A DNA stretch of 47,636 bases, taken from NCBI GenBank assembly GCA_036495095.1, contig DASXNK010000211.1, positions 1 through 47,636 on the forward strand. Direction: 5' to 3'. Numbering within the stretch: the first letter of the stretch is position 1; every line of letters begins with the position of its first letter. Below the pieces are notes generated by a model. The model was given only the letters and a program-made list of their open reading frames with translations. It searched no databases and was not told the DNA's origin. The position numbers and the translations under genes were made by a program. Below are positions 1-47,636 of the stretch, piece by piece. This DNA comes from Candidatus Dormiibacterota bacterium (GTDB lineage Bacteria > Chloroflexota > Dormibacteria > Aeolococcales > Aeolococcaceae).

Positions 1-2
1 AG

Positions 3-1487
3 CGCAACCTCAGCGCCCAGCAGCAGGTCGACCAGGCGGCGATCAACGCCGACCAGGCGACGGTGAACTTCCAGCAGAACGTGGTGAACCAGGACCAGAG
101 CAACCCGGCAACCGACACAGCGGCGGACAACAACGAGGCGACGGCGTGCGCGGGCATGCCCCCGGCTCCCGTAACGGTAGCCTGTACCAACGCCCAGAAC
201 GCCGACGAGTCGGCGGACGCGAGCGAGATCCCGAATCAGCAGGCGCAGCTCCAGCACGACCAGGCCCAGCTCCAGATCGACCAGGCGAACCTCCAGGGCG
301 CCCAGGCGAAGGCCCGGCAGAACCAGATCCTCGGCCAGGGCCAGGTCCTGACCGCCCAGGCCACGCTGAACGCCGCGCGCAACGAGGGCAACGCCGCCAT
401 CCAGCAGGCGCAGGCCTCGCTCGCCCAGGCCCAGGCCAACGCCCAGCACGACGTCGACATCGCCCAGGGCAACCTCAACAACGGCCTGGTCCAGCTCCAG
501 AACGCGAAGACCTCCTTCGCCTCCGCCCAGCAGACCAACGCCAACGCCATCTCCCAGGAGCAGATCCGGGCGAACCAGGCGGTGCACCAGGCCCAGTCGC
601 AGCTCGACCAGGCCAGCAGCAGCCTCCAGGGCCTGCTCGCCCAGCTGTCCGCCCTCGAGAGCGGCCAGATCCCCCAGCAGGTGGTGCAGGACGCCGCCCA
701 GGTCACCGCCGACCAGCAGGCGGTCACCGCCGCCGAGAACACGGTCGCCGGCACCTCGCTGGTGGCACCGGTCGCCGGCCTCATCGAGCAGGTGAACATC
801 GCCCAGGGGCAGGCGATCGGCGGCGGCGGCGGCAACGCCAACGCGACCGGCAGCGGCACCGGCGCCGGCGCGCTGGCGGCGAGCGCGGCGAGCGGTGGCC
901 CCACCGCCTTCAACAACGCCGCCCAGAACGTCACCCACGCGATCGTGCTGATCACCCCCACCGCCTTCCAGGTCAGCGGACCGGTGAGTGACGCGCAGCT
1001 GCCCCAGGTGCGGCCCGCCGACGCGGTCTACGTGGTCCCCGCCGGCGGCGGCAACCAGCTCCAGGGCCATGTCGTCGGGGTGGCGCCGGCGGCGCTGACC
1101 GCCTCGGGCGTCGCCACCTTCACGGTCACCGCGGTGGTCGACAGCGTCAGCAGCAGCATCCACCCGGGCAGCACCGCCCAGATGAGCATCGTGGTCCAGC
1201 GCGAGGTCGACGTCCTCACCGTGCCGAGCAGCGCGGTGCACACCGTCGGCTCCTCCAGCTATGTGCTGGTGCCGCGCAACGGCCAGTCGGTGACCGTGCC
1301 GGTCACCATCGGCGCCAGCGATCCGCAGCGCACCCAGATCACCTCCGGGCTCCACCCCGGCGACGTGGTCGTCCTCGCCGAGATCGGCGTCAAGCCACCC
1401 TCCGGCGCCGCGCCGAGCGGCGGGGCCGCACCCGGTGGCGGCGGCGGTGGCAACCGTGCCGGCGGAGGTGGCGCTCGCACCGGATGA
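3..1487 (+). CDS. HlyD/MacA-type periplasmic adaptor subunit (5' partial)
   Basis: The reading frame is open from the first base, so the start lies left of the window; 494 codons are visible. The first half is an extremely Gln/Ala-rich coiled coil made of AQLQxDQAQL-like heptads, with a second Gln-rich helical stretch around residues 130-230. A lipoyl-like half motif (LVAPVAGLIEQVNIAQGQ) follows near residue 255, then a beta-barrel region ending in the typical VPSSAVHTVG...GxxDPQRTQITSGLHPGDVVV adaptor tail and a Gly-rich end. This is the architecture of the membrane-fusion proteins that link an ABC exporter to the outside. The stop overlaps the ATPase start by 4 bp (ATGA), so it is translated with the MacB-like pair. 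The substrate is unknown. The long Gln-rich hairpin is unusual in composition but typical in layout. Confidence 0.85.
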   Translation, partial: RNLSAQQQVDQAAINADQATVNFQQNVVNQDQSNPATDTAADNNEATACAGMPPAPVTVACTNAQNADESADASEIPNQQAQLQHDQAQLQIDQANLQGAQAKARQNQILGQGQVLTAQATLNAARNEGNAAIQQAQASLAQAQANAQHDVDIAQGNLNNGLVQLQNAKTSFASAQQTNANAISQEQIRANQAVHQAQSQLDQASSSLQGLLAQLSALESGQIPQQVVQDAAQVTADQQAVTAAENTVAGTSLVAPVAGLIEQVNIAQGQAIGGGGGNANATGSGTGAGALAASAASGGPTAFNNAAQNVTHAIVLITPTAFQVSGPVSDAQLPQVRPADAVYVVPAGGGNQLQGHVVGVAPAALTASGVATFTVTAVVDSVSSSIHPGSTAQMSIVVQREVDVLTVPSSAVHTVGSSSYVLVPRNGQSVTVPVTIGASDPQRTQITSGLHPGDVVVLAEIGVKPPSGAAPSGGAAPGGGGGGNRAGGGGARTG

Positions 1488-2374
1488 GCGACGAGGATGC
1501 GGTCCTGACCCTCGAGGGTGTCAGCAAGACCTACGGCGCCGGCGACACCGCGGTGCACGCGCTGCGCTCGGTGTCGCTGGTGGTGCGCCGCGGCGAGTTC
1601 GTGGCGGTGATGGGGCCGTCGGGCTCGGGCAAGTCGACGCTGATGAACATCCTCGGGTGCCTCGACGTCCCCAGCTCGGGCCGCTACCTCTTCTCCGGCC
1701 AGGACGTCGGACGGATGAGCGACAACGACCTCGCCCGGGTGCGCAACGAGCGCATCGGCTTCGTCTTCCAGCAGTTCCACCTGCTCAAGCGGATGAGCGC
1801 CTGGCGCAACGTCGAGCTGCCCCTCCTCTACCGGCGCATCCACGGCCGCCGCGACCGGGCCATGCACGCGCTCGCGATGGTGGGGCTGCAGGACCGCGTC
1901 GAGCACGATCCCAACGAGCTCTCCGGCGGCCAGCAGCAGCGCGTCGCCATCGCCCGCGCCCTGGTCACCGACCCCGAGCTGCTGCTCGCCGACGAGCCCA
2001 CCGGCAACCTCGACAGCGCGTCGACGGCGGAGATCCTTGGGATCCTCACGACCCTGCACCGGAGCGGCCGCACCATCGTGCTGATCACCCACGATCCCGA
2101 CATCGCCGCCACCGCCCAGCGGGTGGTGACCATCCGTGACGGCGAGCTGACCGAGGGGGTGCACGTGGCGACCACCCTCACCGGCCGCGCCATCGCCCCC
2201 GGCGGCGCGGCCGCGCCGAGACGGCGCACCCGGCGCAGCCCGGCGGCCACCGACGCCCCGCCGCCGGCCGCGTCCGACACCCCGGCACCACGGCGCCGCC
2301 GGCCCCCGGCCCCGCCCGCCGGCGGGGGCCCGTCCGCACCCACCCCCCGGGCTCGCCGGAGGACCGCGGGATGA
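1484..2374 (+). CDS. MacB/LolD-type ABC transporter ATP-binding protein
   Basis: Cytoplasmic ATPase of an export-type ABC transporter. Walker A GPSGSGKS is at residues 44-51, the Q-loop is in FVFQQFHLL, the signature LSGGQQQR lies near residue 146, Walker B LLLADEPTGNLD near 166, and the switch His is in LITHDP. The family core is about 230 residues. This protein is 296 long because of a 65-residue C-terminal extension rich in Arg, Pro and Ala (from about base 2180) with no recognisable domain. It overlaps the adaptor upstream and the permease downstream by 4 bp each, so the three form one translationally coupled operon. It powers the FtsX-like permease, presumably with the adaptor. Function as a MacB-like exporter is established for the family; the substrate here cannot be told. 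Confidence 0.93.
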   Translation: MSDEDAVLTLEGVSKTYGAGDTAVHALRSVSLVVRRGEFVAVMGPSGSGKSTLMNILGCLDVPSSGRYLFSGQDVGRMSDNDLARVRNERIGFVFQQFHLLKRMSAWRNVELPLLYRRIHGRRDRAMHALAMVGLQDRVEHDPNELSGGQQQRVAIARALVTDPELLLADEPTGNLDSASTAEILGILTTLHRSGRTIVLITHDPDIAATAQRVVTIRDGELTEGVHVATTLTGRAIAPGGAAAPRRRTRRSPAATDAPPPAASDTPAPRRRRPPAPPAGGGPSAPTPRARRRTAG

Positions 2375-3600
2375 GCCTGTTCGAGACCCTGGCCACCGGC
2401 CTGCGCGCGGTCACCGCCCAGCGGATGCGGTCGCTGCTCACCGCCCTCGGCATCCTCATCGGCGTCGCCGCGGTGATCCTCACCGTCGGCATCGGCCTGG
2501 GGGCGCGCCAGAGCATCACCGGCCGGATCACCGCGCTCGGGACGAACCTGATCACCGTGGTCCCGGGCAGCACCACCACCGGTGGGGTGCGCTCCGGCCT
2601 CGGTGCCGCCAGCACCCTCACCGTCGCCGACGCCCAGGCGCTGAACGACCCTGCGGTCGCGCCCGACGTCATCGCCGTCGCCCCGGTGGTGCAGCGCAGC
2701 GTGTCGATGATCGCCGGGGCGCAGAACTGGACCGCGCTGGTGACCGGGTCGACCACGGGCTGGGCGACCGCCAGCAACCGCACCGTCGACACCGGCACGT
2801 TCTTCACCGACGACGACGTCTCGAGCCGCGCCCAGGTCGCGGTTCTGGGGTCGACCACCGCCCAGCGGCTCTTCCCCGGCGGCACCGCGGTGGGGGCGAC
2901 GGTGAGCATCGGCCGGCTGCCGTTCAAGGTGATCGGCATCCTCAACACCGTGGGCGGGCAGGGCTTCAACAACCCCGACGACCAGGCGGTGGTGCCGCTG
3001 ACCACCGCCCAGGCCGAGCTGATCACCGGCGGGTCGATGACCACGGTGCAGCGCATCCTGGCGAGCGCGCCCACCCGCGAGGCGATCGGCACCGCCTACC
3101 AGGAGATCAACAACCTCCTGATGCAGACCCACCACATCGGCGACCCGAGCACCGCCGACTTCTCCATCACGACCCAGGAGACGATCCTCAGCACCGTCGA
3201 CTCGGTCACCGGCGCGCTCACCGCGCTGCTCGCCGGGGTCGCCGGCATCTCCCTGCTGGTCGGCGGTATCGGGGTGATGAACATCATGCTGGTGTCGGTC
3301 ACCGAGCGCATCGCCGAGATCGGCCTCCGCAAGGCGCTGGGGGCCCGGCGCGGCGACATCCTGCGCCAGTTCCTCATCGAGTCGGCCGCGCTCAGCGCGA
3401 TGGGCGGCGTCCTCGGCGTGGGCCTGGGCCTGCTCTGCACCTTCCTGCTGACCAGGTTCACCCCGCTGCCCACGCTCTTCTCGCCCTCCGCCGCCGCCGG
3501 CGGGGTGATCATCTCCGCCATGCTGGGCGTCGGCTTCGGCGTCTTCCCCGCGGTCCGGGCCGCGCGCCTGGCACCCATCGAGGCGCTGCGCACCGCATGA
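2371..3600 (+). CDS. MacB/FtsX-family ABC transporter permease
   Basis: Membrane subunit paired with the ATPase just upstream (ATGA overlap at 2371). One N-terminal transmembrane helix (about residues 20-45, LLTALGILIGVAAVILTVGIGLG) is followed by a large extracytoplasmic MacB_PCD domain (about 50-270). Three C-terminal helices carry the family signature GIGVMNIMLVSVTERIAEIG and LRKALGARRGDIL. Length (409 residues) and topology match MacB permeases lacking a fused ATPase. The mechanotransmission family pumps substrates from the extracytoplasmic side through a partner adaptor, here the HlyD-like protein encoded first in the operon. It is followed by a lipoprotein gene whose start overlaps its stop. 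Confidence 0.93.
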   Translation: MSLFETLATGLRAVTAQRMRSLLTALGILIGVAAVILTVGIGLGARQSITGRITALGTNLITVVPGSTTTGGVRSGLGAASTLTVADAQALNDPAVAPDVIAVAPVVQRSVSMIAGAQNWTALVTGSTTGWATASNRTVDTGTFFTDDDVSSRAQVAVLGSTTAQRLFPGGTAVGATVSIGRLPFKVIGILNTVGGQGFNNPDDQAVVPLTTAQAELITGGSMTTVQRILASAPTREAIGTAYQEINNLLMQTHHIGDPSTADFSITTQETILSTVDSVTGALTALLAGVAGISLLVGGIGVMNIMLVSVTERIAEIGLRKALGARRGDILRQFLIESAALSAMGGVLGVGLGLLCTFLLTRFTPLPTLFSPSAAAGGVIISAMLGVGFGVFPAVRAARLAPIEALRTA

Positions 3601-4283
3601 GGATCCGACACGTCGCTCCGTGGCTGCTCACCCTGGCCGCCCTCTCGGGCTGTGGCACCGCCACCACCCCGGTCACCTCGGCCCCCACGCCCACCCCCGG
3701 GCCGCGCACCGTCGTGGCCGGGGAGATCGTGGCGATCAAGGGCAACACCGCCACGGTGACGACCTACGGCGGCACCGACCCCGGCGTCGACTCCAAGTTC
3801 AGCGTCGACGCGACCACCACGGTCTCCGAGCAGATCAGCGCCGACATCGGCCTGCTGGTGCCGGGCACCTGCGCCTTCGCCACCGGTGACCGCGACGTCC
3901 GCGGCTACGTGGTGGCGGTGCGGGTGGTGGCCACCGCCCACGGGGCCGCCGGCTGCGTCCGGCCCGGGGTGGGGCGCGCCGGCTCGCGCCCCGGGGCCCG
4001 CGGCACCCAGACCACGGTCGGCGGCCTGATCACCGGGGTCGAGGCGGGGGTGTTCGCGATCCGCGCCGACGACGGCACCGTCGACCACTTCACCGCCGGC
4101 GCGGTGACCCCGGTGACCCGCTACGCCCAGGCCAGCCTGGACTCGGTCCACACCGGCGCCTGCGTGATCGCCCGCGGGCTGCTCGTCGCGGGCGGCGTGC
4201 TCCGCGCCCGCAGCGTCGCGGTGATCCCCGCCGCCATCACCGGCTGCGGGGCCGGCGCCGCGTCGGTCGCCGCCGGGCCGTAG
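3597..4283 (+). CDS. Lipoprotein with two DUF5666-like repeats
   Basis: 228 residues. An N-terminal signal peptide ends in a lipobox (LAALSGC, Cys about residue 19), so the protein is predicted to be lipid-anchored outside the membrane. A Thr/Pro linker leads to two similar beta-rich repeats. The first (about residues 38-120) starts VVAGEIVAIKGNTATVTTYGG; the second (about 138-215) starts TTVGGLITGVEAGVFAIRADDG. Each ends in a stretch describing a value then a variable strand (GTCAFATGDRDVRGYVVAVRVVA and GACVIARGLLVAGGVLRARSVAV). This resembles DUF5666 modules, which are small beta-barrels of unknown role. It overlaps the permease gene by 4 bp, so it is the fourth gene of the export operon and may be an accessory or substrate-side component. 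Function is unknown. Confidence 0.7.
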   Translation: MRIRHVAPWLLTLAALSGCGTATTPVTSAPTPTPGPRTVVAGEIVAIKGNTATVTTYGGTDPGVDSKFSVDATTTVSEQISADIGLLVPGTCAFATGDRDVRGYVVAVRVVATAHGAAGCVRPGVGRAGSRPGARGTQTTVGGLITGVEAGVFAIRADDGTVDHFTAGAVTPVTRYAQASLDSVHTGACVIARGLLVAGGVLRARSVAVIPAAITGCGAGAASVAAGP

Positions 4284-4290
4284 CCCCCGC

Positions 4291-5028
4291 TCAGCCCGCC
4301 GCCGGCGGCGGCGAGTAGATGTACTGCTGGAAGGCGTTCAGCTGCGGCGGCACCGTGGCACTGGTGGTCGGTGTGCCCTGCACCGTGGGGATGATCGAGG
4401 GCACGGTGGCGTCGACCGAGCTGTCGACCAGCTGCCAGTCGTCGCGGGTGCGCCGGACGGTCACCAGCACCGTGCCCCAGACCGTCGTCGGCGCCACCAC
4501 CCCCTGCTCGGCGAGCACCGTGCAGGTGTAGATCCGCACCCTGGCGTTGGCGGCGTCGTAGCTCATCACCTGGGTGGTCAGCGGGAAGGTGAGCACCTCG
4601 GTGGGGATGCCCTTCGAGGCCGCGGTCACCATCTGGAAGCGCTGCTCGAGGACGTTGCTGGCCACCTGGAACTTGGCGAGCATCACGTCGGTCTTGTCCG
4701 GCGCCGCCACCGCGGTGACCGCCTTGCGGAGGTCGTCGGGGTGGAGCAGCAGGTTGCCGAAGAGGTACTGCTGGTAGGCGGTGGCGGCGGCGATGGCGCC
4801 GTCCCTGGTCGCCGCGTAGCCCACCGGCACCCCGGCCACGAAGATGGTCGGCCCCGAGCGGGGGGGCACCGAGGGGCCCGGGGTGGCGGTCGGGGCCGGC
4901 CGGATGGCGGCGCCCGGGGCGGTGCCACGGCCGACGGCGAAGCCGAGGGCCACCGAGGCGGCCGCGAGCCCCACCGCCGCCGCCACCGTGCCGGCGACCC
5001 GGAGCGTGGCCGACGACCCCTCCGACAT
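4291..5028 (-). CDS. Membrane-anchored protein of unknown function
   Basis: 245 residues read from ATG at 5028, with GGAGGG 8 nt upstream. A short N-terminus precedes one hydrophobic helix (about residues 10-33, AGTVAAAVGLAAASVALGFAVG) that serves as signal anchor. A Pro/Ala linker follows, then an extracytoplasmic domain starting with YAATRDGAIAAATAYQQYLFG. The alternating helix and strand pattern ending in VRRTRDDWQLVDSS looks like an NTF2-like or TcpC-type fold, but I do not recognise a named family. It ends 8 bp from the convergent lipoprotein gene. A TAGGGT hexamer at 5091-5096 on the minus strand could be its -10 element. No function is assigned. Confidence 0.65.
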   Translation of the reverse strand: MSEGSSATLRVAGTVAAAVGLAAASVALGFAVGRGTAPGAAIRPAPTATPGPSVPPRSGPTIFVAGVPVGYAATRDGAIAAATAYQQYLFGNLLLHPDDLRKAVTAVAAPDKTDVMLAKFQVASNVLEQRFQMVTAASKGIPTEVLTFPLTTQVMSYDAANARVRIYTCTVLAEQGVVAPTTVWGTVLVTVRRTRDDWQLVDSSVDATVPSIIPTVQGTPTTSATVPPQLNAFQQYIYSPPPAAG

Positions 5029-5331
5029 GGACGCACCCTCCAGCGGCGCGAGCGGTGACCCGGGCCGAACGCCCGTTCACTCCCCGGCACCCTACCACCT
5101 CGATGCGGCGCGCGTGCGCGGGCGGCGATCGCGCCGGGTCGCGAAAGTGACAACAATCGACAAAACCTGACCGCGCTGCGGTCGCGCTGAACGCTTCGCA
5201 CACCAGGCACGCTTCAGAGTGTTCAGGCGTATCTGCAGAACTCGGCAGTATTCGGCGAGCACCCAACACGGACCCCCAACCCGGTGGTTACCCTTCGCGC
5301 GGTTCGCGGGTGGCACAGGGGAGGAACGAAC

Positions 5332-6384
5332 GTGCGGAGGGGAGACCGCTTCGGCTTGATCGCGGCCATCGCGGCAACCGTTCTCGCCGGCCTCCTCCTC
5401 GGCACCTCGGCCTCCGCCGCCTCCCCTCCCCCCGGCGCGGCCGCGCGCCGCGCCGAGCTGGTCCAGCAGCTCTCCAGCCTGGAGGGCCCGCGCGCCGACG
5501 CACGCCGGGAGCTGCTCGCCATCGAGCAGCAGCTGGCGAGCACCCAGCGCCGGCTGCTGGAGGCGCGCCGCCACCTCGCCGCCATCGACTCCCGGCTGCT
5601 CGACCTCTCCCGGCACATCGCCGACAACGAGCACGCCCTCGGGCTCGCCCGGCAGCAGCTGGGTGCCCTGCTGCGCTCGACCTACGAGCTCAGCGGCAAC
5701 GACGGCTTCGCCGGCGCGATCCTCTCCAGCGAGAGCTTCAACGAGGCGATGGACCGGGTGCGCGGCGCCCAGCACGTCACCGACCAGGTCCAGCGGCTCA
5801 GCCGCACCGTCGCCGCCAGCGAGGCCGCCCTCCTGCGTGAGCGCAGCGACCTCCGCGATCAGTTCGCTCGCGCCGAGCAGCTGGAGTCGCAGCTCGGCAG
5901 CGACACCAACCGCATGGTGGTGCTCGTCGCCGGCCGCGCCGCCACCCTCCGCGACCTCGACGGCCCGGCCCGTGAGATCGCCCGCCGCATCGCCGACCTC
6001 GACCAGCAGCTCGCCGGCCCGCCGCCGTCACTGCGCGGCGGCTGCGGCAACCACTTCGCCTACGGCCAGTGCACCTACTACGTCGCCAGCCGCCGCTGCA
6101 TCCCCTGGTTCGGCAACGCCTGGGAGTGGTGGCACAACGCCGCGGTGCTCGGATACCCCGAGGGCCACGACCCGAAGCTGGGGGCGATCGCCGTCTGGGG
6201 GCGCCGCGGCAACGGCGCCAGCAGCGTCGGGCACGTCGCCCTGGTCGAGGCCGTCGGCCCCACCGACGACGTGCCCGCGGGCCACTTCAAGATCTCGGAG
6301 ATGAACCACAGCGGCTGGAACCGCGTGAACTACCGAGTGGTCCAGAACGACGCGGTGCTCGGCTTCATCTACCTCCCGGTCTGA
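5332..6384 (+). CDS. Secreted CHAP-domain peptidoglycan hydrolase with coiled-coil N-terminus
   Basis: 350 residues from GTG 5332, chosen because GGGGAGG precedes it and a clean signal peptide follows (LIAAIAATVLAGLLLGTSASA). An upstream in-frame GTG at 5284 lacks a ribosome site. Residues about 33-225 form long Arg/Leu/Glu-rich helices typical of PcsB-type hydrolase regulators. The C-terminal CHAP domain (about 235-350) carries the catalytic Cys in YGQCTYYVA and His in SVGHVALVE. Such enzymes cut peptidoglycan stem peptides or cross-bridges during division, often under control of FtsEX. No FtsEX is adjacent, and the gene stands alone between divergent and convergent neighbours. Confidence 0.85.
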   Translation: MRRGDRFGLIAAIAATVLAGLLLGTSASAASPPPGAAARRAELVQQLSSLEGPRADARRELLAIEQQLASTQRRLLEARRHLAAIDSRLLDLSRHIADNEHALGLARQQLGALLRSTYELSGNDGFAGAILSSESFNEAMDRVRGAQHVTDQVQRLSRTVAASEAALLRERSDLRDQFARAEQLESQLGSDTNRMVVLVAGRAATLRDLDGPAREIARRIADLDQQLAGPPPSLRGGCGNHFAYGQCTYYVASRRCIPWFGNAWEWWHNAAVLGYPEGHDPKLGAIAVWGRRGNGASSVGHVALVEAVGPTDDVPAGHFKISEMNHSGWNRVNYRVVQNDAVLGFIYLPV

Positions 6385-6390
6385 CCGGGG

Positions 6391-7161
6391 TCAGGAGCCC
6401 TCGGCGCGGCCGATCAGCCGTTGCAGCGGCGCCATGTCGAAGGGCTGCATGCCCCGGAGGATGAGGTGCTGCGCCCCCGCGGCGACGAGCGCGTCGAGGT
6501 CGCCGTCGACCGTGTCGGGGCCGATCGACATGGTGCGCTCGATCTCGCCGGGATCGCGGCCCAGCTTCCCGCACCACTCGTCGAGGATGGCGTTCTTGCG
6601 CGCGTACTGGTCGGCCGGCTCGAAGAAGTTCCACATGTCCGCGTGGCGGGCGACCAGGCGCAGGGTCACCCTCTCGCCGCCGCCTCCGATCATGATCGGG
6701 ACCCGGTGGGGCGGCGGCGGGGAGAGCTTCTCCAGCCGGGCCCGCATCCGCGGCAGGTCGAGGCCGAGCCGGCGCAGCCGCGACGGCGCGTCGCCGAACT
6801 CGTAGCCGTACTCCTGGTAGTCGCGCTCGAACCAGCCGGCGCCGACCCCGAGGATGCAGCGGCCGCCGGAGAGCTGGTCGACGGTCCCCGCCATGTAGGC
6901 GAGCAGCTCCGGGTTGCGGTAGCTGTTCGAGCTGACCAGGGCGCCGATCTCGGCGCGGCGGGTCTCGACCGCCATCGCCGCCAGCAGCGTCCAGCACTCG
7001 TGGTGGGCGCCGTCGGGCGGTCCGTAGAGCGGGTACATGTGGTCCCACACCCAGACGGTGTCGGCGCCGAGCTCGTCGGCGGTCCGGTATGCGGTGCGGA
7101 TCTGCTCGACGGTGCAGTGCTGGGGATGGATCTGGTAGCCGACCCGGAAGCGACGTGCCAT
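6391..7161 (-). CDS. F420-dependent LLM-class (luciferase-like) oxidoreductase
   Basis: 256 residues with a TIM-barrel bacterial-luciferase-like pattern: an N-terminal barrel strand VGYQIHPQ, WVWDHM near residue 40, and IGALVSSNSYRNPELLA. GRCILGVGAGWFERDYQEYG is the hallmark of F420-binding family members, and PIMIGGGGERVTLRLVARHADMWN is a typical second signature. It probably uses reduced coenzyme F420 (or FMN) to transfer hydride to an unknown substrate. It ends 6 bp from the convergent CHAP hydrolase gene, and its start faces the dienelactone-hydrolase-like gene. F420 use is inferred from the family; FMN use cannot be excluded. Confidence 0.85.
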   Translation of the reverse strand: MARRFRVGYQIHPQHCTVEQIRTAYRTADELGADTVWVWDHMYPLYGPPDGAHHECWTLLAAMAVETRRAEIGALVSSNSYRNPELLAYMAGTVDQLSGGRCILGVGAGWFERDYQEYGYEFGDAPSRLRRLGLDLPRMRARLEKLSPPPPHRVPIMIGGGGERVTLRLVARHADMWNFFEPADQYARKNAILDEWCGKLGRDPGEIERTMSIGPDTVDGDLDALVAAGAQHLILRGMQPFDMAPLQRLIGRAEGS

Positions 7162-7219
7162 GGATCACAACAGTACCGATCCGCGACCTGCGGGCGGCGG
7201 CGGCGGTAGCATCCGGGGA

Positions 7220-8125
7220 GTGGACGTCCGGGGGTACCTCGCCGAGGAGATCGTCCTCGACCACGCCGACGGCCTGCTCAGCCGCCGCGACGCGCTCCGC
7301 AGCCTGATGCTCATGGGCTTCAGCGTGGCCGCCGCCTCCAGCCTGCTCGCCGCCTGTGGCAGCGGCGGTCCGGCCACCGGGCCGAGCGCGCGGACCGCGC
7401 CGGCGACGCCCCCGCCCACGGCCACGCCACACGGCCCCGGGTCGGTGCCGCCGCCACAGGCGATCACCTTCCCCGGCCCCTCGGGGACCCTCCAGGGCGC
7501 CTGGGCGCCGGCCGCCTCGTCGCGCGGCGCCGTCCTCGTCATCCACCAGAACACCGGGCTCACCGACCAGATCCGGACCGTGGCCGCCCGGCTCGCCGCC
7601 GACGGGTTCTCCGCCCTCGCCCCCGACCTGCTCTCCGAGGAGGGGGGCACCGCCTCGCTCGGCGAGCCCGCCAAGGCGACCGCGGCGCTCGCCAAGGTGC
7701 CGCCCGAGCGCTTCGTCGCCGACATGCGCGCCGGGCTCGACGAGCTCGCCCGCCGCGAGCCCAGGGCGAAGCTGGCCGCGATCGGGTTCTGCTTCGGCGG
7801 CGGCCAGGTGTGGAGCCTGCTCGCCGCCGGCGAGGCGCGGCTGGCGGCGGCGGTGCCGTTCTACGGCCCCTGCCCCGCGACCCCGGACTTCAGCGGCTCA
7901 CGCGGCGCCGCCGTGCTCGCCATCTACGCCGGTCTCGACGACCGGGTGCTGGCCACCCGCGACCGCTGCGTGAGCGCGCTCCAGGCCGCGGGCATCACCC
8001 ACGAGGTCCGGGTCTTCCCCGGGGTGAACCACGCGTTCTTCGACGACTCCGGGCCCCGCTACGACGCCACCGCGGCGGCCGAGGCCTACAGGGCCACCCT
8101 CGACTGGCTGGGACGCCAGGCCTGA
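7220..8125 (+). CDS. Dienelactone-hydrolase-family lipoprotein (Tat/lipobox signal)
   Basis: 301 residues from GTG 7220. ATG 7160 is in frame but would overlap the divergent gene and leave no promoter space. A twin-arginine-like stretch (SRRDALRSLMLMGFSVAAASSLLAAC) ends in a lipobox, predicting a Tat-exported lipoprotein. The alpha/beta-hydrolase domain (about residues 85-300) shows the nucleophile Cys in GFCFGGGQ, the acid in AGLDDRV and the His in GVNHAFF, the complete Cys-Asp-His triad of dienelactone hydrolases. The true substrate is unknown, as the family covers many lactones and esters. Its 3' end overlaps the convergent small gene at 8086 by 40 bp. Confidence 0.82.
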   Translation: MDVRGYLAEEIVLDHADGLLSRRDALRSLMLMGFSVAAASSLLAACGSGGPATGPSARTAPATPPPTATPHGPGSVPPPQAITFPGPSGTLQGAWAPAASSRGAVLVIHQNTGLTDQIRTVAARLAADGFSALAPDLLSEEGGTASLGEPAKATAALAKVPPERFVADMRAGLDELARREPRAKLAAIGFCFGGGQVWSLLAAGEARLAAAVPFYGPCPATPDFSGSRGAAVLAIYAGLDDRVLATRDRCVSALQAAGITHEVRVFPGVNHAFFDDSGPRYDATAAAEAYRATLDWLGRQA

Positions 8126-8373
8126 GCGCGGCGGCGGGGCAGCGGCACGGTGTGGCCAGCGGAGATCGCGACCAGCCGGCGCTGCGCCAGCCGCTCGGCG
8201 TCCCGCACCCGCTGCTCGGTGACGATCGCGTCGCCTCCGACCCGCTGGTAGCTGTCGAACAGGCAGCGCACCACCACCTCGGGGCGGTGGTGCTCGAGGT
8301 GCCGCACGATCAGCACCGCGGCGACGTCGTGGAGGGACGCCGGGAGGGGGTCGTCACCCGCATTCGCTTCCAT
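8086..8373 (-). CDS. Small helical protein resembling the three-helix bundle (ArsC N-terminal-like) family
   Basis: 95 residues from ATG 8373. The core SLHDVAAVLIVRHLEHHRPEVVVRCLFDSYQRVG followed by ERLAQRRLVA matches the pattern of the small three-helix domain found alone, or in front of ArsC-type phosphatases, in GC-rich bacteria. It is similar in layout to the gene at 30520-30813. Basic residues fill the C-terminus. The last 40 bp overlap the convergent hydrolase gene, so the 3' end is less certain. A Pho-box-like array (8408-8435) sits upstream on the same strand. Function is unknown; a link to phosphate stress is inferred from the box only. Confidence 0.5.
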   Translation of the reverse strand: MEANAGDDPLPASLHDVAAVLIVRHLEHHRPEVVVRCLFDSYQRVGGDAIVTEQRVRDAERLAQRRLVAISAGHTVPLPRRRAQAWRPSQSRVAL

Positions 8374-8407
8374 CGTCTCAAGTCTCGCCGGAACCGGCCA
8401 TGCCGGG

Positions 8408-8435
8408 ACGAAGCACCGGTTAAGGAATGGCGGAG
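8408..8435 (-). promoter_or_regulatory. Pho-box-like array upstream of the small helical protein gene
   Basis: Minus-strand units CTCCGC, CTTAAC and CTTCGT are spaced exactly 11 bp apart. A GAGACT hexamer about two turns further downstream (8381-8386) could be the -10. Only the middle unit is a perfect match to the motif seen across the window, so this is one of the weaker boxes. Confidence 0.45.
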
Positions 8436-8588
8436 AGCGAGGTCGGATCCGCCGGACGCACCAGACGTCCACCGCTTGATCGCCGCCCGATAACCGTCCC
8501 GCAAGCCGGGGCTCCCCGACCCTGCGCAACCATGCGGAGGGGCCGAGGTGCCGACCTTGGGTCGGCGGCCGCCGGAGGAACGCGGGCG

Positions 8589-9353
8589 ATGAGCGGACGC
8601 ATCGGCATTCTGCCGTCTCCGGGACCGCATCCCGAGACGCGGGCGATACCGGTGGGCCGGGCCGGCGTCCATCCCGTCCCCGCGCCGCTGGAGCGCGAGC
8701 TCGCCGGCATCCGGCAGCTGGTGGTCCTGATGGGCGAGGAGGCCGACCGGGCGATCACCCGCTCGGTGTGCGGCCTCGTCGACGGTGACGTCGACGTCTG
8801 CACCAACGTGGTCGAGCAGCGGGCGCGGCTGCACTCGCTGCAGCGCGAGCTCGGCCAGCTCTGCCACGCCACCGTGCTCGACCGCGACCCCGCCGCCGCC
8901 CGGGTGCGCGAGGCGGTGGCGCTGCTGCACATGGCCGCCGAGCTCGGCCGCATCGGCGACCACTGCGCCCGGATCGCGCGCATCGGCGACGAGCTGTCCC
9001 GGCTGCCCGAGTCCGGCGGGGACGTCGGCCTCACCCGGATGGCGGAGTTCTGCAGCGAGGAGGTGCGCGAGGTGCTCGCCGCGGTGGGCGACCGCGACCT
9101 CCTCCGAGCCCGCGGGCGGACGCTGCGCGACGACCGCCTCGAGCGCCTCAGCCGCCGGCTCCTCGAGGAGCTCGCCGCCCGGGTGCGCACCGAGCCGGTC
9201 TCCGCCGCACGCGCCGGCGGCGTGCTCGCCGTCGCCCGGCTCCTGGAGCGCATCGCCGACCGCGTCGTGACCATCGCCGAGGACCTGGTGCTCGTCGACG
9301 GCGGCGCGCTGGAGCTGACCGGCCTGCCCGCGGAGGCCGCGACGGGCCGCTGA
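8589..9353 (+). CDS. PhoU-domain protein (second PhoU paralogue)
   Basis: 254 residues from ATG 8589, chosen because GGAGG lies 10 nt upstream; the frame is open earlier but without a ribosome site. After a 35-residue leader come two three-helix PhoU repeats. The first has LRIAREAVALLHMAAELGRIGDHCARIARIG-like residues with the metal-binding E..RIGDH pattern, and the second has [19 protein letters not shown]. PhoU proteins damp PhoR signalling and Pst uptake when phosphate is plentiful. The true pst-linked phoU is at 28634, so this is a paralogue. It is followed after 32 bp by a MerR regulator gene and may be co-transcribed with it. Confidence 0.85.
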   Translation: MSGRIGILPSPGPHPETRAIPVGRAGVHPVPAPLERELAGIRQLVVLMGEEADRAITRSVCGLVDGDVDVCTNVVEQRARLHSLQRELGQLCHATVLDRDPAAARVREAVALLHMAAELGRIGDHCARIARIGDELSRLPESGGDVGLTRMAEFCSEEVREVLAAVGDRDLLRARGRTLRDDRLERLSRRLLEELAARVRTEPVSAARAGGVLAVARLLERIADRVVTIAEDLVLVDGGALELTGLPAEAATGR

Positions 9354-9385
9354 CAACGCCACCCAGGTCAGGAGCCTCTCCGCCC

Positions 9386-10153
9386 ATGGACATGCGCCGC
9401 GACCCGAAGACCGCCCCTCCGCTGCCCTGGCGGGTGGGCGAGCTCGCCCGCCGCAGCGGGCTGTCGGTGCGCACCCTGCACCACTGGGGCGACCTCGGTC
9501 TGCTGGTGCCCTCGCACCGCAGCGCCGCCGGTCACCGTCTCTACACCGCCGGCGACATCGCCCAGCTGCAGCAGATCGTGGCGCTGCGGGGGCTGGGCCT
9601 GGCGCTCACCGAGGTGCGCGACCTGCTCGCCGACCCGCGCACCACACCGCGCGGCGTCATCCAGCGCCGGCTCGTCCGCGCCCGCGCCCAGCTCGAGCTC
9701 GAGCAGCTGCTCTGCACCCAGCTCGAGCGCGCCGCCGCGGCGGTCGACTCGGGCGCGCCGGAGCCCCCGGTGGACGAGCTGATCAACACCATCGAGGTCA
9801 TGACCATGATCGACCGCCACTACTCCCCCGAGCAGCGCGAGCAGCTGATCCGCCGGCGCGAGCTGCTCGGTGAGCGGCGCATCCAGGACGCGCAGGCGGA
9901 GTGGGCGGAGCTGATCGACGAGGTGCGCTCCGCGATGGCCCGCGGCACCGACCCGCAGAGCAGCACCGGGCAGCGGCTGGCGCAGCGCTGGAACGGCCTG
10001 GTGGGCGAGTTCACCGGCGGTGACCCCGGCATCGAGCGCTCGCTGCGCAGCATCTACCAGGAGGAGCCGCAGCCCACGGTCGCCTCCATCGGCGTCGACC
10101 ACCGCGACCTCTACCGCTTCATCGCGCGCGCCTCCTCGGTTCCCGCGGAGTAA
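9386..10153 (+). CDS. MerR-family regulator with TIPAS-type C-terminal domain
   Basis: 255 residues; AGGAG lies upstream of ATG 9386. The N-terminal winged helix-turn-helix (VGELARRSGLSVRTLHHWGDLGLLVPS) and following helix (HRLYTAGDIAQLQQI) are classic MerR. A dimerisation coiled coil runs from about residue 75 to 125. The C-terminal half (about 140-255: YSPEQREQLIRRRELLG, AEWAELIDEVRSAM, and a late FTGGDPGIERSLRSIY) follows the TipA-S ligand-binding fold that traps thiopeptide-like or hydrophobic compounds. It likely activates a promoter with a long spacer. The target is unknown, and the partner PhoU-like gene upstream suggests a shared transcript. Confidence 0.83.
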   Translation: MDMRRDPKTAPPLPWRVGELARRSGLSVRTLHHWGDLGLLVPSHRSAAGHRLYTAGDIAQLQQIVALRGLGLALTEVRDLLADPRTTPRGVIQRRLVRARAQLELEQLLCTQLERAAAAVDSGAPEPPVDELINTIEVMTMIDRHYSPEQREQLIRRRELLGERRIQDAQAEWAELIDEVRSAMARGTDPQSSTGQRLAQRWNGLVGEFTGGDPGIERSLRSIYQEEPQPTVASIGVDHRDLYRFIARASSVPAE

Positions 10154-10251
10154 TCCGCACGGTCGGTCGGAACCTGATTGCGTGAAACACCGTTGTGTCA
10201 GCAGGCGTCCCTGACGGTCGACGCCATCAGCGCTGACGTTCCCCCCTCTCG

Positions 10252-10275
10252 GGGGCCGGCCTCCGGGCCGGCCCC
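10252..10275. terminator. Bidirectional hairpin between merR and sixA-like genes
   Basis: A perfect 10-bp stem (GGGGCCGGCC, loop tccg) lies between convergent genes. There is no long T-run, so it may act in both directions or need help. Confidence 0.6.
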
Positions 10276-10311
10276 TTCGGGGAGCGGGCCCGGCGTGAGG
10301 ACGGCCGGGGC

Positions 10312-10779
10312 TCAGGCCGGAGGCGGCAGGTAGCGGGCGGCGACGACCTCACCGTGGACCACGTCGAGCACCCAGGTCGAGCCCTTGGCGAGGCCCCCGT
10401 CGACGGCGACGCCGCGATGGTGCATCCACTCGACGAACTCCTGGATGACGTCGCCGTGGCTGCAGAGCGCGGCGCTCCCGACCTCGGCGAGCAGCCGCCG
10501 CAGCGGGCCGATCCCGGCGCCCTCGGCGAGGTCGTCGGTGGGCTCGACCCGCAGGCCGCGGGCGGCGGCCAGCGGCTCGACGGTCTGGATGCAGCGGACG
10601 TACGGGCTGGAGAGGATCCGCTCCACGGGCTGGTCACGCAGCTGCTCGACCAGCGCCTCGGCCTGGCGCCGGCCGGACCTGGTCAGCGGGCGCAGGCGGT
10701 CGTCGCCCTCCCAGCGCTGGCGGTCACCGGCCTTGGCGTGGCGGATCAGCAGGATGCGGGCGCGGCCGTCGATGGTCAC
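10312..10779 (-). CDS. SixA-type phosphohistidine phosphatase / histidine phosphatase
   Basis: 155 residues. The catalytic RHG-type motif is present as LLIRHAKAGDR near residue 10, followed by LTRSGRRQAEAL and ILSSPYVRCIQT, with the second catalytic His in LCSHGDVIQEF. Size and motifs match SixA-like enzymes, which remove phosphate from phosphohistidine on signalling proteins or hydrolyse small phosphoesters. In GC-rich bacteria such genes commonly sit near ppk, CHAD and Nudix genes, as they do in this window. It lies downstream of the glycosyltransferase fusion on the same strand with a 66-bp gap. The substrate is unproven. Confidence 0.85.
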   Translation of the reverse strand: MTIDGRARILLIRHAKAGDRQRWEGDDRLRPLTRSGRRQAEALVEQLRDQPVERILSSPYVRCIQTVEPLAAARGLRVEPTDDLAEGAGIGPLRRLLAEVGSAALCSHGDVIQEFVEWMHHRGVAVDGGLAKGSTWVLDVVHGEVVAARYLPPPA

Positions 10780-10845
10780 CGGCCGAGTGTGGCGGGTACG
10801 CTGGCGCGATGGCCAGTCCCACCGAGGGCGAGCCGCTGACCAGAC

Positions 10846-11277
10846 CTACGAGGCGACCAGCGAGGGCACCAGCCCGAGCTGGTCGAGCAGGTCGAGGCGG
10901 TCGAGGATCAGCCGCTGCCGCGCCACCTTGCCGCGCTCGACGGTGATGACATTGATGTACTCCGCCTGCACCCGGCGGCCGGTCGGCGAGATATCGCCCA
11001 TCGGCGTCCGGAACACCCCGCGGTGGGTGCCGGTGAAGCTCCCCTCCTCGATCACCGTCGAGCCGTCGACGTGGAGGCTGTGGGCGGTCACCCGGCAGTC
11101 GGGGAAGGCGTTCCACCAGGTGGCGTAGTAGGCGCGGTTCTCGTCGACGCCGTGGTACACCGCGTTGGCGAAGGTGATGCACTCGATGTCGTCGGCCATG
11201 AGCCCGGCGACCACCGGCCAGTCCTTCGCGTTGAAGGCGGCGTTGAGGCGCTCGGCGACGTCCGTGGGTGTGGGCAT
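10846..11277 (-). other. Possible internal translation start for a free SnoaL-like protein
   Basis: Within the fusion gene, ATG 11277 is preceded by GGAGG with a 10-nt spacer. It opens exactly one complete SnoaL-like domain of 143 residues (PTPTDVAERLNAAFNAKDW...). The preceding linker is Pro/Ala/Thr-rich. The domain could therefore also be made as a separate protein. This is inference from the ribosome site only. Confidence 0.35.
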
Positions 11278-13191
11278 GGGGGTGGTGCCTCCGGGCTGTG
11301 CCCTGGTCGCCGCCGGCTCGACGGTGCGCAGGCGCGGTGGGGCCGCGGTGGTGGCGGGCCCCGTCTCCACGAGGTCGAAGCGGCGCACCTCCCAGCGGCG
11401 GCGGCGTGCCTCGGCGCGCAACCGTGAGTCCGGGTTGACGCACACCGCCCGGCCGACCAGTCGCAGCATCCCCAGGTCGGAGCTGCTGTCCGAGTACGCG
11501 GTCGAGCTCGCCAGGTCGATACCGTGGCAGCGGGCCAGCTCCTGGATGGCGTCGACCTTGCCCTCGCCGTGGCAGACGCGGAGCAGGCGACCGGTGTAGC
11601 GGCCCCGCGCCGCCTCCGCCCGGGTGCCGGCGTAGCCGTCGACCTGGAGCAGGGTGGCGAGCTCGCCGACCAGCTCCTCGGGCGCGGCCGAGACCAGGAA
11701 GACGAGGTCGCCGGCGCGCCGGTGGGCCTCGATGGCGACCCGGGCGCCGGGATGCACCCGGGGCAGGACGTGGGTTGCGAGGGCGCGGCGCCCGACCCGT
11801 CGCACCTCCGCCACCTCGACGCCGGCGATCACCGACGCGGCCCGGCGCGTCGAGCGTCCCAGCCGGCGGTCGGAGCTGCCCCGGGCCGAGAACCACAGCT
11901 GGTGCACGCCGGCGCGGATCACGCTGCGCAGCGAGATGATCCCCGCGCGCCAGGCCGGGCGGGCGAGGGCGAGGAAGCAGGACCCGCTCACCACGGTGCG
12001 GTCGACGTCGAAGAACGCGGCGGCGCGGCCGGTGGCCCGGGACGGTGCCGGCGAGGCCAGCACCACCACCTGCGGGACCGGCCGGGTCGAGGCCTCGATC
12101 AGCTCCTCGTAGCGCTCCAGGAGGGTGTCGAACACCACCGCCCAGTCGCGGCCCTCGACGGCGCGGCGGGCCGCGGCGCCGAGCCTGCGGCACCGCTCCG
12201 GGTCGCTCGCCAGACCGGCGACGGCGCGGGGCAGGCCGAGTCCCGGGGCCTCGACGAGCACGCCGGTGGCGCCGTCGTCGACCAGCTCGGCGACCCCGCC
12301 GGCGCGGACCCCGACCACGGGCACCCCCGAGGCCATCGCCTCCTGCACCACCTGCCCGAAGGTCTCGGTGGTGGACGGGAAGGCGAAGAGGTCCGCGGCG
12401 GAGTAGACGTCGGCGAGGTCGTCGCCCTCGAGCGCGCCGGCGAGCGCGAGGTTGGGCGGCGCGGCCCCGGCGAGCAGCTCGCGGCAGGGTCCGTCGCCGA
12501 CCAGGAGGACGCGCAGCCCCGGCTCGCGCATCGCCAGGTCGACGAGGCGGTCGAGCCGCTTCTCCCGCGCCAGGCGGGCGACGCAGAGCACCCGCGGACC
12601 CTCGCCCGCGGGCCAGCGTGCCGCCGCCGCCGCGGCGCCGCTGCGGCCGGGACGGAAGCGCGCGATGTCGACGCCGCGACCGCTGACCCCGACCCGCTCG
12701 AAGCCGCGGCGGCGCAGCTCTGCGGCCATCACCTCGGTGGGGGCGAAGGTCGCGGCGCAGCGGTTGTGGAAGTCGCGCTCGACCCGCCGCACCGCGGCGG
12801 CGAGCAGGGCGCCGCCGTAGTCCTGCGCATAGGCGACCAGGTCGGTCTGGTAGTGCGCGGCGACGGGAATGCGGGCGCGGCGGGCGACGTACCGCCCGTA
12901 CACGCCGAGCGCTGCGGGCGACGCGAGGTGCACGATGTCGGGCGCGAAGCGGTGCAGCGTCCGCCGCATCCCCGGCGCCACCGGCGCGACGGTGAGCCCC
13001 GGATAGAGCAGACCGCTGACCCCCATCACCCGCACCACGGAGTGGCCCGCATACTCGAACGGGCCGTCGCCGGGTGCGTAGACCAGCGCCTCGTGACCGC
13101 GTCGCTGGAGATGCTCCAGGAAGGCCGTCACCGTGCGGGTGACGCCGTTCACCTGAGGGAGAAAGCTCTCGGTGACGATCGCCAGACGCAT
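10846..13191 (-). CDS. Three-domain fusion: GT4 glycosyltransferase, HAD-IB phosphatase, SnoaL-like domain
   Basis: 781 residues from ATG 13191 (MRLAIVTESFLPQVNGV is the usual GT4 start). Residues 1-375 are a GT-B glycosyltransferase close to the MgtA/PimB alpha-mannosyltransferase group: SFLPQVNGV, an EKRLDRL sugar-nucleotide region and the E(x7)E motif in STTETFGQVVQEAMASG. Residues about 388-600 are a HAD subfamily IB phosphatase with FFDVDRTVVSG (nucleophile and acid/base Asp) and a late YSDSSSDLGML metal motif. Residues 639-781 are a SnoaL-like NTF2 domain. I know of no standard family with this order. A likely role is transfer of a sugar to a lipid or wall acceptor with phosphate release. 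A Pho box lies upstream at 13259-13286. Confidence 0.82.
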   Translation of the reverse strand: MRLAIVTESFLPQVNGVTRTVTAFLEHLQRRGHEALVYAPGDGPFEYAGHSVVRVMGVSGLLYPGLTVAPVAPGMRRTLHRFAPDIVHLASPAALGVYGRYVARRARIPVAAHYQTDLVAYAQDYGGALLAAAVRRVERDFHNRCAATFAPTEVMAAELRRRGFERVGVSGRGVDIARFRPGRSGAAAAAARWPAGEGPRVLCVARLAREKRLDRLVDLAMREPGLRVLLVGDGPCRELLAGAAPPNLALAGALEGDDLADVYSAADLFAFPSTTETFGQVVQEAMASGVPVVGVRAGGVAELVDDGATGVLVEAPGLGLPRAVAGLASDPERCRRLGAAARRAVEGRDWAVVFDTLLERYEELIEASTRPVPQVVVLASPAPSRATGRAAAFFDVDRTVVSGSCFLALARPAWRAGIISLRSVIRAGVHQLWFSARGSSDRRLGRSTRRAASVIAGVEVAEVRRVGRRALATHVLPRVHPGARVAIEAHRRAGDLVFLVSAAPEELVGELATLLQVDGYAGTRAEAARGRYTGRLLRVCHGEGKVDAIQELARCHGIDLASSTAYSDSSSDLGMLRLVGRAVCVNPDSRLRAEARRRRWEVRRFDLVETGPATTAAPPRLRTVEPAATRAQPGGTTPMPTPTDVAERLNAAFNAKDWPVVAGLMADDIECITFANAVYHGVDENRAYYATWWNAFPDCRVTAHSLHVDGSTVIEEGSFTGTHRGVFRTPMGDISPTGRRVQAEYINVITVERGKVARQRLILDRLDLLDQLGLVPSLVAS

Positions 13192-13258
13192 CGGAACCCA
13201 TATTCGCGCGACTCCCACCACCGCGCGATGAAGAGCTCAGGATCATCCGGCCATCGCC

Positions 13259-13286
13259 CGATGAGCAGCGGTTATGGAACGGTGAG
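13259..13286 (-). promoter_or_regulatory. Pho-box-like array for the glycosyltransferase fusion gene
   Basis: Minus-strand units CTCACC, ATAACC and TCATCG are spaced 11 bp apart. The CTCACC unit next to a TTAAC-like unit recurs at 34937-34953. A GATGAT hexamer 11 bp further on is a possible but poor -10. Confidence 0.5.
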
Positions 13287-13309
13287 GAGCCGCGCCCGGA
13301 CGCACCAGA

Positions 13310-13355
13310 TGCTGTCCAGCGGTTAACCGGCCGCCAGGGGGAACGTCCGTATGCT
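13310..13355 (+). promoter_or_regulatory. Pho-type promoter of the PHP phosphoesterase gene
   Basis: Plus-strand units TGCTGT, GGTTAA (13321-13326) and CGCCAG have 11-bp periodicity. A good -10 TATGCT follows at 13350-13355, 12 bp after the last unit. Only the middle unit is strong. Confidence 0.5.
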
Positions 13356-13400
13356 CGTTTTGACAGGAACCTGCGCCGAGTTGAGAGGCGATACACCGAG

Positions 13401-14864
13401 ATGGCCGACACGACCTCCTCCATCGCGCCGATGACACCATTGCCCGCCGACGGCATGGTCGCCGGCACTCCGGGGGCGCGGCTCGACGTCAGCGCCACCA
13501 CCACCATCCGTGGCGGGCGCTTCGCCGCCGGCTGTCTCGACGACTACACGTACCTCCCCCTGGTCGTGCCCCCGGGCGTCGGCGAGCTGCAGATCGCGTG
13601 CGACTACGGTCCCGGCAACGGGAACTTCCTCAACATCGGCATCTTCGGCCCCGAGGGCTTCGAGCTCGGCAACGACGCCGGCTTCCGCGGCTGGAGCCAC
13701 GGCGGCCGCCCCGGGCGCCGCCGCTTCGTGATCTCGGAGTCGCGGGCCACCCCCGGATACCTTCCCGGCCCGATCAGCCCGGGCACGTGGCACATCGCCC
13801 TCAATCCCCACAACATCGGCGACCAGGGACTCGACTGGACGCTGGTCGTGACCATGCTCAGCCTTCCCCCGGGACGCAGGTTCGTGCCACGGCTGGCAGC
13901 ATCACTGGTCAACGAGACCCCGGGCTGGTATCGCGGCGACCTGCACCTGCACACCGAGCACTCCGACGGTGAGCAGACGCCCGCGGACGTGAGCGCCCGC
14001 GCCGTGCTCGGTGGGCTCGACTTCATCGTGCCCACGGACCACAACACCATCTCGGCCCAGCAGCACTGGGGCGAGGTCGAACGCCCCGGTCTGCTGGTGC
14101 TCTGCGGCGAGGAGGTCACCACGCCGGCGGGACACTGGGGCGCCATCGGCGTCGGCCCCGGCGTGTGGATCGACTTTCGCTACCGGCCCGGCGACAACCA
14201 GCTGCGCCGCTTCGTCGACCGGGTGCGCGGCGCCGGCGGCATCGCCATCGCCAACCACCCCCAGCGCCGCTCCCACAAGGGCTGCGGCTGGGACTTCGAC
14301 GCCTCCGAGATGGACGCGGTCGAGGTGTGGAACGGCGCCTGGGCGGCGAGCGACGACGAGGCGGTGCGGTTGTGGGACGGGCTGCTCCGGACCGGGCGCC
14401 GCCTGGTCGCGGTCGGCGGCAGCGACTCGCACAACCAGGACCAGCCCATCGGTCACCCCCAGACCGTGGTCGGCGCCGCCGGGCTCAACCGCGACGCCGT
14501 GGTCGCGGCGCTGCGCTCCGGGCACGCCTACGTCGCCGCCGACAGCCGGGTCAACCTCGACCTCGGCGTCGAGAGCGACGGCGCCGCGGCGGGCATGGGC
14601 GGCCGCCTGGTCGCCCGCGCCGACCAGACCGTCGCCGTGACCCTGCGGGTGAGCGGCGCGCTGGGCAGCCGGGTCACCCTGCACACCGACCTGGGCATCG
14701 TCCACGAGGTGGTCCTCGCCCAGCCGGTGGCCGCGGTGCTCTGGGAGACGGTGAGCGACGCCACCCGGTACGTGCGCGCCGAGGTCCGCAGCCTGCGGGG
14801 CGAGATGCTGGCGCTCAGCAACCCGGTCTGGATCGAGACCGCCTGCGGCGGAGACGCAGCCTAG
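13401..14864 (+). CDS. CehA/McbA-family metallohydrolase (PHP domain phosphoesterase)
   Basis: 487 residues; a GAGAGGCG ribosome site precedes ATG 13401. Residues 1-170 form a beta-rich N-terminal module of the kind seen in this family. The PHP domain begins at about 175 with GDLHLHTEHSDGEQTP and continues with PTDHNTIS, GEEVTT, ANHPQRR and VGGSDSHN, supplying the metal-binding His and Asp residues of a trinuclear phosphoesterase site. The last 90 residues are a beta domain. No clear export signal is present, although family members are often secreted. Relatives hydrolyse phosphodiesters and carbamates. The position opposite a Pho-boxed glycosyltransferase and its own TTAA-containing promoter suggest phosphate scavenging from organic esters; the substrate is not known. 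Confidence 0.82.
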   Translation: MADTTSSIAPMTPLPADGMVAGTPGARLDVSATTTIRGGRFAAGCLDDYTYLPLVVPPGVGELQIACDYGPGNGNFLNIGIFGPEGFELGNDAGFRGWSHGGRPGRRRFVISESRATPGYLPGPISPGTWHIALNPHNIGDQGLDWTLVVTMLSLPPGRRFVPRLAASLVNETPGWYRGDLHLHTEHSDGEQTPADVSARAVLGGLDFIVPTDHNTISAQQHWGEVERPGLLVLCGEEVTTPAGHWGAIGVGPGVWIDFRYRPGDNQLRRFVDRVRGAGGIAIANHPQRRSHKGCGWDFDASEMDAVEVWNGAWAASDDEAVRLWDGLLRTGRRLVAVGGSDSHNQDQPIGHPQTVVGAAGLNRDAVVAALRSGHAYVAADSRVNLDLGVESDGAAAGMGGRLVARADQTVAVTLRVSGALGSRVTLHTDLGIVHEVVLAQPVAAVLWETVSDATRYVRAEVRSLRGEMLALSNPVWIETACGGDAA

Positions 14865-14871
14865 CCGGAGG

Positions 14872-16077
14872 TCACATCCAGGAGCGCAGCCGCCGCCTGC
14901 GGGCGCGCTTCCAGGCCGCGGGCCAGTCCGCCCGGGCGCTCGCTGCGCGCGCCTGCTCGACCCCCCAGAGCTGCCCGGCGACGAACGCCGCCTCGCCACC
15001 GCCGGTGGCCTGCACCCGCAGCCGCTCGGCGGCGACCACGGCGTCGTGGTGGGTGCCGAGGACCTCCTGGACGCCGGCCACGGCCTTCGCGAAGGCGCTG
15101 GCCCGCTTCCCGAGCACCGGGGCGCCCGCCTCGGCGGCGTAGCGGGCCCGCTTGGCGCGGATGCGGAGCCGGTGCAGCTCGACGTCGGTGGCGCCGTCGC
15201 GCCGGAGCCGCCGGGCGTCGCGGCGCAGCTTCCGCCATGGCCGCCGCACCAGCCCGGGGAGCACCCCGCCGGCGGGCTGATCGGCCTCGGGCAGCAGCAT
15301 CGGGCTGTACGAGGCCTCGACGAGGCGCTCGAGCAGCTCCAGGTAGCGGGGCGAGCGCATCGCCTCGACCAGCTGCTCACGCGCCCGCAGGATCTCCGCA
15401 CGGAAGCCCGCGGCCAGCTCGGCGCCCCGCTCCAGGTCGGCCTCGGGCAGAGCTGCCACCACCCGCTCCATCTCCTCGGCGAGCACCTCGGCGTCGCGCA
15501 CCCGGCCCAGCTCGCCGCCGATCCAGCGCAGCTCCTCCCCCAGGGGGTCGCTCCAGCCGGCGATCAGGAGCGGTGCGAAGGTGCGCAGGTCGGAGCGGAG
15601 CCGGCGCACCGCAACCCGGGCCTGGTGCACCGCCTCGGGGTCGCCGCCGAGGCGCACCCCGGCGTCGTGTCCGACGAGGCGGAGCGTGGCCGTGGCGATG
15701 GAGCGACGCACCACCGCGGCGGCGGTCGACCGGCGTCCCACCTCCTCCACCTCGACCTCGGGCGGCGGCGCCTCGCCACGCTCGAGCCGCGGCAGCAGCT
15801 CGGCGGTGCGCGCGTAGGCGGCGACGAGATCGCGGGCCACGTCGGGGACGGCGTCGCCGTCTCCCTCCACCCGGCGCAGCCGGTCCGCCGGCCCCTCGCC
15901 CTCAGCGGGCAGCTCCACCGTCCAGCCCTCGCCCTCCTGGTGCGAGAGCCGGACCCCCCAGCGCGCCAGCCGGAGGTCGGGCGTGTCCCAGACCACCGGG
16001 GTGACCACGCGGTCCGGGCTCGGGGGGGCGCTCAGCATGACCGCCGGCGCCGCTCCAGCGGTGATCGTCTCCTGCAT
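14872..16077 (-). CDS. CHAD-domain protein with truncated CYTH remnant
   Basis: 401 residues from ATG 16077 (GGGAGGG 8 nt upstream). The C-terminal CHAD domain (about residues 125-400) has the conserved helical repeats with basic residues, for example VHQARVAVRRLRSDLRTFAPL and HRLRIRAKRARYAAEA. CHAD domains bind polyphosphate. The N-terminus keeps only part of a CYTH triphosphatase fold: VVWDTPDLRLARWGVRL and GEGWTVELP match the intact paralogue at 38061. The first strand with ExExK and most later basic strands are missing. It is therefore probably a polyphosphate-binding protein without triphosphatase activity. It ends 8 bp from the convergent PHP gene. Confidence 0.85.
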   Translation of the reverse strand: MQETITAGAAPAVMLSAPPSPDRVVTPVVWDTPDLRLARWGVRLSHQEGEGWTVELPAEGEGPADRLRRVEGDGDAVPDVARDLVAAYARTAELLPRLERGEAPPPEVEVEEVGRRSTAAAVVRRSIATATLRLVGHDAGVRLGGDPEAVHQARVAVRRLRSDLRTFAPLLIAGWSDPLGEELRWIGGELGRVRDAEVLAEEMERVVAALPEADLERGAELAAGFRAEILRAREQLVEAMRSPRYLELLERLVEASYSPMLLPEADQPAGGVLPGLVRRPWRKLRRDARRLRRDGATDVELHRLRIRAKRARYAAEAGAPVLGKRASAFAKAVAGVQEVLGTHHDAVVAAERLRVQATGGGEAAFVAGQLWGVEQARAASARADWPAAWKRARRRRLRSWM

Positions 16078-16174
16078 CGCCCACCCTCCCGGCGGCGGGC
16101 CGGTCCCGCCACCCCAACGCACCCGAATAGGTGACAGCGATGCTACCAGATGATCACCGGTCGTTGCCCGTGAC

Positions 16175-16522
16175 TTAACCGGTCTTGCGCAGCTCCGCAG
16201 GGTCCTCGAGGTGCTCGCCGAGGGGACCCTGGCACATCGACCACCACCCCACCGCGGGGGCCGGGAGGTCGTCGTCGCCGCTGGTGGCGGGGGCCCGGCC
16301 GAGCAGGTCGGCGGCGGCGCCGGCGGAGCGGAGCTGGTGGGCCCGCGCCACCACCCGGGCGACCCCGTGGAGGATCCGGGCGTCGTCGCCCAGCTCCTGG
16401 AGGAGGCGGACCGCCAGCTCGTCGACGGTGAGCGCGCCGCCCCGCCCGAGCAGCTCCACCGCTCCCTGCCGTGCCGCGAGCAGCGGCCCGTACATGGGGA
16501 GGATGCGTGCCGGTTCGTTCAT
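16175..16522 (-). CDS. Small protein of unknown function
   Basis: 115 residues from ATG 16522 with GGGAGAG upstream. The sequence is mostly helical: ARILPMYGPLLAARQGAVELLGRGG, then LTVDELAVRLLQELGDDARILHGVARVVARAHQL. A short C-terminal segment has WWSMCQGPLGEHL. No family is recognised. A well-formed Pho-type promoter (16564-16608) points at it, so it is probably induced by phosphate limitation. The regular codon use and clear ribosome site argue for a real gene. Confidence 0.55.
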   Translation of the reverse strand: MNEPARILPMYGPLLAARQGAVELLGRGGALTVDELAVRLLQELGDDARILHGVARVVARAHQLRSAGAAADLLGRAPATSGDDDLPAPAVGWWSMCQGPLGEHLEDPAELRKTG

Positions 16523-16563
16523 CGTCGTCTCTCCCGGTTGCCAGGTGCCAGGTGCATGCCCTC

Positions 16564-16608
16564 AGCCTAGCCATGGGCGCACCTCGGGACATTGGGCAGC
16601 CGGTTAAC
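16564..16608 (-). promoter_or_regulatory. Pho-type promoter of the small unknown gene at 16175
   Basis: Minus-strand units GTTAAC, GCCCAA and CGAGGT are spaced 11 bp apart. After an 11-bp gap comes the -10 TAGGCT (16564-16569). The layout fits activator binding in place of a -35 element. The remaining gene-free stretch to 16806 shows nothing else recognisable. Confidence 0.6.
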
Positions 16609-16806
16609 ATCTGGGCGCCGGCCGGTTGTGCACTGCGTCGTGGCATCGCGGCCTGAGGCCGGCGCGGACGGCACTGGTGGAACCTGCCCGCGAGAGCGCG
16701 GCGGCGCCGGTTTTCGCCGCGCTCGTCAGCAACCTGAGACTGGGCGGTGCGCACAGGATGCGCGATCGCGGCCTCGAGAGCCCCCGAACGCTGCGACCGG
16801 CGGGAT

Positions 16807-16842
16807 CCCCCCACGCCCGGCGCGGTGCGCGGGCGTGGGGGG
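16807..16842 (-). terminator. Terminator-like hairpin downstream of pstS1
   Basis: A perfect 13-bp stem (CCCCCCACGCCCG with its complement) and a 10-nt loop lie just past the pstS stop codon. No T-run is visible. Confidence 0.7.
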
Positions 16843-16862
16843 CGCCGGTCTCTCCGCGGAGA

Positions 16863-17750
16863 CTACTTGTCGGCAGCCGACTGCCGGTTGGTGGTGCTCA
16901 GGGGAAGGAACCCGGCGGAGGTGACGCCGGAGCTCTGATAACCGGGGGCGAGAATGAAATTGATGTAGTCATTCGCAAGCGGCGGCGGAGCCGGGCTCTT
17001 CCGCGTGTACATGTGCTCATGGGAGAAGAAGTTGTAGGCGCCGGAGGCGACGCTGGGCCCGTCCGGGGTCGCGCCGTTCAGCTTCACCGCGGTGACGTTG
17101 GACGCACCGGCGAGCGAGGCGGTTCCGACGTAGGAGACCGCGCCCGGCTGGCTGGAGACCGCCTGCATGACCAGCTGGGTCGAGTCCTCCTGGGCCGCGG
17201 GGGTGGTCGACTCGGGCACGCTGCCCATCACGCACTTGTCGAAGCTGAAGCGGGTGCCCGATCCGGGCTTGCGCTCGATCAGGGTGATCGCCACGCTCTT
17301 GCCGCCGACCTGGCTCCAGTTGTTGACCTTCCCGGAGAAGACGTCCTGGACCTGCTGGGTGCTCAGGTTGCCGACGCCGGCGCCGGTGTTGGCCACCACG
17401 GCGAAGACCACGATCGCCACCTGGTGATCCTGGAGGTTGGCGCCGTTGACGCCCGGGGCCGCGGTGGCGGGCACGTCGGAGTCGCCGATGTCCGAGGTGC
17501 CGCTGTTGACGTTCGACAGGCCCGCGGACGAGCCGCCGCCGGACACGGTGATCGTCGCCCCGGCGCACTGGGCGTGGTAATCGGTCGATGCCTTCTGGGC
17601 CAGCGGCTGGAGCGCCGTCGACCCGCTGGCGGTGATGCTGCCACCCACACAGCCGGCGAAGGCCGTGGGCCCGGCGACATAGCTCATGGAGCTCCAGCCC
17701 GCGATGGCCAGTCCCGCTGCGACCATGGTCAGGGCACGATGAGATCTCAT
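16863..17750 (-). CDS. pstS: Phosphate ABC transporter substrate-binding protein PstS (copy 1)
   Basis: 295 residues from ATG 17750, which has GGAGGAAGG upstream; a longer frame to 17816 lacks a ribosome site. A signal peptide (LTMVAAGLAIAG...PTAFAGC) is followed by the mature domain with PstS signatures: GSTALQPLAQKA, ITVSGGGSSAGL, GTSDIGDSDVP, ERKPGSGTRFSFD and STTPAAQEDSTQLVMQAV. The GSGTR and SGGGSS loops bind phosphate. The AGC at the predicted cleavage site may be a weak lipobox, so surface anchoring is possible. It stands alone, 8 kb from pstCAB, with its own double-unit Pho promoter. A second PstS is encoded at 29583, and the two share the same core motifs. Confidence 0.93.
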   Translation of the reverse strand: MRSHRALTMVAAGLAIAGWSSMSYVAGPTAFAGCVGGSITASGSTALQPLAQKASTDYHAQCAGATITVSGGGSSAGLSNVNSGTSDIGDSDVPATAAPGVNGANLQDHQVAIVVFAVVANTGAGVGNLSTQQVQDVFSGKVNNWSQVGGKSVAITLIERKPGSGTRFSFDKCVMGSVPESTTPAAQEDSTQLVMQAVSSQPGAVSYVGTASLAGASNVTAVKLNGATPDGPSVASGAYNFFSHEHMYTRKSPAPPPLANDYINFILAPGYQSSGVTSAGFLPLSTTNRQSAADK

Positions 17751-17820
17751 ATTCGTTCCTTCCTCCTCTCTCGACGTGCCGGCGACACAGGCCGGCACAC
17801 AACCGAAATCTCTCACCCGT

Positions 17821-17877
17821 ATCCTGCAGCGTGCCAGGTTGTCGGCGCTATTGCACTTCGGTTAAGTGGCGGTTAAG
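17821..17877 (-). promoter_or_regulatory. Pho-type promoter of pstS1
   Basis: Two perfect CTTAAC units (17877-17872 and 17866-17861) are followed at the same 11-bp period by TGCAAT and CGACAA. A -10-like CAGGAT lies at 17821-17826, 12 bp further on. This is the cleanest tandem TTAA pair in the window and lies upstream of a gene known to be Pho-controlled in many bacteria. Confidence 0.75.
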
Positions 17878-17899
17878 GACCGCCGCGTGGACGCGGCCC

Positions 17900-19306
17900 T
17901 CAGGAGCCGAGGTCGAAGGCGGCGGTGAGGTCGTTGGCCTCGGCGTCGCGCTCGCCCAGCGGCTCGAGCCGCCAGCGGCGCTCGATGAGGCGGAGGATCG
18001 ACACCGTCTCGTAGCGGGTGTGGTCGACGAGGTGGCGCCGCGCGAAGGGCGAGACCACGATCGCGGGCACCCGCACGCCGGGCCCCCAGCGGTCGCCCGG
18101 AGGGGGCGCCACGTGGTCGTAGCGGCCGCCGTTCTCGTCGTAGGTGATGATCACCGCCGTGCTCCGCCACTCCGGGCTGGCCTGGATCGCCGCCACCAGC
18201 GAGGCGACGTGGTCCTGCCCCTTCAGCAGGGTGGCGTACCCGGGATGCTCGTTGTCGACGCCAAGCGGCTTGATGAACGAGACCCCGGGGAGCCGGTGGG
18301 CGTGCAGGTCGTCGAGGAACGCGCTCTCGTCGGCGAGGTGACGCCGCTTCGCCTCGGTGCCGTCGGCGTACCGGCGGAAGAAGGCGAAGGGCTGGTGATG
18401 GAACTGGAAGGTGCTGTCGGCCCGCCCCTGCAGCGCCGCGTCCCAGCCGCCCGCGTACCAGCGCCAGGGGACGCCGGCGTCGCTGAGGCGATCGCCGATG
18501 GTGGGTTCGTCGAGGTTGGGCACCAGCAGCCCCCTCTGGTCGGGGGCGTCGAAGGACGCCGGGTGGGGGTGGTTGACGGTGAAGCTGGTGTTGACGACGT
18601 GCCCGTCGGGGGTGATGTACCCGTCCCGGAGCAGCGAGCCGTCGGGCCCGAGCTGGGCCACCTTCGACGCGGGGACCGGCGCCTGGTGGGTGTCCCAGCG
18701 CGGGGTGCAGGCGCAGACCAGCCACATGTGGTTGAGGAAGGAGCCGCCGAACGCCGAGTGGAAGAAGTTGTCGGCGAGGACGTGGTCGCGGGCCAGGCGT
18801 CCCTCCGGCATCGCGGTGGCGTCGTAGTGGCTGAGCACCAGCCCGCCGTTGTCGCTGGCGCTGACGAAGCGATCGTTCCTGCCCCGATCGATCTGGACCT
18901 GCTCCTGGTAGTACCGGTGCACCAGGTCGCCGGTGACGCCGTCGGGAGGGACGAAGCGGCTGAGGTCGTACGGCTGCACCGGCAGGCCCGCGGGGATCCG
19001 CGGGTCGGGAGTCTTCCCGTCCTCCCCCACCGGCTGGGGCAGGGAGGTGAGCGGCGCCCCCCGGCCGTCGACCTGGGTGATGCGGCCGGCGTCGGCCCAG
19101 CCGCGGGCGCCCGGGAAGCGGCCGTACAGCGAGTCGAAGCTCCAGTTCTCCTGGTAGATCACCACCACGTGCTGGATGTCCGACAGCTGCCCCCGGAGGT
19201 GCAGGTCCGCGGCGGCGACCGGCGAGCTGCCGGTGGCGACCGTCCCCCAGGCGCCGGACGCCAGCAGTGCTCCGGCCACGATCCCCGCTGCGGCCCGAGG
19301 CATCAT
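17900..19306 (-). CDS. Secreted AcpA/phospholipase-C-family phosphoesterase
   Basis: 468 residues; ATG 19306 (a second ATG follows immediately) has GGGAGGG upstream. A signal peptide (AAAGIVAGALLASGAWGTVATGSSPVAAA) is followed by a PF04185-type phosphoesterase domain. Visible signatures are HVVVIYQENWSFDSLYG near the N-terminus (metal ligand and nucleophile region), HMWLVCAC, and the late VIITYDENGGRYDHVAPP metal-binding segment, then RVPAIVVSPFARR. Family members are extracellular acid phosphatases or phospholipases C that free phosphate from esters and lipids. Signal peptide, family and an upstream Pho-like array all point to phosphate scavenging. The substrate cannot be fixed from sequence. 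Confidence 0.88.
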   Translation of the reverse strand: MMPRAAAGIVAGALLASGAWGTVATGSSPVAAADLHLRGQLSDIQHVVVIYQENWSFDSLYGRFPGARGWADAGRITQVDGRGAPLTSLPQPVGEDGKTPDPRIPAGLPVQPYDLSRFVPPDGVTGDLVHRYYQEQVQIDRGRNDRFVSASDNGGLVLSHYDATAMPEGRLARDHVLADNFFHSAFGGSFLNHMWLVCACTPRWDTHQAPVPASKVAQLGPDGSLLRDGYITPDGHVVNTSFTVNHPHPASFDAPDQRGLLVPNLDEPTIGDRLSDAGVPWRWYAGGWDAALQGRADSTFQFHHQPFAFFRRYADGTEAKRRHLADESAFLDDLHAHRLPGVSFIKPLGVDNEHPGYATLLKGQDHVASLVAAIQASPEWRSTAVIITYDENGGRYDHVAPPPGDRWGPGVRVPAIVVSPFARRHLVDHTRYETVSILRLIERRWRLEPLGERDAEANDLTAAFDLGS

Positions 19307-19348
19307 CCCGCCCTCCCGTCACCCGACCCGAATGCGGAGGCCCATGGT

Positions 19349-19376
19349 CACGCGACCGCGATGAGCGACGGGTTAA
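19349..19376 (-). promoter_or_regulatory. Pho-box-like array for the secreted phosphoesterase gene
   Basis: Minus-strand TTAACC, CTCATC and CGCGTG units are at 11-bp spacing. I see no good -10 at the usual distance. Confidence 0.5.
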
Positions 19377-19541
19377 CCGGCGGAGAAGGAATGGAACACC
19401 CCCGGGTCGAGGCGCGGGGGACGGATGGGGCCCGCGCCCCGACGGTCGGGGAGGTGTGTCGGAGGGCAGCGCGTTCACTCACTGCCCGTCCCAGAGCTAC
19501 AGACGCTGGACCACCGTGAAAACCTGCAGTTTCCGCGACTT

Positions 19542-19569
19542 GTTAAGGCGAGGACTCAGTCAGGGTTAA
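19542..19569 (+). promoter_or_regulatory. Pho-box-like array for the DUF4214 gene
   Basis: Plus-strand GTTAAG, GACTCA and GGTTAA are spaced exactly 11 bp apart, with two strong units. The -10 is unclear. The 420-bp gap between genes 17900 and 19726 contains this array and the one at 19349, and nothing else that I recognise. Confidence 0.6.
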
Positions 19570-19725
19570 GCACTCGGTCCGAAGCGTGACGAAAGCCACG
19601 AACGGGTCCACTCCGGACTGTTCCGACGCAAGTTCCTCCAGATGTACCCGTTGCGCATCTGTCAGCGAATGAGTCGACCGGTGGCACCGCCGCCGGACGG
19701 CCTGAAGGAAGGGAGAAACAGGGAC

Positions 19726-20475
19726 ATGATTCGTATGCGAGCAGGCGCTGTCGCGCTGCTCCTCACCGCCGGCACCGGGCTGGCCGGGTTGATGAGCTCG
19801 GCCTCGGCCGCGGTCACCCCCCCGGCGCCGGTCGTCACCTCGGTGTCGCCCGCCGAGAGCTTCGTCAGCCATGCGTACTACGACCTGATCAACCACCCGG
19901 CCGACGCCGCCGGCAAGGCCTACTGGGTCGGCCAGGTGAACGCGGGCAAGAGCCACGCCATGGTGGCCGCGGCGATGATCAACACCGACGCCTACCGCCA
20001 GCGGGTGGTCGCGGACGCCTACCTCGCCACCATCGGGCGCTATCCCGACGCCCCCGGGATGCAGTACTGGACCGGCCGGCTCGCCGCCGGTGTCGGCCTC
20101 GAGCAGCTGACCGGGTCGCTCGCCGGCTCGCCCGAGTACGCCGCCGGGTTCGGCACCAACTACGACGCCTACGTCAGGGCGATCTACCAGACGCTCCTGG
20201 GACGCCTTCCCGAGCCCGCCGGCCAGGCCTTCTGGGTCGGCCGCCTGGCGACCGGCATTCCGATGTGGAACGTCGCCGCCAGCATCTCCCACACCGCCGA
20301 GTGGTACGGAAACGAGGCGATCTTCGACTTCGTCCACTACCACAACGGCTTCCCCGACGGTCCGGGCCTCAGCTACTGGACCCATGCGCTCCAGACCGGC
20401 ACCAACGACTCGACCGTGGTCGCCGCCCTGGTGGGCAGCCCCGCCTACGCGGCCTGGGCCGCCACCCACCCCTGA
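19726..20475 (+). CDS. Secreted protein built of DUF4214-type repeats
   Basis: 249 residues from ATG 19726, preceded by GGAAGGGAG. A signal peptide (AVALLLTAGTGLAGLMSSASA) comes first. After a short Pro/Val linker, three to four helical repeats of about 55 residues follow. Each has the pattern AYYDLINHPADAAGKAYWVGQV, then a helix, then YLATIGRYPDAPGMQYWTGRL or YQTLLGRLPEPAGQAFWVGRL, and finally a SPxYAA motif. These match DUF4214, a repeat common in secreted and surface proteins, often in adhesins or allergen-V5-like exoproteins. No catalytic residues are apparent. The upstream Pho-like array suggests expression under phosphate limitation; the role is unknown. Confidence 0.8.
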   Translation: MIRMRAGAVALLLTAGTGLAGLMSSASAAVTPPAPVVTSVSPAESFVSHAYYDLINHPADAAGKAYWVGQVNAGKSHAMVAAAMINTDAYRQRVVADAYLATIGRYPDAPGMQYWTGRLAAGVGLEQLTGSLAGSPEYAAGFGTNYDAYVRAIYQTLLGRLPEPAGQAFWVGRLATGIPMWNVAASISHTAEWYGNEAIFDFVHYHNGFPDGPGLSYWTHALQTGTNDSTVVAALVGSPAYAAWAATHP

Positions 20476-20482
20476 TCTCCGC

Positions 20483-20507
20483 GGGGAGGGGGCCGGGCCC
20501 CCTCCCC
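20483..20507 (+). terminator. Terminator-like hairpin after the DUF4214 gene
   Basis: A perfect 10-bp stem GGGGAGGGGG/CCCCCTCCCC with a 5-nt loop lies 8 bp past the stop codon. Confidence 0.65.
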
Positions 20508-20611
20508 TCTCGGGGGCGGCCGGCTCCCTCTCCGCACGGTCGCCACAAACCCGACGAAAGCCACTCCCACTGCAATCGCCACCGCCACGAAGACTGCAAA
20601 AGCCACCAGTT

Positions 20612-20650
20612 GTTAACTGACAGGGCCGCTGCAGTTAACCTGTGTTGGTG
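20612..20650 (+). promoter_or_regulatory. Pho-box-like array for cysteine-rich repeat gene A
   Basis: Plus-strand GTTAAC, GGGCCG, GTTAAC and TTGGTG are spaced 11 bp apart; two of the units are identical and lie 22 bp apart. The 315-bp gap (20476-20789) also holds the upstream gene's terminator and nothing else recognised. Confidence 0.6.
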
Positions 20651-20789
20651 ATCGTTCGCCGCCGGCCCTCCATCTGCAAGGTGTCGGCCGGCCCGGACGT
20701 CAGACAACGCAGGAGAGGCGTGCTACGCACCCCGTCCCAGTCGCACGCGCAGCGTGCCGGGGCCGAGGCACGCTCTGAGGAGGTATGGC

Positions 20790-22181
20790 ATGAGATTGCC
20801 GGGTCCCTATGCGTTCACGGGCTGGCGGCGCGTGGTGCTGCCCGTGGCGATGCTGAGCGTCGCCGCGGCGGTGTCGACGGGGCTGGCGTCGATCTCCGCC
20901 TCTGGCGGCGGCCAGAGCGGATCGAGACCGGTGCTCGTCGACACCAACGCGCCCGACCCCGAGGTCGAGAACCAGGCCGCAACCCTGGTCCTGGCGCCCG
21001 CGAACGACGACAACTTCACCCCGCCGGGCGCGTGCGGCGGGACCAACGTGGCCCCCTCGCGCTGTACCGCCGCGGTGTGGGTGGTGACCAGCTCGACGCA
21101 CACGCTGTCGTATTCGGCGACCGCGTGCTCGACGAGCCCCAGCCTCCAGGTGCTGGTGCTGACCGGGAACAACATCCCGGAGTGCACCGCATCCTCGTTC
21201 CTGCCGGCCGCGCCGCCGGCGGCGGCCCCCGGAGCTCCGGCCCCGGCACCGGCTCCTCTGCAGACGGCGCTCACCGGGTTCCCGGGCTCGCGCTGCATCC
21301 CGTCGGAATGCCGCCTCTTCCTCGTCCTCGCCCAGGCTGACGGCGACTTCAACGCCCCGGGCCTCTGCGGCGGCACGGCGGACATCATCGCGCCGTGCAT
21401 GGTGGCGTCCTTCGACACCGTGGGCAGGGTCGGTGGTGCCACCATCGCCCAGCCGAACACCGCGTGCCCGGCGAGCGGTGACGCCACCGTCGCGTGCACC
21501 GCGAACCCCGCCTTCTTCCCCGCGGGCATGAACCTCACCCTGCCGGCCAAGGCCACCGCGGCCCCGGCGACCCCGCCGGTCCACGGTCCCGAGGTGCTCG
21601 CCCAGGCGGCCACCGTCGTGATCGCACCGGTGGGTGACAACAGCTTCGATCCGCCGAACACCTGCGGCACCTGGGGCGTGAACCCGGTGGGCCGCTGCAC
21701 CGCGGCGGTGATGAGCCTCGCGATGGCGGACACCAGCGCCACCTACGCGAGCGCCTCGTGCCCGATCGACCTCGCCGCGGACGTCGCCCCGTGCACCTCC
21801 GCCGCCTTCCAGCCGTCGGTCGGCAAGGCCGCCCTCACCAGCCTTCCGGGCTCGCTGTGCTATGGCGCCGCGCCCGCCGCGACGGCGGCGGTGCCGAACC
21901 CCCAGGCGCCGGTCGTGAACTGCCACATGTTCGTCGTCCTCACCCCGAAGGACGGTGACTTCAACGCCCCGGGCATCTGCCTCGGGTACTTCCTCGTCAG
22001 CTCGGCCTGCACGATGGCGGTGGTCGACACCTCCACCGGCGACCAGGCGGGCGGCGCGAGCGCGGCGCTGAGCAGCACCAGCCTCTGCGTCGAGCCCCCG
22101 GGCGACCCCGACATCAACGTCGCGTGCACCGCGGCGAGCTTTGCGCCCAAGGGGGTCATCCTCACCCTGCCGAAGTCCTGA
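20790..22181 (+). CDS. Secreted cysteine-rich repeat protein, paralogue A (unknown family)
   Basis: 463 residues from ATG 20790 with GAGGAGG upstream. A signal sequence with twin Arg (TGWRRVVLPVAMLSVAAAVS) is followed by two long repeats of about 200 residues. Each repeat has a first half beginning PEVxxQAAT-VxAP--DxxF-PPxxC and containing an RCTAAV motif. The second half has C-x-(L/M)F(L/V)VL followed by DGDFNAPG-(L/I)C, an (A)PC or (S)AC-M motif, and a final TLP. Cysteines occur in regularly spaced pairs, suggesting disulfides outside the cell. The DxDxN spacing resembles a calcium loop but is not a proven one. Two paralogues follow at 22380 and 24123. I do not recognise the family and assign no function. 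Confidence 0.72.
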   Translation: MRLPGPYAFTGWRRVVLPVAMLSVAAAVSTGLASISASGGGQSGSRPVLVDTNAPDPEVENQAATLVLAPANDDNFTPPGACGGTNVAPSRCTAAVWVVTSSTHTLSYSATACSTSPSLQVLVLTGNNIPECTASSFLPAAPPAAAPGAPAPAPAPLQTALTGFPGSRCIPSECRLFLVLAQADGDFNAPGLCGGTADIIAPCMVASFDTVGRVGGATIAQPNTACPASGDATVACTANPAFFPAGMNLTLPAKATAAPATPPVHGPEVLAQAATVVIAPVGDNSFDPPNTCGTWGVNPVGRCTAAVMSLAMADTSATYASASCPIDLAADVAPCTSAAFQPSVGKAALTSLPGSLCYGAAPAATAAVPNPQAPVVNCHMFVVLTPKDGDFNAPGICLGYFLVSSACTMAVVDTSTGDQAGGASAALSSTSLCVEPPGDPDINVACTAASFAPKGVILTLPKS

Positions 22182-22212
22182 TCCAGGACTGAGGCGCTCA
22201 CCACGCAAACGA

Positions 22213-22248
22213 CGGCGGCCGGCCGGGGGACACCCCGACCGGCCGCCG
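22213..22248 (+). terminator. Terminator-like hairpin after repeat gene A
   Basis: A 15-bp GC stem with one mismatch (22213-22228 pairing with 22233-22248) lies 30 bp past the stop. Confidence 0.65.
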
Positions 22249-22330
22249 GTCCGGTTAAAAGCACTCGAGACCCGGGGGGACGGATGGATGGATCCCCGGG
22301 CCTCGAGCAGGAGGTTCTGTGGTGGAGTGG

Positions 22331-22358
22331 GTGGGGCGGGCTCTCGGTCCCGCCCCAC
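22331..22358 (-). terminator. Terminator-like hairpin after repeat gene B
   Basis: A perfect 10-bp stem GTGGGGCGGG/CCCGCCCCAC with an 8-nt loop lies 22 bp past the gene B stop. The stem sequence is nearly the same as that of the hairpin at 24050. Confidence 0.7.
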
Positions 22359-22379
22359 CCGGCGGGGGGGATCGGTGCG

Positions 22380-24008
22380 CTACTGGTTGGTGCCGAGGAC
22401 CGGATCCTCGGGGATGTGGATGGTCACGGAACCGTGGGTGGCGAGAAGTGCACCGAAGGTGCCCGCGGCCGGAGGCGACGGCGGGACAACCGCGCCGCCC
22501 GCCACACAGGTGTCGGTCACGTCGGCGTCGAAGCCCGGCTGGTTGGTCACGGGCGTGATCACCGGCGCGGCGCCGCTCGGGCAGACCGGGGTGGAGCTGT
22601 TGACCGTGATGTCGTCGCCCTCGTGTCGGCCCTCGGTATTCACCGAGAAGAGCAGGCAGGGGCTGCTGACGCTGGTGGTCGCATTGCTGAGCGTCCCGCA
22701 GGGGTTGTTGGAGTTGAAGTCGCCATCGACCCGGGTGAGCACGACGTAGATGCGGCAGGCGACCACAGGGAGCACGCCGGCGACCGGCGCGGCCGGCTCA
22801 GGGGCGTGGCAGGTCATCGGCGGAAGGTTCTTGATCGCCGTCTGACCCTTGGAAGGGCTGAACGGCTGCGCGAAGCAGGGGTCGCCCTGGTTGTTGCCGT
22901 GGCTGTGGCCGGGGGTCGAGACGTCGAAGGTGCAGCGGGTGTCGGGGAAGTTGACGTCACCGCCGGTGAAGCCGACGGGGATGTTGATGATGTCCGCAGT
23001 GCAGCGGTTCACCGGCTTGATGCCGTCGATCGAGCACGCGTTCGGCGGGTCGAAGGAGAACTGGCCCACGGGGGCGAGCTCATAGCTGATGGCCTGGTCG
23101 GCCACCTCGGTGCTGTGCTGCGGGAGCGCCGCGACGGGCGTCTGCAGCTCAGGGTTCGGGGTCATCGCCGGCGGCAGGGTCATCGACATGTCCGCCGGCT
23201 TGAAGGGCAGGTTGGTGCACGACTCGCCGATGTCACCGATCGGCGGCAGGCTGAGGTTGGAGTCGGTCGGGCACTTGTTGTCGCTGAACTGCAGCGTCTG
23301 CCCGCCGGGGTTGGCGGCGACGCCGCTGGTGGTGATCACTGCCACCGTGCACGGGCCGGTGAGGTAGAAGGCGGCGGAGCAGAGGCCGGGGGTGTTGAGG
23401 TCACCGTCCCTGTTGGTCAGCAGCATGAAGAGCCGGCAGAGCCCCGGCTTGCAGCTGGTGCCCGCCCAATCGAAGACCGCGGTCCGCCCGGCGGCATCGG
23501 TCGCCTTGGTGAGCGCGGTGTTCACCGAGGCCAGGAATGCGGGAGCGGTGCACGCGCTGACCTTGTCCGGCGACTTCAGCGAGAGGACCTGCAGGCCGGG
23601 CGAGGTCGGTGTCGGGAAGCCGGTCACCGGGCAGGGGGTCGACGAGTACTTCAGGTTCTTCCCCTGCGTCGAGTTCGGCGTGAAGACCGCCAGTGTGCAG
23701 CGGGTCTGCGACACGCTCAGCTTGGTGGCGGAGAAGGTGCCGGTCGCGGCGCCCGGGGCCGTCAGCGTCGTCGGCGCGCCGCCGCAGGTGTTGTTCGGCT
23801 GGAAGTTGTCGTCGCCCTTGGGCGCGAGGACGAACGAGATGGACTGCGCCGTGATCTCCGGATCGGGCGCGTTAGGGTCGGAGGCGACGGTGCCACCCCC
23901 GCTGGAGGCGAGGCTCTGGCCCCCCCCCACGGTGAGCGCGGCGCCGAGGCTGACCACTGCCAGCGGCAGGGCCAGGCGGCGCAGCGTCTTGGATCCCCAG
24001 ATGTTCAT
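22380..24008 (-). CDS. Secreted cysteine-rich repeat protein, paralogue B (unknown family)
   Basis: 542 residues from ATG 24008 with GGGGAAGGG upstream. The N-terminus (SKTLRRLALPLAVVSLGAAL) closely matches paralogue C and acts as signal sequence. Two long repeats follow. Repeat 1 has ITAQSISFVLAPKGDDNFQP, QTRCTLAVF, CRLFMLLTNRDGDLNTPGLC, GPCTVAVI and LSLPPIGDIGESCTNLPF. Repeat 2 has VADQAISYELAPVGQFSFDP, VNRCTADI, CRIYVVLTRVDGDFN and SPCLLFSVNTEGRHEGD. It is the longest of the three paralogues through insertions between blocks. It lies 114 bp downstream of gene C on the same strand, behind a strong hairpin, so it may be expressed by partial read-through. Function is unknown. Confidence 0.72.
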   Translation of the reverse strand: MNIWGSKTLRRLALPLAVVSLGAALTVGGGQSLASSGGGTVASDPNAPDPEITAQSISFVLAPKGDDNFQPNNTCGGAPTTLTAPGAATGTFSATKLSVSQTRCTLAVFTPNSTQGKNLKYSSTPCPVTGFPTPTSPGLQVLSLKSPDKVSACTAPAFLASVNTALTKATDAAGRTAVFDWAGTSCKPGLCRLFMLLTNRDGDLNTPGLCSAAFYLTGPCTVAVITTSGVAANPGGQTLQFSDNKCPTDSNLSLPPIGDIGESCTNLPFKPADMSMTLPPAMTPNPELQTPVAALPQHSTEVADQAISYELAPVGQFSFDPPNACSIDGIKPVNRCTADIINIPVGFTGGDVNFPDTRCTFDVSTPGHSHGNNQGDPCFAQPFSPSKGQTAIKNLPPMTCHAPEPAAPVAGVLPVVACRIYVVLTRVDGDFNSNNPCGTLSNATTSVSSPCLLFSVNTEGRHEGDDITVNSSTPVCPSGAAPVITPVTNQPGFDADVTDTCVAGGAVVPPSPPAAGTFGALLATHGSVTIHIPEDPVLGTNQ

Positions 24009-24049
24009 TGTCCCTTCCCCTAGTGTGCGGAAATTCGGTTGTTCGGGTC

Positions 24050-24077
24050 GGGGCGGGATCGGTATCGATCCCGCCCC
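24050..24077 (-). terminator. Strong hairpin between repeat genes C and B
   Basis: A perfect 12-bp stem GGGGCGGGATCG/CGATCCCGCCCC with a gtat loop sits in the 114-bp gap. It could terminate gene C or attenuate read-through into gene B. A CACACT hexamer at 24024-24029 on the minus strand might serve B as its own -10. Confidence 0.7.
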
Positions 24078-24122
24078 ACGTGGTTCGTGTGGGTGCCCGT
24101 GGGCGGCGGTGCCGCCGGCGGG

Positions 24123-25463
24123 TCAGTTGCCGAGGGTCGGATCCTCGGGCAGGGTCACCTGGATGTCCGGGATCGGCAGGTACGCGGGCGAGGTGCAGTC
24201 GCCGTTGATGTCGATGCCGGAGGTCGGGCACATATCGGTGCTGAGGCCGACGGTGTCGCCCTCGTGACGGCCCGAGGTGTCCACCACGCCCAGCGCGCAC
24301 GGGCTGGAGAGGTTGGTGAAGCTGCTGCAGAGGCCACCGGGGTTGAGGTCGCCGTCCTGGCGGGTGAGCATCACGTAGATGCGGCAGCCGACCTCGGTGC
24401 TGTTCGGCTGGGTCTCGGGCAGCGGCGCGAGGCAGAGCGTGCCCGCGGGGTAGTTGTGGATCGCGGTCTTGCCCGGCGACACGGTGAAGGGGGCGGCGAC
24501 GCAGGCGTCCTGGGGACCGGAGAGGTCCAGGGTGCACTTGGTGTTCGAGTAGCTGATGTCACCACCGCCCTCGGGGACGTCGAGGATCGCCGCGGTGCAG
24601 CGGTTCACGGGCTTGAGGCCGACGATGCTGCAGGCGTTGGGGGGGTCGAAGGTCCACTGGCCGTTGGGGGTGATCACCATGGTCAGGGCCTGGTTGGCCA
24701 CCTCGGGGCTGTGCACCGGGTTGCTCGGCGGCGCCGGCGTGCCGTTGTCCGGCAGGTGCAGGGTCATGTCCGCCGGCTTGAAGGGCAGGTTGGTGCACGA
24801 CCCGCTGATGTCGCCGATCGGCGGCAGGCTCAGGTTTGAGTTCTCGGGGCAGCTGCTGCCGCTGAAGTCGATGACGTCGGTGCTGCCATGGCCCTCGGTG
24901 TCGACCACGGCCACCGTGCAGGGCGAGGTCAGGTAGAACGCCGCCGAGCACAGACCGGGGGCGTTGAAGTCACCGTCGTGCTGGTGGATGACCATGAACA
25001 GAAGGCACGGGCCCGGGAAGCAGCTCGCCCCCGGGAAGTCCTTGATGGCGAGCTGGCCGCCGCTCGACGGCAGGTAGGCCGCCGCGGTGCAGGGGCTGAG
25101 CTGGCTGGCGCTCTTCAGCGAGATGCCCTGGAGACCGAGCTGGTCGTTGGTCTGCGCGGGACACGGGTCGCTGGAGTAGCTGATGTCGGCCGGCTGCTTG
25201 TCGGTCGCGAAGATGGCGGCGGTGCAGCGGTTCTGGCCGAGGCTGGTGGCAGCGCAGGCGTTGCCCGGCTGGAAGTTGTCGTCGCCGGAGGGCGCCAGCA
25301 CGAAGGTCACGCCCTGGGCGCTGACCTCGGGGTCACCGACGCCCGCGGCGCTGCCCGCGGCGTGCGAGCCGCCGAGTCCGAAGCCGATCGCGCTGACCAG
25401 GCTGACCACTGCCAGCGGCAGGGCAGCTCGGCGCCACGACGTGAATCCCCAGTTTGTCATCAT
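24123..25463 (-). CDS. Secreted cysteine-rich repeat protein, paralogue C (unknown family)
   Basis: 446 residues from ATG 25463; GGGAAGGG lies upstream. The signal sequence contains twin Arg (TSWRRAALPLAVVSLVSAIGFGLG). The two repeats have the same blocks as paralogues A and B: VSAQGVTFVLAPSGDDNFQP, NRCTAAIF, CLLFMVIHQHDGDFNAPGLC, TSPCTVAVVDTEG and LSLPPIGDISGSCTNLPF, then VANQALTMVITPNGQWTFDP, VNRCTAAI, CRIYVMLTRQDGDLNPGGLC and SPCALGVVDTSGRHEGD. The shared LSLPPIGDIxxSCTNLPFKPADM block makes B and C closer to each other than to A. It is the promoter-proximal gene of the B/C pair, with a Pho-like array at 25593-25620. No known family or catalytic motif is seen. Confidence 0.72.
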   Translation of the reverse strand: MMTNWGFTSWRRAALPLAVVSLVSAIGFGLGGSHAAGSAAGVGDPEVSAQGVTFVLAPSGDDNFQPGNACAATSLGQNRCTAAIFATDKQPADISYSSDPCPAQTNDQLGLQGISLKSASQLSPCTAAAYLPSSGGQLAIKDFPGASCFPGPCLLFMVIHQHDGDFNAPGLCSAAFYLTSPCTVAVVDTEGHGSTDVIDFSGSSCPENSNLSLPPIGDISGSCTNLPFKPADMTLHLPDNGTPAPPSNPVHSPEVANQALTMVITPNGQWTFDPPNACSIVGLKPVNRCTAAILDVPEGGGDISYSNTKCTLDLSGPQDACVAAPFTVSPGKTAIHNYPAGTLCLAPLPETQPNSTEVGCRIYVMLTRQDGDLNPGGLCSSFTNLSSPCALGVVDTSGRHEGDTVGLSTDMCPTSGIDINGDCTSPAYLPIPDIQVTLPEDPTLGN

Positions 25464-25592
25464 CCCTTCCCTTAGCTGAGGATGCGGTCCCCGGCGCGAT
25501 TGGTCGCGCAGCTGACTGACAGGGTTTCCGCACCGCTCCTACAGCCGGTTCAGACGGGACCTTCGGACAAATCTTGCATGGGCCCGGAACTT

Positions 25593-25620
25593 GTTAAGGA
25601 GCAGGTCGGGGCACGCTTAA
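25593..25620 (-). promoter_or_regulatory. Pho-box-like array for repeat genes C and B
   Basis: Minus-strand TTAAGC, CCGACC and CTTAAC are at 11-bp spacing. AAGATT at 25570-25575 is a possible -10, but its distance differs from the other boxes. Confidence 0.5.
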
Positions 25621-25756
25621 CGAGTTGCAGGGCAGTGTCATTGTCGCCATTGTTGCTTTCCTGGCGATTGAGACGGTGCTAAATCATCCGGAGTGGCCTG
25701 TGGCGATCTGCCCCGCCCGGTGGCACCTGTCCACAGGGCGGCGCCTCACCTCACGA

Positions 25757-25812
25757 CTTAACTCATCCTTAATGAGCGGGTAACCCGCCCATCCCTGGGC
25801 TGGGCCCAGCAT
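25757..25812 (+). promoter_or_regulatory. Pho-type promoter of the pstCAB-phoU operon
   Basis: CTTAAC, CTTAAT, GGTAAC and CATCCC repeat every 11 bp (25757-25795). Then comes an 11-bp gap and the -10 CAGCAT at 25807-25812, the same hexamer as at pstS2. The 446-bp gap between genes C and pstC holds this and the box at 25593. Confidence 0.75.
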
Positions 25813-25908
25813 TGTCGGGGGCCTCCGGGGCGGGTCGGTCGCGCCCGGCGGCCGTACCAGCAGAGAAAGGGGGAACCGCGTGCGTCTGCGCAGAGGTGGA
25901 GCCCGAGG

Positions 25909-26913
25909 ATGAGTCAGGACGTGCTCGCCCCGCCACCACGGGTGGGTCCGGCGCCCCCACCGGGCCCCGCGCGGGCGGTGTGCCGGGTCGGCCTCCGGGC
26001 CGCTCGGGTCGACGCGGTGATGCGCTGGGTGGTGCTCGGCGCCGCCGCGGTCAGCGTGCTCGTCGTCGTCCTGGTGGTCGTCTTCCTCGCCAGCAAGGCG
26101 GCCCCGGTGCTGCACAAGCCCGGTCTGAGGGAGTTCCTCACCAGCGCCGACTGGCAGCCCGACGGCACCGGCGGCGGCTTCGGGGGGGTCTCCTCCTTCG
26201 GCGCGCTCCTTCCCATCGCCGGCTCCGCGATGGTGGTGGCCCTGGCGCTCGTCCTCGCGGTGCCGCTGGCCATCTCGGCCGCGCTCATCCTCGAGGAGCT
26301 CAACCCGGTGGTGGGCGGCCGGGTGCTCCGGCCCGCCGTCGAGCTGTTCGTGGGCATCCCGTCGGTGGTCTACGGCTACCTCGGCTTCATCGCGCTCCTG
26401 CCCATCCTCGAGCGGGTGGCGCCGCCCGGGCGTCAGGGCTCGGGGGTGCTCGCCGCCGGTGTGGTGCTCGCGATCATGGTCACCCCCACCATCGCAACCA
26501 TCAGCGCCGACGGCCTGAGCTCCGTGCCCCGGGCACTCAAGGAGGCGTCCCTGGCCCTCGGCGCCACCCGCTGGCAGACCATCTGGCGGGTGCAGATCCC
26601 GGCGGCGCGGGCCACGATCATCAGCGGCGTGGTGCTGGGGCTGGCCCGGGCGATGGGCGAGGCCCTGGCGGTCGCCCTGGTGATCGGCGACGTCAACGCC
26701 CTCCCCCCCTTCAAGGAGTACGGGCTCAGGGCGCTCCTCTTCCCCACCACGACGATGACCGTGACCATCACCGACGGCGTCAACCAGCTGGCGATCAACC
26801 CGGACGGCACCGCCGCCCGGTACGCACTGGCCCTGGTGCTGCTGCTCATCACCTTCGGCTGCATCGCCGTGGTGCGCTTCGTGAACCGGGGCAGCGTCAG
26901 GAGCGTGGTGTGA
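25909..26913 (+). CDS. pstC: Phosphate ABC transporter permease PstC
   Basis: 334 residues from ATG 25909. A basic cytoplasmic N-terminus leads to a first helix (about residues 40-65, VLGAAAVSVLVVVLVVVFLA), an extracytoplasmic loop (LREFLTSADWQPDG, a PstC hallmark) and further helices. The permease EAA loop reads LKEASLALGATRWQTIWRVQIP, and the family motif PSVVYGYLGFIALLP precedes it. It forms the membrane channel with PstA. It is the first gene of the pstC-pstA-pstB-phoU operon, and its stop overlaps the pstA start. Confidence 0.95.
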   Translation: MSQDVLAPPPRVGPAPPPGPARAVCRVGLRAARVDAVMRWVVLGAAAVSVLVVVLVVVFLASKAAPVLHKPGLREFLTSADWQPDGTGGGFGGVSSFGALLPIAGSAMVVALALVLAVPLAISAALILEELNPVVGGRVLRPAVELFVGIPSVVYGYLGFIALLPILERVAPPGRQGSGVLAAGVVLAIMVTPTIATISADGLSSVPRALKEASLALGATRWQTIWRVQIPAARATIISGVVLGLARAMGEALAVALVIGDVNALPPFKEYGLRALLFPTTTMTVTITDGVNQLAINPDGTAARYALALVLLLITFGCIAVVRFVNRGSVRSVV

Positions 26914-27788
26914 ACCGCCGGGCCCGGGTCACCGACCAGGCGGCGGTGCTGATCATCCGCGGCCTCGGGGTGATCCTGGTGGCGCTGCTCGCCTGGATCA
27001 TCGTCTTCCTCATCATCAACGGCTGGCAGGAGCTGCACCGGCTCGGCTTCTACACCCAGGCACCGAACATCGGCGGCCCCGGCAGCGGGGTGGGCCCGCA
27101 GCTCTTCAACACCTTCTACGTCCTGGTCCTCTCGATGCTGCTCACCGTGCCGGTGGCCCTGCTGGCGGGGATCTACTTCGCCGAGTACGCCGGCACCGGG
27201 GCGCTCACCAACGCGGTGCGCCGGGCCACCGAGACCCTGGCCACGCTGCCCTCGATCATCGTCGGCCTGTTCGGGTTCGCCCTCTTCGTCGAGGCCACCC
27301 ACTCCCATCCCAGCCGGCTTGCCGCCGCCCTCGCCCTGCTGGTGATCAACCTGCCGTACGGCATCCGGATCACCGAGGACGCGCTCCGGTCGATTCCCAG
27401 CAACCTGCGCGAGGGCAGCCTGGCGCTCGGTGCCACCCGCTGGCAGACGGTCACCCGGGTGCTGCTCCCGGCGGCGCTTCCCAGCCTGATCACCGGGGTC
27501 ATCCTCATGGCCGGGCGCGCCTTCGGCGAGGCCGCGGCCATCCTCTTCACCGGATCCGCAGGAGCGATCACGGCGGCGGGCAACTACAGCCTGAGCCCGT
27601 TTCTCGCCGGCGACACCCTCGCCGTCGACCTCTACCAGTTCCGCACCCAGGCCGAGCCGGGCACGGTGACCGACGCCCGGCAGTACGCTGACGGCGTGGC
27701 CGCCCTGCTCATCCTGCTGGTGCTGGTCTTCAACGCGTCCGCCCGCCTGATCGGCCGTGTGGCCGTCCGCCGCCTGCAGGGAGGCTGA
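26910..27788 (+). CDS. pstA: Phosphate ABC transporter permease PstA
   Basis: 292 residues. The start is GTG 26910, overlapping the pstC stop by 4 bp (GTGA). The frame stays open far upstream, but only this start fits the family length. Helices include GLGVILVALLAWIIVFLIINGW, LVLSMLLTVPVALLAGIYFAEYA and TLPSIIVGLFGFALFV. The EAA loop reads LREGSLALGATRWQTVTRVLLP, almost identical to that of PstC. NLPYGIRITEDALRSIP and GRAFGEAAAILFTG are PstA-type. It pairs with PstC for high-affinity phosphate import. Confidence 0.95.
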   Translation: MNRRARVTDQAAVLIIRGLGVILVALLAWIIVFLIINGWQELHRLGFYTQAPNIGGPGSGVGPQLFNTFYVLVLSMLLTVPVALLAGIYFAEYAGTGALTNAVRRATETLATLPSIIVGLFGFALFVEATHSHPSRLAAALALLVINLPYGIRITEDALRSIPSNLREGSLALGATRWQTVTRVLLPAALPSLITGVILMAGRAFGEAAAILFTGSAGAITAAGNYSLSPFLAGDTLAVDLYQFRTQAEPGTVTDARQYADGVAALLILLVLVFNASARLIGRVAVRRLQGG

Positions 27789-27797
27789 GGGAGAGAG

Positions 27798-28637
27798 ATG
27801 GGGATGTCCGCCGCCGAGCCCATGGACGGGTCGCAACCCGCGGAGACAGCGAGCCCCAGCGCGGAGCCCGACCGGAAGATCTCGACCCGCGACCTCAACC
27901 TGTACTACGGCACGACCCACGCGGTCCGCGACGTCAACTTCTGGGCCACGCCCGGCGACATCACCGCGATCATCGGCCCCAGCGGCTGCGGCAAGAGCAC
28001 CCTGCTGCGCAGCCTCAACCGGATCAACGACGTGATCCCCGGCTTCCGGATGGAGGGGTCGATCCTGCTCGACGGCGAGGACCTGCTCGTCCCCGGGGTG
28101 GACGTGATCAATCTCCGGCGCCGGATGGGCATGCTCTTCCAGCGGCCCAACCCCTTCCCCGCCTCCATCTACGACAACGTCGCCTACGGCCTGCGCCTCG
28201 CCGGCCGGGTTCCCCGGTCGGTCGCCGACGGCATCGTGGAGAGCTCGCTGCAGCGCGTCGCGCTCTGGGACGAGGTCAAGGACCGGCTGGGCAGCTCCGG
28301 CCTCGGTCTCAGCGGAGGCCAGCAGCAGCGCCTCTGCCTGGCCCGGGCGCTGGCGGTCGAGCCGGACGTGATCCTGATGGACGAGCCCTGCTCGGCCCTC
28401 GACCCGATCGCCACCCTGCGCATCGAGGAGCTGCTCCACGAGCTCCGAGGATCGGTCACCATGGTGATCGTCACCCACAACATGCAGCAGGCGACCCGGG
28501 TCAGCGACCGGACCGCCTTCATGCTCGTCGGTGAGGGACGTGTCGGTGAGCTGGTGGAGATGGGCCCGACGATCGAGCTCTTCAGCAATCCCAGGGACCG
28601 GCGCACCGAGGACTACATCACCGGGAGGTTCGGATGA
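27798..28637 (+). CDS. pstB: Phosphate ABC transporter ATP-binding protein PstB
   Basis: 279 residues from ATG 27798 (GAGGGAGAGAG upstream), 9 bp after pstA. A 28-residue acidic and Ser/Pro leader precedes [20 protein letters not shown]. Motifs present: Walker [10 protein letters not shown], the PstB-specific [16 protein letters not shown]-loop [17 protein letters not shown], signature [15 protein letters not shown], Walker [23 protein letters not shown], and switch [18 protein letters not shown]. This is a complete PstB. It overlaps phoU by 4 bp. Confidence 0.96.
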
Positions 28638-29308
28638 GCGAGATCGTCTCCCATCCCCAGCGGAGCGTCTTCGACGAGGAGCTGCGCTCGGTCCGCTCCG
28701 CGGTCACCGAGATGGGCGAGCTGGTCGACCGGGCCATCTCCGGCGCGATGGTGGGGCTCATGGAGCGCGACGTCGACGCCTGCGCGGTGGTGATCGCCGA
28801 GGACGCGCGGATCAACGAGCTGCAGCGGGATGTCCGCGAGCAGAGCTTCACGATGATCCTCACCCAGGCCCCGGTGGCCCGCGACCTGCGCGAGATCATG
28901 GGGCTGCTCCACATGTCCGCGGAGCTGGAGCGGATGGGCGACCACTGCGTCAGCATCGCCAAGATCGCGCGCTCGCTCGCCGACTTCCCCCAGCTGGCCA
29001 CCCACATCGACCTCCCCAAGATGGCCCAATTCTGCCGGGAGCAGGTGCGCGACATCCTCGCCGGCGTGGTCGCGCGGGACGTCGCCCGGGCCCGGCTGGT
29101 GGCGGCGCGCGACGACCGCATCGACCGGGTCTACCACCGCCTCTTCGACGAGCTCGTCCAGCTGATGTCGGACGACGGGCAGAGCGCCTACCGGGCCACC
29201 CACCTCGTCTTCGTCGCCCACCACCTGGAGCGCATCGCCGACCGGGTGACCAACATCGCCGAGGATCTCGTCTACCTGGAGACCGGGGTCATCGAGGAGC
29301 TCGGCTGA
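28634..29308 (+). CDS. phoU: Phosphate signalling regulator PhoU
   Basis: 224 residues; start ATG 28634 overlaps the pstB stop. Two PhoU three-helix repeats are present. The first ends in [28 protein letters not shown], the second in [25 protein letters not shown]. Both carry the E/D-x3-D metal-cluster pattern. PhoU couples Pst transport state to PhoR, lowering Pho regulon output in high phosphate. It is the last gene of the pst operon. A shorter-range paralogue is encoded at 8589. Confidence 0.94.
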
Positions 29309-29319
29309 CGCAGTGACGG

Positions 29320-29366
29320 CCATCCGGTGGCCCGGACCGCGACGGCGATCCGGGCCGGACGGATGG
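29320..29366 (+). terminator. Probable terminator structure after phoU
   Basis: CCATCCG pairs with CGGATGG (29320-29326 with 29360-29366) and CCCGGA with TCCGGG inside it, giving 13 bp with an internal loop. The rest of the 274-bp gap to pstS2 holds the Pho promoter at 29479. Confidence 0.45.
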
Positions 29367-29478
29367 TTGGCGACGGAGGCGAGAGCTCGTGTGAGTATGT
29401 GCCACGACTGACGAAGACCGGGCAACCCGCTGTTCAAGGGACGGTGATCGAATGGAGTGCCCGGGGCGGCCAGCCACT

Positions 29479-29524
29479 CCTTAATGTGCGCCTAACCCGT
29501 CCTTGACGTCCGCCCCGGCAGCAT
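29479..29524 (+). promoter_or_regulatory. Pho-type promoter of pstS2
   Basis: CCTTAA, GCCTAA and CCTTGA repeat every 11 bp (29479, 29490, 29501). Then comes a 12-bp gap and CAGCAT at 29519-29524 as -10. This is a textbook tandem-box promoter shape. Confidence 0.75.
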
Positions 29525-29582
29525 AGGGCTGTTTCGTCATCCGTGACAGGGCGGATGACTGTCGACCAACGGGGGGTCCGAC

Positions 29583-30497
29583 GTGCACCGACATCTGAAT
29601 CTCATGGCCGCGCCCATGCTCCTCGGCGTCCTCGCCCTGGCGGCGTGCGGCAGCGACACCAGCGGCACCGGGTCGACCTCGAGCAGCAGCAGCACCACCA
29701 GCTCGAAGGCCGCGGCGGCCTGCGCCACCGGCACCGCCACCGCCAGCGGCTCCACCGCGCTGCTGCCGCTGGCGCAGAAGGCAGCCGAGCTCTACGCGGC
29801 GAAGTGCCCCGGCGCCACCATCACCGTCAGCGGCGGCGGCTCCTCCACCGGCCTCGCCAACGTCGCCGCGGGCACCTCGGACATCGGCGACTCCGACGTC
29901 CCCGTGAGCGACGCGCCGACAATCAACGCCAGCGCGCTCACCGACCACCAGGTCGCCATCGTCGTCTTCGCGATCATCGTGAACCCCAAGACCACGGTGA
30001 CCAACCTGACCCTGAAGCAGGCCCAGGACGTCTTCAGCGGCAAGGTCACCAACTGGAAGGACGTGGGCGGCGCCGACCTGCCGGTCACCCTGATCGAGCG
30101 CAAGCCGGGCTCAGGCACCCGCCTCGCCTTCGACAAGACGGTGATGCGGGGCACCCCGGAGTCGACCACGCCGGCCTCCACCCAGGACTCGACCCAGCTC
30201 GTGGTCCAGGGCGTGACCGGCGCCGACGGAGGCGTCTCCTACGTCAGCCTCGCCTCGGCGAACGCCACCGTGACGGCGCTGAGCCTGGACGGCGTCAAGC
30301 CGGGCGCCGACACCGTCAAGGCCGGTCAGTACCCCGCCTTCTCCCACGAGCACATGTACACCAAGGGGCAGGGCTCGGCGCTCGCCCAGTCCTTCATCGC
30401 CTACATCCTGACCGACACCTTCCAGACCGGGACGGTGACCACCCTCGGGTTCCTGCCGCTCTCGACCACCGACGCTCAGTCGCTGGCCGACAGGTAG
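29583..30497 (+). CDS. pstS: Phosphate ABC transporter substrate-binding lipoprotein PstS (copy 2)
   Basis: 304 residues from GTG 29583; an ATG at 29604 is the alternative. The N-terminus MHRHLNLMAAPMLLGVLALAACG ends in a clear lipobox, so the mature protein is membrane-anchored. A Ser/Thr-rich linker leads to the binding domain with GSTALLPLAQKAAELY, ITVSGGGSSTGLANV, GTSDIGDSDVP, ERKPGSGTRLAFD and FSHEHMYTKG. It shares all these motifs with PstS1 (16863) but, unlike it, has a canonical lipobox. It has its own Pho promoter behind the pstCAB-phoU operon. The two PstS proteins may differ in affinity or location. Confidence 0.94.
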   Translation: MHRHLNLMAAPMLLGVLALAACGSDTSGTGSTSSSSSTTSSKAAAACATGTATASGSTALLPLAQKAAELYAAKCPGATITVSGGGSSTGLANVAAGTSDIGDSDVPVSDAPTINASALTDHQVAIVVFAIIVNPKTTVTNLTLKQAQDVFSGKVTNWKDVGGADLPVTLIERKPGSGTRLAFDKTVMRGTPESTTPASTQDSTQLVVQGVTGADGGVSYVSLASANATVTALSLDGVKPGADTVKAGQYPAFSHEHMYTKGQGSALAQSFIAYILTDTFQTGTVTTLGFLPLSTTDAQSLADR

Positions 30498-30508
30498 CGG
30501 CGGCGGGG

Positions 30509-30541
30509 CCGCCGCCGGCTCACTCGGAGCCGGCGGCGGCG
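30509..30541. terminator. Bidirectional terminator hairpin after pstS2
   Basis: A perfect 14-bp stem (GCCGCCGCCGGCTC with its complement) and a 5-nt loop lie 12 bp past the pstS2 stop. It overlaps the last codons of the convergent gene at 30520. Confidence 0.7.
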
Positions 30542-30813
30542 GCCCTCCGGCGGCTGGACGCGGCGCGGCGGCGCGCCGCCGGCTGAGCCTGGCCCTCGAG
30601 CACGGCGTCGCCGCCCGACTCGAGCGTCTGGCGGGCGGTGCGCTCGGCGAAGATGGGCACGAAGTCCTGCACCTTCGCGTTGGCCGCCAGCCGCTGGTAG
30701 GCGTCGAGCAGGGTGTTCTCCACGACATCGGCGGGATGCCGGTCGGCGTAGCGGGAGCGGAGCGAGGCCGCGGCGGCCTCCAGCGCAGGCGGGATGCGGT
30801 GCGGCGTGGTCAT
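30520..30813 (-). CDS. Small three-helix-bundle protein with basic Ala/Arg tail
   Basis: 97 residues from ATG 30813. The core IPPALEAAAASLRSRYADRHPADVVENTLLDAYQRLAANAKVQDFVPIFAERTARQTL has the exact spacing of the three-helix bundle domain found alone, or N-terminal to ArsC-like phosphatases, in GC-rich bacteria. The last 20 residues are Arg/Ala-rich (ARRRAASSRRRAAAAGSE) and might bind nucleic acid or polyphosphate. The gene at 8086 resembles it. A four-unit Pho promoter (30886-30941) lies upstream. The function of the domain is not known. Confidence 0.65.
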   Translation of the reverse strand: MTTPHRIPPALEAAAASLRSRYADRHPADVVENTLLDAYQRLAANAKVQDFVPIFAERTARQTLESGGDAVLEGQAQPAARRRAASSRRRAAAAGSE

Positions 30814-30885
30814 GCCACGCCCGCCCGGGCACGAATGGGCACGCTTGGTTTCCCCCCAAGGACGCGATGCCGGTGCTGCTCCCCC

Positions 30886-30941
30886 AGTCTGTCACCCCCC
30901 CTCCGATCGCGGGGCCAAGCAGAAAAGAACAAATGGTTAAG
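30886..30941 (-). promoter_or_regulatory. Pho-type promoter of the three-helix-bundle gene
   Basis: Minus-strand CTTAAC, GTTCTT, CTTGGC and GATCGG are spaced 11 bp apart, followed by 11 bp and the -10 CAGACT (30886-30891). Confidence 0.65.
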
Positions 30942-30974
30942 AAGGGGGGACCCGCGACACCACTGCCCGGCGGG

Positions 30975-32060
30975 TCAGGAGCGGGACGCGGCCGCCAGCG
31001 CGCGGCGGAGCGGCACCACCCGGTCGCTGATGATGATCTGCACCCCGCAGCGGAGCACCTGGCGGGCGAGGCCGACCCGGTTGACCGTCCAGGCGGCCAT
31101 CAGCAGCCCGAGCCGCTCGGCGGCGGCGCACAGCGCCGGGGTGATCGCCCCGTGGGCGACCGCCAGCCCGGCCGGGGCCACCTCGGCGGCGAGCCGCGGC
31201 AGCTGGCCGGGCAGCCAGCGACGGGTGGGGATGGCGGCGAGGTGGAGCAGGTCCTCACGGCAGAGCGGACGGTCACGGGCGAGGCTGCCGAGATCGGTGA
31301 GCGGCGGCACCAGGCCGCGCAGGCCGCGCCGCTGGGCGAGCACCTCGACCACCGCGCCCGCCCACTCCGGCGAGGTGGCGGGGATGGCCGGCAGGCTCCA
31401 CCAGCGCGGCACCGCCGGCGCCCCCCGGCGCAGCTCGATCAGCACCGCCCGCTCGTCGCTGCACACCCCGAGCACGTCGAGGCCGCGGTGACGCTGCAGC
31501 CACCGGGCCAGGGGGGTGGCCACCTCGCGGGTCTTCACGTCGATGAGCAGGGGCACCCGCCCGGCCACCATCTCGACGGCCTCGTCGAGGGTGAGCAGGT
31601 CGTGGCCGCGCCGGCGGAGCTCGTCGAGCGTCACCGTCGACAGCCGGCGGCCGCTGGCGAGCCGCGCGTCGTGGCGCAGCACCAGGGCGCCGTCGGCGGT
31701 CGCGCAGACGTCGAGCTCGACACAGTCGACGTCGGCGCGCAGCACCTCGTCGATGGTCTCGCGGGTGGGGGCTCCGCCGGGACGCGCGGCGGCGAGGCCG
31801 GCGTGCGCCACCCAGCGCGTCGCCGCCACCGCCTCGGTGCAGCCGCGCCCGGGCGCACCGCGCTCGGTCTCGAGGACGCGGCGGTGCTCGGCCCCGCATC
31901 GGAGGCAGCTCTCGCGCATGCGCCCGCCGGCGCGCTCGTCGAGCGCGCGCCGCCGGCTTCCGCACCAGGTGCACGCGGCGAGCCGCAGCCCGGTCTCCTC
32001 CACGGTGTGCCCCGGCCGCTCGTCGAGCCGGGCCGCGAGCGTGGAGGTCACGCTGTCCAT
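30975..32060 (-). CDS. Glycerophosphodiester phosphodiesterase with N-terminal zinc-ribbon-like segment
   Basis: 361 residues from ATG 32060. ATG 32078 is also in frame, but neither has a ribosome site. The -10 TAGCAT at 32059-32064 would place transcription start near GTG 32051, so the mRNA may be leaderless. The N-terminus has two CxxC knuckles (CTWCGSRRR and CLRCGAEHRR), an apparent zinc ribbon. The GDPD TIM barrel follows: HAGLAAARPGGAPTRETIDEVL, VELDV, LVLRHDARL with the catalytic His, LLIDVKT, then a late AWTVNR. These enzymes cut glycerophosphodiesters to glycerol-3-phosphate. With no signal peptide it is probably cytoplasmic. A Pho array lies upstream. Confidence 0.82.
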   Translation of the reverse strand: MDSVTSTLAARLDERPGHTVEETGLRLAACTWCGSRRRALDERAGGRMRESCLRCGAEHRRVLETERGAPGRGCTEAVAATRWVAHAGLAAARPGGAPTRETIDEVLRADVDCVELDVCATADGALVLRHDARLASGRRLSTVTLDELRRRGHDLLTLDEAVEMVAGRVPLLIDVKTREVATPLARWLQRHRGLDVLGVCSDERAVLIELRRGAPAVPRWWSLPAIPATSPEWAGAVVEVLAQRRGLRGLVPPLTDLGSLARDRPLCREDLLHLAAIPTRRWLPGQLPRLAAEVAPAGLAVAHGAITPALCAAAERLGLLMAAWTVNRVGLARQVLRCGVQIIISDRVVPLRRALAAASRS

Positions 32061-32103
32061 GCTAGGCGCGGCGCGCATCCAGAGGGGGGAAGGGGGCTTT
32101 AAG
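32059..32103 (-). promoter_or_regulatory. Pho-type promoter of the GDPD gene
   Basis: Minus-strand CTTAAA, CTTCCC and TGGATG are at 11-bp spacing, then 11 bp, then TAGCAT (32059-32064). The promoter overlaps the conventional ATG starts, which supports a leaderless GTG start at 32051. Confidence 0.55.
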
Positions 32104-32146
32104 ATCGTGCGGGGGTGTGCTGAAACGCCCTCACGCGGCGGGCGAA

Positions 32147-32851
32147 TCAGCTCCGCGGCAACTGGTCGAGTCGGTAGCCGACCGCGAACACCGTGGTGAT
32201 CCGGAACGGGATGGCCTCGAAGCGCTCGAACTTCTCGCGCAGCCAGCGCACGTGCACGTCAACGGTCTTGCGGTCGCCGTAGAAGTTGCTCCCCCAGACC
32301 TGCTGGATCAGGCTCTCGCGCGAGTGCACGCGGTTGGGATGCGCGAGCATGAACGACAGCAGGTCGAACTCCTTCGGCGCCAGCCGCACCTCCTCCTCGC
32401 CGACGTGCACGGTGCGCGCGCCGCGGTCGAGCTTGAAACCGTCGAGCTGCTCGACGTCGGAGGGCTGGCCGCCCTTCTGACCGCTGAGCTCCACCCGGCG
32501 CAGCAGCGCGTTGATGCGCGCCATCAGCTCGGTCAGCGAGAACGGCTTGGTGACGTAGTCGTCGGCGCCGACGTGGAGGCCGACCACCTTGTCGATCTCC
32601 GCGCCCTTGGCGGTGAGCATGAGGATCGGCGTGGCCATCTCCTGGCGGAGGATGCGGCAGACCTCGAGCCCGCTGAGCTCGGGCAGCATGAGGTCGAGCA
32701 GGATGAGGTCGGGACGGATGCGGCGCGCCTCGTTGAGCGCCTCCGGGCCGGTGCCCGCCTCGCTGACCTCGTACCCCTCCTTGACGAGGTTGTACCGCAG
32801 CGTCTGGCGGATGTTCGCCTCGTCCTCCACGACGAGGATGCGCTTCGGCAT
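32147..32851 (-). CDS. phoB: PhoB/PhoP-type response regulator (OmpR family)
   Basis: 234 residues. The receiver domain (1-120) has the acid pair E9-D10, phospho-acceptor D53 (LILLDLMLPE), T80 and K102. The C-terminal winged helix (about 135-232) has LAPKEFDLLSFMLAHPNRVHSRESLIQQVWG, then RKTVDVHVRWLREKFE and the wing VFAVGYRLD. It is divergent from phoR, and a Pho-like array lies between them. It is the best candidate for the protein that binds the TTAA boxes across the window, since its linker and recognition helix are intact. The assignment to PhoB/PhoP rests on the PhoR neighbour and context; the fold itself is shared by many OmpR-type regulators. Confidence 0.88.
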   Translation of the reverse strand: MPKRILVVEDEANIRQTLRYNLVKEGYEVSEAGTGPEALNEARRIRPDLILLDLMLPELSGLEVCRILRQEMATPILMLTAKGAEIDKVVGLHVGADDYVTKPFSLTELMARINALLRRVELSGQKGGQPSDVEQLDGFKLDRGARTVHVGEEEVRLAPKEFDLLSFMLAHPNRVHSRESLIQQVWGSNFYGDRKTVDVHVRWLREKFERFEAIPFRITTVFAVGYRLDQLPRS

Positions 32852-32899
32852 CAGCGTGTGCGCGCCTGGGAATCTGCGATGCCGGTGACCACTTCCTGC

Positions 32900-32965
32900 A
32901 TGGTGCGGTGCGCCGGGGGCGGGGCGGGTTATCGGCCACTTAAGGGTCCGTTAACCGTGCTCAGC
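32900..32965 (-). promoter_or_regulatory. Pho-box array between phoB and phoR
   Basis: On the plus strand GGTTAT, ACTTAA, CGTTAA and CTCAGC repeat every 11 bp (32927-32965). Read toward phoB, one further unit, a 10-bp gap and CACCAT (32900-32905) fit the geometry of the other Pho promoters. This suggests positive autoregulation of phoB. Confidence 0.6.
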
Positions 32966-32994
32966 CGGGCGGGGTGGTGAAGGACCGGCGCCCC

Positions 32995-33000
32995 TATACT
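32995..33000 (+). promoter_or_regulatory. -10 element of phoR, probable leaderless transcript
   Basis: TATACT ends 8 bp before ATG 33009, so transcription would begin at or next to the start codon. No ribosome site is present. Confidence 0.55.
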
Positions 33001-33008
33001 CGGGGTCG

Positions 33009-34121
33009 ATGAGCACGCCGCATGGCGGGACGGAGATCTCCACGATGCCCCCGCTGCTGCTGGAGCGGCTGGTCGAGAGCCTCCGCGACGGCGTGCTGGT
33101 CGTCGACGCGCAGCACCTCATCCGCAGCGCCAACCCTCCCGCGTGCCTGCTGCTGCAGCTGCCCGAGCACCCCGAGGGGCTGCGCCTCGAGGAGTGCGTC
33201 GGCGACTACCGGGTCTGCCTGCTGGTGGACGGATGCCTGTCGTCGGGCACCGCGGTCGAGCGCGAGCTCAGCGATCCCCTCGACGTGCGCCACGTCCTCG
33301 CCCACGCCGTCCCCGTCGTCGACCAGGCCACCGGCACCACCGTCGAGGTCGCGGTGATCCTCCGCGACGAGACCAGGGTCCGCCGGCTGGAGACGGTGCG
33401 GCGTGACTTCGTCGCCAACGTGTCCCACGAGCTCCGCACCCCGGTCGCGGCCATCCAGCTGCTGGTCGAGACCCTGCTCGGCGGCGCCCTCGACGATCCC
33501 GGGGTGGCCCACGAGTTCGTGTCGAAGATCGGCCTCGAGGTGGCGCACATGGGCCAGATGGTCGCCGAGCTCATCGAGCTCAGCACCATCGAGTCGGGCC
33601 GGCTGCCGATGCGCATGGAGCCGACCCCGGTGACCGAGCTGGTGGCCGCAGCCGAGCGGCTGCGCCCGCTTGCCGACGAGCGCCGCCTGCAGCTGCGCTA
33701 CGAGGTCGACCCCAGCACGCCGCACGTCTACGGTGACGGACCGCGGCTGGGCCAGGTGGTGCGCAACCTGGTCCACAACGCCATCAAGTTCACCCCGGAG
33801 GGCGGCTCGATCACGGTGTCGGCGCGCCGCGCCGTCGAGACCGACGCCGACATGGTCGAGATCCAGGTCACCGACACCGGCTGCGGGATCGCTCCCGACG
33901 ACCTCCGCCGGGTCTTCGAGCGCTTCTACAAGGCCGACCGTTCGCGCCGCCGCGAGGGCGAGGGCAGCGGCCTGGGACTGGCGATCGCCCGGCACACCGT
34001 CGAGGCCCACGGCGGCCGGATCGCGGTGCAGTCGACGCCCGGCCGGGGCGCCACCTTCGTGGTGCTCCTCCCCTCCTTCAGGGGCGCGGGGACGACGTCG
34101 CTGCGGCGCCGGAGGGGCTGA
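33009..34121 (+). CDS. phoR: PhoR-type sensor histidine kinase
   Basis: 370 residues. An N-terminal PAS-like region (about 15-120, LVESLRDGVLVVDAQHLIRSANPPA) is followed by HisKA with FVANVSHELRTPVAAI, where His140 is the phosphorylated residue. The ATPase domain follows with N-box LVHNAIKFTPEGG, G1 DTGCGIAPDDL, F-box FERFYKADRSRRREGEGSGLGL and G2. There is no transmembrane helix, so it is a soluble kinase as in some PhoR/SenX3-like proteins, probably receiving its signal through PhoU and Pst. The last 44 bp overlap the convergent second response regulator gene. Confidence 0.88.
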   Translation: MSTPHGGTEISTMPPLLLERLVESLRDGVLVVDAQHLIRSANPPACLLLQLPEHPEGLRLEECVGDYRVCLLVDGCLSSGTAVERELSDPLDVRHVLAHAVPVVDQATGTTVEVAVILRDETRVRRLETVRRDFVANVSHELRTPVAAIQLLVETLLGGALDDPGVAHEFVSKIGLEVAHMGQMVAELIELSTIESGRLPMRMEPTPVTELVAAAERLRPLADERRLQLRYEVDPSTPHVYGDGPRLGQVVRNLVHNAIKFTPEGGSITVSARRAVETDADMVEIQVTDTGCGIAPDDLRRVFERFYKADRSRRREGEGSGLGLAIARHTVEAHGGRIAVQSTPGRGATFVVLLPSFRGAGTTSLRRRRG

Positions 34122-34845
34122 CCCCGGCACCGGCGGCGGCGACCGCGCGGTCGTCGAGCCGGTCGAGGCGGTAGCCCGCACGGGTGACGGTGGTGATGCG
34201 CAGCGGCATGGTGTCGAACCGGTTCAGCTTCTCGCGGAGCCAGCGGACGTGGACGTTGACGGTGCGGCGGTCGCCCAGCGCGTTCCCCCAGACCTGCTCG
34301 AGGATGCGCTCGCGCGACTGGACCCGGCCGGCGTGGGCGAGAAGGAAGGAGAGCAGGTCGAACTCCTTGAGGGTCAGCTCCACCTCGGTGCCGGCGACGT
34401 GGACGGTCCGCGCCGCCCGGTCGAGGCGGAAGTCGCCGAGGTGCTCGACCTCCGCGCCCCCGCCGGGGCGGCCGTTGCTGAGGTCGACGCGGCGGATCAT
34501 CGCCAGCACCCGCGCCTGCACCTCGCGGATCGAGTAGGGCTTGGGCACGCAGACGTCGGCCCCGGCGCGCAGGCAGCCGATCTGCTCGGCGGCGTCGTCC
34601 TCGCCGGTGAGCACCAGGATGGGGGCGTTGGTCTCCTCGCGCACCGCCGCGACCACGGCGGCACCGGTCATGTCGGCGAAGCGCCCGTCCAGGACCAGCG
34701 CGTCGGGCTGGAGCCGGCGGGCGGCGACCACCGCCTCCGAGCCGGTCGCCGCCTCGGCGACGGCGTAGCCCTCCTCGCCGAGGGCGCGCCCCAGGGCGGC
34801 GCGGCCCTCCGGCTCGCCGACGGCGACGAGCACCCGCTTGGCCAT
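34078..34845 (-). CDS. Atypical OmpR-family response regulator with altered receiver
   Basis: 255 residues from ATG 34845 (GGGAGG upstream; longer frames lack one). The C-terminal winged helix (about 135-230) is close to that of the phoB product: LTLKEFDLLSFLLAHAGRVQSRERILEQVWG and VNVHVRWLREKLNRFDTMPLRITTV. In the receiver D53, T80 and K102 are kept. The Mg-binding acid pair E9-D10 of the phoB product is replaced by V9-G10 (RVLVAVGEPEG), so normal phosphorylation is doubtful. The gene overlaps the phoR 3' end tail-to-tail by 44 bp. It probably binds similar DNA as a phosphorylation-independent or competing regulator; this is inference. Confidence 0.85.
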   Translation of the reverse strand: MAKRVLVAVGEPEGRAALGRALGEEGYAVAEAATGSEAVVAARRLQPDALVLDGRFADMTGAAVVAAVREETNAPILVLTGEDDAAEQIGCLRAGADVCVPKPYSIREVQARVLAMIRRVDLSNGRPGGGAEVEHLGDFRLDRAARTVHVAGTEVELTLKEFDLLSFLLAHAGRVQSRERILEQVWGNALGDRRTVNVHVRWLREKLNRFDTMPLRITTVTRAGYRLDRLDDRAVAAAGAGVSPSGAAATSSPRP

Positions 34846-34897
34846 CGCACCCCGCCTCCCCTGCCACCGACAACGACCTGTCAACGGTCCACGGCGT

Positions 34898-34953
34898 ATC
34901 GTGCGGTGCTGCCGGTGAACGGCGGTCGATCGAGATGTTAAGGATCGGTGAGG
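34898..34953 (-). promoter_or_regulatory. Pho-type promoter of the atypical response regulator
   Basis: Minus-strand CCTCAC, CTTAAC, GATCGA and GTTCAC recur every 11 bp (34953 down to 34915), then 11 bp, then CACGAT (34898-34903). The CCTCAC and CTTAAC pair resembles the box at 13259. Confidence 0.6.
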
Positions 34954-34984
34954 AGGCAGGGGGGACCGCCGATTCACCCCGGAT

Positions 34985-35029
34985 CTTAAGCCTGCGGTTG
35001 CCCGCCGTTCGCCGCCGATGGGGCACTCT
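34985..35029 (+). promoter_or_regulatory. Pho-type promoter reading into the 35113 structured region and ppk
   Basis: CTTAAG, GGTTGC and GTTCGC are spaced 11 bp apart, then 11 bp, then CACTCT (35024-35029). Transcription would start near 35036, giving a leader of about 370 nt before the gene at 35409. Confidence 0.5.
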
Positions 35030-35112
35030 GGTGCGGTGGCGCCCACCCCTCGGGTGCCGATCCCGGGTGAAGAACCAGGGTGCCCGGGAGTGGCCGGCCT
35101 CGCCACGTCCGT

Positions 35113-35219
35113 CGCCGTTCCCGAACCCTCCCCCCTGGGCCCGGACCGCTCGCAGGTCCGGGCCTTCTCGGGGGGGACCACCACGCGGTGTCCGACAGGG
35201 GGGGTTCGGAACCGCGGCG
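35113..35219 (+). ncRNA. Candidate structured RNA / leader element (three-way junction)
   Basis: The outer stem joins 35113-35135 (containing GAACCCTCCCCCC) with 35198-35219 (containing GGGGGGGTTC), with small bulges. Inside lie a perfect 10-bp hairpin, GGCCCGGACC with GGTCCGGGCC (35138-35164, 7-nt loop), and a second hairpin, GGACcACC with GGTGTCC (35175-35193, 4-nt loop). Together these make a three-way junction of 107 nt. It lies in the 563-bp gap 34846-35408, downstream of a Pho-type promoter, and is followed by an AT-rich segment. It matches no RNA family I can name. It may be a leader element, a small RNA or a terminator-like structure. Confidence 0.35.
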
Positions 35220-35252
35220 CGCGCACGTGCTGCTATTTGTGTGTGTGTTGGA

Positions 35253-35275
35253 TTGACAGATTTGTTCTGTATACT
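35253..35275 (+). promoter_or_regulatory. Possible promoter in an AT-rich patch before the coiled-coil/ppk operon
   Basis: TATACT (35270-35275) sits at the end of an unusually AT-rich stretch (35232-35275). TTGACA at 35253 is only 11 bp away, too close for a normal -35; TTGGAT at 35248 gives a 16-bp spacer. Confidence 0.4.
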
Positions 35276-35408
35276 CGCGGCCCCGCGTCGGCGGTACGGC
35301 CCGGGTGCGAGATCGACCAGATGGGGCGGCGCACACCCAGGGCCGAGGCGAGAGGGCGCCCCCGGCGGACTCCAGGAGCCGGCGCCCCGGACACCCCGAG
35401 GACAGCAC

Positions 35409-35864
35409 GTGGCGAAGCTCAAGAAGACCATCGAGGCGCTCGAGCGGCGCGTGGAGCGGAAGCGAGCCGCCCACGGGAAGCTGGTCGCGCGCGCCGAGCG
35501 GACCCAGCGTCGCATCGGCGAGCTCGCGACCGCCCTGCAGGAGGCGGAGATGGCGCTCGCCGCCGCTGTTGCAGCCCGCCAGGCGGGCAAGACCTCCGGC
35601 AAGCGGCCCGACGCGGCGGCCAACGGCGCCGGCCCGGCGGCGGCGACGTCCGCGCCGGAGACCACCGCCCTGACCGCCGCCCCCGCGACCACCGCCATCA
35701 TCCCCGCACCGGCACCCGCCACCGCTGCCCCCGCGACCGCGCCCGCGCCGGTGCGGGCTCGCGCCACCCCGATCCGCCGGGGCACGCCGTCCCCCGCCGC
35801 CCCCGCCGCCGCGGCCCCGGCGGCGCCGCGGTCGCCGTCGCAGCGCCGCGGCCGCCCCGGATGA
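35409..35864 (+). CDS. Coiled-coil protein with Ala/Pro-rich basic tail, in the ppk operon
   Basis: 151 residues from GTG 35409 (GAGGA upstream). The frame is open earlier, but that part overlaps the structured leader. Residues 1-58 are a strongly charged coiled coil (KKTIEALERRVERKRAAHGKLVARAERTQRR). From about 60 on it is an Ala/Pro/Thr-rich disordered tail ending in Arg-rich blocks (SPSQRRGRPG). This layout recalls phasin/AlgP-type granule or nucleoid proteins, not an enzyme. The gap to ppk is 16 bp, so the two are likely co-transcribed. A role in placing or coating polyphosphate granules is inferred from layout and position only. Confidence 0.5.
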   Translation: MAKLKKTIEALERRVERKRAAHGKLVARAERTQRRIGELATALQEAEMALAAAVAARQAGKTSGKRPDAAANGAGPAAATSAPETTALTAAPATTAIIPAPAPATAAPATAPAPVRARATPIRRGTPSPAAPAAAAPAAPRSPSQRRGRPG

Positions 35865-35880
35865 GGGTCGACCGCAGCCG

Positions 35881-38060
<2,180 letters not shown>

Positions 38061-38064
<4 letters not shown>

Positions 38065-39566
38065 GCACCACCACGCCACCCGCGGTGCACCGCGAGCGCG
38101 AGCTGAAGCTGGCGGCCCCGCCCGACTTCCGTCTCCTCGATCTCGGCTCGGTGGCCGAGGACGTGGTGATCACCGCGGCCGACGAGCGCCGGCTCACCAC
38201 CGTGTACTGGGACACCCCCGACCTGCGGCTGATCCGCTGGGGCTGCACCCTCCGCCACCGCGCCGGCGAGGGCTGGACGGTGAAGCTCCCCAAGGTCGAG
38301 CACTCCGCGCTGCTGGTGCGCGACGAGCACAACTTCCCGGGGCCGCCGTCCGCGCCCCCGGAGGCGGCCGTCGACCTGGTGCGCGCCTACGTGCGCACCG
38401 CGTCGCTCTCCACGGTGGTCCGGATGCGCACGGTGCGCCGGGCGGTGTCGGTGCTCAGCGCCGACGGCCGGCTGCTCGCCGAGATCGACGACGACGACGT
38501 CTACGTGCAGCAGGGACGCAAGGTCACCGGCCGCTTCCGCGAGCTCGAGGTGGAGATGGCGGCGGACGGCAGCGACGCCCTCCTCGACGCCATCGTCGAG
38601 CGCCTCCGGGCCGGGGGCGCGGGCGCCGCCGATCCCACCCCCAAGCTGGTGCGCGCCCTCGGCACCACCGCTGTCGGCCCCCCCGAGGTGGTCGCCGAGT
38701 CGCTCGACGGCGCCGCCACCGCCGGCGCCGTGGTACGCCGCGCCATCGCCGCATCGGTGGCCCGGCTGCTCCGCCACGATCCCGGGGTGCGGCTCGGCGG
38801 CGAGCCCGAGGACGTGCACCAGGCGCGGGTCGCCACCCGGCGGCTGCGCTCCGACCTGCGCACCTTCGCCCCCCTCGTCGACGAGGCCTGGGCGACGTCA
38901 CTGAGCGAGGAGCTGCGCTGGCTGGCCGCCGAGCTGGGCACGGTGCGTGACGCCGAGGTGCTCGCCGAGCGGATCCACGCCACCGCCTCGCGCCTCCCCG
39001 CCCAGGACGTCGAGGCCGGACGCCACGTCGCCGACCAGCTCGTCACCGGCGTCGCCGGCGCCCGCGACGGCCTGCTCGCGGCCCTCCACGACCCGCGCTA
39101 CGTCGCCCTCCTCGACCGCCTGGTCCTGGCCGCGCACAGCCCGATGCTCACCACCGAGGCCGACGGCCCCGCCCGCAAGGTGCTGCCCGGCCTCGTCGAC
39201 ATCCCCTGGTCGAAGCTCTGGCGCGACGGCCGCCGCCTCGACGCCACCAGCCCCGACGCCGAGCTGCACGCGCTCCGGATCCGCGCCAAGCGGGTGCGCT
39301 ACGCCGCCGAGGCGGTCGCCCCGGTGATGGGCCCGCGGGCCACCCGCTTCGCCGCCGCGGTGACCAACCTGCAGACTGTCCTCGGCGAGCACCAGGACGC
39401 GGTGATCGCTGGCGACTGGCTGCACCAACACGGCCCGCAGTCCGGCCAGCCCTTCGCCGCCGGCCAGCTCTGGGCGCTGGAGCGGGCCGCCGCCGACGAG
39501 GCGCGCCGCCAGTGGCCCGCAGCCTGGAAGCGCACCACCGACCGCAGTTTGCGAACCTGGTTCTGA
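38061..39566 (+). CDS. CYTH-CHAD protein (triphosphatase plus polyphosphate-binding domain)
   Basis: 501 residues; ATG 38061 overlaps the ppk stop. The CYTH domain (about 1-200) starts VHREREL-KL, the ExExK motif of triphosphate tunnel enzymes, and continues VYWDTPDLRLIRWGCTLRHR, GEGWTVKLP and FRELEVEM with further basic and acidic strands. The CHAD domain (about 215-500) has HQARVATRRLRSDLRTFAPL and HALRIRAKRVRYAAEAV, the basic helices that bind polyphosphate. Family members hydrolyse inorganic triphosphate. In this operon with ppk, the protein probably trims or binds polyphosphate. The paralogue at 14872 has lost the first CYTH motif. Confidence 0.92.
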
Positions 39567-39591
39567 GGCGGCTGACCGGGCCGGCCGGCTG

Positions 39592-40086
39592 CTAGCGGGC
39601 GACCTCGAGCCGCTCCGGATGGAGCGCGCCGAGGAGGGTGCGGTCGCGCGCGTAGGTGAGCAGCGCGAGCACCTCGCCCAGGGGCAGCCAGCGCACCTCG
39701 TCGACCTCGTCGCTGGGCTCGAAGGTGCCGCCGGTGGCCTGCATCAGCCAGTACACGACCACCTTCGAGCGACCCTTGCGGTCGATGTAGCTGGTGGTGC
39801 CGAGGGGGCGGTCGACACGGCAGCTCATGCCGGTCTCCTCCTCCACCTCGCGCAGCGCTCCCTCGATCTCGGTCTCGCCGGTGGCGAGCTTGCCCTTGGG
39901 AAGCGACCAGTCGTCGTAGGCGGGACGGTGGACCACGGCGAAGGCGCGGTCGCCGCCGGTGGTCGGCCTCCAGACCACGCCTCCGGCGGCGCGCACCGAC
40001 ACGGCGGTGGTGGGTCTCAGCTGCACGATCTCCCCTCTCTGCGGCGCGGATCCGGCCCGCGCCTGGGGTGCCCTTCCGGTTCCCAT
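39592..40086 (-). CDS. Nudix hydrolase
   Basis: 164 residues from ATG 40086. GTG 40026 with GAGAGGGGAG upstream is an alternative start; a -10-like CACACT at 40095 fits a near-leaderless transcript from 40086. The Nudix box is complete: GKLATGETEIEGALREVEEETGM, with the three catalytic Glu of REVEEETG. YDDWSLPKGK and VYWLMQATGG are the typical flanks. It hydrolyses nucleoside diphosphate derivatives such as Ap4A, ADP-sugar or diphosphoinositol-like compounds. It sits convergent to CYTH-CHAD (26-bp gap). A Pho array lies upstream. Confidence 0.88.
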   Translation of the reverse strand: MGTGRAPQARAGSAPQRGEIVQLRPTTAVSVRAAGGVVWRPTTGGDRAFAVVHRPAYDDWSLPKGKLATGETEIEGALREVEEETGMSCRVDRPLGTTSYIDRKGRSKVVVYWLMQATGGTFEPSDEVDEVRWLPLGEVLALLTYARDRTLLGALHPERLEVAR

Positions 40087-40094
40087 GTCAACTC

Positions 40095-40138
40095 AGTGTG
40101 CGCGCGCCCCCCGATCCGGGGGCTAACGCCCGATTAAG
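40095..40138 (-). promoter_or_regulatory. Pho-type promoter of the Nudix gene
   Basis: Minus-strand CTTAAT, GTTAGC and GATCGG are 11 bp apart, followed by 10 bp and CACACT (40095-40100). Confidence 0.55.
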
Positions 40139-40200
40139 GTCCAGGGGGGAGACGGACGTTCCGGCAGGCATCCGCGGCGTGCGGCGCGGATGGCGCGTTC

Positions 40201-40572
40201 TCAGCGATGCGGGGCGGAGACGATCCCCAGCCGGGGCGCGCCCGGGCGCAGCGGCGCGGCGGCGCGACGGCCGGCGAGCAGGGCGCGCTGGGCCCCGGGA
40301 CCGGCCGCCGCACGGGGCTCGACCTCGTCGGAGTCGGTGAGCCGGTCGTCCTCGAGCGTCGCCAGCCGCGGGGCCGGCAGCCGCATCCCGATCAGGTACA
40401 TGAGCACGTCGACGCTGCGGATCTCACGCACCCGGGTGCCGAAGCGGGCAAGCTCCTGCTCCACCGGCTCCTCACCGGCGAGCAGCCGCGCGTAGAAGGT
40501 CTGGCGCTGGGGGTCCCAGCCATACTCCCAGATGCAGCCCGGCTCCTCCGCCGTCAGGTGACGCCGGCTCAT
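40201..40572 (-). CDS. Small protein of unknown function, Pho-boxed
   Basis: 123 residues from ATG 40572, with a strong GGAGGAACGAGC ribosome site. The N-terminal half is distinctive: EEPGCIWEYGWDPQRQTFYARLL, then EQELARFGTRVREIRSVDVLMYLIGMRLP, a mix of beta and helix. The second half is Arg/Ala-rich and probably disordered. It looks like a short conserved domain, but no family comes to mind. A palindromic Pho array (40666-40713) lies upstream. Its function is unknown. Confidence 0.55.
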   Translation of the reverse strand: MSRRHLTAEEPGCIWEYGWDPQRQTFYARLLAGEEPVEQELARFGTRVREIRSVDVLMYLIGMRLPAPRLATLEDDRLTDSDEVEPRAAAGPGAQRALLAGRRAAAPLRPGAPRLGIVSAPHR

Positions 40573-40665
40573 GTGCTCGTTCCTCCGCCAGGGTCGGATC
40601 GCACGGGCCAGCCGGAGTTTCCCCCCCGGACGCCCCCGGTCTCCCGACGTGGGAAAAGTGTGCGG

Positions 40666-40713
40666 AGTCTGTTGAAAACACGTGGACAGAGTGGTTAAGA
40701 CCTGCTTAACCAC
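40666..40713 (-). promoter_or_regulatory. Palindromic Pho array and promoter of the 40201 gene
   Basis: GTGGTTAAG and CTTAACCAC (40691-40699 and 40705-40713) form a perfect inverted repeat. On the minus strand the units GGTTAA, TCTTAA and CTGTCC keep the 11-bp period. After 12 bp comes CAGACT (40666-40671). Confidence 0.6.
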
Positions 40714-40795
40714 CGGCAAAATGTTCACCGATCCTACGCCGGAGACGGGGACGGGCGCCCCCTCCGCGCCCGCCCCGTCCCCGGCCGGGGATCCG

Positions 40796-41494
40796 CTACC
40801 GGCCCAGGCAGCCGAGCAGGGGCAGGCACGCGGGCGCCGGGGAGGCGGCGCCGAGCGCGCCGCCGACCGAGGTCACGGCGCCGTCGAGCGTCCCGGTGAG
40901 TGAGCTGACCGGCGGCAGCCCGGGCAGGGTCACCGCCGCGGCCGGGGTGGTGACGGCGGCCGAGCCGCCGCCGGCCTGCGCCGATCCGCCCGAGGCATGG
41001 GCGCCGGCGCCGGTGAGACCCGACACCACCCCGGTGGCGGCTCCGAGCACCGGTGCGACCGCCGAGCCGGCGGTGGAGACGACGCCGTGCACGCCGGTGC
41101 CGACCAGGGCGATGAGCGCGGGCACGCTGGCGACGGTGAGGGCCGGGCCCGGGGACGCGCCGCTGGCCGGGGTGGTGCCGGACAGGGGTGCGGTACCGGC
41201 GGCGGTCGCGGCGGTCGCGGCCGCGGTCAGCGACGGGAGCGCCGGCAGCAGGGCCGAGGCCGAGGCCGAGGGCAGGTCCGGGGACGCGCCGAGCAGCAGG
41301 CCGGCGCCGCCGGCCGCGGAGCCGCCGCCGCCGCCGTCGCCACCACTGTCCCCGGCAGCCGCCACCGAGGGAGGCGAGGAGGAGTTGGCGACCACGCCGC
41401 TCGAGCTCGAGGTGAACAGGAGGGCGCTGGATGCGCCGCAGGCGGCGGCGGCGGCGACGACGACGACCATCCGGGTGGGGGACATCTGAGCCAT
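40796..41494 (-). CDS. Secreted low-complexity Ala/Gly/Ser-rich protein
   Basis: 232 residues from ATG 41494 (AAGGAC upstream; ATG 41485 also possible). A signal sequence, RMVVVVAAAAACGASSALLF, is followed by Ser/Gly-rich sequence, then long hydrophobic Ala/Leu/Val/Gly runs without charged residues (for example ALTVASVPALIALVGTGVHGVVSTAG). The C-terminus has two Cys in CLPLLGCLGR. The composition suggests a structural or surface protein; no family is recognised. It diverges from the Tes-like gene, with 252 bp between the two starts. Codon use follows the GC-rich pattern of its neighbours. Confidence 0.55.
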   Translation of the reverse strand: MAQMSPTRMVVVVAAAAACGASSALLFTSSSSGVVANSSSPPSVAAAGDSGGDGGGGGSAAGGAGLLLGASPDLPSASASALLPALPSLTAAATAATAAGTAPLSGTTPASGASPGPALTVASVPALIALVGTGVHGVVSTAGSAVAPVLGAATGVVSGLTGAGAHASGGSAQAGGGSAAVTTPAAAVTLPGLPPVSSLTGTLDGAVTSVGGALGAASPAPACLPLLGCLGR

Positions 41495-41662
41495 GGGGGG
41501 TGTCCTTCGGTGGGCGACACCCCACCTGGGTCTGCCGGGGAGAGGGGAGACCCCGACATCGACAGGAAACGATGCCGGTGGGCGATTCCCTGCGGCCTTC
41601 CCGCACTCGTGACAGGGCGGCACGGTGGCGTCACAGGCGCGACAGCGCCGAGACGCGCCAAA

Positions 41663-41678
41663 TGTGACGGATGTCACG
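41663..41678 (+). promoter_or_regulatory. CRP/FNR-like operator near -41.5 of the Tes-like gene
   Basis: TGTGA-N6-TCACG contains a perfect GTGAC/GTCAC inverted repeat. It is centred at 41670.5. With the -10 TAGGCT at 41700-41705 and an estimated start near 41712, the site is at about -41, the class II activator position. Confidence 0.5.
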
Positions 41679-41699
41679 GACGGGTGGAACGGGCCCGGA

Positions 41700-41705
41700 T
41701 AGGCT
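41700..41705 (+). promoter_or_regulatory. -10 element of the Tes-like operon
   Basis: TAGGCT, about 40 bp before GTG 41747. Confidence 0.45.
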
Positions 41706-41739
41706 TGCGGCGAGAGCCGCCGCCAGCGTCGACGAGGGG

Positions 41740-41755
41740 TGTGACTGTGATCACT
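41740..41755 (+). promoter_or_regulatory. Second CRP/FNR-like site over the start codon
   Basis: TGTGA-N6-TCACT overlaps the GTG start and contains the palindrome GTGATCAC. It would be in a repressing position. Confidence 0.4.
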
Positions 41756-43372
41756 GAGCCGAGCCCGCCCGCCTCGGTGCGGAAGAAGGTCGACCGCGAC
41801 GAGGTCTTCGTCGAGTTCACGAAGAGTATCTGCCCGGTCTGCAAGGCGGTGATCGACGCCCAGGTCAACGTCCGCGACGACAAGGTGTACCTCCGCAAGC
41901 GCTGCCGGGAGCACGGCGAGTTCGAGGCGCTGGTCTACGGCGACGCCAGGATGTACTTCGACTCGGTGCGCTTCAACAAGCCGGGCACCATCCCCCTCGA
42001 GTTCCAGACCGAGGTGGTCGACGGCTGCCCGCTCGACTGCGGCCTCTGCCCCGAGCACAAGCAGCACGCCTGCCTGGGGATCATCGAGGTCAACACCAAC
42101 TGCAACCTCGACTGTCCCATCTGCTTCGCCGACTCCGGCCACCAGCCGGACGGCTACTCGCTGAGCCTCGAGCAGGTCGACCGCATGCTCGACGTCTTCG
42201 TGGCCAGCGAGGGCGAGGCCGAGGTGATCATGCTCAGCGGCGGCGAGCCCACCATCCACCCGCAGATCCTCGAGATCATCGAGCTCTGCAAGACCAAGCG
42301 GATCAAGACGGTGAACCTCAACACCAACGGCATCCGCCTGGCCAGCGACGTGAACTTCGTGAACCGCCTCGGCGAGCTGAAGGTCAACGTCTACATGCAG
42401 TTCGACGGCTTCAAGGTCGGCACCCACCGCGCCATCCGCGGCAAGGACCTCCGCGAGCGCAAGAAGCGGGCCCTCGACAACTGCGCCAACGCCGGGCTGA
42501 CCGTCACCCTGGTCGCCGCCGTCGAGCGGGGCATGAATGAGGACGAGGTGGGCGACATCATCCGCTACGGCATCGAGCACCCCGCGGTGCGGTCGATCGC
42601 CTTCCAGCCGGTGACCCACTCCGGGCGCCACGTCGAGTTCGACCCGATGACCCGGCTGACGAACTCCGACATCATCCACCTGGTCGCCGATCAGCTCCCC
42701 GAGTGGTTCCGCACCGACGACTTCTTCCCGGTGCCGTGCTGCTTCCCCACCTGCCGCTCGATCAGCTACTGCCTGGTCGACGACGGCAACGTGCTGCCGA
42801 TCACCCGGATGGTCAACCCCGAGGACTACCTCGACTACGTCTCCAACCGGGTGATGCCCGACATGCAGGTGCGCACCGCGCTGGAGAAGCTCTACAGCGC
42901 GTCGGCGATGCCCGGCACCGCGCAGATGACCGACCAGCTGGAATGCGCCACCTGCGGCATCGACCTGCCCGAGGCGCTGCGCGACCTCGCCTCGAAGGCG
43001 TTCATGATCGTGATCCAGGACTTCCAGGACCCCTACACCCTCAACGTCAAGCAGCTGATGAAGTGCTGCGTCGAGGAGATCACCCCGGACGGCAGGCTGA
43101 TCCCCTTCTGCGCCTACAACTCGGTGGGCTATCGCGAGCAGGTGCGCGAGCAGATGAGCGGGGTCGGCATCCCCACCCTGGTGCCCAACGCCCAGCCCCT
43201 GCAGGCGATGCTCGAGGTCACCCGCTACGGCTCCAAGACGGTGCGCACCAACGGCGGCGGCAGCGGCGACGCCCCCGCCGACGGCAGCGGCCACGCCCCC
43301 CGCGACAGCACCAACACCGGGAAGGGGCTGCGGTCGGGGGGGAGCGGGGGAGTCCCCCCGCAGCGACAGTGA
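41747..43372 (+). CDS. Tes-like radical SAM protein (tetraether-lipid-synthase / COG1964 family)
   Basis: 541 residues from GTG 41747 (GAGGGG 7 nt upstream; GTG 41741 is too close). An N-terminal metal-binding segment has SICPVCKAV and later RKRCREHG. An additional cluster motif, CPLDCGLCPEHKQHAC, comes before the radical SAM motif CNLDCPICFAD (CxxxCxxC). Then follow the SAM-binding LSGGEPT, LNTNG and a TIM barrel. More Cys lie in CCFPTCRSISYC, LECATCG and MKCCVEE. This pattern (rubredoxin-like N-terminus, extra cluster, EHKQHxCL) is that of the archaeal tetraether synthase Tes and its bacterial homologues, which join lipid tails by C-C bonds. The last 35 residues are Gly/Ser-rich. The true substrate is unproven. 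Confidence 0.75.
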   Translation: MITEPSPPASVRKKVDRDEVFVEFTKSICPVCKAVIDAQVNVRDDKVYLRKRCREHGEFEALVYGDARMYFDSVRFNKPGTIPLEFQTEVVDGCPLDCGLCPEHKQHACLGIIEVNTNCNLDCPICFADSGHQPDGYSLSLEQVDRMLDVFVASEGEAEVIMLSGGEPTIHPQILEIIELCKTKRIKTVNLNTNGIRLASDVNFVNRLGELKVNVYMQFDGFKVGTHRAIRGKDLRERKKRALDNCANAGLTVTLVAAVERGMNEDEVGDIIRYGIEHPAVRSIAFQPVTHSGRHVEFDPMTRLTNSDIIHLVADQLPEWFRTDDFFPVPCCFPTCRSISYCLVDDGNVLPITRMVNPEDYLDYVSNRVMPDMQVRTALEKLYSASAMPGTAQMTDQLECATCGIDLPEALRDLASKAFMIVIQDFQDPYTLNVKQLMKCCVEEITPDGRLIPFCAYNSVGYREQVREQMSGVGIPTLVPNAQPLQAMLEVTRYGSKTVRTNGGGSGDAPADGSGHAPRDSTNTGKGLRSGGSGGVPPQRQ

Positions 43373-44178
43373 TGGCCGGGAGCCTGCCCTCGGAGACCCC
43401 CGAGCTCACCAAGAGCTGCTGCGCGGCCGCGTACTCCGGCGACGTGGTCGCGATGGTGCTCGGCGAGAGCTATCACCCCGGCGGCCTCACCCTCACCCGC
43501 GGGCTGCTCGGCCACCTCGGCCTCGGCTCCGGCGGCCGCGTCCTCGACGTCGCCAGCGGGCCGGGGGCGACCGCCCTGGTCGCCGCCACCGAGCACCCCG
43601 TCGAGGTGGACGGCGTCGACCTCTCCGAGAGCAACGTGGCCCGGGCCACCGAGGCCGCCCGCGAGGGCGGCCTCGCGGGGCGGGTGCGCTTCCACGTCGG
43701 CGACGCCGAACGCCTGCCCTTCCCCGGCGCCAGCTTCGACGCGGTGGTGTGCGAGTGCGCCTTCTGCACCTTCCCCGACAAGGCCACCGCGGCGCGAGAG
43801 CTCGCCCGGGTGCTGCGTCCCGGAGGGCGGCTGGGCATCACCGACGTGACCATCGCCCCCCCGGGACTGACCGGGGAGCTCGCCGGCCTCGCCGGCTGGG
43901 TCGCCTGCCTCGCCGACGCCCGGCCGCTCGAGGAGTACTCCACGATCCTCGCCGCCGCGGGGCTGCGCACCGTGCACACCGAGCGCCACGACGCCGCGCT
44001 GGCCCGGATGGTCGAGCAGATCGACGCCCGGCTGCGAGCGCTGCGGATGATGCGCTCCACCATGCCGGCGCTCGCCGGGGTCGACTTCGAGCGCGCCGCC
44101 GAGCTCACCGGCCAGGCCGCCGCCGCGGTCCGGGACGGGGTCGCCGGCTACGCGATGCTGGTGGCGCAGAGGGAGTAG
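43372..44178 (+). CDS. Class I SAM-dependent methyltransferase coupled to the Tes-like gene
   Basis: 268 residues; ATG 43372 overlaps the previous stop (TGATG), so translation is coupled. The N-terminus TKSCCAAAYSGDVVAMVLGESYHPGGL carries a double Cys. The Rossmann domain has motif I VLDVASGPGATALVAA, acidic VDGVDLSESN, motif II/III FDAVVCECAFCTFPDKA and VLRPGGRLGITDV. The C-terminus (about 180-268) is helical. Related proteins are often annotated as ArsM-like; the Cys pairs could bind arsenite, but lipid or cofactor methylation is equally possible given the operon partner. No terminator is obvious after it. Confidence 0.8.
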   Translation: MAGSLPSETPELTKSCCAAAYSGDVVAMVLGESYHPGGLTLTRGLLGHLGLGSGGRVLDVASGPGATALVAATEHPVEVDGVDLSESNVARATEAAREGGLAGRVRFHVGDAERLPFPGASFDAVVCECAFCTFPDKATAARELARVLRPGGRLGITDVTIAPPGLTGELAGLAGWVACLADARPLEEYSTILAAAGLRTVHTERHDAALARMVEQIDARLRALRMMRSTMPALAGVDFERAAELTGQAAAAVRDGVAGYAMLVAQRE

Positions 44179-44302
44179 CCGTCAACCGGGGGATCGCCGA
44201 GCCGGGCTGACAAACCCCGACGGTGGGCGCGCCGACCTTCACAGGAATGTAAGGTGTATGCGGCCGGACCAGAGGCCGCAACCCCAGCTCGGAGAATCGC
44301 AC

Positions 44303-44779
44303 TTGGCCGTCCACCCCGACATCCCCATCACCGCCGAGGGGCGGAAGGCGCTCGAGGAGGAGCTCGACCAGCTCGTCCGGGTGAAGCGCCCCGCGGTGGT
44401 CGCGCTCATCGCCCAGACCCGCGAGCAGGGCGACCTGCGCGAGAACGCCGGGTACCACCAGGCCCGCGAGGACCAGAGCATCATGGAGGGCCGCATCGCC
44501 GAGATCGAGGAGACGCTGCGCCGCGCCGTGATCATCGACGTCCCCAGGAACGCCAAGGTGGTCGAGCTGGGATGCACGGTGACCGTGCACGACGAGTTCG
44601 GCGAGACCACCCTCCAGCTGGTCGGCCCCACCGAGACCGATCCCGCCGCCGGCCGCATCTCGGCGGGCTCGCCGGTGGGCAAGGCCCTGCTCGGCCACAG
44701 GGCCGGCGACAGGGTCAAGCTCAACACCCCCGGGGGCGCCCGCGAGATCGAGATCCTCACCGTCACCGGGCGCTCCTGA
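44303..44779 (+). CDS. greA: Transcription elongation factor GreA
   Basis: 158 residues from TTG 44303 with GGAG 8 nt upstream, which gives the standard GreA length. ATG 44258 is in frame but lacks a ribosome site. The N-terminal coiled coil (about 5-75) has LITxxGRKALEEELDQL-like residues and the tip GDLRENAGYHQAREDQ, with the acidic Asp and Glu that coordinate Mg in the RNA polymerase active site. The C-terminal FKBP-like domain has VTVHDEFGETTLQLVGPTE and SPVGKALLGHRAGD. GreA stimulates cleavage of backtracked RNA. It is followed closely by a VOC protein gene. Confidence 0.93.
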   Translation: MAVHPDIPITAEGRKALEEELDQLVRVKRPAVVALIAQTREQGDLRENAGYHQAREDQSIMEGRIAEIEETLRRAVIIDVPRNAKVVELGCTVTVHDEFGETTLQLVGPTETDPAAGRISAGSPVGKALLGHRAGDRVKLNTPGGAREIEILTVTGRS

Positions 44780-44781
44780 CC

Positions 44782-45126
44782 GTGGCCGTCACCGGGGTCC
44801 ACGGGCTGCTCTACAGCTCCAAGCCCGAGGAGCTGCGGGACGTGCTCCGGGACGTCCTGGGCTGGAGCCACGTCGACGCCGGCGGCGGCTGGCTGATCTT
44901 CGCCCTGCCCCCGGCGGAGCTCGCCGTCCACCCCGACGGGACCCCGCACCACGAGATCAGCCTGATGTGCGACGACCTCGACGCCACCGTGGCCGAGCTG
45001 CGTGCCAAGGGCATCGCCTTTCGCGACGATCGCGGGGAGCAGCGCTGGGGACTGACCATCACCATGCTGCTCCCCGGCGACCTCCCCGTCCTCCTCTACG
45101 AGCCCCGGCACCCCACCGCGATCTGA
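44782..45126 (+). CDS. VOC (glyoxalase/bleomycin-resistance fold) protein
   Basis: 114 residues from GTG 44782, 2 bp after the greA stop, so probably translated by re-initiation. The vicinal-oxygen-chelate pattern is visible: first half [21 protein letters not shown] and [18 protein letters not shown], second half [23 protein letters not shown] and [22 protein letters not shown]. The HHEI and YEP positions could supply metal ligands. The substrate is unknown; members include glyoxalases, dioxygenases and resistance proteins. Confidence 0.8.
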
Positions 45127-45181
45127 GGCGTATCCTCGTCGGCCGGATCGTGCGACGAGAACGAGCAGCCCGGAGAGCGCC

Positions 45182-46546
45182 ATGAAGAAGATCCTTCTCG
45201 ACGAGGACCAGCTTCCCGACCGCTGGTACAACATCCTCCCGGACCTGCCCGAGCCGCTCGGTCCGTTCCTCCATCCCGGCACTCTCGAGCCGATGGGCCC
45301 GGCCGACCTCGCCCCCCTCTTCCCGATGGCGATCATCCAGCAGGAGGTGTCGGCGGAGCGCTGGATCGAGATCCCCGACCAGGTCCGCGACGTCTACCGG
45401 ATGTGGCGGCCGACCCCGCTCTACCGCGCCGACCGGCTCGAGAAGGCGCTCGACACCCCGGCGCGGATCTACTACAAGTACGAGGGGGTGTCCCCCGCGG
45501 GATCGCACAAGCCCAACACCGCGGTGCCGCAGGCGTACTACAACGCCGCCGAGGGCATCCGCCGGCTCGCCACCGAGACCGGCGCCGGACAGTGGGGTTC
45601 GGCGCTCGCGTTCGCCGGCGCGCTGTTCGACATCGAGGTGTTCGTCTACATGGTGCGCATCTCCTACGACCAGAAGCCCTATCGGAGGGCGCTGATGGAG
45701 ACGTGGGGAGCGCAGGTGGCGGCCTCGCCCACCGACCGCACCAGCTTCGGGCGCTCGGTGCTGGAGCGCGATCCGCAGTCGCCCGGCAGCCTCGGCATCG
45801 CCATCTCCGAGGCGGTCGAGGAGGCGGCGACCCGTGACGACACCCACTACGCGCTGGGCTCGGTGGTCAACCACGTGCTCCTCCACCAGACCGTGATCGG
45901 GCTGGAGGCGATCAAGCAGATGGAGATCGCCGGTGCCTATCCGGACGTGGTGGTCGGCTGCGTCGGCGGGGGCTCCAACTACGCGGGGCTCGCCTATCCC
46001 TTCATCGCCGAGCGGCTGAGCGGGCGGCAGCCCGCCACCCGGTTCGTCGCCGCCGAGCCCGCCGCCTGCCCCACCCTCACCCGCGGCGTCTACGCCTACG
46101 ACTTCGGCGACACCGCGGGCATGGGCCCGGTGGTGCCGATGCACACCCTCGGCCACAACTTCGTCCCCGACCCGATCCATGCCGGCGGGCTGCGCTACCA
46201 CGGCGACGCCCCCTCGCTCTGCGCGCTGGTGCGCCACGGCATCGTCGAGCCTCGCGCCTACACCCAGAACGAGTGCTTCGCCGAGGCGGTGCGCTTCGCC
46301 CGCACCGAGGGCATCCTGCCCGGCCCGGAGCCCTCCCACGCGCTCCGTGCCGTCGCCGAGGAGGCGCTGGCCGCCCGTGAGGCGGGCGAGGCGCGGACCA
46401 TCCTCGTCAACCTCTCCGGCCACGGCCACTTCGACATGTCCGCCTACGACGCCTACTTCGCCGGCCGCCTCGAGGACGTCGAGCTGCCCCAGGCCCGCAT
46501 CGACAGCGCCCTGACGGAGCTCCCGCCGGTGCCCGCGCTGAGCTGA
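45182..46546 (+). CDS. TrpB2-type tryptophan synthase beta-like PLP enzyme
   Basis: 454 residues; GGAGAG precedes ATG 45182. Long TrpB2 features include an N-terminal extension ([22 protein letters not shown]), [17 protein letters not shown] and [25 protein letters not shown] with the PLP-binding Lys. [30 protein letters not shown] for PLP-phosphate binding, and a C-terminal [11 protein letters not shown] also match. TrpB2 enzymes make tryptophan from indole and serine and often act without TrpA; no trpA is nearby. TATCCT at 45130 may be its -10. Confidence 0.92.
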
Positions 46547-46553
46547 GCGGGCC

Positions 46554-47273
46554 TCACTCGGGCGTGCACATGCCGGGAGGCATGCGCTCGTCCTCGGCGC
46601 CGCCGTAGCAGGGCACGCCGTTGCTGGGGGAGGCGAGCCGGCGCAGCGCCTCCTCGTCGCGCAGCCGCACCCGCCGGCCGGTGATCTCGAGCACACCCTG
46701 GCCGGCGAGGCGCTGGAGGGTGCGGGAGACCGACTCGCGGCTCGCCGCGGCGCGGCTGGCGAGGTGCTCGCGGGAGGTGGGGGCGCCCTCCGGCGGGATT
46801 CCCGCCTCGAGCAGGGCCGCGGCCACCCGCCGCTCCACCGACGACTGGGAGAGGCGGCGGGCGAACTCCTCGGCGTCGTGCAGCTGGCGCAGCGCCTCGC
46901 GGAGGAGGACGAGCCCGAGCCGGGGCACGCAGCCCATCAGGGTCACCACCTCGCGGGCGGGCGCTCGGAGCAGCACCCCGTCGGTCTCGGCGAAGGCGTC
47001 GACCGCCGGGGGCAGCGCCGAGACCAGGTTGGCGAGGCCGAGCACGCTCCCCGAGCAGAAGCGGTGCAGGGTCACCTCCCGGCCGCTGGAGGTGACCGAG
47101 CACACCCGCAGCCGCCCCTCGGTGAGCACGAAGACGTGGGAGCGGCCGTCGCCGGCGGTGATCACGCGCTCCGACCGGCGGAAGCTCTGCGTGGACATCA
47201 GCGCCACCAGGCGGTCGACGTCGGCGCGGTCGAGCTCGCTGAAGAGGGGCAGGGTGGTCAGGGCGGAGGGCAT
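46554..47273 (-). CDS. Crp/Fnr-family transcription regulator
   Basis: 239 residues from ATG 47273. The cyclic-nucleotide-like beta roll (about 1-120) begins LPLFSELDRADVDRLVALM and continues to LHRFCSGSVLGLANLVSALPPAVDAFAET. A dimer helix follows, then a winged helix (about 165-215) with TSREHLASRAAASRESVSRTLQRLAGQGVLEI. The recognition helix SRESVSR keeps the Arg-Glu-...-Arg spacing of CRP, which reads TGTGA half sites. No FNR-type N-terminal cysteines are seen, but the short C-terminal tail has CYGG and MCTPE. cAMP binding is not assured. It is convergent to the TrpB2 gene. Two TGTGA-N6-TCAC sites flank the Tes-like promoter. Confidence 0.9.
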   Translation of the reverse strand: MPSALTTLPLFSELDRADVDRLVALMSTQSFRRSERVITAGDGRSHVFVLTEGRLRVCSVTSSGREVTLHRFCSGSVLGLANLVSALPPAVDAFAETDGVLLRAPAREVVTLMGCVPRLGLVLLREALRQLHDAEEFARRLSQSSVERRVAAALLEAGIPPEGAPTSREHLASRAAASRESVSRTLQRLAGQGVLEITGRRVRLRDEEALRRLASPSNGVPCYGGAEDERMPPGMCTPE

Positions 47274-47424
47274 CGGGACATGTTCTCCCACGGTCGAGGT
47301 GGCGTCATCCCCTGTACGTGGGAACGTCGGCGTCGGACGTCTCCCCGGTGATCGGTGGCAATGTCCGGGCCGCCCGCACCGTCTTACCTGATACGGGAGT
47401 CCGGAGGACGGGGAGGGCGGGTCG

Positions 47425-47636
47425 ATGCGGCGAGGTCGTGTGGTCGGGATCGGGGGCGCCGGGCTGGCCGCCGCCATGCTGGGGGCGGCCCCGCTGCCCG
47501 CCGCTCTCCGGCAGCTTCCAGATCGGCGCCTGACCCCCACGCGAACTGGTGACCGGCGCCGGTCGGGTGCGCCGGGCGACAATATCCCCTCACGTCCGGG
47601 CAGGAGGGGAACCGCATGTACTCGGTCAGCAGGACG
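47425..47636 (+). other. Weak candidate short ORF with signal-like start (open to window end)
   Basis: ATG 47425 follows GGGGAGGGCGGG and encodes a hydrophobic stretch, VVGIGGAGLAAAMLGAAPLPAAL. The frame then turns Arg-rich and runs off the window, overlapping a better start at 47616. It may be spurious. Confidence 0.2.
47616..47636 (+). CDS. Start of a downstream gene (3' truncated)
   Basis: ATG 47616 is preceded by GCAGGAGGGGAACCGC, a strong ribosome site, and begins MYSVSRT before the window ends. Upstream AATATC (47581) could be a -10. Nothing can be said of the product. Confidence 0.4.

Follow-up and report, generated by a model that had tools for sequence, protein, structure and literature searches.

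We identified three paralogous genes, here called A, B and C, that encode predicted exported, cysteine-rich repeat proteins in a 47,636-nucleotide stretch of DNA from a Candidatus Dormiibacterota bacterium (contig DASXNK010000211.1; hereafter, the window). Judged from the sequence, these genes are a lineage-specific orphan family inside an otherwise ordinary Pho island. Based on their build and on the arrays of TTAA repeats upstream of A and C, we consider that the three proteins may be non-enzymatic structural or adhesive proteins that are switched on together with the Pho regulon.

Architecture and export of the three proteins

Gene A (20790-22181, forward strand) encodes a protein of 463 aa with four Cys units of ~95 aa and a mature pI of about 4.2. 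Genes B (22380-24008) and C (24123-25463), both on the reverse strand, encode four-unit proteins of 542 aa (pI about 4.65) and 446 aa (pI about 4.1), respectively. The start of A is preceded by AGGAGG at 20778-20783, and an alternative GTG start at 20754 is possible. A gap of 114 bp separates C from B, which follows it in the same orientation, and the two genes probably form an operon. The paralogues are 40-53% identical (relative to C, 53% for B and 41% for A). Each protein contains 20 Cys residues, and these occupy corresponding places with matching pairwise spacings across the 12 units of A, B and C. The three Cys-rich paralogues of the preliminary description are real and lie at the coordinates given there. 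The GC content by codon position (~0.6/0.55/0.95) is like that of the genome's other genes. The dN/dS ratio among the paralogues is 0.84-0.94, with dS depressed by a GC3 near 0.95, indicating that the constraint on these proteins is loose outside the Cys residues.

Two repeats of ~200 residues had been described in each protein. This description was borne out and could be refined, since each repeat consists of two homologous units of ~95 residues. In a profile comparison, the two half-repeat units (d1 and d2) matched at P=8e-7. With the profile of the even units, C1, B1 and A1 among the odd units reached 19-26 bits, whereas the best of 200 shuffles that kept the Cys residues in place reached 8-12 bits; the odd-even link was weak for C3, B3 and B4. 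In gene C (reverse strand), the odd units are C1 (25026-25334; PEVxxQ...FxP..C...RCTA) and C3 (24432-24710), and the even units are C2 (24738-25028; C-x-(L/I)(F/Y)...DGDxN-PG-C...PCT) and C4 (24138-24395). The motifs quoted in the preliminary description exist, but they are not strict. The PEVxxQ motif belongs to the odd units and varies to PEI in B1 and TEV in B3, and RCT(A/L)(A/D) is found in every odd unit. Every even unit carries C-x-(L/I/M)(F/Y) ahead of DGD(F/L)N, and most carry (S/G/A)PC, with SAC in A4. The DGDxN loop is kept without exception in the six even units, whereas the odd units differ at this place (GDDNF, GQWTF). The units also contain two Cys residues at a distance of 10-11 residues, and a D-x-x-G turn comes after this pair. 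The alignment of A, B and C contains no catalytic-looking set of invariant residues, and the only His column common to the three proteins lies outside the conserved core of the units.

All three proteins have an N-terminal hydrophobic signal sequence, which together with the 20 Cys residues suggests that they are extracellular. The twin Arg reported for these signals is literally present (WRRAAL, LRRLAL and WRRVVL), but the preceding residue is hydrophobic (W or L), and the F-L-K of the (S/T)RRxFLK-type Tat motif is absent from the three signals. Accordingly, nothing in the signals beyond the RR pair speaks for Tat export. By domain search and C-terminal hydrophobicity, A, B and C have no LPXTG/sortase motif, SLH domain or C-terminal membrane anchor, and the case for their retention at the surface therefore comes down to the neighbouring DUF4214 protein.

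Search for relatives and fold

The whole proteins matched no family of Pfam, NCBIfam or PHROGs at E<=1 and no PDB sequence, and the 12 single units had no Pfam match even at E<=5. Two PDB matches of the unit profile (E 1.4 and 1.8) were considered to be chance. Searches of 110 genomes from the class and of about 790 from the phylum revealed no relative, and a search for DGD(F/L)NxPGxC over ~85,000 species also yielded none; the three genome matches to this motif have no Cys-repeat ORF at their sites. A match in one phylum genome (G238, E=2.6e-4) was rejected as it runs antisense to an enoyl-CoA hydratase gene, and weak unit-profile matches in class genomes (E 0.01-0.3) were not accepted, being short fragments, many with stops. 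Literature searches found nothing on such proteins. At the sequence level, these results support the proposal that the family is undescribed.

Outside this genome, the family was traced only in a congener (G002), where a C orthologue is represented by its first ~13 codons. No intact homologue of A, B or C was found elsewhere, and this single remnant likewise adjoins pstC. The missing genes are no evidence of loss in the congener, because its contig has a join within the phosphoesterase gene, other stretches are absent and the assembly is 67% complete. When the missing half of the phosphoesterase gene was searched for, several paralogues turned up in that genome.

Structure predictions were unusable, with a mean pLDDT of 28.2 for full-length C (3-row alignment) and 50.1 for unit C2 (all 12 units aligned), and at these values beta modules and rigidity are guesses. 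As a lead, small disulfide-clamped beta-domain proteins, for example neocarzinostatin-like ones, resemble A, B and C in the spaced Cys pair, the D-x-x-G turn and the tandem modules. A neocarzinostatin-like module was considered from the Cys spacing; however, Pfam gave it no support, with none of the 12 units matching at E=5.

The phosphate island and its TTAA arrays

A, B and C are located together with pst, phoU and phoB/phoR-type genes. On the side of A, the reverse strand carries genes for a PstS-like phosphate-binding protein (PBP_like_2; 16863-17816, E=2.6e-34) and a phosphoesterase of the phospholipase C/acid phosphatase family (PF04185; 17900-19306, E=3.6e-79), and the direct neighbour of A is a forward-strand gene for an exported DUF4214 protein (19642-20475, E=2.3e-26). 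On the side of C, the forward strand carries genes for PstC (25909-26913), PstA (26913-27788), PstB (27798-28637), PhoU (28634-29308, E=4.8e-40) and a second PstS-like protein (29583-30497, E=4.1e-38). Domain searches identified PstA and PstB, as well as PstC, for which the position among the other Pst genes was also considered. Further on, domain searches found an OmpR/PhoB-type response regulator (32147-32851, reverse strand) and a PhoR-like PAS-HisKA histidine kinase (33009-34121, forward strand), followed by polyphosphate kinase (35881-38064, forward strand, E=2.5e-70). The Pst genes of the preliminary description are therefore present, but instead of phosphatases, only one phosphatase-like gene (PF04185) is close by.

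Pho boxes generally take the form of 11-nt direct repeats (PMC4415409). The window contains 26 TTAA sites, among which 7 pairs have spacings of 11, 22 or 23 bp. Two Pho-box-like arrays precede the genes of the family: TTAA-N18-TTAA in a 22-bp register about 150 bp before the start of A (20613-20638, forward strand), and TTAA-N19-TTAA about 130 bp before the start of C/B (25594-25620, reverse strand). Another TTAA-N19-TTAA (19543-19569) occupies the intergenic region from which the phosphoesterase and DUF4214 genes diverge. A Pho-box-like triple repeat, TTAACTCATCCTTAATGAGCGGGTAA, stands before pstC (25758-25783, forward strand), and a second one between the divergent response regulator and histidine kinase genes (32929-32954). 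TTAA-N7-TTAA is found before the first pstS (17862-17876, reverse strand) and at 40695-40709, where a short ORF (40207-40698) ends and from where it is about 290 bp to the start of a radical SAM gene (40997, forward strand).

Pairs at these spacings did not appear in any of 300 first-order Markov simulations; as the simulations under-produce TTAA (mean 3), genome-wide counts are the better control. In the 4.4-Mb genome, TTAA-N7-TTAA occurs at 8 sites, 4 of them in the 48-kb window, and TTAA-N18/19-TTAA at 6 sites, 3 of them in the window. One TTAA-N7-TTAA site outside the window lies between genes for PhoU and a PhoU-like DUF47 protein. The arrays reported upstream of A and C/B are accordingly present and not due to chance. 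The congener keeps both the C-gene array, with the identical 23-bp spacing, and the pstC array, also with identical spacing, and these two arrays account for 4 of the only 5 TTAA in 18.5 kb of its sequence. On the other hand, pstC, pstS and the regulator/kinase pair have clean 11-bp repeats, whereas the middle repeat is degenerate in the 22-bp array of A and in the 23-bp array of C, which moreover departs from the register by one base. These two arrays may therefore be weaker or different sites. On sequence grounds, the Pho-box-like arrays, the Pho-gene neighbours and the conservation of the C-gene array in the congener support the suggestion that the family may be Pho-induced.

Possible functions of A, B and C

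We consider it quite possible, if short of an even chance, that A, B and C are lineage-specific exported proteins with a non-enzymatic structural or adhesive role, switched on with the Pho regulon. The structural part of this reading draws on the 12 Cys units, the N-terminal signals and the lack of a C-terminal anchor or a catalytic-looking residue set. The regulatory part draws on the arrays: those upstream of A and C/B resemble the ones at PstS, PstC and the regulator/kinase pair, half of all such sites in the genome lie in the window, and those of C and pstC are conserved in the congener. Points against the reading are the loose constraint outside the Cys residues, the 22- and 23-bp spacings of the A and C arrays, and the lack of a surface anchor in the proteins themselves. 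From these features, we infer regulation, export, disulfide pairing, beta structure, a surface role and a partnership with the DUF4214 protein. Under low phosphate, the PhoB/PhoP-type regulator encoded nearby would bind the TTAA direct repeats and activate A and the C-B operon, and with them the genes for Pst, PstS and the phosphoesterase. A, B and C would be exported by their N-terminal signals, and up to ten disulfides per protein could fix its chain of four small modules, which are probably rich in beta structure. Each protein may thereby become a rigid and acidic rod that resists proteases, placed either in the surface layer or in the medium around the cell. In segmented filamentous bacteria, DUF4214 is considered to anchor proteins to the surface (PMC12780176). 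The DUF4214 protein of the island is exported like A, B and C and shares their array type, and it could serve as their surface anchor, whereas A, B and C themselves have no DUF4214 domain (PF13946).

Most of the exported Pho proteins described to date are enzymes or binding proteins. Those of Bacillus and Streptomyces (phosphatases, PstS, glycerophosphodiesterases) resemble A, B and C in the Pho-box-like arrays, the export signal and the location with pst/phoU/phoR/ppk; however, no enzymatic or binding domain was recognised in A, B and C, which have a 20-Cys four-module build and no sequence relatives. We regard it as improbable that the three proteins are secreted enzymes of an unrecognised fold with phosphorus compounds as substrates (phosphatase, phosphodiesterase or nuclease). 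The classical exported Pho proteins, most of which are such enzymes (PMC4415409), and the PF04185 gene close by would fit such a role, but what the repeats conserve is chiefly Cys, with few other residues of a structural kind and no recognisable catalytic set, and no enzyme family was matched in Pfam, NCBIfam, PHROGs or the PDB. A role as extracellular ligand-binders is a better alternative, though still unlikely in our view. The invariant DGDxN loops of the even units could bind Ca, Fe or Al ions, or the proteins could bind a phosphorus compound, so as to free mineral phosphate or concentrate phosphate close to the cell for PstS; the mature pI of 4.1-4.65, the arrays and the Pst neighbours would all agree with this. 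Against it, the odd units have no such loop, an anion would find no conserved Arg/Lys cluster, and the Pfam and PDB searches gave no homology to binding proteins.

Antibiotics are often under Pho control, and the loose constraint, three copies in one genome, Cys-rich secreted form and patchy distribution would suit a secreted effector or inhibitor in microbial competition (antimicrobial, phage decoy or protease inhibitor) that is only incidentally Pho-controlled. Since no immunity gene or toxin domain adjoins A, B and C, and their neighbours are phosphate genes, we give this explanation little credence. A separate doubt concerns regulation and could be combined with any function: the genes may lie in the island by chance, with the TTAA pairs at A and C serving another regulator. 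The 22/23-bp arrays, unlike the 11-bp array of pstC, would allow this, but with half of the genome's such arrays in the window and the C array kept in the congener with exact spacing, we consider it rather unlikely. A bolder form of the structural reading is also doubtful, and more so than the ligand-binding role: a novel domain family that may also have a new fold, and whose four Cys-clamped units would build a DUF4214-anchored surface layer under phosphate starvation or an extracellular phosphorus-gathering matrix.

In thinly sampled groups, exported proteins confined to one lineage are a common find, and the surprise of such orphans is therefore moderate pending structure or function. These genes belong to a lineage of uncultured bacteria whose phosphate physiology is poorly studied. 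If the structural reading is true, a Pst-linked family of Cys-rich repeat proteins would point to a structural or matrix response to phosphate shortage in uncultured bacteria.

Repeat architecture and relatives of the putatively exported proteins

Genes A (20790-22181, forward strand), B (22380-24008, reverse) and C (24123-25463, reverse) encode proteins of 463, 542 and 446 residues. Their coding status is supported by a GC3 of 0.94-0.95, by purine-rich ribosome-binding sites before the ATG starts and by paralogue conservation at the protein level. The window, which makes up an entire contig or most of one (C211:1-47636), has a GC content of 0.73, and the draft genome carrying it comprises 4.38 Mb at 96.6% completeness. 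B and C share 53% identity and A and C share 41%. Each protein has 20 cysteines at corresponding positions, an N-terminal hydrophobic signal segment preceded by an RR pair and a mature pI of 4.1-4.65; none of the three has a C-terminal anchor.

The two repeats of ~200 residues per protein in the preliminary description were retained, each now further divided by profile comparison into two homologous units of ~95 residues (first versus second, P=8e-7; second versus fourth, 6e-21; first versus third, 3e-17). The profile of the even units (second and fourth) picked up C1, B1 and A1, all of them odd units, with scores of 19-26 bits, against at most 12 in 200 shuffles that kept the cysteines in place. 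The odd-unit profile likewise recognised most even units; C3, B3 and B4 did not stand out above shuffles in this cross-recognition. On the basis of this homology and the shuffle control, each protein is a string of four units with two Cys pairs per unit, and an extra Cys pair lies at every odd-even junction. The motifs PEVxxQ, FxP and RCT belong to the odd units; those of the even units are C-x-(L/I/M)(F/Y), DGD(F/L)N and, in most cases, (S/G/A)PC.

The initial impression of an unrecognised family held: searches of Pfam, NCBIfam and PHROGs gave no family, and Pfam gave zero matches at E<=5 with each single unit as the query. PDB sequences gave chance matches only, and no relative was found in plasmids and phages (tblastn), in viral contigs or in the 84,980 species genomes scanned by pattern. 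Profile searches of 110 class genomes, mostly incomplete drafts with two congeners only (67-68% complete), found the family in its own genome alone, and such searches gave no accepted relative outside it among 400 genomes of the phylum or in 393 genomes from the class of another phylum member. The single extra match in the phylum genomes was antisense to an enoyl-CoA hydratase gene and was rejected. Judged by sequence, the family is new, and so far it appears confined to one genus among the genomes compared.

The phosphate island and its TTAA arrays

As first described, Pst genes are neighbours; of the phosphatases in that description, one phosphatase-type gene lies close by. The island contains two PstS genes (16863-17816, reverse; 29583-30497, forward), PstC, PstA, PstB, two PhoU, a PF04185 phosphoesterase, a DUF4214 protein, a PhoB/PhoP-type regulator with a PAS-HisKA kinase, and a second regulator. 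It also holds a polyphosphate kinase and two CHAD proteins (14872-16122 and 38061-39566); the CHAD domain is linked to polyphosphate. A long reverse-strand ORF (10849-13221) shows glycosyltransferase, HAD phosphatase and SnoaL-like matches in a row, an unusual fusion.

The arrays reported upstream of A and of C/B are both present. The window has 26 TTAA, 14 of which fall in seven pairs at 11, 22 or 23 bp: before the first pstS, A, C/B and pstC, between the phosphoesterase and DUF4214 genes, between regulator and kinase, and near 40,700. TTAA-N7-TTAA occurs eight times in the genome, four of them in the window (1.1% of the genome; reversed control, one match); random placement would give this with a probability near 1e-6, the pattern having been chosen after the window was seen. 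Three of six TTAA-N18/19-TTAA sites also lie in the window (control, two), and TTAA-N7-TTAA-N8-TAA occurs only twice genome-wide, before pstC and between regulator and kinase. Outside the window, TTAA-N7-TTAA lies between divergent PhoU and DUF47 (PhoU-like) genes (C81:57295) and directly upstream of a PhoR-like kinase gene, independent evidence that links the repeat with phosphate genes.

The accepted Pho box consists of two 11-nucleotide direct repeats of species-specific sequence (PMC4415409), and the arrays of A and C/B depart from the clean 11-bp form. In our view A and C/B are probably members of the Pho regulon; that the three genes escape Pho control is unlikely.

Another TTAA-N7-TTAA (C105:23947) just precedes a secreted beta-propeller-like lipoprotein gene, a candidate further regulon member. 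The Pho-box-like pair at 40695-40709 is at a short ORF end. Some 290 bp further on begins a radical SAM gene (40997-43372), possibly phosphate-regulated, whose product has an HMPTM-type zinc ribbon.

A trace of gene C in a congener

Upstream of pstC, the congener G002 can be aligned with the window as far back as 25411, a position within gene C. This G002 sequence codes for MMRHWGLTSWRRA, a match to the gene C start MMTNWGFTSWRRA. Past this start, the alignment switches to 18685, inside the phosphoesterase gene. At about 16025-16029 of contig C125, the first ~13 codons of the C orthologue are thus joined in frame to the last ~270 phosphoesterase codons, giving a fused ORF of 282 aa. The C-gene and pstC pairs account for four of the five TTAA in 18.5 kb, with spacings identical to those of the window. 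Since G002 retains the C start upstream of pstC, the common ancestor of both genomes had a C orthologue beside pstC. The fusion may represent either a deletion, with C lost in G002, or an assembly collapse; contig C125 also lacks other window stretches (first pstS, CHAD genes).

Possible function

No catalytic set is recognisable among the conserved residues: positions without variation are mostly occupied by Cys, Pro, Gly, Asp, Asn, Thr and by small or aromatic side chains. An enzyme of unknown kind is improbable. A role as a competition factor seems equally improbable. Binding of a metal or phosphorus compound through the DGDxN loop, which is invariant, is somewhat less doubtful, if still unlikely. 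The leading reading, which we hold tentatively, is that A, B and C may be structural or adhesive exported rods produced under phosphate shortage. The neighbouring DUF4214 protein would perhaps hold the rods in place, surface anchoring being the role ascribed to the DUF4214 domain in other bacteria (PMC12780176; see also PMC11970703).

The interest of the family stays moderate, since exported proteins restricted to a single lineage are frequent wherever a group has been poorly sampled. Exported Pho-island proteins are already known as a kind, and what A, B and C would add is a new sequence family.
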